Source: Owenia fusiformis
Taxonomy: Eukaryota > Annelida > Polychaeta > Sabellida > Oweniidae
Direction of reading: 5' to 3'
Length of the DNA: 64,000 nucleotides
Assembly (NCBI GenBank): GCA_903813345.2
Contig: CAIIXF020000004.1
Span: 31,251,986 to 31,315,985, forward strand
The position numbers and the translations under genes were made by a program. The notes under the pieces are model-generated. The model did no database searches. It had not been told where the DNA came from and worked only from the letters and a program-made list of their open reading frames with translations. The first letter of the stretch is position 1; every line of letters starts with the position of its first letter. This document shows, piece after piece, positions 1-64,000 of the stretch.

Positions 1-285
1 AACACATTCTATCAATATATGTACATTATACGCGTAATAAACCCATATATTTTCCCTTTTGGCATACATTAACAACAAAATGACAACTGATTTAATATAT
101 TGCCATACACTCGTACTTTGACAATTTTTGCTCATTTATGAAATCTTACAAATAACAAAATTATTAACTTTTTTGGAAGCTCTTACACTTTGTTTTGGGA
201 GCTCTTTATCTCTAGTCCCTTGTCTAATGATTTAAAACTAAAGTGCAACAACCTAAACCATAGGACTATAACAGCATACTGTGAA

Positions 286-442
286 AATATTTGGGCATAG
301 TTTTCCTTTAAACTATATTAAGGCATAGTTTTCCTTTGAAATATATTTAGGCACAGCTTTACTTTGAAAATTAGGCATAGTTTTCCTTTAAATATATTTA
401 GGCACAGCTTTCCTTTAAAATATATATAGGCATAGTTTTCCT
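286..442. repeat. About 26-bp minisatellite in PADI 3' UTR
   Basis: Six or so units of AGGCATAGTTTTCCTTTAAA with a variable AT tail, starting right at the PADI stop codon. The rest of 1-285 is AT-rich with no gene that I can support; it probably holds the end of the 3' UTR. Confidence 0.8.
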
Positions 443-681
443 TTAAAACTCCATATTCCACCACTTATAGGCAAAAGGCTCCCGTCTTGTGTTTGTACCA
501 CAATGGATTTCTCCGAGTAGAACATGGTAACTTTCCCAGTCATTGATAAAGTGACAATGAACTCCGAGTGGTTCCAATTGGTCTCGCATGTAACTCTCAA
601 ACTGACAAATTCCTTGGATTTTCGGTCCGAATGGTTTCGGGATCCCCAAGTGGTTTCCAAGAACAAGCATGTTCACCATAC
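443..681 (-). CDS. PADI: PADI exon 14 (catalytic Cys, stop)
   Basis: 239 bp after [28 protein letters not shown] and [20 protein letters not shown] are near-identical to vertebrate PAD; the Cys of HCGTN is the nucleophile. Ends KWWNMEF and TAA; the stop lies in TTTTAAAGG, the same sequence that starts the units of the 3'-UTR minisatellite. Confidence 0.96.
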
Positions 682-3600
682 CTGGAAAAGAAAACGTGTA
701 AAGGGCTTTCATCGAAAAATAGGTGAGGCAAATTGGAATAGGTGAGGCGAATCAGAATAGGTGAGGCAAAACAGAATAGGTGAGGCAAAACAACCAACAA
801 TTACAGGTGAGATATGATCATGTTCAGTCAAAACAGACAAAATTTGGCATCAGCCTAGGAATATGGCATTTAATTGAAAATGTGGCATTTATTTGAGAAT
901 ATGGAATCATCCTCTAAGGAATATTTCTATTATTATTAAGAATATTTTATTCTTGTATGTTTAACATAATCATACATTATATTGATTTACAGGAAACGAC
1001 AGGGATTGGACAAGAGGATCCCCGCTCCAATATACCTAGGAGAATATTTTTGTTCAGTCAAGAAACAGTCAAATTCATTATGATAATTCGCTAATACCAA
1101 CCTGTATTAAGGCATCTGAGGAAAAGAAACTATAACAACCATGCCATTCTCATTGAAAACTTCTAAAATGTAGCTTGTAGAGAGGTTTTAGCAAAGAAAC
1201 TATATTTCTGAAGCAGAAAGGACTTGAAAATCAACCAAATCCACATGTCATCGAATAAATTAGTTATGTGATGTTCGCTTTTGGATATGGTGTACATATA
1301 TCCCTCGGTAAGATATCTTTATTACCCCCAGGATATATCCCATATCCATAACCTCCCATAACATAAACATCATTTATTTACCTGGGAATATAGCATCAGC
1401 CCCTGTGCCATCTACCGTATGGAATAGGGCAGGTACGTCTATGACATCTTCTTCAGTCAGTCCTAACTCTCTTTTCAATGTATCTCTGTTCCAGTCTAAA
1501 TATCTCTATTAAAGCAGAATTACAAATAAACTTCACATATTCTATAACATCTTCAGTCAGGCCTAACTCTCTTTTCAATGTATCTCTGTTCCAGTCAAGA
1601 TATCTCTAAAAGTAGAATTACAAATAAACTTCACATTTTCAATAACATCTTCAGTCAGGCCTAACTCTCTTTTCAATGTGTCCCTGTTCCAGTCAAGATA
1701 TCTCTAAAAGTAGAATTACAAATAAACTTCACATGTTCTATAACATCTTCAGTCAGGCCTAACTCTCTTTTCAATGTATCTCTGTTCCAGTCCAGATATC
1801 TCTAAAAGTAGAATTACAAATAAACTTCACATGTTCTATAACATCTTCTGTCAGGCCTAACTCTCTTTTCAATGTATCTCTGTTCCAGTCCAAATATCTC
1901 TAAAAGTAGAATTACAAATAAACTTCACATGTTCTATAACATCTTCAGTCAGGCCTAACTCTCTTTTCAATGTGTCCCTGTTCCAGTCTAAATATCTCTA
2001 AAAGTAGAATTACAAATAAACTTCACATGTTCTATAACATCTTCAGTCAGGCCTAACTCTCTTTTCAATGTATCTCTGTTCCAGTCCAGATATCTCTAAA
2101 AGTAGAATTACAAATAAACTTCACATGTTCTATAACATCTTCAGTCAGGCCTAACTCTCTTTTCAATGTATCTCTGTTCCAGTCAAGATATCTCTAAAAG
2201 TAGAATTACAAATAAACTTCACATATTCTATAACATCTTCAGTCAGGCCTAACTCTCTTTTCAATGTATCTCTGTTCCAGTCCAGATATCTCTAAAAGTA
2301 GAATTACAAATAAACTTCACATGTTCTATAACATCTTCAGTCAGGCCTAACTCTCTTTTCAATGTATCTCTGTTCCAGTCCAGATATCTCTAAAAGTAGA
2401 ATTACAAATAAACTTCACATTTTCAATAACATCTTCAGTCAGGCCTAACTCTCTTTTCAATGTATCTCTGTTCCAGTCCAAATATCTCTAAAAGTAGAAT
2501 TACAAATAAACTTCACATGTTCTATAACATCTTCAGTCAGGCCTAACTCTCTTTTCAATGTGTCCCTGTTCCAGTCCAGATATCTCTAAAAGTAGAATTA
2601 CAAATAAACTTCACATGTTCTATAACATCTTCAGTCAGGCCTAACTCTCTTTTCAATGTGTCCCTGTTCCAGTCCAGATATCTCTAAAAGGAGAATTACA
2701 AATAAACTTCATATATTCTATAACATCTTCTTCTGTCAGGCCTAACTCTCTTTTCAATGTATCTCTGTTCCAGTCCAAATATCTCTAAAAGTAGAATTAC
2801 AAATAAACTTCATATATTCTATAACATCTTCAGTCAGGCCTAACTCTCTTTTCAATGTATCCCTGTTCCAGTCCAGATATCTCTAAAAGGAGAATTACAA
2901 ATAAACTTCATATATTCTATAACATCTTCTTCTGTCAGGCCTAACTCTCTTTTCAATGTATCCCTGTTCCAGTCCAGATATCTCTAAAAGTAGAATTACA
3001 AATAAACTTCACATATTCTATAACATCTTCTTCAGTCAGTCCTAACTCTCTTTTCAATGTATCCCTGTTCCAGTCCAGATATCTCTAAAAGTAGAATTAC
3101 AAATAAACTTCATATATTCTATAACATGTTCTTCAGTCAGGCCTAACTCTCTTTTCAATGTATCTCTGTTCCAGTCCAAATATCTCTAAAAGTAGAATTA
3201 CAAATAAACTTCATATATTCTATAACATCTTCAGTCAGGCCTAACTCTCTTTTCAATGTATCTCTGTTCCAGTCCAAATATCTCTAAAAGTAGAATTACA
3301 AATAAACTTCATATATTCTATAACATCTTCTTCAGTCAGGCCTAACTCTCTTTTCAATGTATCTCTGTTCCAGTCCAAATATCTCTAAAAGCAGAATTAC
3401 AAATAAACTTCATATATTCTATAACATCTTCTTCAGTCAGGCCTAACTCTCTTTTCAATGTATCTCTGTTCCAGTCCAAATATCTCTAAAAGCAGAATTA
3501 CAAATAAACTTCATATATTCTATGACATCTTCTTCAGTCAGGCCTAACTCTCTTTTCAATGTATCTCTGTTCCAGTCCAAATATCTCTAAAAGTAGAATT

Positions 3601-6600
3601 ACAAATAAACTTCATATATTCTATAACATCTTCTTCTGTCAGGCCTAACTCTCTTTTCAATGTATCTCTGTTCCAGTCCAAATATCTCTAAAAGTAGAAT
3701 TACAAATAAACTTCATATATTCTATAACATCTTCTTCTGTCAGGCCTAACTCTCTTTTCAATGTATCTCTGTTCCAGTCCAAATATCTCTAAAAGTAGAA
3801 TTACAAATAAACTTCATATATTCTATAACATCTTCTTCTGTCAGGCCTAACTCTCTTTTCAATGTATCTCTGTTCCAGTCCAAATATCTCTAAAAGTAGA
3901 ATTACAAATAAACTTCATATATTCTATAACATCTTCTTCTGTCAGGCCTAACTCTCTTTTCAATGTATCCCTGTTCCAGTCCAAATATCTCTAAAAGTAG
4001 AATTACAAATAAACTTCATATATTCTATAACATCTTCTTCTGTCAGGCCTAACTCTCTTTTCAATGTATGTCTGTTCCAGTCCAAATATCTCTAAAAGTA
4101 GAATTACAAATAAACTTCATATATTCTATAACATCTTCAGTCAGGCCTAACTCTCTTTTCAATGTATCTCTGTTCCAGTCCAAATATCTCTATAAAAGCA
4201 GAATTACAAATAAACTTCATATATTCTATAACATCTTCAGTCAGGCCTAACTCTCTTTTCAATGTATCCCTGTTCCAGTCCAAATATCTCTAAAAGTAGA
4301 ATTACAAATAAACTTCACATATTCTATAACATCTTCTGTCAGGCCTAACTCTCTTTTCAATGTGTCCCTGTTCCAGTCTAAATATCTCTATAAAAGCAGA
4401 ATTACAAATAAACTTCACATATTCTATAACATCTCCAGTCAGGCCTAACTCTCTTTTCAATGTATCTCTGTTCCAGTCCAAATATCTCTAAAAGTAGAAT
4501 TACAAATAATCTTCATATATTCTATAACATCTTCTTCTGTCAGGCCTAACTCTCTTTTCAATGTATCTCTGTTCCAGTCCAAATATCTCTAAAAGTAGAA
4601 TTACAAATAAACTTCATATATTCTATAACATCTTCTTCAGTCAGGCCTAACTCTCTTTTCAATGTATCTCTGTTCCAGTCCAAATATCTCTAAAGGTAGA
4701 ATTACAAATAAACTTCATATATTCTATAACATCTTCTTCTGTCAGGCCTAACTCTCTTTTCAATGTATCCCTGTTCCAGTCCAAATATCTCTATAAAAGC
4801 AGAATTACAAATAAACTTCACATGTTCTATAACATCTCCAGTCAGGCCTAACTCTCTTTTCAATGTATCCCTGTTCCAGTCCAAATATCTCTATAAAAGC
4901 AGAATTACAAATAAACATCACATGTTCTATAACATCTTCGGTCAGGCCTAACTCTCTTTTCAATGTATCTCTGTTCCAGTCCAAATATCTCTAAAAGCAG
5001 AATTACAAATAAACTTCATATATTCTATAACATCTTCAGTCAGGCCTAACTCTCTTTTCAATGTATCCCTGTTCCAGTCCAAATATCTCTAAAAGTAGAA
5101 TTACAAATAAACTTCACATGTTCTATAACATCTTCAGTCAGGCCTAACTCTCTTTTCAATGTATCCCTGTTCCAGTCCAAATATCTCTATAAAAGCAGAA
5201 TTACAAATAAACTTCACATGTTCTATAACATCTCCAGTCAGGCCTAACTCTCTTTTCAATGTATCTCTGTTCCAGTCCAAATATCTCTATAAAAGCAGAA
5301 TTACAAATAAACTTCACATGTTCTATAACATCTCCAGTCAGGCCTAACTCTCTTTTCAATGTATCCCTGTTCCAGTCCAAATATCTCTATAAAAGCAGAA
5401 TTACAAATAAACTTCACATGTTCTATAACATCTCCAGTCAGGCCTAACTCTCTTTTCAATGTATCCCTGTTCCAGTCCAAATATCTCTATAAAAGCAGAA
5501 TTACAAATAAACTTCACATGTTCTATAACATCTCCAGTCAGGCCTAACTCTCTTTTCAATGTATCTCTGTTCCAGTCCAAATATCTCTAAAAGTAGAATT
5601 ACAAATAAACTTCACATGTTCTATAACATCTTCAGTCAGGCCTAACTCTCTTTTCAATGTATCCCTGTTCCAGTCCAAATATCTCTAAAAGCAGAATTAC
5701 AAATAAACTTCACATGTTCTATAACATCTCCAGTCAGGCCTAACTCTCTTTTCAATGTATCTCTGTTCCAGTCCAAATATCTCTAAAAGTAGAATTACAA
5801 ATAAACTTCACATGTTCTATAACATCTTCAGTCAGGCCTAACTCTCTTTTCAATGTATCCCTGTTCCAGTCCAAATATCTCTATAAAAGCAGAATTACAA
5901 ATAAACTTCACATGTTCTATAACATCTCCAGTCAGGCCTAACTCTCTTTTCAATGTATCTCTGTTCCAGTCCAAATATCTCTAAAAGTAGAATTACAAAT
6001 AAACTTCATATATTCTATAACATCTTCAGTCAGGCCTAACTCTCTTTTCAATGTATCCCTGTTCCAGTCCAGATATCTCTAAAAGTAGAATTACAAATAA
6101 ACTTCACATGTTCTATAACATCTCCAGTCAGGCCTAACTCTCTTTTCAATGTATCTCTGTTCCAGTCCAAATATCTCTAAAAGTAGAATTACAAATAAAC
6201 TTCATATATTCTATAACATCTTCTTCAGTCAGGCCTAACTCTCTTTTCAATGTATCCCTGTTCCAGTCCAGATATCTCTAAAAGTAGAATTACAAATAAA
6301 CTTCACATGTTCTATAACATCTTCAGTCAGGCCTAACTCTCTTTTCAATGTATCCCTGTTCCAGTCCAAATATCTCTAAAAGTAGAATTACAAATAAACT
6401 TCACATGTTCTATAACATTTTCAGTCAGGCCTAACTCTCTTTTCAATGTATCCCTGTTCCAGTCCAAATATCTCTATAAAAGCAGAATTACAAATAAACT
6501 TCACATGTTCTATAACATCTCCAGTCAGGCCTAACTCTCTTTTCAATGTATCTCTGTTCCAGTCCAAATATCTCTATAAAAGCAGAATTACAAATAAACT

Positions 6601-9600
6601 TCACATGTTCTATAACATCTCCAGTCAGGCCTAACTCTCTTTTCAATGTATCCCTGTTCCAGTCCAAATATCTCTATAAAAGCAGAATTACAAATAAACT
6701 TCACATGTTCTATAACATCTCCAGTCAGGCCTAACTCTCTTTTCAATGTATCCCTGTTCCAGTCCAAATATCTCTATAAAAGCAGAATTACAAATAAACT
6801 TCACATGTTCTATAACATCTCCAGTCAGGCCTAACTCTCTTTTCAATGTATCTCTGTTCCAGTCCAAATATCTCTAAAAGTAGAATTACAAATAAACTTC
6901 ACATGTTCTATAACATCTTCAGTCAGGCCTAACTCTCTTTTCAATGTATCCCTGTTCCAGTCCAAATATCTCTAAAAGCAGAATTACAAATAAACTTCAC
7001 ATGTTCTATAACATCTCCAGTCAGGCCTAACTCTCTTTTCAATGTATCTCTGTTCCAGTCCAAATATCTCTAAAAGTAGAATTACAAATAAACTTCACAT
7101 GTTCTATAACATCTTCAGTCAGGCCTAACTCTCTTTTCAATGTATCTCTGTTCCAGTCCAAATATCTCTAAAAGTAGAATTACAAATAAACTTCATATAT
7201 TCTATAACATCTTCAGTCAGGCCTAACTCTCTTTTCAATGTATCTCTGTTCCAGTCCAAATATCTCTAAAAGTGGAATTACAAATAAACTTCACATATTC
7301 TATAACATCTTCAGTCAGGCCTAACTCTCTTTTCAATGTATCCCTGTTCCAGTCCAAATATCTCTAAAAGTAGAATTACAAATAAACATCACATGTTCTA
7401 TAACATCTTCAGTCAGGCCTAACTCTCTTTTCAATGTATCCCTGTTCCAGTCCAAATATCTCTAAAAGTAGAATTACAAATAAACTTCACATATTCTATA
7501 ACATCTTCTGTCAGGCCTAACTCTCTTTTCAATGTATCTCTGTTCCAGTCCAAATATCTCTATAAAAGCAGAATTACAAATAAACTTCACATATTCTATA
7601 ACATCTTCAGTCAGGCCTAACTCTCTTTTCAATGTATCTCTGTTCCAGTCCAGATATCTCTAAAAGTAGAATTACAAATAAACATCACATGTTCTATAAC
7701 ATCTTCTGTCAGGCCTAACTCTCTTTTCAATGTATCTCTGTTCCAGTCCAAATATCTCTATAAAAGCAGAATTACAAATAAACTTCACATATTCTATAAC
7801 ATCTTCAGTCAGGCCTAACTCTCTTTTCAATGTATCTCTGTTCCAGTCCAAATATCTCTAAAAGTAGAATTACAAATAAACTTCATATATTCTATAACAT
7901 CTTCAGTCAGGCCTAACTCTCTTTCCAATGTATCCCTGTTCCAGTCCAGATATCACTAAAAGTAGAATTACAAATAAACTTCACATATTCTATAACATCT
8001 TCTGTCAGGCCTAACTCTCTTTTCAATGTATCTCTGTTCCAGTCCAAATATCTCTAAAAGTAGAATCATAAAATGTTCACATATGAATCAATCTCTTATT
8101 AACACATAACTGAATTAATTGATCACTTGGTATTTAACTGTGGTAATTATTCACTGGAAAAGAAATATCTCGTTAAATGGAGAAAATGTGTGAAAATGTG
8201 TGTTTTCATGAAAAATAAATCTTACAGACGATCCCTCCAGGTATTTTGTCTGTTTTATGGGCAAGTCTAGGAATCAAAAGAAGTCAAGAACAAGGCACTA
8301 AGATGCAAAACGCAACACCTGCCATTCATTACAGACACCAAACACCAAACATCATCCACAAAAAGTTAGTCTATAGTATTGTCACCACTATTGAAACCCC
8401 TGTTGTATATATCTAATGGAGATAATAATTAATATGTAGAATTTCCATACCTGTTTCGTTTTATTGTATTTGTCTAGGTCTGTATCTCTCAGTAGGTCTT
8501 TCACAGTCCTCTCGGCATTTACTAGACCATCTGCGTCACTTTTTTTACCTGCAATATTTTTTTTAGTCATGATTTACATATTTCTGTGAACATTTTTCAT
8601 ATACTTCAGCATCTTTTTTTTCATATTTTAGTCATGCTTTATATATTTTAGTCATGAGTCAAATATTTCAGTCTTGTGTCAAATACTTCAGTCATGTGTC
8701 AAATATTTCAGTCATGTGTCAAATACTTCAGTCACATGTCAAATATTTCAGTCATGTGTCAAATACTTCAGTCACATGTCAAATATTTCAGTCATGTGTC
8801 AAATATTTCTCAAGTGTTTCTCATACTTCACACATTTTAGTCATGTTTTTTATTTAGTCATATTTTACAGTCACATTTCACATATTTGAGACATTTTGAT
8901 ATTTGTATAACTGACTTTTTGAAATGAATTTGGTAGATATTTTAAATCATATGTTCCATAGGGCCCTTATATTAGTAAGATGTGCACTAAATATTAATAA
9001 AAACAAATAAAACTTACTTTATATGGCCAATGACTGAAATGCTTGTTCGGGTTTTATTACAACTAAATAAACAATTAAGATTTCAAATATTTAAAGATGG
9101 GTATAAAGTTCAACTATTATGGGAACAGGTGACAAATGAAAAACGGCATACCTTCAAACAATACTAGTTCACCGTGTCCTTCTCGGTTCAACTTCTTAAG
9201 AATCGAATAACAGCAGTCGGGACTTGCCATGAGTAGCTTGAAACTCTGCAATAATAGTATTTGGTCTTTAGTCTTTTTAATTGCCACTATTGTTGAAAGA
9301 AATTTGGCAATCAGCTGACTGTGTATATCTATGTTATTATTAGAAATAAATCGATAACATGAAAAAAAAAAGTTTTTGGATCTTTCAAAATGTTTTGTAC
9401 GAATATATCATCCACCAAACAAACTATAATTAAAAGAATTATTTTCCAATCAGTCTGCCCCCCACCCCTGGCTACGGGCCTGAATTTTGTTCCAGTTTGG
9501 AGGATAGGTGCCACAGTGCTCTCTTACTACTCTCTTACACTGGTTTCATTAATAAAGGTCCTTGACTTAACATCCTTCAGTTGCCATGGTTACCATGTTG

Positions 9601-12600
9601 ACCCTTTGGTCCATATCATTTATACAGTAAAACTGGGTTTCAAACTGTTTTCCTCATTTTGGCATATTATAATTGGGATTTACGGAAATATTTCTGTGGA
9701 GTCAAGAGGGGATCTCAATATAAATATATAAAAATAAAGAAAGGATGCACAGACAAAGGTTCATCTTTGGATATTTTCTCCACTTTATTGAGTATGACTG
9801 CCTTTTTTCATTGATATTATCATACCTTCTTGTCATTGGTTGGAACGAAGGTCATGAACTCATCAATATGGCCTACAGTCAGCCAATCAGAAAACAGTTC
9901 TACAAGAGGCTGAACTTTCTGGGCTGACAGAAAATTCCTGATCACTTTTAGCATCCTTCTCTCATTGAACGCCCTATAAATCATTATAGAGAAATGGTTT
10001 TATCATACCGTTCAATGAATGTAATGACATAAAACAGCTATTCAGTATATAGATGAAATATATGGATGTTATTTCCTGGACAGGAATTGAATATGGGTTT
10101 TATAGGGATAATATGATATTTCCATAGGTATTGGATGGACCAATGGAATATTATTGACCAGAGCCACCATTCTAAATGTGTCTTTTAACCCAACCTGGAA
10201 TTTTTAGATTTTAAAACTGACACCCCACTTGGTAAAAACTAGCTCGGGGCCTGATGTCTTACCCTGGTAAAGTTCCTCCAATCAAAATCTTGCCAAATGG
10301 GAAACTGACCCCATTTACTTTAACTGGTGGACTAACTTCAAGGTTCCCGAATGAGTCGAGTGAATTAGGCTCTTCTAAATAAGTCTCTCTAGTGACGTAA
10401 CCAAAGTCTTTGCCCTACAAAGAAAGCAATCAGAATACAGTAAAATCTGTATACGATACTGTAATCTCGTATATGAACACCTCTCAATGTGAACACTATT
10501 TTGGTTCCATGCTCTAATCTGCGAAAGATTAAGCATTCGAACATGACTGTATTCACGCCTTCTATAAACTGTAAATGAAGTCAATGCTTCAGCTGGGTTA
10601 TATTCGAGATCAATAACACAGTTAATACGTGTAATGTGTGACGTCATAACGGTGGGTCGTAGTAATGGCGGACCATGATGAATATTCGAAACAATTTGGT
10701 GAGTTTTCATGTTCGAATCGTAATATAGACCTCAGAGCAGGGTTACTAGTTTCGAATAACACCCCGCTGGTCTCGGCACAAAGGCTTTCGAACCCCTCAC
10801 TCCCTTCGGTCGTTCGGGGTACAGAAAACGTTTGTGCCAAGACCATCGGGGTGTTATTCGAAACTAGAAACCCTGCTCTTTGGTCTATATTTCTTAATTG
10901 TTTAACTCCTTTCTGCTGAAGATAATCCTGAAAAACATGAGAAGATTGAATTTGAGTCAGAATTGTCCTCTGACTCTGATGATGAAAAAGCTACCCAAAG
11001 ATTTTTGTTCATAAAATTGTTTATTGATCGATTATAGACGGAAAAAAAAGTGTTAATTCTACTGGACAAAAAATGCTCCCGGGGCAAGTTAGGGGGGGGG
11101 GGGGGGCGTGGCAGCTGACAATGGCTGGAAATTCAAAAAGTCGTAAAAACTCGTAAATAAGCGAAAAGGAGTTAAATAGCCATAAAATAAGAAAACCTGC
11201 AAATCTGAAATCCTTAAGGCAAATGGATTTGGCAGGTTTTACTGCATGAAGTTTTGCATCAGGAATGTAGTTGACAAATCTAAATTGTACAGAAATTTAA
11301 GAAAGATACCTCATTTCCACTATAGCTAGAAATTAATTTAATAAAGAATATTTAGTCCACTACACATACCAGTAGAGAAAAGATTGGGTAGTTTGTCAAT
11401 CCACGATCTCTAGGAGAGTCTAGTACAACTGGCATATACTTGTGTGGGGCTTCACTGTATCCAAACTCTATCTCATCCTAAAAGACATAAAATATCATGG
11501 TAGTCACGGTTTGAAATGCAAAATAGAGTGGAAAAGAGTGGAATTAGCAAGAAATAAACAAAACAGGCATGTAGTTAACACTCTAAATTGTATAGAAATG
11601 CAAGAAAATCAGACACTTCATTCAAATTTTAGAGAGAAATGAGTGGAATTAGCAAGGAATAAAGTAAACAGGCATGTACTAGTTAACACTCTAAATTGTA
11701 TAGAAATGCAAGAAAATCAGGCAGTTCATTCAAATTTTAAAGAGATATCCATTAAAATAAGCATGAGCAGACAGCCATTTTAACACTGAGCTGAAGTCGA
11801 TGAATTACCATGGTGATCACTATTTTCAAAAGGAAGGACTCATTACTTACCTGCATCCAACGGTCTCCTCGGTTGTGGCCTGGTTTAACTACCGTAAGGT
11901 TCACCCCTACTTCTTTCGTTAGCTCTCTCAGATTTTCAACAAAATTACGACTTTTCTGTGATCTCATTTCACAAACAAAAACCTCTTTGGGTTTGAGATT
12001 ATTTGGAGTCATTATCCAGGGACTGACTCGGAATGTTACGGTGTCTTTAAAGATGGGCAACTGGACGTCATCCTCGACCTGGGGAAAATAAAGTTATGAC
12101 AATATGTATATCTCCTTAACCCTGATTGGTTCCTTATACAGTAAATAAGTTACTTTATTCACAATTTGAACACTTTTGGCTGGTTCCAGTAACGTTTGTA
12201 TACTCGTTTCCCACTTTTCTATCCGAAAAACAAACAAATCATCTGATTGGTGCACGTTAAATCCAGCGCACAATCAGATGATTTGTTCGTTTTACTCCAG
12301 GATCTCATTGGTCAGACTCCCTTTAAACCATAGTTAATGGCCCTTAATTGACTAATGGAATTGACTGCTCAGCTTCTATTTACCTTTTACATAAGAATTA
12401 GCATAATGTAGGCTGGATAATATGTTATCTCATTCATCAGAATCTTCAATCTATGATGTGACGTTTGGATTAGACAGCTTTCCATATTCACTTACTTGAA
12501 AGAGAGACAGGTGAATTGGGACAATGCCATCAAAATCATAGTCTGGGTATTGTATTCCTTCTACTGCAAACCTAACTTGACCATCTCTTAGAAGATTTAA

Positions 12601-15600
12601 CTTCTGAAATGATATCTCAACCTGAAAGCAGAACAAGAATGTGTTAATGCAATAATGTTGTAATACAGTAATGTTGTAATACAGTAATGTTGTGATAATA
12701 TAATAATGTACATACTAATGCCTGGGTCACATTTGCTCCGATTCATTGGACGGTGCCCGGCCGATTGAGTATTCTGTTCAAAACTGAATACACTTGTGAA
12801 CAGGATACTCACACGCCGGCCGATGAATCGGAGCAAATGTGACCCAGGCATTAGAATATTGTATGTCTGAACACTCTGTCCCATTTCCTTATATGCCATA
12901 GCTTACCAGTAGTATTGTTAAACAAGGTATTTATATGCAAAACGTCACCACCTGCCATATGTTACAGATGCATGATACAGGTGACATGAAAACTTTAATA
13001 TCTGAACACCTCTTTGGCTGGTTCCAGTAGCATTTGTATAAGACAGGTTTTTCTGTAGTTTACCTGTTTGCGTTTTTTGCCAATGACTTGTCTCTTTGAA
13101 TCCCAGAATGGAGTTCCTTCTAAACTGTATATGCCAACCTTTGTAGATGTCTCAACGCTAGTGTGCAGTCGGAGTCTGAAATGAAAAACCTCTCAATGTG
13201 AACACTTAAGAATGGAGTTCCTTCTAAGCTGTATACGCCAACCTTAGTAGAAGTCTCAATGCTAGTGTGCAGTCGGAGTCTGAAATGAAGAACCTCTTAA
13301 TGTGAACACTTAAGAATGAAGTTCCTTCTAAGCTGTATATGCCAACCTTAGTAGAAGTCTCAATGCTAGTGTGCAGTCTGAGTCTGAAATGAAAAACCTC
13401 TCAATGTGAACACTTAAGAATGGAATGGAGTTCCTTCTAAGCTGTATACGCCAACCTTAGTAGAAGTCTCAATGCTAGTGTGCAGTCGGAGTCTGAAATG
13501 AAAAATCTCTCAATGTGAACACTTAAGAATGGAGTTCCTTCTAAGCTGTATACGCCAACCTTAGTAGAAGTCTCAATGCTAGTGTGCAGTCGGAGTCTGA
13601 AATGAAAAACCTCTCAATGTGAACACTTAAGAATGGAGTTCCTTCTAAGCTGTATATGCCAACCTTAGTAGAAGTCTCAATGCTAGTGTGCAGTTGGAGT
13701 CTGAAATGAAAAACCTCTCAATGTGAACACTTCCCCATAATGGAGTTCCTTCTAAACTGTATATGCCAACCTTAGTAGAAGTCTCAATGCTAGTGAGCAG
13801 TCGAAGTCTGAAATGAAAAACCTCTCAATGTGAACACTTTATTGGTCTCCCACTAACTTACATATTAAGAAAATCTTGAAATGTGAATACTTGCTAATCT
13901 CAACACTTTTGGCCAATCCAAGTGGTGTTCAGATTAGAGAAGTTTTGCATGATTTGAGTACACCATTTTATGATATTTCAGTTACAACCTTGTGTGAAGA
14001 CAGACGCTAAAAAGATATTTTTTTTGATACAATGTGTGGTTGATTGCCACTCTATTATCACAGTTGGATTGACTTAGTTATCATTGTATTTGATTTTCTT
14101 TGAGATAACGGATATACAACAGATAATATTCAAGATATGACTGGCTGAAATCATTTGCTTTGTCAAAACAGGCTCTTTGTCAAAGATTCCCGACCTTTAA
14201 TTTGAGAGAAACTATGAAAGAACAAAGTCACCCGGAAACAGGCTTTAAGGTGCTATCTGATGTGGAGTTAGGGGTTGCCAAAGTTTTGGAGGGGAGTGTA
14301 CCTATAGTCTCTTGGTAGACCACTTTCCTCTAGATTTGGGCCTCTAAAGTTTATAACGAGCATGCTCATGTCAAGTAAATCATCCTTTCCATTTCTCCAA
14401 AGGTCTTCTGTATCTCTCTCACCATCGGCTCGTACACTTTCATTGTCACAATTCACCAGAATGATCGCTCCCTGGCCATTTGGTCCCCAAGTCCAGCGAC
14501 TCTGAAAAGAAAATTCATTCACCATTACAATTTACCAGAATGATCACTCCCTACTCGGCCTCAAGTCCAGCTGCTTTGGAAATAGAACAGTTACAATTCA
14601 CAGGAGTGATCGCTCCCAATAAAGTTAAAATATACAAGAATGATCGCTCCCTAGCTGATTGGTCACTTAGTCCAGCTGCTTTGGAAAGAAGATTCATAGA
14701 AGGTCAATTTCATAAAACAATGTCATTTTGCCTAACTATATTTGATTTTAGTAAGCATCCTGGAGCAATTCTGAATGGACAATGGACATAAAGATATTTG
14801 TTTACTTCAATGATTAAATAATTCCTGAATATTAGATCCTCATATCAACTGATCAGAAATTAATCTTACTCGAAGTCACAGTTTACCAGAATTATCTTCT
14901 CTTGATATTTACTGATTGAGTTTAAATTCATCGTTGATAAATGTAATATGATACAATAATACGAGGGTTGTCCCAGAAGAAATGCACTATATGCTCTAAC
15001 TTTCTTTAATATTCTTCAATTACTTCTGGGACAACCCTCGTATGTATTGCAATACAAAACAATGAAATGCATAGGTTTAATACTGTGACAGCAGTCAAAA
15101 TAACGTTGTATTCAACAAAACTTTTTACCTTGTCAACTTCAAATGTCTCCTCAACTGAACCATTTCTGTTAATATCTGCATCCAATGATAATGCAATAGA
15201 TGTCAGTAGAAGGAGACTTTCTCCCGCCACTTCCCCATTGGCTGCCTTGAACTCAAACTTGACCTGGAAACAAAAAAGTAGAATAGTCTTATGGATCGTG
15301 TTCAATTATCAAGAGTTGTGGAGTAACAAAGCTAGTTTCATTAGGGGAGGGGGTAAATGATGGTTTCATTAGTGAATAGGGTTGAATTTCGGAACATCCC
15401 AGTGAAAGACAAATGTTGACGTTTCTTACAAGGGGGGCAAACAAAAGTCTAATCAAAGTAGTGTTGAAAAGCTAATCATAGCTCCAAGGAATGGAGTGTA
15501 AACAATTATAATTTTGAAGAAAAAAAATGTTAACATAAAAGTGAAAAAGTTTATCGTTGGATTTCATCATATTGGGGTTCGAGTGGAAAAACTATCTTTA

Positions 15601-18600
15601 ATTTTACACTTTGGAGGAAATCCCTAAGCCTAAACTTTATTTCTGCATGAAAACATGTTTTCAAGAAGATAAGATAGTTATAAAGTTACCTGGGAATCAT
15701 TCCACATGTTGCTGACGGTTGCTATAGAGATGTAAACAACTGCATCACGAGAGAACATGCTGCCACTCATCCCGCTACCAGGAATTTCATTACTGTCAGA
15801 TTCCCCTTTGTTAAACCTTAGAGTAACATTGTCTGTCTTTTCAATGGAGAATGAAGTTGAGTGACTAGGAGCAAGGCTGAAATATATTAATATACAGAAT
15901 TTCATTACTATCAGATTCCCCTTTGTTAAACCTTAGAGTAACATTGTCTGTCTTTTCAATGGAGAATAAAGTTGAGTGACTCGGAGCAAGGCTGAAATAT
16001 ATAAGGGTTATGTACTGGGAGGTTTTGGATATGGGGTTTATCCAGAGGGAGATATGCATATCTACCTGAAGGACCGTAGGGACCAAAGGTAGATGTGCAT
16101 ATCTCACAAGGGATGAACCCAATATCCAAACCGACCGTACATAACTGCTTTATCCTATACCAAGTAGAGTTTTCAGGGGCATATGGGCATTTCAATAATA
16201 CAAGGTGTAAAAATGAACAAATCATTCATATGCAAAGTCATTTTATTGCATTTCCACTACTTACTGGAAGCGGGAAGATATGCACTGAAGCGGGAAGATA
16301 TGCATCGAAGCAGGAGATATGGCGGGAGATATGGAGGTTCTGGATATGGAAACCTCAAAATCAGGATACGGGATATATCTTACCAACTTATCTCCCTAAA
16401 ACTCTACTTGGCATAGGATAAATTAATATACAGAATTTCATATGTAATATCGTACTCATTATCTCATGGTGGAATAAAAGAAAAACATGCAGTTTTTCAT
16501 GATTCTGAGCATTTCCCTTTAAATGAATAAGTAATTCCTTCAAGGGTTTTAAAGATATCAATTATGGGTGACCAATATTAAGCTGAAAACAATGGATTGC
16601 ATGAGTTTTTCATATGGGAAATAAGGGTTTCCAATTTATCGAAGAGGACAATTCAGCAAAAGCATGTGGCAGTGATATCCCCAAGCAAGAGGGCACACCA
16701 CCCACCTGAGATTTTGAAAATAGGCTTGCACCCACCTTAAACCATTTCCCCCACTTGAAAATGAGAAAAATTGGCATATTTTGACCAATTTTGGTCTGAA
16801 ATGTGAAAATGAGAATTCTGCACCCGCTGGAGAAAAAATCCTGGGGATATCACTGTGTGGGTGGGTTGTTTGCATCTACCCTGTCTCAAAACCGAAATTA
16901 TCTAATCATCTCTATGGGTGCTTTTCCTGAAGGTAATGCATTGGCCTAACATGCACCTGTTAAAATCCCCAGAAAATAGCCCAAATCCAACATATCACTG
17001 TCTGAAATCTTTTGTGATACTTTCCGTCCTCCTTTGTCCATGTCACTGTTGAACCACCCCCTTTCTTAAGCCCCCTCTACAAAAGCTGACTACGGGCATG
17101 GCATACATAACTTTATGACACTTTCTTTAGAAAAAACACCAACCTGTGCTGGGTTCCACAGCCCCTAAAATCTTTAGAAGACATTAAAGCTCTGTATAAC
17201 TTGCTTGCCCATAGCCAGATTTTACCAAGGGGGAGCTTTCACCAAAGAGGGCCTTTTGACAGTTTTGGATAAAAAATCATGAAAAAGTGCTCAGAATGGT
17301 GAAAAACTTCATGATTTTGAAAAAAATTCTGGTAAGGGGAAGCTTCCGCTCCCTGATTTGGGCCTGTCTTGTGTAATGTGTATCTATTAGTGGTGTCAAT
17401 TAACCGCTTGAGCATTAACCGGTTAACCGGGGGTTTTTACCGGTTAAAGTCGGTTAACCGGCGGGAAATTTGAACTGATAATTTCAAATGAAATCTTCAT
17501 CTTCGATCTTGAAAGTTGAAACAAATTGGAAAAATGATATATGTTTATTTTTTACGTTCGTCAAGCTTTACTCTATTCTATGTAAGTAAGCGCGGGAAAG
17601 CAATGTGGCAGGGATTAAACGGGGGATTAAAGTTGCTGATTGGATGTTTGTAAGGAATTATCGGACCTATCACATGTATGAGTAGCTCACATGAAACTGA
17701 CGATTGAAAAACAAACAGATTAAAATGCAAAGTAAGCGCGGGAAAGCAATGTGGCAGGGATTAAAGTTGCTGATTGGATGTTTGTAAGGAGTTATAGGAC
17801 TTATGACATGTATGAGTAGCTTACGTGAAACTGACACCATAAAACCAAACGGATTAGCATGCAAAATAAGCGCGGGAAATCACAGAATTATACACGGTCA
17901 ACTAACCGCCCATAAAAACACAGACCGGTCAAGGCATTATCGGCGGTTAACCGGTTAACCGGTTAATACTTGACACCTCTAGTATCTATATAAAGAAGGA
18001 GGCAAAGTAGAATGGCACCACTCAGTTTTATAATTTTACCACTCTGTTTTAATAGCAGCACCACTCACTCGTTTGATCAATATGTGAGCCTTAGATAATT
18101 ACATAACATTCCTCTTTCTGTTAACTCAGAATTATGGTAACCAGACAGGAGAAAGTCAGAATCCAAAAGGGCAAGATAGATAAAAGAGAAATAAGAGCTC
18201 TTTAACATTGGGTTAAAACATTCATGTCATTCTGAACTATCGTGAAACAGTCTATTAGCAAGGCTTTAACAAATGCAAATGATATTACCATAGATACAAG
18301 AAGACTTCATTTTTAGCATTTTCAAAAAAAATTTACAATACGTAGACTCTTAACTTACCTATAAAGCTTCACAGCCAACTCAGTTCCTAAGACGATAATT
18401 TCCTCTGATTTTTCTCCTAGTCTCATCGCCACAGTTCTAATTCTCTTACCGACAGGCTTAACATCGCTCTCTCCTAAGCCTGACCCCCAGGGGTCTACTG
18501 GTGTTGAGCCTCTCATATTGTTATCGATATTGTTATGACCACGGCCGGAGTCCTCTACGTCTTCTGAAGTGTCAGTGTTGTTTGGTTTTGGTTCAATCAC

Positions 18601-18630
18601 CTCCTTCTCCTTGTCAAATATAATGCCCAT
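443..18630 (-). CDS. PADI: Peptidylarginine deiminase (PADI), complete 14-exon gene
   Basis: Converts peptidyl arginine to citrulline; known animal PADs are calcium-activated and act in cytoplasm and nucleus. I joined 14 exons by GT-AG sites and phase; they total 2223 nt (740 codons plus stop) with no break. Catalytic residues of human PAD4 (D350, H471, D473, C645) match D421, H542, D544 and C722 here: exon 8 begins DEIEFGY after WMQ, exon 10 has VGHIDEF, exon 14 has EIHCGTN. The D-to-H spacing (121 residues) equals that in PAD4. The substrate-binding SPRxRGL motif is at residues 441-447, and the protein ends KWWNMEF. Exon 1 adds an acidic, Asn-rich N-terminal stretch of about 60 residues compared with vertebrate PADs of about 663. 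The start ATG at 18630 follows an in-frame TGA ten codons upstream counting back to position 18643 or so; an upstream non-coding or coding exon cannot be excluded. Exons 2, 4, 5 and 13 have partial tandem copies in the intron before them. Confidence 0.93.
693..810. repeat. About 18-bp minisatellite beside PADI exon 14
   Basis: Four or five units of AATAGGTGAGGCAAA in the intron just upstream (gene sense) of exon 14. Confidence 0.75.
1382..1505 (-). CDS. PADI: PADI exon 13 (source of the large array)
   Basis: 124 bp. The true exon has AATAG at the acceptor and CCCAG|GTAAAT at the donor. It encodes [35 protein letters not shown] and ADAIFP, matching human CIDWNRELLKRELGL and DIIDIPQLF. Only the first 69-72 nt recur in the array at 1506-8070; the part coding for VPALFHTV onward occurs once. 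Confidence 0.95.
1506..8070 (-). repeat. About 66-unit array made of PADI exon 13 plus its 3' splice site
   Basis: Head-to-tail units of 98, 100 or 101 bp. In gene sense each has about 30 bp of intron end (TTTATTTGTAATTCTACTTTTAG) shortened here to TTTGTAATTCTACTTTTAG, then exon-13 sequence coding for [14 protein letters not shown] and GLTEDVIEH, where homology to the true exon ends. Length differences are of two kinds: plus or minus one GAA codon in the exon part, and two bases (TA) in the intron part. Units are over 90 percent alike by eye. The array fills nearly the whole intron between exons 12 and 13, so about 66 acceptor sites lie before the true one. There is no spacer diversity, so this is not a CRISPR. 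Confidence 0.95.
8451..8548 (-). CDS. PADI: PADI exon 12
   Basis: 98 bp after ATTGCAG. Encodes [18 protein letters not shown] to NKTKQ, equivalent to the KKKKQQKIKNILSNKTL region. Ends in phase 0 at GTATGG. The following intron contains the exon-13-derived array. Confidence 0.88.
8630..8880. repeat. About 20-bp minisatellite
   Basis: About ten units of CAGTCATGTGTCAAATATTT with drift, in PADI intron 11. The open reading frames across it are repeat translations and not genes. Confidence 0.85.
9152..9245 (-). CDS. PADI: PADI exon 11
   Basis: 94 bp after [24 protein letters not shown] and [11 protein letters not shown] match human GFRLLLASPRSCYKLF and EGHGEALLFEG. Donor GTATGC. Confidence 0.95.
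9826..9973 (-). CDS. PADI: PADI exon 10 (catalytic His and Asp)
   Basis: 148 bp after TTATAG. Encodes [18 protein letters not shown] then [13 protein letters not shown]; the His and Asp of GHIDEF match H471 and D473 of PAD4. Donor GTATGA. Confidence 0.95.
10263..10414 (-). CDS. PADI: PADI exon 9
   Basis: 152 bp. [10 protein letters not shown] and [17 protein letters not shown] are nearly identical to vertebrate PAD ([26 protein letters not shown]). Ends in GG before GTAAGA, phase 2. Confidence 0.95.
10733..10881. mobile_element. Palindromic MITE-like hairpin
   Basis: Arms GAGCAGGGTTACTAGTTTCG and CGAAACTAGAAACCCTGCTC flank a short centre, with near-perfect pairing over about 60 bp. Lies in PADI intron 8. 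Confidence 0.7.
11370..11477 (-). CDS. PADI: PADI exon 8 (catalytic Asp, substrate arginines)
   Basis: 108 bp, phase 0-0. First codon is the catalytic Asp ([18 protein letters not shown]). LDSPRDRGL carries the two arginines that in PAD4 hold the substrate backbone (R372 and R374). Confidence 0.95.
11500..11755. repeat. Direct duplication of about 112 bp
   Basis: Two copies of a segment with GTGGAATTAGCAAG and CTAAATTGTATAGAAATGCA. Reverse-complement relatives occur at about 49190-49300 and 49720-49890 in the collagen intron, so this is a dispersed family. Confidence 0.7.
11851..12078 (-). CDS. PADI: PADI exon 7 (start of catalytic domain)
   Basis: 228 bp, phase 0-0, TTCCCCAG to GATGCAG|GTAAGT. 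Encodes [14 protein letters not shown], then [12 protein letters not shown], the signature at the start of the PAD catalytic domain, and ends GDRWMQ, immediately before the catalytic Asp in exon 8. Confidence 0.95.
12225..12300. mobile_element. Short inverted repeat hairpin
   Basis: Arms AACAAACAAATCATCTGATTG and its complement (CAATCAGATGATTTGTTCG) separated by about 25 bp, in PADI intron 6. Confidence 0.55.
12496..12621 (-). CDS. PADI: PADI exon 6
   Basis: 126 bp, phase 0-0, after TTTCAG and before GTAAGT. Encodes [14 protein letters not shown] to VPIHLSLFQ, matching human FYVEALAFPDTDFPGLITLTISLLD. Confidence 0.9.
12719..12853. mobile_element. 135-bp palindromic MITE
   Basis: Ends CTAATGCCTGGGTCACATTT and AAATGTGACCCAGGCATTAG are perfect complements, and the arms go on through GCTCCGATTCAT. 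A partial relative starts at about 44275. Lies in PADI intron 5. Confidence 0.75.
13064..13175 (-). CDS. PADI: PADI exon 5
   Basis: 112 bp, after TTTCAG, ending AAACAG|GTAAAC. Encodes [16 protein letters not shown] to IGKKRKQ, matching human LVLHVARSEMDKVRVF. The 5' two thirds of this exon with its acceptor is repeated six more times just upstream (13176-13838). Confidence 0.88.
13176..13838 (-). repeat. Six tandem partial copies of PADI exon 5 with its acceptor
   Basis: Units of about 104 bp (one of 109) run directly upstream of exon 5. In gene sense each has TTTTTCATTTCAG then ACTCCGACTGCACACTAGC to GGAACTCCATTC, after which exon homology stops and AAGTGTTCACATTGAGAGG follows. That tail is a piece of a dispersed family also seen near 33763 and 51120. 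No good donor is present in a unit. Confidence 0.92.
14302..14501 (-). CDS. PADI: PADI exon 4
   Basis: 200 bp. Encodes [19 protein letters not shown], the strongly conserved PAD middle-domain motif (human TWTWGPCGQGAILLVNCD), then the acidic loop and [11 protein letters not shown]. The acceptor is TTTTCAG and the donor ATAG|GTACAC. Degenerate copies of its 5' end lie upstream at 14518-14905. Confidence 0.92.
14518..14905 (-). repeat. Degenerate partial copies of PADI exon 4
   Basis: Copies of the 5' part of exon 4 (CAGCTGGACTTG, GAGTGATCATTCTGGTAAATT) lie at about 14518-14590, 14588-14630, 14625-14705 and, weakly, 14872-14905. They are clearly older than the exon 13 and exon 5 copies. Confidence 0.8.
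14960..15042. mobile_element. Mariner-like MITE, about 80 bp
   Basis: Terminal inverted repeats TACGAGGGTTGTCCCAGAAG and CTTCTGGGACAACCCTCGTA with TA at both ends, as in Tc1/mariner elements. Lies in PADI intron 3. Confidence 0.75.
15129..15263 (-). CDS. PADI: PADI exon 3
   Basis: 135 bp, phase 0-0, between TTTCCAG and GACAAG|GTAAAA. Encodes [11 protein letters not shown] to TFEVDK, including the strand [14 protein letters not shown] that corresponds to human PAD4 GVEISLCADITRTG. Confidence 0.9.
15690..15876 (-). CDS. PADI: PADI exon 2
   Basis: Follows TTTCAG and ends CCCAG|GTAACT, phase 0. Encodes [18 protein letters not shown] to SNMWNDSQ, matching the TSFSI and following strands of the PAD N-terminal domain. 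A partial second copy with its own acceptor lies just upstream at about 15891-16008. Confidence 0.85.
15891..16008 (-). repeat. Partial duplicate of PADI exon 2 with its acceptor
   Basis: About 119-bp tandem copy covering intron end, TTTCAG acceptor and the first 110 or so bases of exon 2 ([16 protein letters not shown]), nearly identical to the true exon. Homology stops inside the exon and no donor follows. Confidence 0.9.
16145..16422. mobile_element. MITE-like element with inverted ends
   Basis: Ends TATCCTATACCAAGTAGAGTT and AACTCTACTTGGCATAGGATA (20 bases each in effect) pair; the interior is AT-rich with short GGAAGATATGCA repeats. Confidence 0.6.
17392..17977. mobile_element. Element with GGTGTCAA ends, hAT-like
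   Basis: Begins GGTGTCAATTAACCG and ends CGGTTAATACTTGACACC; the sub-ends are rich in AACCGGTTAACCGG. The interior holds a direct duplication of about 140 bp (GTAAGCGCGGGAAAGCAATG). No transposase frame. Target duplication unclear, so the superfamily is a guess. Confidence 0.6.
18359..18630 (-). CDS. PADI: PADI exon 1 (start codon, N-terminal extension)
   Basis: Begins [10 protein letters not shown] at 18630 and ends KLY plus two bases of the next codon before a GTAAGT donor. The first 60 or so residues are Asp/Asn/Glu-rich and look disordered. The later part ([22 protein letters not shown]) aligns with the first strand of the PAD N-terminal domain (human VLGT, TSFSI region). An in-frame TGA lies a few codons upstream of the ATG. 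A weak CAG just before the ATG could instead be an acceptor. Confidence 0.75.
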
Positions 18631-18639
18631 TTCCTGCCA

Positions 18640-20502
18640 GCTTCAATAGCTGGAATTGGTACTATTGTGGTAGTACCTTTGTGTTGGTACTTTTGTGTTG
18701 ATACTATTGTGGTGGTACCTTTATGTTAGTACTATCGTGTTGTTACTATTGTGGTGGTATTTTTGACTCCCAGTCCCTTGTAGTGAAATAATTATTGGTA
18801 TTATTATGAGGTACCTTTGTTGTGGTATTCTTGTCTTTGGCACTATTGTTGTGGTACCTTTGTGGTGGCACTGTTGTTCCTGCTAGATCTGATACTTTAG
18901 AGGTGAATATTGCATTTGTAGCCTAACAATGTCAGGTTTCATCTGTTTATATGCTGAATATTCCAAACTGCTTGTTTATCAGGTGGGAAATTTCTTTCAA
19001 TGTCAGCTGCCACCGAGGAAGTGCCTGGAAACAGATAATAATTACTTAGAAGTTATACAGTTAAACCAGTTAATACAGTTAAAGTGGAACACCTTAGTGA
19101 TAGCTTAAAAGATTGTTACATCTTTAAAAAGCTCATTCACTGAACTAATTTGAATTTTTCATCAATGTCAGCTGCCTGAAAACAGTAGAACATTTATATA
19201 TCCCCCCTGGCCAAAATTTTCTTTCAAAATCATGCAGTTTTTCACCATTCTGATTTTTTGAGGGAACCCCCCCCCCTAGAATTTCTTGGAAAAGTGACCC
19301 CCCCCTTGGAGAAATTCTGGCTACGGGCCTGCAATGTCAGTCACCACTGAATAACTCCATGCTGGTGATGGGATAATATTAAAAAGTGTTCCAAGTAGGG
19401 AGGTGTTCCACTTTTAAGAGATATTCCACTTCAGAGGTGTTCCACTTCACAAGTTTTACTGTACTATAAACTCTTGTAATTCCTGCCTATTGATAGATAG
19501 CATGAAAAGTGTTCCATTTAAAGGTTTTACTGTACAATAGATAACAACAGTTTATTTCTATTTCTGCCTATCTAGTGATGAGCAGCACCTGTTAGGTTAC
19601 CTTTTTTAAGAATACAATTTTGGATCTTCAAAAAGAGTTTCACTAGTCTAGCTACAAGCCACTTCTTTCAAAATCATGCAGTTTTTCACCATTTTGAGTA
19701 CTATTCAAGTAATTTTGGCCAAAACTGAACCCCTGGAATTTCATAAAAAGTGAACCACCCTTGGAGAACCTTGACTACGGGCCTGACTGCTCTACTTAAA
19801 TTAACACCTTTTCACACACTTTTTGTAGTGTGGGGGGGGGGGGGTAACAAGGGATTGTAGCTAGACTAGAGCTTCATGTTCTAGATCTGTAACAACTACT
19901 AGCCATCTTATCCCAGGGTACCTGAGCACTGAAAATATTGAAAATTAGGCCTACCTTGTAATAGGCTGAATTCAATTCTGATAAAATCTGATGATGTTTA
20001 AACAACATATTTGAAACTTGAGTCAGAATAGTTACAGGACTTATCAGATGGTCAGTATTCCCTGTGTATGGGTATCCATTCAATAATTTATAAATTACCT
20101 TCACCAGTGGATCTAGATGGGGGCATGGGGGGGGGAGGGTGCACGCCCTCCCCTCCTCCCCAGCCCCTAAAAAGAATTTTAACTTGAAATCAAAATAGAT
20201 GGTTATGGATTGTCAATAGCGTATTGCATACACTGAAATCAGACCAGGGAATTGGACCTACCCTCTGAAATTGGTCAGAATGCACCAAATTCTTGCGCTT
20301 GTTTGCTTCGCTCACAGTTAACATCAATCGCCTCCCACCCCCCCCCACCCCTAACACAAAATCCTGGATATTACCCTGACACTGAATCCTGTTGAGAATT
20401 TATAAATAATCTTGAATCCAGTTTAGCAATCCATTTTCCTGCGTCAGTTTTTAAGCTGTAACACACTTGCTGCTCAAAATACATGAAAAGGTCTGCATAT
20501 AC
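18640..20502. other. Intergenic DNA upstream of PADI
   Basis: Contains a minisatellite of GGTACTATTGTGG type at about 18650-18870, poly-C/G runs, and several copies of dispersed fragments (AAATCATGCAGTTTTTCACC, CTACGGGCCTG, AAAAGTGTTCCA). No gene or clear promoter element recognised. Confidence 0.6.
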
Positions 20503-21829
20503 GGAATGTACTAAAAACCCTTCGACCTACGACCCTTCGACCCTACGACTTACTGGGTGTCAAGAATTTTTGGAATATATTTTATTGAAAAACCCTTTGA
20601 CCTCTGATTTCCCAGTCCAGTTTACTAAATGATTACGTATAGTTCCAACTTGAGCTCCCTGTGCACGCAAATACGCATTTTACCTGGTAATTGTCAAGCA
20701 AAAATGTTTCAGTAGAAAAATTTCTAAAAAAGTTCGTCTACACAGCAAAAATATTATACTTATTTTACTTTTTTACTAAAACTTGAAAAGTAGTTGAACG
20801 ATTTTGAGATCAAAAGTTCGATGGGATTTGCTCCACCTCGCGTTGCTGTTATCTAGTTCTGAAATGTTTCATATCTGTTTCTAATAAATATCGTAAAGGC
20901 TAGAGTACCGACAATTGTCGGTACTCTAGACTCTGATGTGGTGGCACGCTAGAGGACCGACAAATAAATTGTCGGTACGGGAGATATGCTGTGTTTACAC
21001 GCTAGAGGACCGACAAATATTGATTTTCGAATTTTCTGGCGCATGCGCAATGCGCGGGGGATATTTCAGATATCATACGGATATTTTGGGAACAAGTGCA
21101 AAACCCGGGGAGGGCATTAGCCCCGGTTACCCGGGGATTACCAAACCCAGTCAAAAAATGGTAGCCCGGGAACGGGGAATGGTAGTAAACGTTGAAAACC
21201 CAATAGCATGTAAACGGCTATATATATTCTAAACAGACAGGATATTTCTCCTGAGCCGATCAGGCGTAGAAAGGGGCGTTTGCTACCCATTAGATAGAAG
21301 AAAATAGCTAGAATGTTTTTTATTTGAAGCTTATGGTATGAGGTTCCATATCCATCCGCCAAAAGGTATGACCCCTATATAGTCCATTTAAAAACCTGTG
21401 GTATCATTCTAAATAACCCATAGTTGGCTTCTAGGGTACCTAGTATGCCACTATTTGGTATCAAAATAAAGAGGAGTTCAACTTTCATTTGAATTACGAA
21501 AATAGCGATGTAGGTGAAAATAGTTCCGAACGTGAGCATGTTTACTACGCGTTTGCCCGTCATATCAGAATTGAGGAAGTGGTAGCAAACGCAAGTTACA
21601 ATAAACGGACGCTGATATCTCAAAAAGTAACCTGACTCCCTATAATTTGATGTAGGTCAATCGAACCCCTTTATGGACAGGTGCACTTTAATATATAACA
21701 CTATGGGGGGTAAGCTTCAATTTTTTTCGAAATAAATTATGGCTCACTACAAGTTAATGCCTGCACGATTCCATACTGCAAAAGAAGCACTTTGCCCCCC
21801 CCCCCTCAAAAGAAAAAAGTAGGTTCTGC

Positions 21830-21897
21830 CGGGATTCGAACTCGGGACCGAGTGTGTTCAATCGTGCTCCCTAACCACTAGGCTACCAGTGATGAGG
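21830..21897 (-). other. tRNA-like sequence in transposon interior
   Basis: Gene-sense motifs TAGCCTAGTGGTTAGG (A box) and GAGTTCGAATCCC (B box) are present, but the anticodon stem does not pair well. Probably a tRNA-derived relic. Confidence 0.5.
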
Positions 21898-22496
21898 TTA
21901 TTTCGAAAAGTAAAAGTAGTGGATTTATTTATGAAATTGTCGGCTCTCTAGCAAAAACACGTAGCAGCCACTTGAGTACCGACAATCGGTTCTCTATCTG
22001 GCACTACTAGGTGACGATAGAGTGCCGACAATTGTCAGTACCCCAGCAAATACCCCTGGACAGTCTTCAGAACCGACGGTCCTGGAGCCACTCCGAACCT
22101 CGTATGCTTTGGATTTTGTAGGATGCAAAACAAAGAATCTACTTATTTAGTTGGCATTAGATTCTTAACTATACAAATCCAAATTGAATCAAAGTTGATA
22201 AAATCAAAAGACGGTTCTCTTTAACTATATAAAAAATTTGACCTCCTGAAAATATGCACGATGCGCCACTGTTACAATGTGATGGGAAAAGCACAAATAT
22301 TTTTACTGAGGAGGTAAGAAACGTTCACATTCGAATGTGCTTGAATACATTAAACCTGCACATCGCTCCAAAACGCAATATGTTGACATATATTGTTTTT
22401 ACATTTTCAAGCTCTAATATAAAGTTTATGTAAATAAAAAAAATTATCTGCGTAATGTCAAAGAACAATCATTTAGTTAAAAAATAAAAAGGCGAA

Positions 22497-22560
22497 TGCG
22501 GGATTCGAACCCGGGCCTCCCGCGTGCTAAGCAAGCATTCTTCCGCTAGACCACCGTGAT
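22497..22560 (-). other. tRNA-Gly-derived sequence in Mutator-like copy 1
   Basis: GGTGGTCTAGCGG, ACGCGGGAGGCCC and GGGTTCGAATCCC resemble animal tRNA-Gly. The anticodon loop reads TTAGCAC, not a Gly anticodon, and the acceptor ends do not pair. The same sequence recurs in copy 2. Confidence 0.55.
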
Positions 22561-22833
22561 TTTATGAATGGTAGAGGTAATTAAACGCTACTCATTTTGA
22601 ATGCTATGATTCGGAAGTGACGTCACATTCTTCATTTAGAAACCTTTCCAAAATCATGTCGCCAGCTCCGATCGAAGTCCAGCTTTAAATATCTTTAACT
22701 CTCTTGGGACAGATTCTTAAGTTCTACACACAAAGTAATATTTCCAGCAACTTCATATGGACTGAGAAATATCTAGAAGGTCGAAGGGTTTTTATAAAAA
22801 TTCGAAGGGTTTTTAGTACATTCCTGCATATAC

Positions 22834-23989
22834 ACTGTTTCCTTTAGGAGAAGTCTCCCAACTATAATATCTTGAAGGAGAACCATGTAAACCAGGGGTT
22901 TCACCACTTACCTGATTAATAATATATCAATTATTTGCTCCATATACAACATACCTCAATCTGACCTATTGTATGTATTAATAAAATGTATCCCAGATAC
23001 GTAGATGCGAACTTACTCTGCAAGATTCTCGCCAACATCTAACAATATATGAATATATTCTTACCTTTAATTCAAAAGATGTTGTTATAAATAAGTTGTT
23101 TACTGAATTAAGAGTTTATTTTTTATGTGAACAGCCAGCCTGGTCACTGAGTATACTGTATTTGTATATGGTTGCAAAGATCACCGTGACCTTAAAGTGG
23201 TTTATTCACTGGCTTACTGTAAATCTATTTATTAGCATTTCAGATCTATACAATACATTCCGTACATGTATTGATTTTATAATTTATATAGCTACTGTAT
23301 AATAATTTTTGCAAATTTTGGGATGATTTTAGGTTTCTTAAAATCAACATTATATGTACACTTTGATCTATGAAATTCACATTTATAATAAAGTTATTAA
23401 TCATTTTTTGTGAATTAATTATTAATTAAGCTATTCACCGATTTACTGTAAAACTATAAATATTTGAATTTAATGACATTATTGAGTTTTATAGCTTATC
23501 AAATTTAAGATTAGCTTCAACTGTTAATAGTTTTTAGAAATAATATCTATACCGCTGAACTACAGTGTTTTCCTGGTAAATGGATTCAATTCAACAAAAT
23601 AAATTGGTCAAAATATGCAATTTTTCATGATTCTTTGTCATTTCATAGTGAGTGCAAATGGACTTTCAGGTGGAGCAAGCCTATATTCAAAATCTCAGGT
23701 GTGCTGCATGCCAATTGCTTTAATGTTGGGGAAATTACGGAACAGTATATTGTTATATATGCAATTTGATATATGAACTTAATCTTAATTCAATTTATTG
23801 ACTTGCAGCCAATAACTGTTGTTGTACTGTAAAACTATCAAATATTTCAATAAGTGCTTTCTGTTGTATTTTGATATTGATTTATATAATACTGAACTGC
23901 AACATAGATCTTGTCATTTGGTAGAATTAAATTAAACCTCTCAAACAAATTTAATGGATTTTTTCAGTTCACTGAACTGCGATGTAATG
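22834..23989. other. AT-rich intergenic DNA
   Basis: Very AT-rich, with scattered ACTGTAAAACTAT motifs and a fragment of the AATCATGCAGTTTTTCA family near 23620. The open frames here are short and without recognisable similarity. Confidence 0.5.
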
Positions 23990-24763
23990 TCACAATGTAA
24001 TGAATAATGGAAATCGGTTACGCAGAGTCAGATCTTTTAGAATACCAGCTCACTGTAAGGCCAAGATCAGAAAGGGTACAGTGATATCTTGTATAACAGC
24101 ATGGGAGAAACTGCCTGGTGATTTGAAAGCTATCCAATCTAGAAATTGTTTTAAGTTTAACCTGAGGAAACATATTCAAAATTCTAAAATAAAGCTACCT
24201 ACTCCAAAATTGCATCTTGATAGGAAGACTGAATCAACTTTGAATAAGACTCGATGTGACTTTATTTTTAGGCAGCATTTATTCACACATAATTTTAGAA
24301 GCATTGATATTCCAAGTTGTAATTGTGGCTTTAGATCACAGTCTACAATGCACCTATTATTACACTGCCCTCTATTCATTGTTCAGCAAAACTTGTTTTT
24401 GGAAGAACTTGGGGAACTGCCATCCTTTGATTTAACCGTGTTTGGTCAACTCAGACAGCAAGACAGGGTAAATTATTTGTTATACGGTGATTGCTCATTA
24501 TCGTATCTGACAAATCAGAAAATTGTTGAAATGACTGCAGGTTTTCTGCAGTTAATTGTTACTATTTTAAATGAGTAAGTTTTTATTTTTATATACTGTT
24601 CTGCATTATCGAGTTGATCCTTAAATCTCATTGCAACTTCACTTTACATTATATAAATTCTTGACTACCAGGGCCAATAATGCATTGCTTCGGCCCTTGC
24701 TGTGTTTGTAATTTGTTTTGTTTAAATGATAATAAAAAACTTTAAAGCTAAAAAAAAAAATTA
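23990..24763 (+). mobile_element. 5'-truncated LINE, C-terminal end
   Basis: A 192-codon frame (24000-24578) matches the end of a non-LTR reverse-transcriptase protein: ISCITAWEKLPGDLK, FKFNLRKHIQ and a CNCG-x7-H-x4-C motif. It is followed by a 3' UTR with AATAAAAAACTTT and an A run at about 24750. Stops lie just upstream, so the 5' end is missing. Clade not assigned. Confidence 0.8.
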
Positions 24764-24859
24764 GTACCGTGGGTACTGGGCTCACATGGTTACAGAAAAA
24801 AAAACGGATATAATTTTTTGCTGATTTTTTGTTACAAAATTATTTCAAGCCATCTGTCT

Positions 24860-27000
24860 CTCAGTCAATTAAAATGGCTGAAAAAAAACGGATATAATTT
24901 TTTGCCAATAATTTGTAACAAAATTATTTCATACAACTACTCTTTACAGTGACATGGCTTTTTGCAATGCAAGACACCTGAAATTATTTGTAAAGCTAGG
25001 AAATGGGCCAAAATTGAATTTCGCGAGACAAAAATGGCGACCATTTTGAAATCAGGCAAGCTTTTGAACCAGGAGTCATAGGGGAGTTTTTTGTATTGAT
25101 GTTGAACAAAAATAACTTGAAACTGGAATCCTATCGACAGAGGTTTTAAGCAAATGGTCCAAAAGAGGATTTCGCGAGACAGATGGACAAATCAATGTTA
25201 ACTAAAATGGCTGAAAATAAAAAAAACGGATATAATATTTTGCCGATTTTTTGTAACAAAATTATTTCATACAACTACCTTTTACAGTGACATGGCTTTT
25301 TACAATGCAGGACAGCTGAAATTATTTGTAAAGTTAGGAAATGGGCAAAAAGTGAATTTCGCGAAACAAGAATGGCAACCATTTTGAAAATAGGCGAGCT
25401 TTTGAACCAAGAGCCATAGGAGAGTTTTTTGTATTGATGTTGAACAAAATTAACTTAAAATGGGAATCCTATCGACAGAGGGTTTAAGGTAAATGGTCCA
25501 AAAGTGGATTTTGCGAGACAGATGGACAAATCAATGTTAACTAAAATGGCTGAAAATAAATAAATGGATATAATTTTTCGCTGATTTTTCGTAACAAAAT
25601 TATTTCATACATCTACTCTTTACATTGACATGGATTTTTACAATGTAGGACACTTGAAATTATTTGTAAAGCTAGGAAATGGGTCAAAAGTGAATTTCGC
25701 GAGACAAAAATGGCGGCCATTTTGAAAATAGGCGAGCTTTTGAACCAGGAGCCATAGGGGAGTTTTCTGAATTGATGTTGAACAGAAATAACTTAAAACA
25801 GGAATCCTATCAACAGAGGTTTTAAAACGTGCCACAGAAAGTGGATTTCGTGAGTCAGATAGACAAATCAATGTTAACTAAAATGGCTGAAAATAAAAAA
25901 ATGGATACAATTTTTCGCTGATTTTTTGTAACAAAATTATTTCATATATCTACCCTTTACATTGACATGGATTTTTACAATGTAGGACACCTGAAATTAT
26001 TTGTAAAGCTAGGAAATGGGTCAAAAGTGAATTTCGCGAGACAAAAGTGACGGCCATTTTGAAAATAGCCGAGCTTTTGAACCAAGAGTCATAGGAGAGT
26101 TTTTTGTATTGATGTTGAACAAAAATAACTTAAAATGGGAATCCTATCGACAGAGGGTTTAAGGTAAATGGTCCAAAAGTGAATTTTGCGAGACAGATGG
26201 ACAAATCAATGTTAACTAAAATGGCTGAAAATAAATAAATGGATATAATTTTTCGCTGATTTTTCGTAACAAAATTATTTCATACATCTACTCTTTACTT
26301 TGCAATGGATTTCTACAATGTAGGACACTTGAAATTATTTGTAAAGCTAGGAAATGGGTCAAAAGTGAATTTCGCGAGACAAAAATGGCGGCCATTTTGA
26401 AAATAGGCGAGCTTTTGAACCAGGAGTCATAGGGGAGTTTTCTGAATTGATGTTGAACAGAAATAACTTAAAACAGGAATCCTATCGACAGAGGTTTTAA
26501 AACGTGCCACTGTTATTGACAGAAAGTGGATTTCGCGAGTCAGATAGACAAATCAATGTTAACTAAAATGGCTGAAAATAAAAAAATGGATACAATTTTT
26601 CGCTGATTTTTTGTAACAAAATTATTTCATATATCTAATCTTTACATTGACATGGATTTTTACCATGTAGGACACCTGAAATTATTTTTAAAGCTAGGAA
26701 ATGGGCCAAAAGTGAATTTCGCGAGACAAAAGTGACGGCCATTTTGAAAATAGGCGAACTTTTGAACCAGGAGTCATAGGGGGGTTTTCTGTATTGATGT
26801 TGAACAGAAATAACTTAAAACAGGAATCCTATCGACAGAGGTTAGCTAGGAAATGGGCTAAAAGTGAATTTCGCGAGACAAAAGTGACGGCCATTTTGAA
26901 AATAGGCGAGCTTTTGAACCAGGAGTCATAGGGGGGTTTTCTGTATTGATGTTGAACAGAAATAACTTAAAACAGGAATCTTATCGACAGAGGTTTTAAA
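24860..27000. repeat. Satellite-like tandem array, unit about 338 bp
   Basis: Six to seven units beginning AAAATGGCTGAAAA, spaced 337-347 bp, with GTGAATTTCGCGAGAC and GAATCCTATCGACAGAGG inside. The last unit contains a further internal duplication near 26840. Confidence 0.88.
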
Positions 27001-27017
27001 ACGTGCCACTATTGTTG

Positions 27018-27076
27018 ACGGACAGACAGACAGACGGACAGACGGACAGACGGACGGACGGACAGACAGACGGACA
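27018..27076. repeat. GACA/GACG microsatellite
   Basis: Perfect and near-perfect GACA and GACG tetramers directly after the 338-bp array. Confidence 0.85.
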
Positions 27077-27881
27077 AGTGAGTGATTGCAAAAGCTCACC
27101 ATGTGAGCTAAAAAACTGAACTGCGAGGATGCTTTAGGAAAATAAAGCCTTGATTGTTGAATCATGTACTTAAGGTCAGGGTGCACTTTGATGAAATTTA
27201 ATGACCATGTGCTATTTTCAGAAAAACATAACTCATTCCACACATCATCTACATCTTTCATTCTTGCACAAAATATGCATTAGTGTACCTAGATTATTAA
27301 ATGTGGGTTGATAATTCTTCAGAATGTTTGAATAACTAGAATATTCAGTGGTTTACTTTTCAAGATTGCAAAAAAATCCCAACATGCACCCTGGCCTTAA
27401 GAGTCTGAACTATTAAATCATGGACTGCAAGTCCGTGATTGAATGTAGTTGCTAACCACTTGTGACAAAAGTGGTATTGTAAAAAGAACTTGCCACGGTG
27501 ACTATGCCCACAAATATTTGTTTTTTTATTTAAAATTGTTGCTTGGACACCTTGAACATTTGCTTCCATTCTGCTATAAAGGAAATTAAAGAGGAATCCG
27601 GTGATGATGAATTGAAGGAGAAGGGGGGCATAGCAATAGGCTGCTGTCGGGAATGGTATGTGCTGGTATCAGGCCTGTCAACTTACGAAACAAGTGACAT
27701 ATATGGTGTGTTTTTTTCGGTGTTTGTTTTTTGCTGTATCAGTGATCAATTTTTAAAGATTTTTTACAGAAACATTTTTGCTTGACAATAACCAGGTAAA
27801 ATTCGTATTTTAAAAACTGGCTTGAGTTCAAATTTACCAGCAAATGCATGACAAATTGCAGGACAGGACGGCCTGTGGTAT

Positions 27882-28251
27882 GCAGGCCGTCCAACTGTCC
27901 CGCAATTTGCGTATTTGTCACGCATTTGCTGGAAAATTTTATGTCACGCCAGTTATTTTTGCGTGACAGAATATACGCAAATACGCATTTTACCTGATTA
28001 TTGTCAAGCAAAAATATTCCTGTAGAAAAACTAAAAAAAAGTGATCGCCGATACAGCACAAAACATAACGCCGAAAAAATCAAACGCATTTCGTTTGGAC
28101 TTTTCATGTGGATACCGTATGTGTCACGCATTTTACTCGAAATATTTCGTACCTGTTGAAGACCTTTCTTTAAATTGTCAAAACCTTGGTTCAAATCTCA
28201 ACACCTTGGCCCACAGTTTGAACTTGGTTGCTGGACAGTTGGACGGCCTGC
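27882..28251. mobile_element. MITE with GCAGGCCGTCCAACTGTCC ends
   Basis: Ends GCAGGCCGTCCAACTGTCC and GGACAGTTGGACGGCCTGC are perfect complements. The interior (ACGCAAATACGCATTTTACC) is shared with 28365-28667 and with both Mutator-like copies. Confidence 0.75.
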
Positions 28252-28364
28252 AGTGTCTAAGATAAGGAAGAAGAATTGATTACAGACCCATTTGCGCTTT
28301 TGATGTGACAATTTGTTTCGTTAGGAAGGAAATTTAATCATGAACAGTAGGACGAGGCCTAACT

Positions 28365-28667
28365 CAGGCCTGTCAACTGTCCCGCAATTTGCGTATTTGT
28401 CACGCATTTGCTGAAGAATTTGAAGTCACGCCAGTTATTTTTGCGTGACAGAAAATGTCACGCAAATACGCATTTTACCTGGTAATTGTCAAGCAAAAAT
28501 ATTTTTGTTGAAAAATTTCTAAAAAAGATCGTCTACACAGCAAAAATACGAACGCCGGAAAAAAATGTACGCATTTCGTTCGGACTTTTCACGCGAATTA
28601 CGTATATGTCACGCATTCCGTTCGAAATTTTTCGTACCTCCTAGGTGTTCCCAAGTTGACAGGCCTG
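28365..28667. mobile_element. Related MITE with CAGGCCTGTCAACT ends
   Basis: Ends CAGGCCTGTCAACT and AGTTGACAGGCCTG, flanked by the direct repeat CTAACT (28359-28364 and 28668-28673), likely a 6-bp target duplication. Interior relative of 27882-28251. Confidence 0.75.
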
Positions 28668-28679
28668 CTAACTTTCTCG

Positions 28680-29505
28680 GGAACTTTCTATATTTCCAGG
28701 ACGGCTACGATTGGCTGAGATTTATCCCGTGCGGCCTTGCCAGGACTATATATAGTCAGATCTCAGGGGCAGATCTGGGAACCAACAAGGGAGGCCCAAA
28801 TTTCAGGTCAGAGAAAAAATTTTTGGCCCCTAAAACCCCACAGTATGCCCAAATTTTGAGGCCTATTTTCTTCAAAATTTGGCCTGAAATTAAAAAATAA
28901 GGCCTTAACAGGCCCAATTATGACCAAAAAAGCCCAATTTTTGGGGCCTTTTTTCACCCAAAATTTTTTTGAGCACAATTTTTTTTCTGGGCCCACCAAG
29001 GGGGGAGCCCAGCCCCAGCCTCCCCCCCCCCCCAGATCCGCCTGTGGATCTAGTCCTGGCACGGGATAAGCTGAGATCATCAATTTTACATTCATTGATT
29101 CGTGGCTTCTGTAAAAAATAAAGCATAAAACATGAATATTACTTACCAGACTTTTGATGCTGCATTCCTATATTTCTTCTAATATAAAGTGACGTCTAAA
29201 TACTTGTGAATACACGATAAAATAAAAGAAACAGAAGAAATCATGGAAATGTTAGAAATGGGATGTGAAAAACGTCATCAGAATTTCCCGTCAAGAATTG
29301 ATGACATCATCACTTTGACCTTATATTTTAGGCGGGAATTTTGACAAGAAACGTCTGCAGACTAAAGTTCTCGCAATATTTCAAAGGTTTGTATTCCTAA
29401 TTGTGGATTTTACATCAAAGCTTTCAATATCAAACGCTTATGAGAAGGTTCATTTCACACCCGGATTTCAGAACAGTCATGATTTGTCGCTTGGGGTCGA
29501 GAACA
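28680..29505. other. Intergenic DNA with dispersed fragments
   Basis: Holds a G/C-run fragment of the AGATCTGGGAACC family (about 28770-29045; a relative is near 31900-32080) and otherwise unique AT-rich sequence. No gene seen. Confidence 0.5.
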
Positions 29506-29509
29506 GAGT

Positions 29510-31570
29510 TCAGTACTGTCAACCCCCAAAGATTTTCTCGCGGGACAGATTTTTTAGACCCAGTGCCCAAAATTCGCGGGATTTTGCGGGACATCTACTA
29601 AATTCGCGGGACATTTCAGGGATTTGCGTGATTGCGCTTATAGGCCAATTTTTTTTATCAAATTCGCGGGATTTCGCGGGACCATTCGAGGGACAAACAC
29701 CCTAATTGCGGGACAGTGAGTTAACAGATTTACCAGCAAAAACTTCATAGAGGGACAGATTTTCTAGAAAAAGTGCCCTAAATTTGCGGGATTTCGCGGG
29801 ACATCCACCATGCTGTTGTTTGGTATTAAAATAAAGGGGAAGGGTTCAACTTTCATTTTAATTACGAAAATAGGGATGTAGGTCACAAATAGTTCCAACG
29901 TTGGCCTTTTTAGTTTTACTACCCGTGTGGCCTTCATCTCAGAACTGAGCAAATGTTAGCAAACGCGAGTTACAATAAATGTACGCTGATATCTAGAAAG
30001 GGTTTGTATAAAAAACCGGGTACCGGGTAGTAAATCCTCCATGCTGGGTTCAAACTTGGTACCCGGTACCCGGTCTCTACCCAAAATACGAATAAATAAC
30101 ATTATTAGATTATGAGAAAACGTGTAAGATTTGTTTTGAATTTGCAAAAATGTATGTAACATGATTCAAAATTGAGCTAGAAGCTTCAAATAAAAAGCAT
30201 ATTTTAAGGCACTTTTCTTCCTCTATCATTATGGCCATATTTTCATTGGTTATGGGGGGGGGTGCGATCTCCTGGCTACGCCTATGACATTGTAAGACAT
30301 AACAATTTACAATTCAGTGGACATTTTGTCATAAATTGGGATAACTTAAATTATGATTAATAATCAAAATCTTACACGTTGCATCATGCAAATTAACACA
30401 CGTCACCTCTCTGCTAAAGCAACGATAGCTATTTACAGATTTAAATCATAATCAAAACAATTCACGTACCAACATACGAACTATTGAAAATAGAGTAAGA
30501 TTGATTTGTCTTGTTTTTCAAATCGTCTTACAATGTCATTGGCGTAGCCAGGTTGGGGTGCGATCGCACCCCCCCCTTCATTACCAATGGAAATATGACC
30601 AAGATGATAGAGGAAGAAAAGAGCCTTAAAATGCTTTTTATTTGAAGCTTCTAGCTCAATTTTGAAGGAAGTTACATACATTTTTGTAAATTCAAAACAA
30701 ATCTTACACGTTTTCTAATGATCTAATTATGTTGTGTATTCGTATATTTCGTTTTTTTTTTTTTTTCGACCGGGTACCAAGTTTGAACCCAGCATGGAGG
30801 ATTTACTACCCGGTACCCGGTTTTTTATACAAACCCTATCTAGAAAATTAACCTCATTCCCTATAATTTGATGTAGATTAATCGAACCCCTATATCATGG
30901 GCTTTCAATTGAAAGCCCATGCCTACAGTATATGAATAGGTACATTTTAATATATAACATTATGGGGGTAAGCGTTTCATAGTTGGTCACGCACCAGAAG
31001 TGCAAAGTATTGTTCCGAATTTTTGAATTTCGTGTTAGATTACGGTAATCACACCTGAAGCATGGTTTTTGTTTTTGATAAATTACAATAAAGTTTAATA
31101 ATATTTCTATGCGTATTTTGTGAAATTGTGTTGACGTTTATTTAAGTTACAATGTAACGGTGCATTATATTTGATTAATCAGTATCTGAAAGTTTGATTT
31201 AAGTACTTCTACACGCTTTTACATTAGTCCCAATCATGCAAATCCCTTGAATGTCCCGGGACATCCTGCAAATTTAGGTGGATGTCCCGCGAAATCCCGC
31301 AAATTTAGGACACTTTGTCTAAAAAATCTGTCCCTCTATGAAGTTTTTGGTGGTACACCTGTTAACTGTCCCGCAATTAGGGTGTTTGTCCCTCGAATGG
31401 TCCCGCGAAATCCCGCGAATTTGATAAAAAAATCTCCTATTAGCGCAATCACGCAAATCCCTTAAATGTCCCGCGAATTTAGTAGATGTCCCGCAAAATC
31501 CCGCGAATTTTGGGCACTGGGTCTAAAAAATCTGTCCCGCGAGAAAATCTTTAGGGGTTGACAGTACTGA
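29510..31570. mobile_element. Composite 2-kb inverted-repeat element
   Basis: Outer ends TCAGTACTGTCAACCCC and GGGGTTGACAGTACTGA pair, and arms of about 300 bp rich in TGTCCCGCGAAATC follow on each side. Between them are two pieces of a dispersed element (like 21310-21720) split by a nested foldback at 30000-30836. Confidence 0.75.
30000..30836. mobile_element. Nested foldback element with 10-bp target repeat
   Basis: Ends GGGTTTGTATAAAAAACCGG and its complement; each arm is about 300 bp and ends near GTCTTACAATGTCAT. Flanked by TATCTAGAAA on both sides (29990-29999 and 30837-30846). It interrupts an element that is continuous near 21600-21640. No coding frame. Confidence 0.82.
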
Positions 31571-31573
31571 CCA

Positions 31574-32389
31574 TCCATGGTCCGAATCACACAGATCATT
31601 ATCTGAATTCCAATATCTATGACAACCAAATCCCAGTCATCTGAATCCCATCGCTCCATCCGATCCCACTCGTCCCAATCCCATTGGCCTGAATCCTAAT
31701 CAATCATTGGTATCCACCATCTCATAGCATATGAGCCTAGTCCAACTTTTCAAATCCTAATGGTCGGAATACTGTTCCCATTCGGTTATAACGTGTGCTG
31801 TGCACTAACGTGCTAACTGGAAATGATCGCTCCTCTTATCGATGTGCCACACCCACCTTGAAGTGTGGTCGTTTTATTTATTATTACATTGTATGCCCGT
31901 AGCCAGCTTTTTGTAAAGGGGTGGGGGTTGAAACCTTTATCCCAGTATCCCCTACCCACAAATAAATTTTCCCCATTCCAAACCAAGCCCCTTCGTATTG
32001 TTAGGGCATTTGGCAGATCTGGAAGCCATCAGTGAACCCACATTTCAAGTCAAAAAAACTTTTTGGCAGAATCCTGTTTTATTTCACACATTTCTAAAGA
32101 TCATGTGTCTTTAATCTTGATTTTAAAATTAAGCATTTCAAGGTGGGATTCGTTCCAATTGGAATTGGATTGGAACCATTGGGATTTAGATCATTGGGAT
32201 AGGGATCATTGAGGCAATCCAGTGTAGTAAGGGAATGAAAGGGCAGCCACTTTCTTAAAATAATGGCAATTCCATTGACTGTAACCAGATTTACTTGCAT
32301 TCCAGAACCAAGCTGATTTACTACAAGATCACAGACCAAGAGCTGCACTCACTACAGAATTCAAGATCTAGTCATAGTGCATCATCACA
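31574..32389. other. DNA upstream of PRDM9
   Basis: Contains fragments of dispersed repeats near 31900-32080. No TATA box or other promoter element that I would defend. Confidence 0.4.
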
Positions 32390-32573
32390 ATGGCTGTATT
32401 CAAAGGTTTGAGCATCCCTAGTATTGACATCAGCGAGATTGACTTCACAAAGTCATCAGATGACATCACAATAGAGGAATATTTCACCAAGGAGGAGCTT
32501 TCCAATATTTCTGCTTATGAAAGATTTAGGTTCAGAAATATTAAGCAGAACTATCTTATGATGATGAAAATAG
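32390..32573 (+). CDS. PRDM9: PRDM9 exon 1, KRAB-like box
   Basis: [16 protein letters not shown] then the KRAB-like [14 protein letters not shown] and [14 protein letters not shown], compared with human PRDM9 [20 protein letters not shown]. The Trp of EEW is Leu. Donor ATAG|GTGAGA, phase 1. Confidence 0.9.
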
Positions 32574-35500
32574 GTGAGATTTTTCTATCTTTTCTTTGCT
32601 TCATTGTAAGTTTATTTATCCAGAGTCATTGTTATTCTGACATTTATTTCATCTAACAATATCAAATTAGGCAGACCGATCCCATCTGTCATGTCTGTAT
32701 AGTGTTTCATTCTTACATCAGAGATTTTTGCATCTACTATGTGACAAAAATCAAATACACCTGCTCATTAGAGGAACAATTTAGTAGCTTATTTTCTTCA
32801 AAAAACGGTATACTTCATATTGTTTCTTGGGATTTGCTACCCCGTGGACTCTTGGAGTTCTCTTTCTCAATTACTGTTTGAACTATGTTGTGCTCACTTG
32901 ATAAATATGCTTAATGATTGCAGGTATACCCATTATCAAACCTGATTTTATGAAGAACAAGCGTGGAAGAAAGAGACCTCCTCCACCTCCCTCTGACAGT
33001 AGTTCTGATGAAGAGTGGCTCCCATCTAAAGAGAGACAGAGAGACAGACCAAAGAGAGGTAAAACCCATTACAAGAAAAACAATTGTGCCATTGTTGCTT
33101 AATTCTCTGCACTTGTTTACAACTTGAGCAATTTCAAGATGAAAAATCTTTATTTGTTATATTCCTATGGTAGAGTTAAAATAGGTGGTTTCTGAATTTT
33201 GATGCAAATCTTTTATCAGTTGTGATCAATGCTCTTTATACCGTCTATCTCTATCTAGCTCAGCCAACTATTCCCCATTTCACCTAGAGATTAAGGGCCC
33301 ATGTCTTAATGCACATTTTGAAAAGATGCTGCATCTGAGTGGCATATTACCTGTCTATGGTATCTTCGGTTCTTTCAATGCAATCTTGTATTTTAATAAG
33401 TAAATCTGGAAAGAAGAAAAACCATTCAAAACAGCTGCTGCATCAATTGTCAAAATATCTCAAATTTTAAATAAGATTTGATTATCTACATCAATTTGCC
33501 TAAAACTGGATGCAACAAGGATATATTTTCATAAAAGTAAATGTTCATTTATTTGAATATTTTCCATTCAAGCCATAGAGACCATTTATTTGATTATTTT
33601 CCATTGTGTTTTAGCCATCAAGCCATATAGACCATTTATTGCTCCTTTCAAAGTGCCACAGAAGCGTCAACAAAAAGTGCCAACTGCAGAGAATGGTGCC
33701 ATTCAGAAAAAGGTAAATGTACAGCGAAACCTGCAAATCTGAACACCTCTCTAATCTGAAAACCTCTCAAAGTGAACACTTTACAGTTCCAAATTTAATT
33801 TCTCTCCATGAATAACATATTTATTAAATCTTGAAATGTGTACACATACTTATTGGAACACTTTTGGCTAGTCCCAGAGGTCGTTGGATCAGACAGGTTT
33901 TACAAAACATACATGTTCATGAATCATTAAGTTTGATGTTGTTTTTTACACTTGAGTTAACTGTATTAAAAAGTGCAAAATAAGATAAGAAAAATATATT
34001 GTTTAAGTATTTTAAAAAGTCTTTTCATTTAATAATTTAAGTATCATGAAAAGATAAAAATGTGAATAAAGATTTCTGAAGAAATATGATTATTTTCCAG
34101 AAAGCCAAACCTTCAGCAACAATCACAACTGCTACCATAGCAACCAAAGATAATACAACAAAAGCCAGTGCCACCAAATCCACCAAGCCAGAAAAGCCAT
34201 CTCAACCAGTAAAGCCAAAGAAATCCTCACCCCCTCTTGTATTAGACTTTCTAGGATATGATGATGTCGAGATCAAGAAATGGAGGAAAGTCTGTATGCT
34301 AAAGACCAATAAGATTAAAGCTGAGATAGAACTGCTGGAAAATGATAAGGACCAGGCTTTGTTGGAATTGGTTGAAATGGGTAGGTAACATATAATGTTG
34401 ATTGGTAAATCTAAAACATAGTTTCGTACTATGTTTATAGCAGGCACAAATATATGATTTAGATTATATAACAACACAATTACAAACAATGTTTTCAAGT
34501 GGCCAGTTTGTCTCATTCTACATGTAATTATTATTATTATATCTTATTATATTCATTTAACAATAGCCATTCTAAGTTATCTTTATCTAATATTTGCAAG
34601 AGATTATATCATTGTATTGTACACTATTTAATTGGGGGAGAGGGAAGCCCCCAAGTACCCCAAAAGGAACATAGAGAGGACTAACCCCAATACATACACT
34701 ATTTAATGGTGAGCTATTCATTGTTATTTACAGAGCTGCAGAAGGAGGAAGAAGCAGAGTTGGCCAAGCGAGAGAGGGAAGCACCCAGGTACCCCAAAAG
34801 AAACATTGAAAGGACTAACTATAAGCTCCTTGAGGTGCCAGATGATGATGAATTTTTATGTAAGTTAAAAAAAATTATAAAAACAATGAGAACAACGTTG
34901 TGTAAGTAACAATAATTCCAATTAAAAATAGGATTATCTCAATGTAAGTTTTGGAAAACTTCTTAGAATTTTATTTGTGTGTAAACATTAATTTCTTCAA
35001 TCTATGGTCAACAATAAAAGGTGTTATAGGGTTTATTGGAAAGTCCTCATCATTTCTCCAGTGCATTATTATAAGGTGGTATAAAAGGTAGATTTAGTTA
35101 CATTGTTGATGAATCTATATCAATAGTACTTGGGATCAACTGGAAAATGTCTTCGTTTTAGCAGGACATTCAGTAGAATTAAAGAATTTCATAGTAACAA
35201 TTTTACTTGGTTTAGTTTGTGAGGACTGTAACTTGGAGCATAAAGGAGATTGCCCAATACATGGTCCCCTGATCATAGTGGAAGACAGAAAGGTATGTCT
35301 ATTATATATAATTGTCAATTGTTCAATCCTTAGATTCATTGGTTTCAGTCTGATGTGAAATTGCCCACAACTGTCCTAAACTGTGAGCATATGCATTTTC
35401 TTTTCCACACGATATGCAATATTTGCAATGGGAGATGAGAGATTTAACAAAAATACATTTTTAAATTATATCTCATGTGTTTCAAACACCCCTGTCAGTG

Positions 35501-38053
35501 TGGCTTGTGAGAGACATTATGCAGTATACAATAAATTAATTAAATTCTAGTATCAAATATACTGAGTCCATTAAATAAATACATAGACATACCGTAAATG
35601 ATAAGATTGCGGATTTCATAAAATCTCAAATGTAAACTAATGAACAACTTACATCATTTCAGGTTGAAGGTGGAAAATTCAGAGCTGAGCTGACAGCTCC
35701 ATATGACTTAGTTGTTAGGTTATCTAAGATACCTGGGGCTGGGCATGGTGTGTGGACCACGGCTGAGATTCCCAAGGGGGTCAGGTTTGGCCCATATGCA
35801 GGCAAAATTGTAGAGATTCACAGGGAACATGATGCGCATGAAAGTGGCTATGCTTGGATGGTAAATCTACTTTGTTGAAGTTTTTCATAGGAATATGATG
35901 CACCAACAACTGGTTGATACATTCTCAATGTATCAATTGACAATTTTTAGATTTATTGAAATGTTTACAACCCAAATCTCAAATAAGTTACAATATTTAA
36001 TTTACACTATTGAGATTTGAAACCATTGCATTATAAAATATTAAAAACAACTTTTGAGAATTAACCATTTGTGTAACCAGATCCCTAATCTATTTCTGTG
36101 TTTTTCTTGCAGATTTATAAAAATGAGAAACCAAGCCACTTTATTGATGCTGGTGATGTTGGACAGGCCAACTGGATGCGTTATGTCAACTGCGCCAGAT
36201 TTGAAGGAGAACAGAATGTTACAGCCTTCCAGTACTTGGGTCAGATTTATTACAGAACATTCAGACCTATACCCCCAAATACTGAAGTACTGGTTTGGTA
36301 AGTTACCTTTACATACAATTGAGATCCATGTTGAAGATGGAGGAGGAGGTAGAAAGTAGTTTCAGGGGGATCGAAAATCAATTTTGCATTTACAGGAAAG
36401 TTAAGTTTTGTAGAGAAATCCAAAAATGCATCAAATATGGAAGTTGAAAAATGTTTGATATTTGAATTATGTAGATTTGAAATATCTATCAATATAATAT
36501 ACAAGCCATGTATGATAGGTGGAACAAATGAAATTAATTAAAAGTCAAAAGAAAGTCAATGGACTTGTAAAAAAATAAAAATTAAGTCTATTTTTGTCTG
36601 TCTTGCATTCACTTTCTGATAACTAAATACTAATAGCATAAAAACAACCAATATAACATTCGCCACAATTTTGTTCCATCCTTGCTTTGACAGGTATGGA
36701 GAATCCTATGCAGAAGAACTTGGAATAGATGTGCTAAAGTTCCGCAATAATACAACATTTGCTAATGGAGTTAGGAATGTGAATGTGGAAAAACCTAAGT
36801 ACAAATGTATGACTTTGGCTGAGATGATTAGACTGAATATGGCAGAAGGTATGTAGGAAATCTTTCCTGGAAGATTAACAATCGTTCATCAGATTATTAA
36901 ATTATCAAAACCTGAGAATTAAATGATTAATGTACCACTATTTCTTTGAGAGAACATTTGAGTACACATGTCCTAAAAGCATTGGCTAAAATATATAATT
37001 ATAGACCCCCCTTCATTAGACTTGGGTACGAGTTGTCTTGGGTACGAGTTAACCAGTTACCTACCCATTAGACAACTCAGTTCTGTTCCCTGTTCAAAAT
37101 ATTAAAAATAAACATTATATTAGGACTGAACACTGAAAATCATTCTTTTAATGTGGCATTTGTTTTCATGAATTCCACATCTGTTTCTATTCCTTATTCC
37201 AGTGATAAAAATCAAGTGCCCTCTATGCAGTAAACAGTTCTTTAATGAGGCTAAGATGGAGGAGCACAAGAGAAAACACAGAATAACTGGATCAGACTTC
37301 AATCCACCTGATCCTAGGACTCAGAATACAACAGATGATACTCTCCATACTTCAAAAACTACACATGGTGAATTTGATGTTGAAGGAATGTTTAAATGTG
37401 ATAAGTGTGACAAATGTTTTACAAAGAAATGTATTCTTCTGGTACATATGAATACCCACAGTGCCAATTTTCAATGTAGAGTGTGTGGTTATAGATTTCC
37501 AAGTAATGCAAATCTCCAGCTACACATGATAACTCATACTGGTGAGAAGCCATACAAATGTACACTCTGTGACTTTAGATGTAATCAACAAGGTGATTTG
37601 ACAAGACACATGAGAACTCATACTGGTGAGAGGCCATACAAATGTACACTCTGTGACTATAGATGTAATTTACAACATCATTTGACATACCACATGAGAA
37701 CTCATACAGGTGAGAAGCCATACAAATGTACACTCTGTGACTATAGATGTAATTTACAACATCATTTGACAAACCACATGAGAACTCATACTGGTGAGAA
37801 GCCATACAAATGTACATTCTGTGACTATAGATGTAATTTACAACATCATTTGAGATACCACATGAGAACTCATACAGGTGAGAAGCCATACAAATGTACA
37901 CTCTGTGACTATAGATGTAATGTACAAAGAAACTTGACGACACACGTGAGAACTCATACTGGTGAGAAGCCATACAAATGTACACTCTGTGACTATAGAT
38001 GTAGTAATATTACTTCATTAAGACATCACACCAAGGCTAACCATAAACAGTGA
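32390..38053 (+). CDS. PRDM9: PRDM9 (Meisetz) histone methyltransferase, complete 10 exons
   Basis: PRDM9 binds DNA through a zinc-finger array and trimethylates H3K4/K36 to place meiotic double-strand breaks. Ten exons join in phase to 2289 nt (762 codons plus stop). Domains in order: KRAB-like box (about 25-62: [21 protein letters not shown]), then [10 protein letters not shown] as in mammalian PRDM9 (DSDEEWTP), a Lys/Thr-rich linker, an SSXRD-like segment ([17 protein letters not shown]), a CxxC-x5-C-x2-H zinc knuckle, and the SET domain (about 310-440). The three SET tyrosines of human PRDM9 (Y276, Y341, Y357) align with Y345, Y413 and Y429. One isolated C2H2 finger follows, then eight more fingers in the last exon. 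All parts needed for a working PRDM9 appear present. ATG context is CACAATGG. Exon 3 and exon 5 have partial copies in the preceding introns. Confidence 0.93.
32924..33058 (+). CDS. PRDM9: PRDM9 exon 2
   Basis: 135 bp after TTGCAG. Encodes [15 protein letters not shown], a run of prolines, then [12 protein letters not shown], the conserved acidic motif after the KRAB-like box. Donor GTAAAA. Confidence 0.88.
33549..33600 (+). repeat. Relic copy of PRDM9 exon 3 start
   Basis: TATTTTCCATTCAAGCCATA and GAGACCATTTATTTGATTAT repeat the sequence that spans the true acceptor and first 28 bases of exon 3 (CAAGCCATATAGACCATTTA). The AG acceptor itself is lost in the upstream copy. Confidence 0.8.
33615..33712 (+). 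CDS. PRDM9: PRDM9 exon 3
   Basis: 98 bp after GTTTTAG; encodes [17 protein letters not shown] to GAIQKK, basic linker. A partial copy of its start lies upstream at 33549-33590. Confidence 0.82.
33718..33905. repeat. Dispersed AAACCTGTCTAA-type element
   Basis: About 190 bp with GAACACCTCTCTAATCTGAA near one end and CAGACAGGTTTTAC at the other. Relatives lie at about 13840-13950, 19060-19150, 19370-19530, 40530-40595, 51083-51285, 53690-53840 and 56485-56580. Confidence 0.65.
34101..34380 (+). CDS. PRDM9: PRDM9 exon 4, linker and helix
   Basis: 280 bp after TTTTCCAG. Thr/Ala/Lys-rich linker (many AxxxTK), then [16 protein letters not shown] and a probable coiled coil ([18 protein letters not shown]) that runs on into exon 5. 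The donor GTAGGT is set by phase; GTAACA five bases on is an alternative. Confidence 0.8.
34634..34705 (+). repeat. Relic copy of PRDM9 exon 5 interior
   Basis: AGAGGGAAGCCCCCAAGTAC, CCCAAAAGGAACATAGAGAG repeats exon 5 (about 34770-34820); the shared CACTATTTAATGG on each side shows that it is a tandem duplication with an internal loss. Confidence 0.85.
34734..34859 (+). CDS. PRDM9: PRDM9 exon 5, SSXRD-like
   Basis: 126 bp after TTTACAG; continues the helix ([16 protein letters not shown]) into [14 protein letters not shown] and [11 protein letters not shown], the SSXRD-like region. Donor GTAAGT. Confidence 0.88.
35216..35292 (+). CDS. PRDM9: PRDM9 exon 6, zinc knuckle
   Basis: 77 bp after [24 protein letters not shown] matches the pre-SET zinc knuckle of PRDM9 (YCEMCQNFFIDSCAAHGP). 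Confidence 0.9.
35663..35860 (+). CDS. PRDM9: PRDM9 exon 7, SET domain part 1
   Basis: 198 bp, phase 0-0. [18 protein letters not shown] and RFGPYAGKI (first SET tyrosine), ending ESGYAWM. Confidence 0.94.
36113..36297 (+). CDS. PRDM9: PRDM9 exon 8, SET domain part 2
   Basis: 185 bp after [28 protein letters not shown] and [18 protein letters not shown] closely match human [13 protein letters not shown] and ELLVWYG. Confidence 0.96.
36694..36848 (+). CDS. PRDM9: PRDM9 exon 9, end of SET
   Basis: 155 bp; completes [13 protein letters not shown], then a post-SET linker ([17 protein letters not shown]). Donor GAAG|GTATGT. Confidence 0.93.
37203..38053 (+). CDS. PRDM9: PRDM9 exon 10, zinc-finger array
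   Basis: 851 bp after TATTCCAG. One isolated finger ([17 protein letters not shown]), a 37-residue linker, two divergent fingers, then six near-identical fingers at about 37540-38044 in 84-bp units with TGEKPYKC linkers. Residues at helix positions -1, 2, 3 and 6 are QGDR, LHHY, LHHN, LHHY, VRNT and NTSH, while the framework hardly changes. Ends KANHKQ, TGA. Confidence 0.95.
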
Positions 38054-38855
38054 TAATAAAACGAATCACAAGTGCAAAGTGCAATATCTGTGATAGTTAA
38101 TTCATCAAAACAATTTGATTGAAAAATAATATGAAATTTATCTACTCAAAATTATTATTAAATGCATCGTTTGTCCATTGTACTTTACAACTACATTTAC
38201 AATAACTAATTTATCAAATTAATTGTAAAATAATGAAATTTTGTACAATTATTATTATGTCACCACTGCAAGTGGTGACAAATTGTTGTAGTCTCCATCT
38301 TTTTGTAGAAAGTGAAAAATAGGAATACTCCGAGTGCATGAAATTACTGTAAACTTCAATTGTAGGTGAATGTCATTGCATCAAAAATGTTAAGTATGAA
38401 GTACTATTTGTATGCACCACATCAAGAAAAATGCTAGCTCTATTATTACAATTTGATTACCTTATGAACTTTCACATCAGCCTGACTGGGCAAAATTTAC
38501 CAACTTAGAAATGAAATATTAAAATGCTGCAGGTTCTTTTATACCAATGGTTCAATAGATTTCACATATAGTAACAATTTAGGCTTTTTACTAACATCAT
38601 GTGCAGATTGGTCAATGAATGAAATCTAAAACACTTTGTTCAAAGTTCATCTGAATGCCACTGGTACCAGCCAAACAAGTTTGAATTAGGTGTTCAAATT
38701 TCAAGCTTTTTGCGTTCAAAAGATTCTGGAGTTTGAAGAAATGTGAACAATATTCCTGATAAACATTAAACATTCGATTGTCCTCATAATGTGATGGGAT
38801 TCAAGATTTGAAAATCTGATTCAAATGAATGTGCCAGTTATGTTAAACATATCCT
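38054..38855. other. PRDM9 3' flank
   Basis: AT-rich. AATAAAA just after the stop (38057) could be a very close poly-A signal; no other feature seen. Confidence 0.45.
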
Positions 38856-40275
38856 TTAAGGTACGTTCACACCAACGGCGAATGCCACGCTTTAAATTGG
38901 CGAGCAAAGCGCCGTCATTTTTGTCATTTTTCTTCATACCAACGGCGCTTTGATGGCGCTTTAAAGCGGCTTGTAAAGCGGCACCAAAGCGTAACAAAGC
39001 TTGATTAAAGCGTCGGGGTCGTAATAGGTCGTAGAAAAGCTCGGAGTAAAGCGGGATAATCGGCAAGAGCGCCAAAAAATGTTAAACTGTTTAAAAATTT
39101 TGGGCGCTCTGTTACGAATTGATTGAAGCGCCGAGAGCGTATCAAAGCTTAACAAACCGTAACAAAGCTCAGAAAAGCTTGATCCAAAGCGTAGGAAAGC
39201 TTAACATAGCTCTAAAAGGTTCCTCACGCTTTGATCTCGCTTTGATCAGGCTTTGTTACGCTTGAAATCACGCTTTGATAAGCATTATTACGCTTTGATG
39301 CGATTATGACGCTTTAAATCAGGCTCTGATACGATTGCAAAACTCTGTTGTGCATTGTTACGCTCTGTTAAGCTCTGTCACGCATTAGAAAATGTCGAGA
39401 TTGCCGATTCCATGCCGCTTTTGATCCAATGGCTATATAAAGATGCAGTAAATCCATAAAACCATTGCATCTTTGACTCGAGAACATGATGGCAGAACAA
39501 CGAGATCCAGAAATTCCAGATGGACCAGAGCATGACCTATCTGAAGAACACATGACGTTTGTCGCACGGCGTGATATAGCCTGTGGAAACTTGTCAAGCG
39601 TACAGCAAAGCGTTTCAATCCTTGATTAAAGCGTCTCAATTCGTTGGAAAGCTTGATAGTCCTTCATGAAAGTGTAACAAAGAGTGTCAGATATTGATGA
39701 TAGCGTCTGACCTCGTGTCAGATCTTCATGCCAGATCGTAGCTAATCTTGAGACATCTTAACGAAGCGTGTCAAGTGGTAAGAGACCGTGAACAGACTGG
39801 AGTCCCCGCTTTGAACCAAGCTCTGTTAAGCTTTCCTACGCTTTGAGTCAAGCTTTGTTGAGCTTTGTTACGGTTTGTTAAGCTTTGATACGCTCTCGGC
39901 GCTTCAATCAATTCGTAACAGAGCGCCCAAAATTTTTAAACAGTTTAACATTTTTTGGCGCTCTTGCCGATTATCCCGCTTTACTCCGAACTTTTCTACG
40001 ACCTATTACGACCCCGACGCTTTAATCAAGCTTTGTTACACTTTGGTGCCGCTTTACAAGCCGCTTTAAAGCACCATCAAAGCGCCGTTGGTGCGAACGT
40101 AGCTTGAACAGTTTACATTTTTAGTGCTCTTGCCGAATATCCCGCTTAACTCCGAGCTGTACTACTACCTATTACGACCCCGACGCTTTAATCAAACTTT
40201 GTTACGCTTTGGTGCCGCTTTACAAGCCGCTTTGAAGCGCCATCAAAGCGCCATTGGTGTGAACGTAGCTTTACA
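38856..40275. mobile_element. Foldback element with AAAGC-rich arms
   Basis: Ends GTACGTTCACACCAACGGCG and CGCCATTGGTGTGAACGTAG pair. Arms of 300-400 bp hold dozens of short motifs of CAAAGC and GCTTTG type; the right arm is partly duplicated (39845-40106 and 40107-40271). Target duplication unclear. Confidence 0.8.
39486..39629 (+). other. Short frame with upstream TATA-like box inside foldback
   Basis: GGCTATATAAAGATG at about 39430 precedes a 47-codon frame starting MMAEQRDPEIPDGPEHD. It may be the 5' end of a captured or deleted gene; I do not recognise the protein. Confidence 0.35.
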
Positions 40276-42650
40276 ATTGAGTCCACTCAATTTTTTTTAA
40301 AAAGTTTGGACATCATAAAAACAATGATTTAGAAAACATGTGATACTTAATGAAAAGAGGTCACATAAGACATGGAGGTTGATTTTTCAAAATGACTGCT
40401 CAAAATTAACTTTGTGTTCCCAGTATCACGCATTCATTCAGACTTTGTTGTGTTTTAAAGTATTTTATGCTGATTTACAGAAATAAGTGGGTTGAGGGTT
40501 AACATGGGCTTGTATGAAACTACTGAAAAAGCATTCGCATTGAGTGTGTTCATATTAGAGAGGTTTTTGGATAAACAGGTTTCACTGTATTTTCAAATAT
40601 GACCTTTTCACTGGTTTAAGTGCCACCATGCACTTCTTGGTGGTGATATTATAGCAAAGAAGGTTTCTAAAAGAATAATTATTGTCATTCACACTGATGG
40701 CTTTCTTGAAGTTCTTTAATTCAATAAACGGTGTGTGTTATTAAGTGCCTTCATTCAATCAGGGGTTGCCTCTGTTAAAAAGAAAAACAGAAAATTCCAA
40801 ATAGGATGTACATGTGTAATTTATTGTTAATATTTCACAATTGCAAGTTTTCAAACTAAATAATTGTAAACAATGAAATAATTTCTATGATCACAAGATA
40901 TGTTAAAACCTATTTCACATGCACATTTAAAAGGTACATTACTTAGATACTGGCAATGCAAAGACTAGAATATTATTTATACATCCATTTTTCTATTTTG
41001 TGTTTTGTCCACTGGAAAATTACAATCTGCAGACTGGTAGTTTTGAATTCAGAGGATATAATTTTTTGGTTTGACGAACTTGTTTATTTTTTACAAATTG
41101 TAATTTTCATTGTTTATGACTGATTGTATATAGTACAAGCTCTCCCATGATTCCTCTATATAATGATATAATACAAGATACACTTGGTAGAATTAAATAT
41201 AAATCACATACTAAGTGAGGCCAAAGTATTTAAAAAAAAGTTTCTCACAAAGCAGATGTGAAATCAGGGATTCTAAAAATATCATAAAATATGCCATTTT
41301 AATATTTTTTTAATAAAATGACTGACGCCAATATATTACCTAAATTAATTTCTTTGATTGTACTTAATCTTAAAATTATAATTTAATATGAGAAACATTT
41401 CTTCTTTACTTTGGCCTAAAATGATTGTACTTCTAATGCCATCTATGTACACAAAATGAAACTAATGACCAGAAGGTGGGACTAAAATAGAATGCACATA
41501 ATTACATGTAAGTTGGTGTTAACAAGACATGTAAGTTGATGTTAACAAGCCACGTAAGTTAATGTTAACAAGTAGAGATAAATGTGATATTTCTCTTGTC
41601 TTGTACATGATTTTGTTTTTGGATATGACTAATATCCCGTTTGTACTTAAATATGTAATTATTCTACTTTTATATAGTTCCATGTGTAAAATATACTCTA
41701 AGAAAATGACTAATTGATGATATATAAAATCTCTTATTTATATATAATTGTATATAATCTCATAGGCTTATATAATAAATGCATCTCAGGGCCTTCTCGC
41801 TAACTCTTCAATTGATTATCCTATTTCATTTGGCACCTTTTACAAAACCAGGCCCCGTGGCAGTGTTAAAAACATGAAAAAAACTGGGTCCAGAACAGTC
41901 TTTTAGTACATGTGAATTACATATTTCTGCTAACATTACTAAAATATTTATCTTGTTCAATTTTAAATTTCAATTGGCCTAACATTTAAAACTATTCATA
42001 AATGTCTACATGATGTCATTTAAATTGCATATTTCATTTGTACATTTATATAAAGTTATATAAAATCAGCACCAATGTTAAATTTACATTATTTATGCAT
42101 AGTAAGTTGATCCTATTGGCATAATGTAGATACTAAAGAGTATAAGGCCAAAGTTGATAAATGCATATTCTGTTTGAAAACTGTACATTATTGCATAGAT
42201 ACACGTGATCAATATAGACCAATTTTTGAAGAAATATCTCCAATTTTGGAGGAAATATCTCCATTTTTGGAAGAAATATCTCCAATTTTGGTCCTTATTT
42301 TTCCATCTTTGGATTTGAATCCAGATATGAGTAATCATACATTTCCCTGAAATTTATTTGTGAATATTTTCAGGGAAAACTGGTATGATTTCTCGGCCAA
42401 ATTACCTTACATGATGTGTAGATATGTTACTGTATTTAATTGAATTTGAAATAAACTGTTTTTTGTTTGGACTATGAAAAAATGTCTCTTTCATTTTTTG
42501 AAAAATATTTTGCATTTTCTTAGTGAAGAATATTTATTAAAACTGCAATGTTGTTAAGTCAGCGGAGTGTCATGGTAACTTTGGCACTACTTTCCTCCGA
42601 TGGACTTTATTCTCTCACAACATCAATATCCCTCCACTAGTACTCTAAAC
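40276..42650. other. AT-rich DNA between foldback and collagen stop
   Basis: No coding frame of note. The part nearest 42650 is likely collagen 3' UTR. GTAAGTTGATGTTAACAAG is repeated three times near 41510-41570, and CTCCAATTTTGGAGGAAATA near 42230-42290. Confidence 0.5.
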
Positions 42651-42908
42651 CTAACTTCCAATAGCCATACAGACATTACATCTTGATATTTTATTACGTA
42701 AATTACCAGCCTTTAATGTCTCTGATACTGGTTTACTAAATTGACTGTTGAATTCTATAGATGCTAGCCAGAAGCTATAAGTAGTGGCATAATAATTGCA
42801 CGTGCCTCTGCCGTGGCACTCTATGAATGGAGAGGGACGGAAGTCCTCCAAGCATGACCCAGGGGATTGCATATTCTGCCCTGTGCCCTCAGCTCCCGCA
42901 CCAGTGTG
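42651..42908 (-). CDS. COL4A1: Collagen IV last exon, NC1 second half
   Basis: 258 bp after [56 protein letters not shown], ending AIGS and stop. Confidence 0.97.
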
Positions 42909-45900
42909 CTGAAATATGAAAGAAATATTAAATTTGTTGCATTTTTTAACAAATTGAGTAAAATACATATAATCCACACTCTCAGTTTCTGATGTAAGCT
43001 TTACCAAAAATACTGTTTAGCCCCCCTTGAAACAGAAATTTCATTGCAGAAATAATTTGATTCAAAACTCTCATTGTGATTTAAAAAACATACCATGGCA
43101 AAACTGTAGCCAATCCATTGTGATCGCCAACCAGCTGGACAGCTAGGCACCAACATAGTCTGACTGTGTACTGCCATTACCTACAAATATAACATACCTC
43201 TGTTGTTATGCATTTCTTAATATGTATTTTTCACTAATAGGTCCATGGGCATTTATTGAAAAGGGTCAAATGGAAATTCTGTAATGGGCTCTAAAAATAT
43301 TCAAGTACTTTAAAATTAAACTCAATGTGAATTAAAACAGTTGAATATGCCCAAAATTAAGAATATCATCAAAGTATGCTAATCAATTTTCTGGGTCAAG
43401 TCTATGTGAAAAATGTATTACTAGAGGACAAGTAAATTAAAAATGCACCCACCTGAGCTGGGGCCTCACACACGGAACACCTAGAGATGTAGGGTCTTAT
43501 ACCCTCACCCTCCACAGGGCTCATCATGGGTGTCATTGGTTGAGGTGTAGACAACCAATAGCTGTAGTCGTTCCTAGATGCAACATTGCACACATTGTTC
43601 AAATTGCAGAACATGAATGGCATTGTGCTGAATCTTCGCAGACAACTTCCAGGTGTACCTGTAGTAAGAGATAAGTAAAATTGAGCACAAGTGTTATCCT
43701 AATTGAGAGAGATCAGTAATGTTGAGCACAAGTGTTATCCTGATGGAGAGGGATAAGTAATATTGAGCGCGAGTGTTATCTTGATTTAGAGAGATAAGTA
43801 ATATTGAGCACAAGTGTTATCCTGGTGGAGAGATATGTAATATTGAGCGCAAGTGTTATCCTGATAGTGAATAATTTTGAAAGAGGAAAAAGGATAGAGA
43901 TGGTTTTCGAATGCTGTCATCTTTTGAATTTTGATCAAGGGGTATTCCAAATACAACAGCTATGTATATCTCATATTTTACAACTTACCTAGATCTTGAC
44001 CATGGGCTCTTTCATTGCCTTGTACAAACAACAGGGAGTAACCATTCCACATTGGTGATGTTCCTATGGGACACTCTGGTACCTCTGTAGTCTGACTATG
44101 TCTATAAAACAGAAAAACAAACAATCATACGAATGTATAAACGCAATGAGCTCACACTCACGCTTAGATGTTTCATTTTCTTGGTTTAATTTGTTATACG
44201 TACTATTCTTATTCATGTATACACATTAAAGGGTAGAGAGTATACTGTATTTGTTAATCAGGCGTTATCTAATGCCTCAGTTACATTTGCTCCCAGTGGA
44301 TTACCAGCACCATTTGTAACCCCATGGTAAAGGGCCGTTGTGATCTGAGAACATTTCCAAATAATGAAACACCCTACAGTATTATCTCATCTTATTATTT
44401 TCTCATTTATTGCGTACCTTGCAAAGTAGAACCCAGCATCTCCGCCTGCCAAACCTGGCAGTCCGTCGGGTCCATCGGGCCCATCTTGTCCGGGAAGTCC
44501 GGGTAAACCATCCATACCTGAAATGCAGCCACACATTATACAGTTTTAAATCATGTGAAATGAATCTTTCTTTATATTACTACTTTTACCAAAAGAAACT
44601 GATCATCACATTATGTGTGTTACTATTAAAATAACAAAATGATAAAAATCTGGGAAAACATTCTAAAATCTGGAAAAAAATTATCTGCCTCTTTTATGCT
44701 CTAAAATTATAACACCAGCAGCATACAAAGTCCTGCCATCAAATACACATCAAAAGAATGTCTCGTATTTTGTTTGTTTAGTCGTACCTTGTAATCCAGG
44801 GGCACCAGAGCGTCCTTGCTCTCCATCTGGTCCTTCTTGTCCATCTGGTCCTGGCCTACCTTCATCTCCTTTGGGTCCTTGTGGTCCTGGGATACCTGAG
44901 AAAGAAATTGTCCATATTGTGCTCAATATTCATGTTAAAAACGATTCAAAGTTCAGACATATAATTACTCAATGTTCAGATGAAACAATATACTCAATAT
45001 CTATATTATAAAATGATTCAATATCCAAACATGATAAATAACTCAATGTTCAGCCTTATTAATACTCAACGTTCAGATGTGATATTATACTCAATATCCA
45101 TATCAAAAATGATTCAAAATCCAAACATGATAAATAACTCAATGTTCAGACATTATCAATACTCAACGTTCAGATGTGATAATATACTCAATATTCATAT
45201 CAAAAATGACTCAATGTTCAGACATTATCAAATATTCAGTGTTCAGAAATTATAATTTATTCAATTCATTCAGAAAAGAGTGAACATATTTCACTATTTC
45301 AAATCAAATTGATGAAGTTGGTTACTATTTCATAGGGCAAAAATGCTCACTCAATTTGACAAATTAAATGGATCACAAATTAAAATACAGTGTAAGGGTA
45401 AATTAAAATAGTTTCTATGTTAACAGAAAAACCATTGTTACTGTACCATTTAATCCATCATCTCCTGGTAGTCCATTCAGACCATCACGTCCAGGGAGAC
45501 CAGGTTCACCTGGGCGTCCTTTTCGGAGGGGTCCTGGGCGTGGGGGGTCACCTCTAGCTCCTTTTCGGCCAGGTGGTCCTGTAAATTGAGAAAATTTGAA
45601 TTTAATAAATTTCAGAGTAGAGTTAAAATGATTTATTCAACTTATAATGATGAAATCTTTCATATGAAAACTAAGAGAATTTAATATATGTTTGAGGACC
45701 TTTAAAATGTAAAAGAAACTTTTAAATGTATGAAAATGCTTTAAAACATTTGATTTAAAAGGCTTGCAAAAAGATGTAAGCAGCTTTAGATAATTAGCCT
45801 TAAAATATACAAAAATGGAATAAAAAGGTACAGAAAGTCTGAAAGTGGATTAAAGATGTCGCACCTTGGAACCCTGGGAGACCTTCACGTCCTGGGAATC

Positions 45901-48900
45901 CAGGATCACCAACACGGCCTCGTAAACCTGGAAGTCCATCAAACCCATTGTCACCAACACTTCCCTTTAATCCAGCTTGGCCAGGGAATCCTGGTAAACC
46001 CTGAAATAATATGATTGAGCGAATGAAGTTTATTACCATAGTGATCTCCCCAGCATTTGAATAAACTTGGTGCAAGTGCTGCCCCCTCCTGACAATCCTA
46101 AAAATTAAATGCAACCACCTTGTTGACATTTTTTTGCGCCATCAAAGGGATAAATTATTGTAATATTTAAAACAAGTATATATATTTTGCAGCATGTACG
46201 TACACTTGGTCCCTGTGGTCCTGGTTCACCATCTGGTCCTGGGAGGCCATCTTGTCCTGGGGGTCCGTCCTCTCCCTTGGGGCCTCTGGCAAATGCATCC
46301 TGGCCTGGTCTTCCTGGCTGTCCTTTCTGTCCATCACGTCCTGAAGATATCAAATAAATAAATACCGGTAAGAAAATGATGAAATGGATGAAATGAATGA
46401 ATGAATGAATGAAATGAATGAATGAATGAATGTATGAATGAAATGAATGAATGATAAATCTCAAAGCCCCCATATTGCCACTCTCTTATTATTGATCTAA
46501 TGAGTAAATTAAATGTTTGGTTGTCATGAAGTCTAACTCGCTGTAATTACCCATTTTTGGGGAGGGGGGGTACGACTATGATAAGTATCACATAAAAACA
46601 TGCCCCCGCAAACTCTTTTCTGCTAACTTGCAAAATTTTATATAACTATATGTTCTTGATTTTCTTTTGTTTATTCTATATTATTTTATTTTCAACAATG
46701 CAACATTTAAGTGAGAAACTTTTTGATGCATACTTTCATGTCCTCGGAAACAGATATAATTTGAAGAGATATATTCCTGTCATACTGATGATGTTATTTA
46801 AGTGAATAAGATGTTGCGGTAAACACCTACACAGAACACATATTCCAAAGATGTTTGCTCTATAAAGATATTCATAATATTCCACGTGGTCACGATTTTC
46901 TGTTGAATATAAGGCTCAGTATAGAACAGTTGGAAAAGATTTAGAAAGAATAAAAAAGATTTCATTAATTCATTTCAAAAATTATTCTCATCTTTGCTAA
47001 TTCCACTCTTTCTATTCTATTTTCCATTTCTATCATTCAACCGCAACAGGATCATTCCTCGTATAACTTAAAGAGGCAACGTGGCAGTTTTTCTCTAAAT
47101 AATTGATCCTCATTGCTTAACAATCTATATTCTATTGTAAGAGTTCTCTAGAACAGAGGAGAATGTACAATGAGAATATACAATCAATACACAGGCCTGG
47201 AATACAGGTAATGCACATGGAGATACAGAAATTGATTGTTTTTTCTTATTCAATGACGTAGACCTTTACTATAAGTTATTGAATAATTTGAAGTGCAATA
47301 CAGGATATATTCTGCTCGAGAAATTCTGTATTTGAACGAGCCGAAGTCGAGTGCCAAAACAGAATATCGAGACAGATTATATCCTGTATTGCACTTCAAA
47401 TCATTCAATAACATTTTTATCGTGTGATCCTCTGTATTGCTACTGAGATTGTCCCCTCCGTACCAATATTTTCTGTATTGCGACGGAGATGATCAACGGG
47501 GACAATCTCAGTAGCAATACAGATTGGTACAGCACAAGAACTGACCAATCAGAGGGCTTCATTTTACAGATCATACGATAAATGGAGGTACAGGCATTGA
47601 ATGGTTTTTCTTATTCAATGACACAAACCTTTACAATTATGTATTTTGCATTTGTCCTTCAAATTCTATTGTGCGACTGATTACAATTAAATAAGATAAC
47701 GCGTATATCTTTATACCACTGATCCAAAATTCACAATATATGATTGTAAATTGAGTAAATCAATTTGACAATTCACAATTTTTGGGATAAAGGCTAGTGC
47801 CTAGCCCTGAGGGGTGTAATCTACAATATTACCCCTGCTCTTCAGTCTATATTTCTTAAATAAGCACTACCAAAAAAGCACATTTTCTTAAAAATCCATT
47901 AAGGATCATAACTGAATTACTTAAAAAAATAATGATCTTGTCAAGCATTAATGAATCGCAAATTTAATACGAGCACCATACTAACTCTATTAATAGTAAC
48001 GACCAAGCTCTTGAGTTCTATTGTGCACAATATTGATCTCCACAGGTAAGCTCCCGACCAGAGAATATATCATGATATAAAATAATGAATAGATATTGAA
48101 GAGTGAATTGTTTACTAGGTGGTTGTAACTTAACACACTGCTGTATAAGCCCATTCCTAGAATTTACAAATAGGGGATTAACAGATACTGGATTAAGATA
48201 CATTGGATTAAGAGAAAGCAGATGAAAGGATGTTGGAATATTGAATGCTGCATAGCTTAACACTAGAGTAGATATTAATAATTTGCAAATCAGAATCTGA
48301 GAATTTAGGATATTTTGACCAAAGCACCTGAGGTGGGTACATTTCGATATAAGTACATTTCGATATTAGCTGAATATAAATTCAGGTGTTACTGCACTTG
48401 ATTCTCAAAGATCACAAAATAGTAGAATCAGAATGATGATATTGATTGTAATTAATTCACATCAAAAAAGGAATACTATAGTATGATATGGGATTTATAA
48501 TCTAACTTTTAATACAGTTTTACCAGGTATGACATAAGTTGTAACATTACTCTAAAAAAATATTGAATATAAATGATTTTACTCAATATTTTTCACTCTT
48601 TATTTCGATAGACCATGAATATTTCTTTCGTCTGCAATTTCATTTCATCAATACAAAATAACAAAGAAAGTTTTCTATATGTAACATTAATCAAATTGCT
48701 TTTTCAGATAAAAAAAGTCAAAATGGCAAAGCAGATTTTCAACATCGACGAGGCTGTGTCCTTTAACGACATGCTAGCGATATTGATATTTGGATTTATG
48801 GGATTTGTCATCCTCGGGGCGATATGCTACCTTATATGGGATGGCTTTCTAGCTGAGATGATCGAGGAATGTTTCGATAAGTTCGTATCAGGAGCAAACA

Positions 48901-51900
48901 CCGTGTTTGAGTTGAATAGTAAGTCAGGATGTCAAAATTAAACTAGATTAAGTTTACATGCCATTACCTTGAAAAGAAAATGTTCCTGACCTTCGTTGAA
49001 AGCAATATAGCTACCTAAATAAGGATATATGAGTATATATATTTGAGATAATAAATAAAATAGCAAATAAAATATAATGATATCAGGCCCATACCTTATT
49101 TTCCTCATAATATTCAATATAATTTAGAGTATCAACATCATGGTTATTGCCCTCGATTTCTCTCAAAAATTTGAATGAAGTGTCTAATTTTCTGACATCT
49201 TTATACAATTTAGAGTGTTGACCACATGCCTGTTTACTTTATTCCTTGCTAATTTCACTCTTTTCTACTCTATTTTGCAAATTAAAACATTCCAACACCC
49301 TGACATTTTTCTTACAATGAGGTGTATAATATTGGAAATGTATTATTGATTAGACAGGAGCCACCTTAATAATTCAATGTTTACAATTTGCTATCCCACA
49401 ATGCATTATTGATTAATTCCTCTTACGATGCTTCGATAAAGTGTTGTTTTATTGTAACATAGTAATAATACAGGAGAGAAAGGGGGAGAGGGCATTTGAG
49501 GAAACACCATTTTCAATTGTTATTATTTTGATGAGTATTTTTAGATTTTAAGTCCATTTTCGCGATTTAGTGTATCAGCATAGTGATTTTTAATACACTT
49601 ACAAAAAGGTTTTTATATCTTAAAATTCAAAATCTACTAATTTTGACCGTGTCTTATTATACTGATATTCTACCTAAAATTTCAAACAAACAGAAACATT
49701 AATTGCTATTTCTATACAATAAAGTGTGTTTACTGTATGACTGTATGCCTTTTATTCTGTCAATTTTACTCTTTCCACTCTATTTGCATTTTAAAATAGA
49801 ACCATTTTATGGTTTTGGGATGATTTTGAGGCATTTATATCTATAGAATTAAGAGTGTTAACTACATGACTATTTATTTAATTCATCGCCACTTTCTATT
49901 TTGCACTCAAAACATGATCATATATCTCCCATATTTTCTAGAACCTACCCAGAAAAAGACCCTCACTGATGTATTTGATGACGTCAGCCCACTAATTGAA
50001 AAACAACGAACATCAAATGGAGCCAAACAACGCCAATCGAAAGCCTCCTTCAAAGAAGTGATCTATCTCGACGTGTCTGAAAATTGTTACGGGGCATATT
50101 TCCAAAATTCCGGCAGCTATTTTTGCCGTGGATTCCCACCTCTGATTGGTCCATGGAAAATTGAACAGATCAACAATGACGGGAAATACATGGCCGCCAT
50201 GTTGGGAGTGATGGATTATGTGAAACTAAATCGTAACCTTGTGAGCGTGATTATAAAGTGTGACAATGAATCGGTCTATAATGTCATTACGAAAGGCGTT
50301 TCATTGGATAAATTCATGCACCAATGTTTAAAAGAATACAGAGATATTAAACTGAACTCAAATGCATTTATAAATGTTGAGCTAATAGACAAGAAGGAAA
50401 ACCTGATTTCTAAATCTGTTGCATTATGGGAAGCCAATCCCGTCTCTCATGAGGATGCTATCAAAGAGGCTACAGGTGGCGCTGCAAAACGCAACATCTC
50501 TGATCAAATCGATGTTGGAACTTTACTGACAAATAGCGCATGGAATTCGAATAAATTGAAGGCAAATTAACTGGAAACAAATATTCATTGTCATGTATAC
50601 AGATGGGTTTAGCCAGGCACGAGGCAGGCAAGGCAACTATCTTACCAAAACTTATTGCTGAATGTGTAAAAATGATGTACAATAGTAGCATTATACGCAA
50701 TGTCGTCCGTGTAGACGATCACCTACATGGACGATTTTGCCGCATGTCCTCTACCCCAAAATTGCCTCACAAATTTTCAATGCCTCTGTAAATATAACTC
50801 TTCACAAAATAGTAGGTTGATTTACAGAGTGAACAAAATATATGTAACCCACATATATCTAGTATATAAAGACATAGATGTACTAACTTCTTGCCCACCC
50901 TGTATATTATATTTACAAATAAATTAGATGTAGAGGGTGATCAACCTCAAATGTACAGGGTGGTTCACCACAAAGTGTTTCACAAATCCGTCAATATTAT
51001 TGATATATTGATAACACTGCTTTGCACAATCCAGCCACAGATTCATAGTCTAAGTTGATCCAAGCTGCACATATATTACATATACAGTAAAACCTGTTTA
51101 ATTGCCAAATGTGTTTTGCTTAGTAGGTGTTCACATTAGTAGGTGTTCACATTTCAAGGTTATATAAACACGTACGTCAATTAGAGAAAATGAATCTGGG
51201 ACCAAGAAAAAGTGTTCAAATTGAGAGGTGTTCAGATTAGAGAGGTGTTCGGATATACAGTTTCGAAACTTCGTCCAAGGAAACACCTCTCTGTAAGAAA
51301 CAGATGGCTAAAAATGAACATTTTCAGCAAGTATGGAGAGCATCCCCAATAAGGAGATTTTACAGTTTCATAGTTTTATCATCATTACATTAGATTGTGT
51401 AGTAGATTTTAATAGCAATGTTTTTTACATGATATATCACATATCTTTTACCAACGGCTGATTTGAATAAAGGTTTTTACTTCAGCATTTTGGCACACAA
51501 ATACAACAAATTTTAGCTTTCTTATGATAAAACAGACAATTAAGAAATAGCCTTTTTGTTCACTTTGTATTGAAAAAATAGATAACAAGCAAAAAATGCA
51601 GGGGTGTAACCAACCATGTAAAATATGATTGAAGATAACATAGTGTGCGATGTAAACATAAATTTAACCTTGCCCAAGTGGGTCTCTTTTACTTATCTCG
51701 ATTTCTATATTCAAGATCAGATAAGTAAAAAATACCGACTTGGGCAAGGCTTATGTAAATGTTTAAAAATATAATTTTAAAGAGAATGACAATGACTATA
51801 TTAATGTATTTTTCAAATCCGTCCATATATTTAAGTGTATTTTTCAAATCCGTCCATATATATAAATGTATTTTTCAAATCCATCCATATGTATAGTGCT

Positions 51901-54900
51901 TTGCACATAAGATAGTAATATATTATTATGATATACCTATGTGATTAGCCTAAATACACTGTAGTTTTATCACCTGTATATTGCAAATATTTCATTATAT
52001 AGCAGCCAATATGAGGCCAATATTTGGGAATGTACTAAAAACCCTTCGACCTACGACCCTTCGACCCTACAACTTACTGGGTGTCAAGAATTTTTGGAAT
52101 ATATTTTATTGAAAAACCCTTCGACCTCTGATTTCCCAGTCCAGTTTACTAAATGATTACGTATAATTCCAACTTGAGCTCCCTGTGCACGCAAATACGC
52201 ATTTTACCTGGTAATTGTCAAGCAAAAATGTTTCAGTAGAAAAATTTCTAAAAAAGTTTGTCTACACAGCAAAAATACGAACGCTGAAAAAAAAACGTAC
52301 GCATTTCGTTCGGACTTTTCACGCGAATTACGTATATGTCACGCATTGCGTTCGAAATTTTTCGTCTTATTTTACTTTTTTACTAAAACTTGAAAAGTAG
52401 TTGAACGATTTTGAGATCAAAAGTTCGATGGGATTTGCTCCACCTCGCGTTGCTGTTATCTAGTTCTGAAATGTTTCATATCTATGTCTAATAAATATAG
52501 TTGTATAGATGTGTTTGTAATAACCTTTATGCCCTTAAAATGTATATATTCAGGGGGGGGGACATTCGTGGGTTCAAGTGAACACTCCATTGGCCAAATA
52601 TTCTCTCAAAATCAGTACAATTTTTCACGATTCTGAGCATTTTCAAGATTTCTGGGCCACTTGAAAATTGTCAAATGTTCACCCCTTGATCCTTTTGAAA
52701 AACTTAGATTGGCAAAAGCTGGTTATACGAACCTGATATGACCTAGCTTGCAAGCTTTTTCTTGACGGTTTGTGTTTATTTTCCTTGTACCCTTGCATGC
52801 TTTGGATTTTGTAAGATGCAAAGCAAAGAATCTACTTATTTAGTTGGCATTAGATTCTTAACTATACAAATCCAAATTGAATCAAAGTTGATAAAATCAA
52901 AAGACGGTTCTCTTTTAAACTATATAAAAAATTTGACCTCCTGAAAATATGCACGATGCGCCACTGTTACAATGTGATGGGAAAAGCACAAATATTTTTA
53001 CTGAGGAGGTAAGAAACATTCACATTCGAATGTGCTTGAATACATTAAACCTGCACATCGCTCCAAAACGCAATATGTTGACATATATTGTTTTTACATT
53101 TTCAAGCTCTAATATAAAGTTTATGTAAAAAAAAAAAAAATTATCTGCGTAATGTCAAAGAACAATCATTTAGTTAAAAAAATAAAAAGGCGAATGCAGG
53201 ATTCGAACCCGGGCCTCCCGCGTACTCAGCGAGCATTCTACCGCTGGACCACCGTTATATCATGAATTGTGAAAGTAATTAAACGCTACTTAGTTTGAAT
53301 GCTATGATTCGGAAGTGACGTCACGTTCTTCATTTAGAAACCTTTCCAAAATCATATCGGCTCCGATCGAAGTCCAGCTTTAAATATCTTTAACTCTCTT
53401 GGGACAGATTCTTAAGTTCTATACACAAAGTAATATTTCCAGCAACTTCATATGGACTGAGAAATATCTAGAAGGTCGAAGGGTTTTTATAAAAATATAT
53501 TTCAAAAATTCTTGACACGCTGTAAGTCGTAGGTCGCAGGGTCGAAGGGTCGAAGGGTTTTTAGTACATTCCCAATATTTGTTCATATTTAAAAGATCCA
53601 TGCAGAGTGTATTGCTCAAAGTTTATAATTTACTATCACCATGACAAAATTTTTCCATGTTTACCTATTATAATTTTTACATATACAGTGAATTTGACAT
53701 GAGGAACACTAAAACCATCTGTTAAAAAAGAGGACAATTTTTAATCCTTTTTGAGAGGACATAAAATGACCCTTGCCACTGACTGAATAGTGGAACAAGT
53801 AGATTCAAAAGTGTTCCACTTTCACTGGTTTTACTGTAGGTAGGCATATAGGCAAAGTATTCTTTGTGCTTCGTAGTTGATGGATAGGCAGAGTGGATGA
53901 AAGTGAAAATAAATAATTATTGCTACATAGATGAACTACTTGATGAATAAATGATGAACACATTGATGAACATTTCTTGATGAATTGATGAACATTTCCT
54001 GATAAATCTATGAACACTTCTCGATGAATTGATGAACATTTCTTGATGAATTGAAGAACATTCCCTGATAAATCTATGAACACTTCTCGATGAATTGATG
54101 AACACTTCTCCATGAATTGAAGAACACCTCTTGATAATTAGCTGAATATTTATATAAAGAATCTTACCATCTAAACCTGGCAATCCGTCAGCTCCTGGAT
54201 CACCAGGGCGTCCTTTCAATGCAGACCCTGGTTCTCCTGGTTGTCCCTTAGACCCGGGACGTCCGTCCAGTCCAGGGAATCCTTGTTCACCCTTAAAGCC
54301 TGGTAAGCCATCAGGGTTTCTCTGTCCTGGCTCTCCAGGTTGTCCCTTGGGTCCTGGGAGGGCAGGTGGCCCTGCGCGACCTTCAAGGCCAGGTAGACCA
54401 TCATCACCTGAAGTAGAAATTGATTTTATCTGTCCATGTTTTTCCTGACTTTTCTTTCTGTACATTTTTTTGCTGTATTTCAAATACAACATAAATTTTT
54501 GAAAGCTCGAACATTGAAGTCTCCTCAGTGATAATGGTAATTATGAATCACAATAGGTCAACAAACAAACAAACAAAAAACAAACAAACCTCTTGGACCC
54601 TGTCTTCCAGGTTTTCCATCGGGTCCTGGTAATCCATCAAAGCCACGCTGTCCAGGAAGACCATCAGCTCCTGCAGGCCCTGGCTCGCCTCGATCGCCTG
54701 CAAGCCCTGCAAGTCCTGGGAGACCATTTTCACCATCCTCTCCACGTTCTCCCTTTTCTGTTGCTGAAGCTGAAAATTGAAGCGTTGGTTTTAAGGACAA
54801 CTGTCTGTTCAGAGTAACATCATAATATCTCTTAAATTTTTTTTCTTACTCTTTGATGTACAGTTTTCTGATGGAATGTGCAACACTAACCCCTAAACAT

Positions 54901-57900
54901 TTAACCCAATCCCTTGACATTAAACCCTTAAGATGTTTCACCCTCTGAACATTTCACACCCTATACATTTCAAAACCTATGCATTTCACCCCTAAACAAT
55001 TCAAACTACTGTATACAGTACCTGGTAACCCTGGCAACCCATCAGCTCCTTTCTCTCCATCCAATCCAGCAATTCCTGGCAACCCATCTCTTCCAGAATC
55101 TCCAGCTCTGCCTGGTATTCCAGGGAAACCATCTCTGCCATTATCTCCCTAGCCACAAAAATATAAAACAGTTATCTATTTATGTGGCATCCCAGGGAAA
55201 CCACCTTGGCCATTATCTCCCAAGCACAAAAATATAAAACTGTTACTTATTCATTTATGTCGGGAAACTATCTCTATGTCATCTCAATACACAGGGAGTT
55301 TATCTTTCCCGAGAAATAAAGATATTATTCAAACAATACCAAAGGAATATAATGTCACTCACTGCTGGACCTGGGCGACCTCTGACCCCATCAAAAGCTG
55401 TCTCCCCTCGCTCTCCTTTCAAACCTGGGGACCCCTGGGCACCTGGTCGTCCTACTGACCCTGGGCGACCATCGTCTCCTTTGCCACCATCAACACCTGT
55501 ACAGGACATGGAAATATATTATATTCTGTTTTCAATCCCTTTAAATTAACTATTATATTAATTCATTTGTAGAGAAAAAATAAATCAATAAACTGGCATA
55601 ATGCACCAGTTCACCATGAATTTTAAAATTTTGCTCAGAGGTGATGTTGCCTTGAATATTGTTATATATACCTGGGAATCCCATCATGCCCATAGCGCCC
55701 TTTAAGCCCTCACGGCCTGGTCGTCCCTGGAAGCCATTTCTGCCCTGTTCGCCTGAAGGACCTACAGGATACAAAAACATTGATCAATGACAGGTTAAAG
55801 ATATGGAATTTATCCAGATGGTCCTACAGGATACAAAAACATTGATTAATGACAGGTTAACAATATGGGATTTATCCAGATGGTCATATAGGATACAAGT
55901 ACATTGATCAATGACAGGTGAAAGATATGGGATTTATCCAGATGGTCCTATAGGATACAAGTACATTTATTTTCATTTCTATTATATACACTTATAACTA
56001 TAAGGCGCCTTTAATACTAAAAAAATGTTATTGAGAATATATTGATTTTTTCAAATTAAACATGATCTTCCATTTAAAATAAGTGTACAAAAATATAATT
56101 GCATTATCAGAAGTAACATAATGACTGTGCCCGCTCAAAATACAATCCTACACTGTACATTACATTAATATCAACATTTGACTGTCAAAATAGAATCATA
56201 CCTCTCTGTCCAGGGAGTCCGGGTCCGGGGTCCCCACGTGGACCCTGTGGTCCAGGCTCACCATCTAATCCATTCAAACCAGGGAAGCCAGGTAGACCTG
56301 CAATGACAAAAAAATAATGGTTTTCATTCATGTGTCATTTCATTCATGTGTCATTTCATTCATGTGTCATTTATATGGTGCAAATGACCTATTATTAAGC
56401 ATGTGGATATGAAATAAAATACTAGAAAATCTAGCAGGTGGGTGTCACATAAATCTTATATACTGATTACCATATTTTCTCTCATAAGTGCAGTAGAACC
56501 TGTCTAAGTGGAACACCATTGGTACCTCTAAAAGTGTTCTACTTGGGAGGTGTTCACTAGCAGAGGTGTGCACAATAATCGCATAATAATTTAAAATACC
56601 ATGCACATACCTGGTAATCCATCTTCTCCTCTGGGGCCTTTACCCCCAAATCTCGCGGGTTCTCCTTTCTGTCCCGGCCGCCCAGGAATACCATCATCTC
56701 CATCGGGACCCAGACGACCACTGTTTCCAGGGAATCCTGGGAAGCCTGGTTCTCCTCTATCGCCAGAGTTGCCTAAATATGATAATAATTTGATCATATG
56801 ATAATGGTGCTTGAATAGTGGGGAAGGGGGTCTAAGACATTGTTTCTTTTCTTTTCATCTTAGATCATGATTATTAAAGCAAAATCAGGAATATAGAATA
56901 AAAAATGAAAATAATATCATTATAATTCCAATAAATCTAAAAAACTGTCTAAAAAACTGTCAAGAGAAAAATTTAGCTTTTTGGCTAATAATGCTAAATG
57001 AGCCTAGCTGAAACTATAACTAACGTGAAAATTGAGAAAAAAAAACATATATAAAAAATGCACCTTTTGGTCCTGGAATTCCGGAATCTCCGTCAGGTCC
57101 AAGTGAGCCAGCCAATCCGGGGAGGCCATCATTGCCTCTCTCACCCTTGAAACCTAAATAATATATACAATGACATTAGCCCATAATATATAAAATTAGC
57201 CCATAATATATAAAATTGGCCCCTAATGTATAAGATTAACCCATTATATATAGATTAGCCCATAAGATAACCCATAATATATAACAGAATGTAGCAACTC
57301 ATCAAGTACATGTGTAGAATTTAGTTACAAACTACCAAGAAGACGAAGCTCTCTTTTAAGAAGTGAAGTTTAACGAATGCATTTAAAAGAAAGTACTTTG
57401 CTGTAGTTTAACACACCTGCAAGTCCATCTCTGCCTCTTGGACCTGGTTTTCCTGGCAAACCATCTTGACCTGGTTTCCCTGGCTGCCCTGGTTCTCCTG
57501 CACGACCATCCAGGCCCTTCCTTCCAGGAAGCCCTGGGAACCCATCTCTGCCTGAATCGCCAACACCTCCCTTATCACCAGACAACCCTAGAATATGCAA
57601 GAAGCAAGTAAAGTAAGTCATTTGAGGTTTAATAAGCAAATCTCTTAAAACGTTTCAAGGCTACATACAATCTCCTCTATTGTCAAAATTCTAACTCATG
57701 AGATTTTCGCTTCGCAATCGTTGAATGTTAAATCATAATATATCATGCATAGTATGCAGTACATGTACAATACAGTATAGCACAGTACAGTATAGTACAG
57801 TGCACTACAGTACAGTATAGAAATAAACATGATTGAAAAATGTGTACTGAGGTATCAAAAGTGTCTTACCATCTTTGCCATCAAATCCAGGTTGTCCAGG

Positions 57901-60900
57901 TCGTCCTGGCTCTCCTTTGGTTCCATCCCCTCCCTGTCCTGCTTCTCCTTTGGCTCCTGGTCGCCCATTTAAGCCATCTCTTCCTATAATATGAAAAAAA
58001 TATTTGTAACGACAATAATAGCAAGTTACTACTACAAGCTCAGCTGTAGTGGCTTAAACCTTTATAGCTCAGTCGGTAGAGCATCGGTCTTTGGATCAAA
58101 GGGTCCTAGGTTTGATTCCAACATGGTGCATGGAATTTAGCACACTTTCTTTATCTGGCTTGTTACACTATGCTCTTTAGTCATTCCCCTGGGGTGCTCC
58201 GGGGTCATTACAAAGTTAATACGATTTTGTATAATGGGGGGATGCGTAAGTTGATGCATGTACAAGACTGAAGTACCAAAGGAATACATATTTTGAGGTA
58301 CCAAGTAGTACCTATTTTGAGGTACCAAAGTAGTACCTATTTTGATGTACCAAAGTAGTACCTATTTTGAGGTACCACAGTTTTGGATATTTTAGAATCC
58401 ACTAGCATGCATACGAATACCCCGACTCATATTCTTTTCCTATAAGTATGGGATATGGACACTTGCTTGTAGTAATTTCAAATTCCAATACTTAGACATT
58501 ATTTCATCTAAAACTTAGTAAATGAATTCCAAATGTACTAGTATTCATGTCATTTGTCCTAAATTTTCCTCGCCTATTTAAATTTGCCTCGCCACGAGGA
58601 GGTCATACCTGGGTATCCTTTTTGACCATCAACTCCTGGTAGACCATCTCTGCCATCACGTCCTGGTAATCCGTCATCCCCCCTCTCTCCTGGCAAGCCT
58701 GGGAATCCATCTTCTCCCCGCTGTCCTTTAATCAAAGCAAAACCTGAACCAGGCTGCCCCTAGAATACAATACAATACATGTCATTAGAATACAATATAC
58801 TTGAGTAGAGTACAATAAATTATTGTACAATACAATACATGTCATTAGAATACAATATACTTGAGTAGAGTACAATAAATCATTGTACAATACAATATAT
58901 GTCATTAGAATACAATATACTTGAGTAGAGTACAATAAATTATTGTACAATACAATACATGTCATTACAATACAATATACTTGAGTAGAGTACAATAAAT
59001 CATTGTACAATACAATATATGTCATTAGAATACAATATACTTGAGTAGAGTACAATAAATTATTGTACAATACAGTACATGTCATTAGAATACTTGTAAT
59101 ACAATAAACAATATGGTACTTTACTCCAGAATACATGTCATTTAACATGGTACAGTTAAAATACATGTAATCTTGTACAATTAATCTTGTACAATTAATA
59201 TTGTACAATTTTTAAAGAAAAATCGTACTTCAAGTACACACAGAATAAACATAAATTAATAATTATAGGATTTTTACGAATATCATTTTTATCTACGAGG
59301 TGATATTGATATATATATGATATCTATATCAATATCACAGAGTAGATTGAAATGATATTATGAAAATATCATAGGATATTCTTATTAACCTACACTTACT
59401 TGTAGTGCACTAAATGTATAATATCATTGAAAATTAAATTTCATGTCAAATAGTTCAATTTGGCGGGAAATCAACAAGCGGAGTATATCATCACAATATC
59501 CTCCGCATAATGGTTTTCTGGAGTATATCGTCATGATATCCTCCCCATATTGGTTTTCCGGAGTATATCGTGGCGATATCCTCCAGTTATTCATTTTGCC
59601 AATAGATATCAAATTTATTTTCTAGTGTTATTATACATTTAGTACAATAAGTGTAAGATAATAAACAATAACTCAATAATAACTCATGTAAAGGTTAAAA
59701 TATAAGCCATGAAGTGGTTTAAACTTTATATGGGGACTTTAACAATAACCTACCTTTGGCCCATCAAGACCAGGCACTCCATCTCGTCCAGACTCTCCAG
59801 ACTGACCAGGTGCCCCTGGCAACCCGGAGTCTCCAGGGAGACCAGGATATCCCTTGGCTCCTGGGAAACCCCTCTGGCTTCTGCCAGGACGTCCCCTGTC
59901 ACCTGGTAGTCCCTTTGACCCTTCAAATCCAGGGAGTCCATCTCGTCCATTGTCACCTGTAGGAACACATATTTTAGTTTTTTATTTTGATAAGTTTTAC
60001 TTAAGGCAGATCTGCGTGATGAGAAGTTTTTGCAATTTTGAAATGAAGACCACTCCATTTTCTAGTTATTTATACATTCTAAAGAAACATTAACACTCAA
60101 TCAATAATCTGGGTACACTAAAGCACTTTTTATGAAAAAATGAAAGATTTAGGCTGTGTTTGGAATGAGTTATGTTCATCTGAAAAAAAGCACATGGTCA
60201 TCAAAATGGTGGAAAGTGCAGTCTGACCTTAGTCCATGTAGGTAAATATACAACATTTTTAAATGATACTTAGTTCATTGTAGTTAAATGTACAACATTC
60301 TTAAATGAAACTTAGTTCATTGTGTAGTCAAGTAATGTGAGTTTGAATATGGCATAAATGGCAACTGCTTATCAATGCATTAAGGTTTTGACTGAAATTC
60401 AAAATGCAAAGCTGAATTTTGATCAAATTATTTAATTTGGCAGATGCAGACCAACTAACAGGGATGGTGTCGATTAGTTAAAAGTTAGTTTCATTAGGGA
60501 GGGGGGTAAATGACTGTTTTGTTAGCGAATAGTGTCGTTTTGTTTGAATATTCAAGTGAAAGACAAATCAACATTTTGAAATTTCATTAGATGATGGGAG
60601 GGGGGGGGGTCAAAGTATAACAGGCCTTAGGCAAAGAGTGTTGCTGAAGCCCTCTTTTAAAATATTGGAATCAATCTCCATATATTGAAAAAGTAGACAC
60701 TTAAATAAATTAAAATGCCTTTTTATTTAGTATTATAAGCACAAACTTACCAGGATTTCCTGGGGATCCATCTATCCCAGTTCTACCAGGCTCACCCGGA
60801 GAACCTTTTGGACCTGGGAAAAACTCTATCTGTCCTATATCAATTCCTTCACCTTGTTCCCCTGAAGACAAAAAACAAACAAATTACATTTAATATTTCT

Positions 60901-63114
60901 AAGAATTTACTGAGTATACCTAGAAAAGGTACCTGATTTGAGGTAGCAAAAAGTAGTGCCTATTTTGAAGTACCAAAGAAGTACCTATTTTGAGGTAAAA
61001 AAACAACTATTTTGAGGTATCAAAGTAGTACCTATTTTGATGTACCAAAGTAGTACCTATTTTGATGTTCCAAAGTAGTACCTATTTTGATGTACCAGTG
61101 TGGTACCTAAATTTTACAATAAAGAGGAGGCGACTATGATTCCTGATACAGTTTTCATCAAAAAAAAAAAGTTTTCGAGTGATTGTCAAATTTCAGCTGG
61201 CTACAGGCGTGGCCAGTAACCATACATAGGGGTATCATTGATCATTGAATTATCTTACCTTTTAGGCCAGGTAATCCGTTGCGTCCAGAATCTCCAGCTT
61301 GCCCTTTTCCTCCTTGTCCTCTTGGACCCTTTGGTCCACTGTCGCCATCTATACCCCGCAGTCCATCTAAACCATCTACTCCTCGTTCACCCTCCTCTCC
61401 CTGTTTAAGAGAAATCATAAAATTGGCTGTAAATAATGTGAACTTTTGCTAATTTTGCCCTACAGCTAGAATATGGTATTGGTATTTGGTATTGGTATTA
61501 TGGTATTGAGATACACTTGTGGTGTCCACAGAAAATCTCAGGGTTGCCTAAATGTGTTTCCATTTCTTATGGACCATAGGGTATGGACATTTCTAGATTT
61601 GCCATAGAAATAAGACATGCCATAGTCATGACAACACGTCAGTCTGGCTGCATGGTCACCATGCAGCTCTCCTGTAGCTGCCTTGCAGAAGGCAGCTGCT
61701 TCGGTGCTTGGAAAAAATTGATGTTTTCTGAGAGGATACCCTATAAGGGGACCGTTCATCATAACTTCAAAGACTGTTTGTCATGCCCATGTTTTATGTG
61801 TCAACAAATTCGAAATATGCCAATGGCATGTATTTAACAGAGCACATGTGACTAATATGTTACCATGGAAATGCTATGGTTGCATTATAAATGCTATTGA
61901 ATGTAAAATTTTAGGATACATGGCCGCTGGCAAATATGATCCAAAACATAAATACATTAATTTTTGCAATCATAATTATTTTCTTCCACGATAATCAACT
62001 TTTTGTCCTAATTCCCGAGAATTATTTAAAGACATGTATTGTAATTTGTTTGTAATTTGTATCATGTATTAACACAGGCTGGTATCGAAAGATTTGTCCG
62101 CTGTGACGGAGCATGTTGTTTTTTATAAAATCACTAAGAATACTTCACAATTTATTTTTTAACTCATATGTTTCATTATATCAAAGAAAATTACTTACTC
62201 CATGCAATGGATATATCATTTGCGGGTAACATTCACTTCTATTTGAAGTTCAATAACGGCTAAGAGTAAAAGCTATTGAAAACGGCGCCAGAGTATCATA
62301 CTCTAAAATGTACCATTTCTTTTTAACTTTTTAATGGCATGATATAGTGACATGATAATATGTACATATGTTTTCAGCATAACTCTGAGGGTATTAATAA
62401 AACATTGATGTATTGGGTCTTTTTAATTTTTTAATAAAAAATAATGTTTAATGTTTTGTCCGCTGTGACGGAGCAGTTGCAAATATGAACTGTGAAACTA
62501 CTCCGTCACAGCGGACAAAATTTTGAACATAATTTTTTATGAAAAAATTAAAAAGACCCAATACATCCAGATCTCATTAATACATTCAGAGTTATGCTGA
62601 AAACATATGTAAATATTATTGTGTCACTATATCATGCCATTAAAAGGTTAAAAAAGAAATGGTACATTTTAGAGTATGATACCCTGGCGCCGCTTTCAAT
62701 AGCTTTTACTCCAAGCGTTATTGGACTTCAAACAAAATTGAAGGTTACGCGCAAATGATATATCCATTGCATGGAGTAAGTTATTTTCTTATATAACAAA
62801 ACCAAAAATAAATTGTGAAGTATTCTTTGTGTTTTTATGAAAATAGCATCCTCAGTCACAGCAGACAAATCTTTCGATACCAGCCTGTGATTAAAACATT
62901 GAATAAAAAACACCTTTTGTCCGTCAATTCCTGGCAGTCCGTCAAAGCCTGGTTGCCCTGGGAAACCATTTGCTCCTTTGAGTCCTTGACCTCCAGGGAA
63001 TCCAGGTTCTCCTTGATATCCGTTGGGGCCAGGGATTGGTGTTGCAGGAATAGCCTCTCCCAAGTCTCCACGGTCACCATCAAGACCATCAAGTCCTGGT
63101 AGTCCATCGGGTCC
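42651..63114 (-). CDS. COL4A1: Collagen IV alpha1-type chain, C-terminal 24 exons (5' end outside window)
   Basis: Type IV collagen forms the sheet network of basement membranes; chains trimerise through the C-terminal NC1 domain. I placed 24 exons that join in phase to 3489 nt (1162 codons plus stop). The first 930 or so residues are Gly-X-Y repeats with short interruptions, as in collagen IV. The NC1 domain starts after [10 protein letters not shown] and has 12 cysteines in two C4 halves ([47 protein letters not shown]). [21 protein letters not shown] and [10 protein letters not shown] are alpha1-type features. The Met and Lys of the sulfilimine crosslink appear present (TPQPMTPM and ETLKAGNLR). 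A typical chain has about 1700 residues, so roughly a third lies beyond the right edge. One 7.8-kb intron (46341-54167) contains a separate gene on the other strand. Confidence 0.95.
43094..43180 (-). CDS. COL4A1: Collagen IV exon, NC1
   Basis: 87 bp, phase 0-0: [17 protein letters not shown] and WIGYSFAM, the start of the second C4 half. Confidence 0.96.
43453..43658 (-). CDS. COL4A1: Collagen IV exon, NC1 first half
   Basis: 206 bp after [57 protein letters not shown]. Donor GTGGGT. Confidence 0.97.
43660..43865. repeat. About 53-bp tandem repeat, four units
   Basis: Units with AATATTGAGCACAAGTGTTA, starting at the acceptor of the neighbouring collagen exon; no exon bases in the unit. Confidence 0.8.
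43989..44101 (-). CDS. COL4A1: Collagen IV exon, start of NC1
   Basis: 113 bp after [41 protein letters not shown]. Donor GTAAGT. Confidence 0.96.
44418..44517 (-). CDS. COL4A1: Collagen IV exon, triple helix to NC1 junction
   Basis: 100 bp: [18 protein letters not shown] then [11 protein letters not shown], the end of the helix. Confidence 0.94.
44788..44895 (-). CDS. COL4A1: Collagen IV Gly-X-Y exon
   Basis: 108 bp: [18 protein letters not shown] continuing [18 protein letters not shown]. Canonical sites at both ends. Confidence 0.93.
44940..45250. repeat. Degenerate ACTCAATGTTCAG tandem repeat
   Basis: About nine drifted units of 30-35 bp built on ACTCAATGTTCAGA and CAATATTCATATCAAAAATG, in a collagen intron. 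Confidence 0.75.
45447..45578 (-). CDS. COL4A1: Collagen IV Gly-X-Y exon
   Basis: 132 bp: [18 protein letters not shown] (an interruption) then [18 protein letters not shown]. Confidence 0.92.
45865..46000 (-). CDS. COL4A1: Collagen IV Gly-X-Y exon
   Basis: 136 bp after [25 protein letters not shown] to GREGLPGFQ. Donor GTGCGA. Confidence 0.92.
46204..46340 (-). CDS. COL4A1: Collagen IV Gly-X-Y exon after the 7.8-kb intron
   Basis: 137 bp after [26 protein letters not shown] (interruption) then [18 protein letters not shown]. Donor GTACGT chosen by phase. Confidence 0.9.
46380..46455. repeat. GAAT microsatellite
   Basis: GAATGAATGAATGAATG and AAATGAATG runs just upstream of a collagen exon. 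Confidence 0.9.
47274..47413. mobile_element. Palindromic MITE-like hairpin
   Basis: Arms TTGAATAATTTGAAGTGCAA and TTGCACTTCAAATCATTCAA, with ACAGGATATAT on both, in the collagen intron. Confidence 0.7.
47428..47527. mobile_element. Second hairpin next to the first
   Basis: Arms CTGTATTGCTACTGAGATTG and CAATCTCAGTAGCAATACAG pair perfectly; loop has CGACGGAG. Confidence 0.75.
48723..48918 (+). CDS. Nested gene, exon 1 (membrane segment)
   Basis: [16 protein letters not shown], membrane helix, then [20 protein letters not shown]. Donor AATA|GTAAGT, phase 1. Confidence 0.72.
48723..50570 (+). CDS. Membrane-anchored RNase H-like protein, two exons, nested in collagen intron
   Basis: Exon 1 (48723-48918) and exon 2 (49942-50570) join in phase to 274 codons plus stop. 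Residues 17-39 form one strong membrane segment ([18 protein letters not shown]), followed by a linker. Residues about 103-235 look like an RNase H fold: [16 protein letters not shown] (strand 1), [18 protein letters not shown] (compare E. coli RNase HI TTNNRMELMAAIVALEAL), [14 protein letters not shown] (compare VILSTDSQYVRQGI), and a final [17 protein letters not shown]109 and D173 fit two catalytic positions; the other two do not look acidic, so it may be a binding protein and not a nuclease. TTGCTTTTTCAG at 48699-48710 looks like an acceptor of a 5'-UTR intron; the ATG has context CAAAATGG. An in-frame upstream ATG at 48615 is possible. I do not recognise a named family; it could be a host gene or one recruited long ago from a mobile element. 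Confidence 0.72.
49942..50570 (+). CDS. Nested gene, exon 2 (RNase H-like domain)
   Basis: Acceptor ATTTTCTAG; continues [18 protein letters not shown], then the RNase H-like domain; ends [11 protein letters not shown] and stop. Confidence 0.75.
50571..52026. other. Nested gene 3' flank and intron DNA
   Basis: ACAAATAAATTAG at about 50918 may serve as a poly-A signal of the nested gene. A dispersed GTGTTCACATTAG element lies at 51083-51285, and TGTATTTTTCAAATCCGTCC repeats near 51805-51890. Confidence 0.5.
52027..53572. mobile_element. Mutator-like non-autonomous element, copy 2
   Basis: Same ends as copy 1 (GGAATGTACTAAAAACCC); flanked by a perfect 9-bp direct repeat, CAATATTTG (52018-52026 and 53573-53581). 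1546 bp, about 100-bp inverted ends, no transposase. The interior is shared with copy 1 except for the middle. Confidence 0.9.
53190..53257 (-). other. tRNA-Gly-derived sequence in Mutator-like copy 2
   Basis: GGTGGTCCAGCGGTAGAATG, ACGCGGGAGGCCC and GGGTTCGAATCC as in animal tRNA-Gly; the anticodon loop differs from copy 1 (CTGAGTA) and the acceptor stem does not form. Confidence 0.6.
53925..54130. repeat. About 39-bp minisatellite of GATGAATTGATGAACA type
   Basis: Six or seven units of TTGATGAATTGATGAACATT and variants in the collagen intron. Confidence 0.85.
54168..54407 (-). CDS. COL4A1: Collagen IV Gly-X-Y exon before the 7.8-kb intron
   Basis: 240 bp after [40 protein letters not shown], ending DGLPGLD. 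Donor GTAAGA. Confidence 0.93.
54590..54769 (-). CDS. COL4A1: Collagen IV Gly-X-Y exon
   Basis: 180 bp after [25 protein letters not shown] to RQGPR. The donor is the weak GTTTGT, inside an AAAC-rich run on the other strand. Confidence 0.9.
55022..55148 (-). CDS. COL4A1: Collagen IV Gly-X-Y exon
   Basis: 127 bp after [24 protein letters not shown] to [10 protein letters not shown] partial copy lies upstream at 55152-55245. Confidence 0.92.
55152..55245 (-). repeat. Partial duplicate of collagen exon 55022-55148
   Basis: Copies the intron end and first 40 or so exon bases (GGGAGATAATGGCCAAGG, GGTTTCCCTGGGATGCC); its AG acceptor has changed to GG. Confidence 0.87.
55363..55496 (-). CDS. COL4A1: Collagen IV Gly-X-Y exon
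   Basis: 134 bp after [25 protein letters not shown] to RGRPGPA. Donor GTGAGT. Confidence 0.93.
55672..55761 (-). CDS. COL4A1: Collagen IV Gly-X-Y exon
   Basis: 90 bp after [25 protein letters not shown] to MMGFP. Its acceptor and first bases recur in the tandem repeat at 55763-55975. Confidence 0.93.
55763..55975 (-). repeat. Three tandem copies of a collagen exon acceptor
   Basis: Units of about 70 bp, in gene sense GTATCCTGTAGGACCATCTGG, shortened here to ATCCTGTAGGACCATCTGG; compare the true ATCCTGTAGGTCCTTCAGG. Only the first 10 or so exon bases are included. Confidence 0.83.
56202..56297 (-). CDS. COL4A1: Collagen IV Gly-X-Y exon
   Basis: 96 bp after [24 protein letters not shown] to LPGQR. 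Donor GTATGA. Confidence 0.92.
56611..56772 (-). CDS. COL4A1: Collagen IV Gly-X-Y exon
   Basis: 162 bp: [30 protein letters not shown] (short interruption), EDGLP. Donor GTATGT. Confidence 0.93.
57064..57153 (-). CDS. COL4A1: Collagen IV Gly-X-Y exon
   Basis: 90 bp after [24 protein letters not shown] to IPGPK. Donor GTGCAT. Confidence 0.9.
57160..57290. repeat. About 21-bp AT-rich minisatellite
   Basis: Units of TAGCCCATAATATATAAAAT next to a collagen acceptor. Confidence 0.8.
57417..57587 (-). CDS. COL4A1: Collagen IV Gly-X-Y exon
   Basis: 171 bp after [25 protein letters not shown] to GRDGLA. Donor GTGTGT. Confidence 0.93.
57870..57983 (-). CDS. COL4A1: Collagen IV Gly-X-Y exon
   Basis: 114 bp after [24 protein letters not shown] (interruption near GQGGDGTKG) to FDGKD. 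Donor GTAAGA. Confidence 0.92.
58062..58132 (+). other. tRNA-like relic in collagen intron
   Basis: TATAGCTCAGTCGGTAGAGC (A-box region) and GGTTTGATTCC (B box) are good, but the anticodon arm forms a different hairpin (CTTTGGATCAAAG). Probably a tRNA-derived SINE head. Confidence 0.55.
58262..58380. repeat. Minisatellite of AGTACCTATTTTGAGGTACC type
   Basis: About four units. The same family forms a longer block at 60935-61115 in another collagen intron. Confidence 0.8.
58609..58759 (-). CDS. COL4A1: Collagen IV Gly-X-Y exon
   Basis: 151 bp after [22 protein letters not shown] (interruption) then [15 protein letters not shown] to KGYP. Donor GTATGA. A 60-bp minisatellite begins at its acceptor. 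Confidence 0.92.
58762..59100. repeat. 60-bp tandem repeat at a collagen acceptor
   Basis: Five to six units with ATACATGTCATTAGAATACA and CTTGAGTAGAGTACAATAAA, starting at the acceptor of exon 58609-58759. Long open frames here are repeat translations. Confidence 0.9.
59480..59600. repeat. Three units with GGAGTATATCGTCATGATAT
   Basis: About 52-bp units, each itself partly palindromic (GGAGTATATCG and GATATCCTCC). Confidence 0.7.
59754..59956 (-). CDS. COL4A1: Collagen IV Gly-X-Y exon
   Basis: 203 bp after [38 protein letters not shown] (interruption), ending GLDGPK. Donor GTAGGT. Confidence 0.92.
60751..60861 (-). CDS. COL4A1: Collagen IV Gly-X-Y exon with interruption
   Basis: 111 bp after [23 protein letters not shown], an interruption typical of collagen IV, then [15 protein letters not shown]. 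Donor GTAAGT. Confidence 0.91.
60935..61115. repeat. AGTACCTATTTTGA minisatellite, second block
   Basis: About six units of 28-31 bp; related to 58262-58380. Confidence 0.8.
61259..61400 (-). CDS. COL4A1: Collagen IV Gly-X-Y exon
   Basis: 142 bp after [23 protein letters not shown] to NGLPGLK. Donor GTAAGA. Confidence 0.92.
62073..62889. mobile_element. 817-bp foldback element with ATTAA target repeat
   Basis: Ends CACAGGCTGGTATCGAAAG and its complement; arms of about 390 bp meet at TCCGCTGTGACGGAG and CTCCGTCACAGCGGA near 62460-62520. ATTAA flanks both sides (62068-62072 and 62890-62894). No coding frame. It ends about 24 bp from a collagen donor. Confidence 0.88.
62914..63114 (-). CDS. 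COL4A1: Collagen IV Gly-X-Y exon, most 5' in window
   Basis: 201 bp, phase 0-0: [26 protein letters not shown] (interruption), then [14 protein letters not shown]. The donor GTGTTT lies about 20 bp from the end of a foldback element. Confidence 0.9.
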
Positions 63115-63535
63115 CTTGTAATTATAAAGAACAATATGTAAAACAAGTCATAAACATGCAAAATGTCACCACCTGTCATTTGTTACAGACACCAGATGCC
63201 AAACACTGTATGCTGAACAATGTGAACATCAACTGCCAAACACCTAACACAATCCACAAAAAGTAACCACTAATCCAACCTGCAAGATCAATTTTATAGA
63301 TTTGTATCTTTTTTCAAGTATTCATGATTTCACAACATAATCAAGAGCTCCACAAATTTAATGTGTTTTACTTTAATCCTGGATTTGCAAAATTTCCTCG
63401 ACTAAAGTATAACCACCGGTGTCCAAGATTTCTAAGCCATATTTATCTAAGCAATGACAATCTAATAAAAAAAAGCTTTGCTATACTGCATTGCAACCTC
63501 ACTGATTTTACATATTTAATATATTTACAGTAGTA

Positions 63536-64000
63536 GTATATTTGTTTATTAAAGTCTCACATGTCTCCTGGACATCAAGCCGTTGCCGGCTTAGGAGAGA
63601 CTATAAAATGTAGTACATTAAAATTCAATTTTTAAAATGGTGTTTAAAATATAATCAGTTTAGCCATATTAAAATATTAATGTTCTTCTGTGTTTCATTA
63701 TATTAATCAATGTATTGGCTAAAGTCCTATGTAGGTTGGAGTTCATAATGAGAGCATATTGAACTAGATTATTGCACTGATTAAAGTCACTATATAAAAT
63801 ATTCATTTTGTTTATAAGTTCTTGCCTTTGTTGTTCATACATATTGCAAGATAAAAGAATGTGTCTTTCATCTTCAATTGAGCCTGTCCCACATATACAA
63901 AGTCTGTTATCAATGGGAGTTGGTGGTCTACAGTATCTGCCAGTCTCTATATGGATTTTCAGTGTCCCTGATCTAAGCTGAGCTATGTGCCTCCTCTGGT
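63536..64000 (-). mobile_element. LINE 3' end, continues past right edge
   Basis: Gene-sense frame ending at 63669 encodes the end of a non-LTR retrotransposon protein: HIAQLRSGTLKI, CICGTGSIEDERHILLSC, and ends KHRRTLIF. A 3' UTR follows to AATAAACAAATA at about 63545. In the collagen gene, same strand. Confidence 0.8.

What the first reader, a model, noticed from the sequence alone, without database searches (positions are those of the whole stretch)
1506..8070. About 66 tandem copies of a 3' splice site plus the start of PADI exon 13
The array is built from gene sequence: each unit carries the intron end, the AG acceptor and the first 69-72 nt of exon 13, but not the rest of the exon. The transcript must therefore pass about 66 acceptors that look as good as the true one. 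I know of no described gene with this arrangement.
Basis: partly seen in the sequence, partly recalled or inferred. Interest (0 to 1): 0.9.

Follow-up and report, generated by a model that had tools for sequence, protein, structure and literature searches.

The report
Splice-site minisatellite inside an animal PADI gene
An animal gene for the protein-modifying enzyme PADI carries 66 tandem copies of the start of one exon together with its splice site, a very large case of a little-known kind of repeat ("mirage") already reported in amphioxus, and it would make a good natural test of how cells choose among many near-identical splice sites.

Summary
On the minus strand, 66 units (98, 100 or 101 bp) lie between exons 12 and 13 of a complete 14-exon PADI gene; each holds 33-35 nt of intron end, an AG acceptor and the first 65-68 nt of exon 13. 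64 of 66 array acceptors score at least as high as the true one, and each of the 66, joined to the true donor, gives a premature stop. The claim that no such gene is described is wrong: amphioxus "mirages" (PMC3087553, PMC3902484) and the human CBS 844ins68 duplication (PMC2630376) have the same build with far fewer copies in the passages I saw. Best reading: minisatellites seeded by tandem duplication across acceptors, expanded by unequal exchange, tolerated because the exon-proximal acceptor, paired with its donor across the exon, is used. That last step is inferred; no RNA evidence was available.

The parts
1506..8066 (-). 66-unit array: intron tail + AG acceptor + first 65-68 nt of exon 13, in intron 12
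1382..1505 (-). true PADI exon 13 (124 nt)
8451..8548 (-). PADI exon 12; intron 12 between it and exon 13 is 6945 nt
443..18630 (-). complete 14-exon PADI gene, 740 aa
13105..13839 (-). second acceptor-spanning array: about 104-bp unit, 6 extra copies of acceptor + first 70-74 nt of exon 5
13064..13175 (-). true PADI exon 5
15782..16002 (-). third: 115-bp duplication, one extra copy of acceptor + first 95 nt of exon 2 (96.8% identical)
15690..15876 (-). true PADI exon 2
14527..14896 (-). fourth, decayed: four partial copies of the start of exon 4, 80-86% identical (the farthest only E = 0.041); two still have an AG at the junction
14302..14501 (-). true PADI exon 4
55761..55967 (-). 62-bp x 3.3 array that includes the acceptor of a collagen IV-like exon; three upstream copies, one without AG; only about 10-12 nt of exon-like sequence per copy
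55113..55254 (-). 71-bp duplication of acceptor + exon start of a collagen IV-like exon (exon starts at 55148); AG lost in the upstream copy

Best explanation
The array is a 'mirage' minisatellite. A tandem duplication copied the junction of intron 12 and exon 13 (about 33 nt of intron, the AG and about 68 nt of exon). Unequal exchange and local homogenisation then grew it to 66 units. It is tolerated because exon 13 stays whole next to its donor: the spliceosome recognises the exon across the exon (last acceptor plus donor), so the 66 upstream acceptors, which have no strong donor of their own, are skipped and removed with the intron. Use of any of them would give a message with an early stop, presumably destroyed by nonsense-mediated decay. 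The array is therefore mostly neutral, with at most a small, length-dependent cost. Shown: anatomy, origin from the exon, marks of minisatellite turnover, a stop in each of the 66 alternative readings. Inferred: which acceptor is used, exon definition, decay of mis-spliced RNA.
For: All 66 units keep the AG; 65 of 66 have a YTNAY branch-like motif at -45 to -15. Exon 13 and the 14-exon frame are intact. Similarity between units falls with distance, from 0.960 at one unit to 0.932 at 30 units; there are 43 distinct sequences among 66 units, and a 6-unit block occurs twice (units 11-16 and 24-29), as unequal exchange predicts. Variation is spread over exonic and intronic parts alike: 16 variable of 69 exonic alignment columns against 9 of 35 intronic ones, pi 0.033 and 0.050, so there is no clear sign that the copies are held as coding (not tested for significance). 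Array GT sites are poor donors: best score 2.07, in 28 units, against 2.02 for the weakest and 10.13 for the median of 22 real donors. Introns (median 603 nt) are longer than internal exons (median 130.5 nt), the setting in which exon definition is expected (that rule is recalled). [quoted passage not shown]
Against: No RNA data: use of the proximal acceptor is not shown. The nearest decoy lies only 100 nt upstream of the true acceptor, would make a 224-nt exon, well within exon-definition range, and scores higher than the true site (3.43 against 2.40). The true exon 13 acceptor is weak (below 22 of 23 training acceptors left out in turn), which makes strict choice harder. The best array GT scores no lower than the weakest real donor. 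The first duplication is not explained: no long microhomology was seen at the break points, which were read by eye only.
Confidence: 0.8

Rival explanations
1. Regulated decoy array: some transcripts use array acceptors, carry early stops and are degraded, so array length tunes PADI output.
For: 73 of 73 decoy acceptors with an intact AG before exons 2, 5 and 13 (1, 6 and 66) give a premature stop when joined to the true donor; the six decoys before exon 5 score 8.4-10.9 against 10.5 for the true site.
Against: Nothing shows that decoys are used or that length is selected; unit variation looks like neutral minisatellite turnover; published mirages were reported not to disturb regular splicing.
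Confidence: 0.08
2. In-frame mini-exons: a GTGAAG or GTGATG in 43 of 66 units would, if used as donor, close a 69-nt (42 units) or 72-nt (1 unit) exon, adding 23-24 residues per included unit.
For: Lengths are multiples of three and 43 of 43 such pieces are open in frame.
Against: These GT sites score 2.07 at best (28 units) and below zero in others, near or under the floor for real donors (2.02); 23 units lack one; the gap to the next acceptor is about 29 nt, too short for an ordinary intron (recalled), so only non-adjacent units could be joined.
Confidence: 0.04
3. Assembly artefact: the copy number is inflated by misassembly.
For: Tandem arrays are hard to assemble; no reads were available.
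Against: 43 distinct unit sequences and similarity that falls with distance, and smaller arrays of the same build elsewhere in the gene. Misassembly more often collapses arrays (recalled).
Confidence: 0.05
4. Coincidence of placement (not exclusive with the best explanation): ordinary minisatellites of this genome that happened to include acceptors, with no preference for them.
For: Other arrays in the gene are purely intronic: 11531-11745 and 17623-17879 (against the model). The excess of acceptors over donors in PADI is not significant.
Against: 3 of the 5 arrays with period >=50 bp in the gene span an acceptor; random placement gives a mean of 0.59 and P(>=3) = 0.0135 (0.017 if wholly exonic placements are excluded).
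Confidence: 0.1

Closest known systems
'Mirage' minisatellites of amphioxus (globin BflGb6/BflGb9, Adh3, PGBD5, troponin C)
   Same: Tandem duplication of an intron-exon boundary; BflGb6 has the 3' end of the intron plus the 5' part of exon 2; units 150-160 bp there, 60 and 108 bp in PGBD5, 10-72 bp in Adh3; local homogenisation; length differs between haplotypes (PMC3087553, PMC3902484, passages read).
   Different: 3 and 6 units in the two BflGb6 haplotypes and up to 7 in PGBD5, against 66 here; copy numbers at Adh3 were not seen because that paper is not held. In the passages read both exon ends can be duplicated; here only acceptors in PADI. The species here is not identified, and its low GC3 (0.406) does not fit what I recall of amphioxus.
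Human CBS 844ins68
   Same: [quoted passage not shown] the more distal site is used and mostly normal message results (PMC2630376, passages; PMC1334203, passages).
   Different: Two copies only; a polymorphism, not an expanded array.
Human CBS 31-bp VNTR (c.1444_1467+7, 16-21 units)
   Same: Minisatellite across an exon-intron junction with many copies (numbering and copy range from PMC2630376).
   Different: It lies on the donor side, not the acceptor side, and has a 31-bp unit. That each unit carries a donor is recalled.
Intron gain or sliding by tandem duplication
   Same: Internal duplication of splice sites can move or create introns (model in PMC3087553; PMC2891723, listing and start of abstract only).
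   Different: No new intron or exon is shown here; the reading frame is unchanged.

Membership tests
Mirage minisatellite | Tandem repeat unit spans an exon-intron boundary of a functional gene | tested here: met
   66 of 66 units carry intron tail, AG and exon start; gene frame intact
Mirage minisatellite | Genuine exon retained intact next to the array | tested here: met
   Exon 13 at 1382-1505 in an open 740-aa frame
Mirage minisatellite | Tandem-repeat turnover: neighbouring units alike, boundary copy left out | tested here: met
   Similarity falls with distance and a 6-unit block is duplicated; the true exon has three bases shared with only 2, 1 and 1 of 66 units
Mirage minisatellite | Normal mRNA is made in spite of the repeats | not testable with these tools
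   No RNA data
Mirage minisatellite | Length instability between alleles or cells | not testable with these tools
   One sequence only
Mirage minisatellite | Occurs in a cephalochordate (the group in which mirages were named) | tested here: inconclusive
   No general eukaryote sequence collection is on hand; window GC 0.356, PADI GC3 0.406. Among invertebrates PADI is reported in Priapulus, Saccoglossus and Branchiostoma (PMC8826395, passages)
PADI (protein-arginine deiminase) | PAD_N, PAD_M and PAD domains | tested here: met
   E 3.2e-12, 7.2e-39 and 2e-155, all above cut-off
Recursive (ratchet) splicing | AG|GT junction at each acceptor (definition recalled) | tested here: not met
   Array acceptors read AG|A (65 of 66) or AG|T (1 of 66) followed by GATAT, none AG|GT

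The most novel reading that the evidence does not exclude
Acceptors in this genome are preferred seeds for tandem duplication, and the resulting decoy arrays form a layer of gene control: 73 intact decoy acceptors in one gene, each leading to a stop, set the yield of full-length PADI according to array length.
Probability: 0.07. Interest if true: 0.9.

Novelty: new member of a known kind. Interest (0 to 1): 0.52.

Why it matters
It is a natural experiment in splice-site choice: one exon with 66 near-identical competing acceptors over 6.5 kb, and another with six competitors that score about as well as the true site. RNA from this gene would tell directly whether the nearest, the first transcribed or the strongest acceptor wins. 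Several such arrays of different ages in one gene also bear on how introns shift or arise, and on whether acceptors attract tandem duplication.

Tried and rejected
Whole-genome search of the window's own assembly: none held. The paper that described mirages at Adh (NAR 2002, doi 10.1093/nar/gkf386, PMC117041) is not held (one search tried a DOI recalled wrongly), so it is known here only through PMC3087553 and PMC3902484. Eight paper searches were answered. No report of a PADI mirage or of an array near 66 units appeared among the papers listed, but some lists were capped (20 of 234, 8 of 589, 8 of 681 and 8 of 492) and most subscription papers are not held, so this is weak evidence of absence.

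Asymmetry of acceptors against donors: in PADI 4 of 13 acceptors and 0 of 13 donors have local spanning copies (Fisher p = 0.096), not significant. Over all 29 + 29 sites scanned, collagen included, the raw counts of sites with a spanning BLAST hit within 7 kb (E <= 1e-3, same strand) are 6 acceptors and 3 donors. I set the 3 donor sites (45888, 45488, 44859) aside because their hits lie 400-1406 nt away, not in tandem, and I judge them to be Gly-X-Y coding similarity at doubtful donors; this is a judgement, and the 6:0 sign test (p = 0.031) rests on it. Hits beyond 7 kb were not counted. The 16 collagen exons were found by a Gly-X-Y pattern, not by a full gene model, and 11 of their 16 acceptors and 9 of their 16 donors were picked by eye to train the matrices.

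Coding function of the copies: not supported, no clear lowering of variation in the exonic part. Recursive splicing: rejected, no AG|GT. Species: not identified; a hemichordate is a guess from GC and the known range of PADI. Comparison of this intron in relatives could not be done. In the alignment the row for the true exon was misplaced near the 3-nt indel, so the identities to the true exon printed there are too low by a little and are not used; the bases were recounted.

Full report
Observation. TRF finds one array at 1450-8066 with period 98 and 66.7 copies. Cutting at the conserved exon motif on the minus strand gives 66 units plus the true exon start; units measure 98 (34), 100 (16) or 101 bp (16). 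The three lengths come from a 3-nt difference in the exonic part and a 2-nt difference in the intronic part.

The gene. Matches to human PADs, tblastn with human PAD2 and splice-site matching give a 14-exon PADI gene on the minus strand, 18630 to 443, with an open frame of 740 aa. Pfam finds all three PAD domains. Exon 13 is 1382-1505, exon 12 is 8451-8548, and the intron between them is 6945 nt.

More of the same. A BLAST of all 14 exons against the gene with exons masked (E <= 0.05) gave 77 hits: 66 for exon 13, 6 for exon 5, 4 for exon 4 and 1 for exon 2. All 77 are upstream of their exon and on the same strand. The hits for exons 2 and 5 start at the first exon base; for exon 13 the unit cutting shows the same. 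Identity is 97% (exon 2), 92-93% (exon 5) and 80-86% (exon 4; the weakest hit has E = 0.041), so the arrays differ in age or in degree of homogenisation. In the collagen IV-like gene (C4 domains at 42.6-43.7 kb; Gly-X-Y exons from 44.9 to 63.1 kb) two acceptors have local copies: 55761 (62 bp; BLAST finds two upstream copies, the sequence shows a third, and one of the three lacks the AG) and 55148 (71 bp, AG lost). Those exons rest on a heuristic.

More than chance? Of the five arrays with period >=50 bp inside the PADI gene, three span an acceptor. Random placement of one unit each in the collapsed gene gives a mean of 0.59 and P(>=3) = 0.0135. This is one gene and a small sample. The excess of acceptors over donors in PADI (4 of 13 against 0 of 13) is not significant (p = 0.096).

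Splice sites. A matrix from 23 acceptors of the window (12 PADI, 11 collagen) gives the true exon 13 acceptor 2.40 and the array acceptors a median of 3.43 (0.60 to 6.00); 64 of 66 reach the true score, and the nearest decoy, 100 nt upstream, has 3.43. With other training sets and widths the count is 63-66 of 66. Of 464 other AGs in the introns (the copies before exons 2, 4 and 5 not excluded), 15.5% reach the true exon 13 score, so this acceptor is weak and the matrix alone does not pick it out. The six exon 5 decoys score 8.4-10.9 and the true site 10.5; exon 2, 7.9 and 7.8; the two exon 4 copies that keep an AG, 2.2 and 3.8 against 10.7. Joined to the true donor, all 66 exon 13 decoys, all 6 exon 5 decoys, the exon 2 decoy and those two exon 4 copies lead to a stop.

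Turnover. Mean identity between units is 0.944; it falls from 0.960 for neighbours to 0.932 at 30 units, there are 43 distinct units, and units 11-16 recur as 24-29. The true exon has three bases that only 2, 1 and 1 of the 66 units share, so it stands outside the homogenisation. These are marks of a minisatellite growing by unequal exchange.

How it most likely works. The copies sit in the intron and leave exon 13 and its donor intact. The array has no strong donor (best 2.07 against a real-donor median of 10.13), so the only well-formed exon is the true one; exon definition then favours the acceptor nearest the donor. This last step is inference, backed by published cases: amphioxus data suggest that mirages do not disturb regular splicing (PMC3087553), and in human CBS 844ins68 the more distal of two junction copies is strongly favoured (PMC2630376; PMC1334203). 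The nearest decoys, 100 nt and more upstream, remain serious competitors, and low-level mis-splicing is likely.

Known or new. The arrangement has a name, mirage, and has been described in several amphioxus genes. New here are the copy number (66, against at most 7 in the passages I read), several arrays in one gene, and perhaps the animal group, which I could not identify. PADI among invertebrates was reported from Priapulus, Saccoglossus and Branchiostoma (PMC8826395, passages).

Noticed in passing
13105-13839, 14527-14896, 15782-16002: Three further acceptor-spanning arrays or duplications in the same PADI gene (exons 5, 4 and 2), of different ages.
   Followed up: yes
55761-55967 and 55113-55254: Two probable acceptor-spanning duplications in a collagen IV-like gene, with the AG lost in some copies, as if decoys were being silenced.
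   Followed up: partly
58766-59093: 60-bp x 5.5 array that stops 6 nt short of a collagen exon starting at 58759.
   Followed up: no
about 16440 and 15877-15905: The junction between the two exon 2 copies contains a stretch also found in intron 1 (24-nt match, 95.8%), which may point to template switching when the duplication formed.
   Followed up: no
10490, 12200, 13030, 13820, 51120-51250: A GTGTTCA-like motif recurs in introns and at the left edge of the exon 5 array, possibly a dispersed repeat end (seen by eye; TRF consensus).
   Followed up: no
37522-38003: 84-bp tandem repeat that is coding: C2H2 zinc fingers.
   Followed up: no
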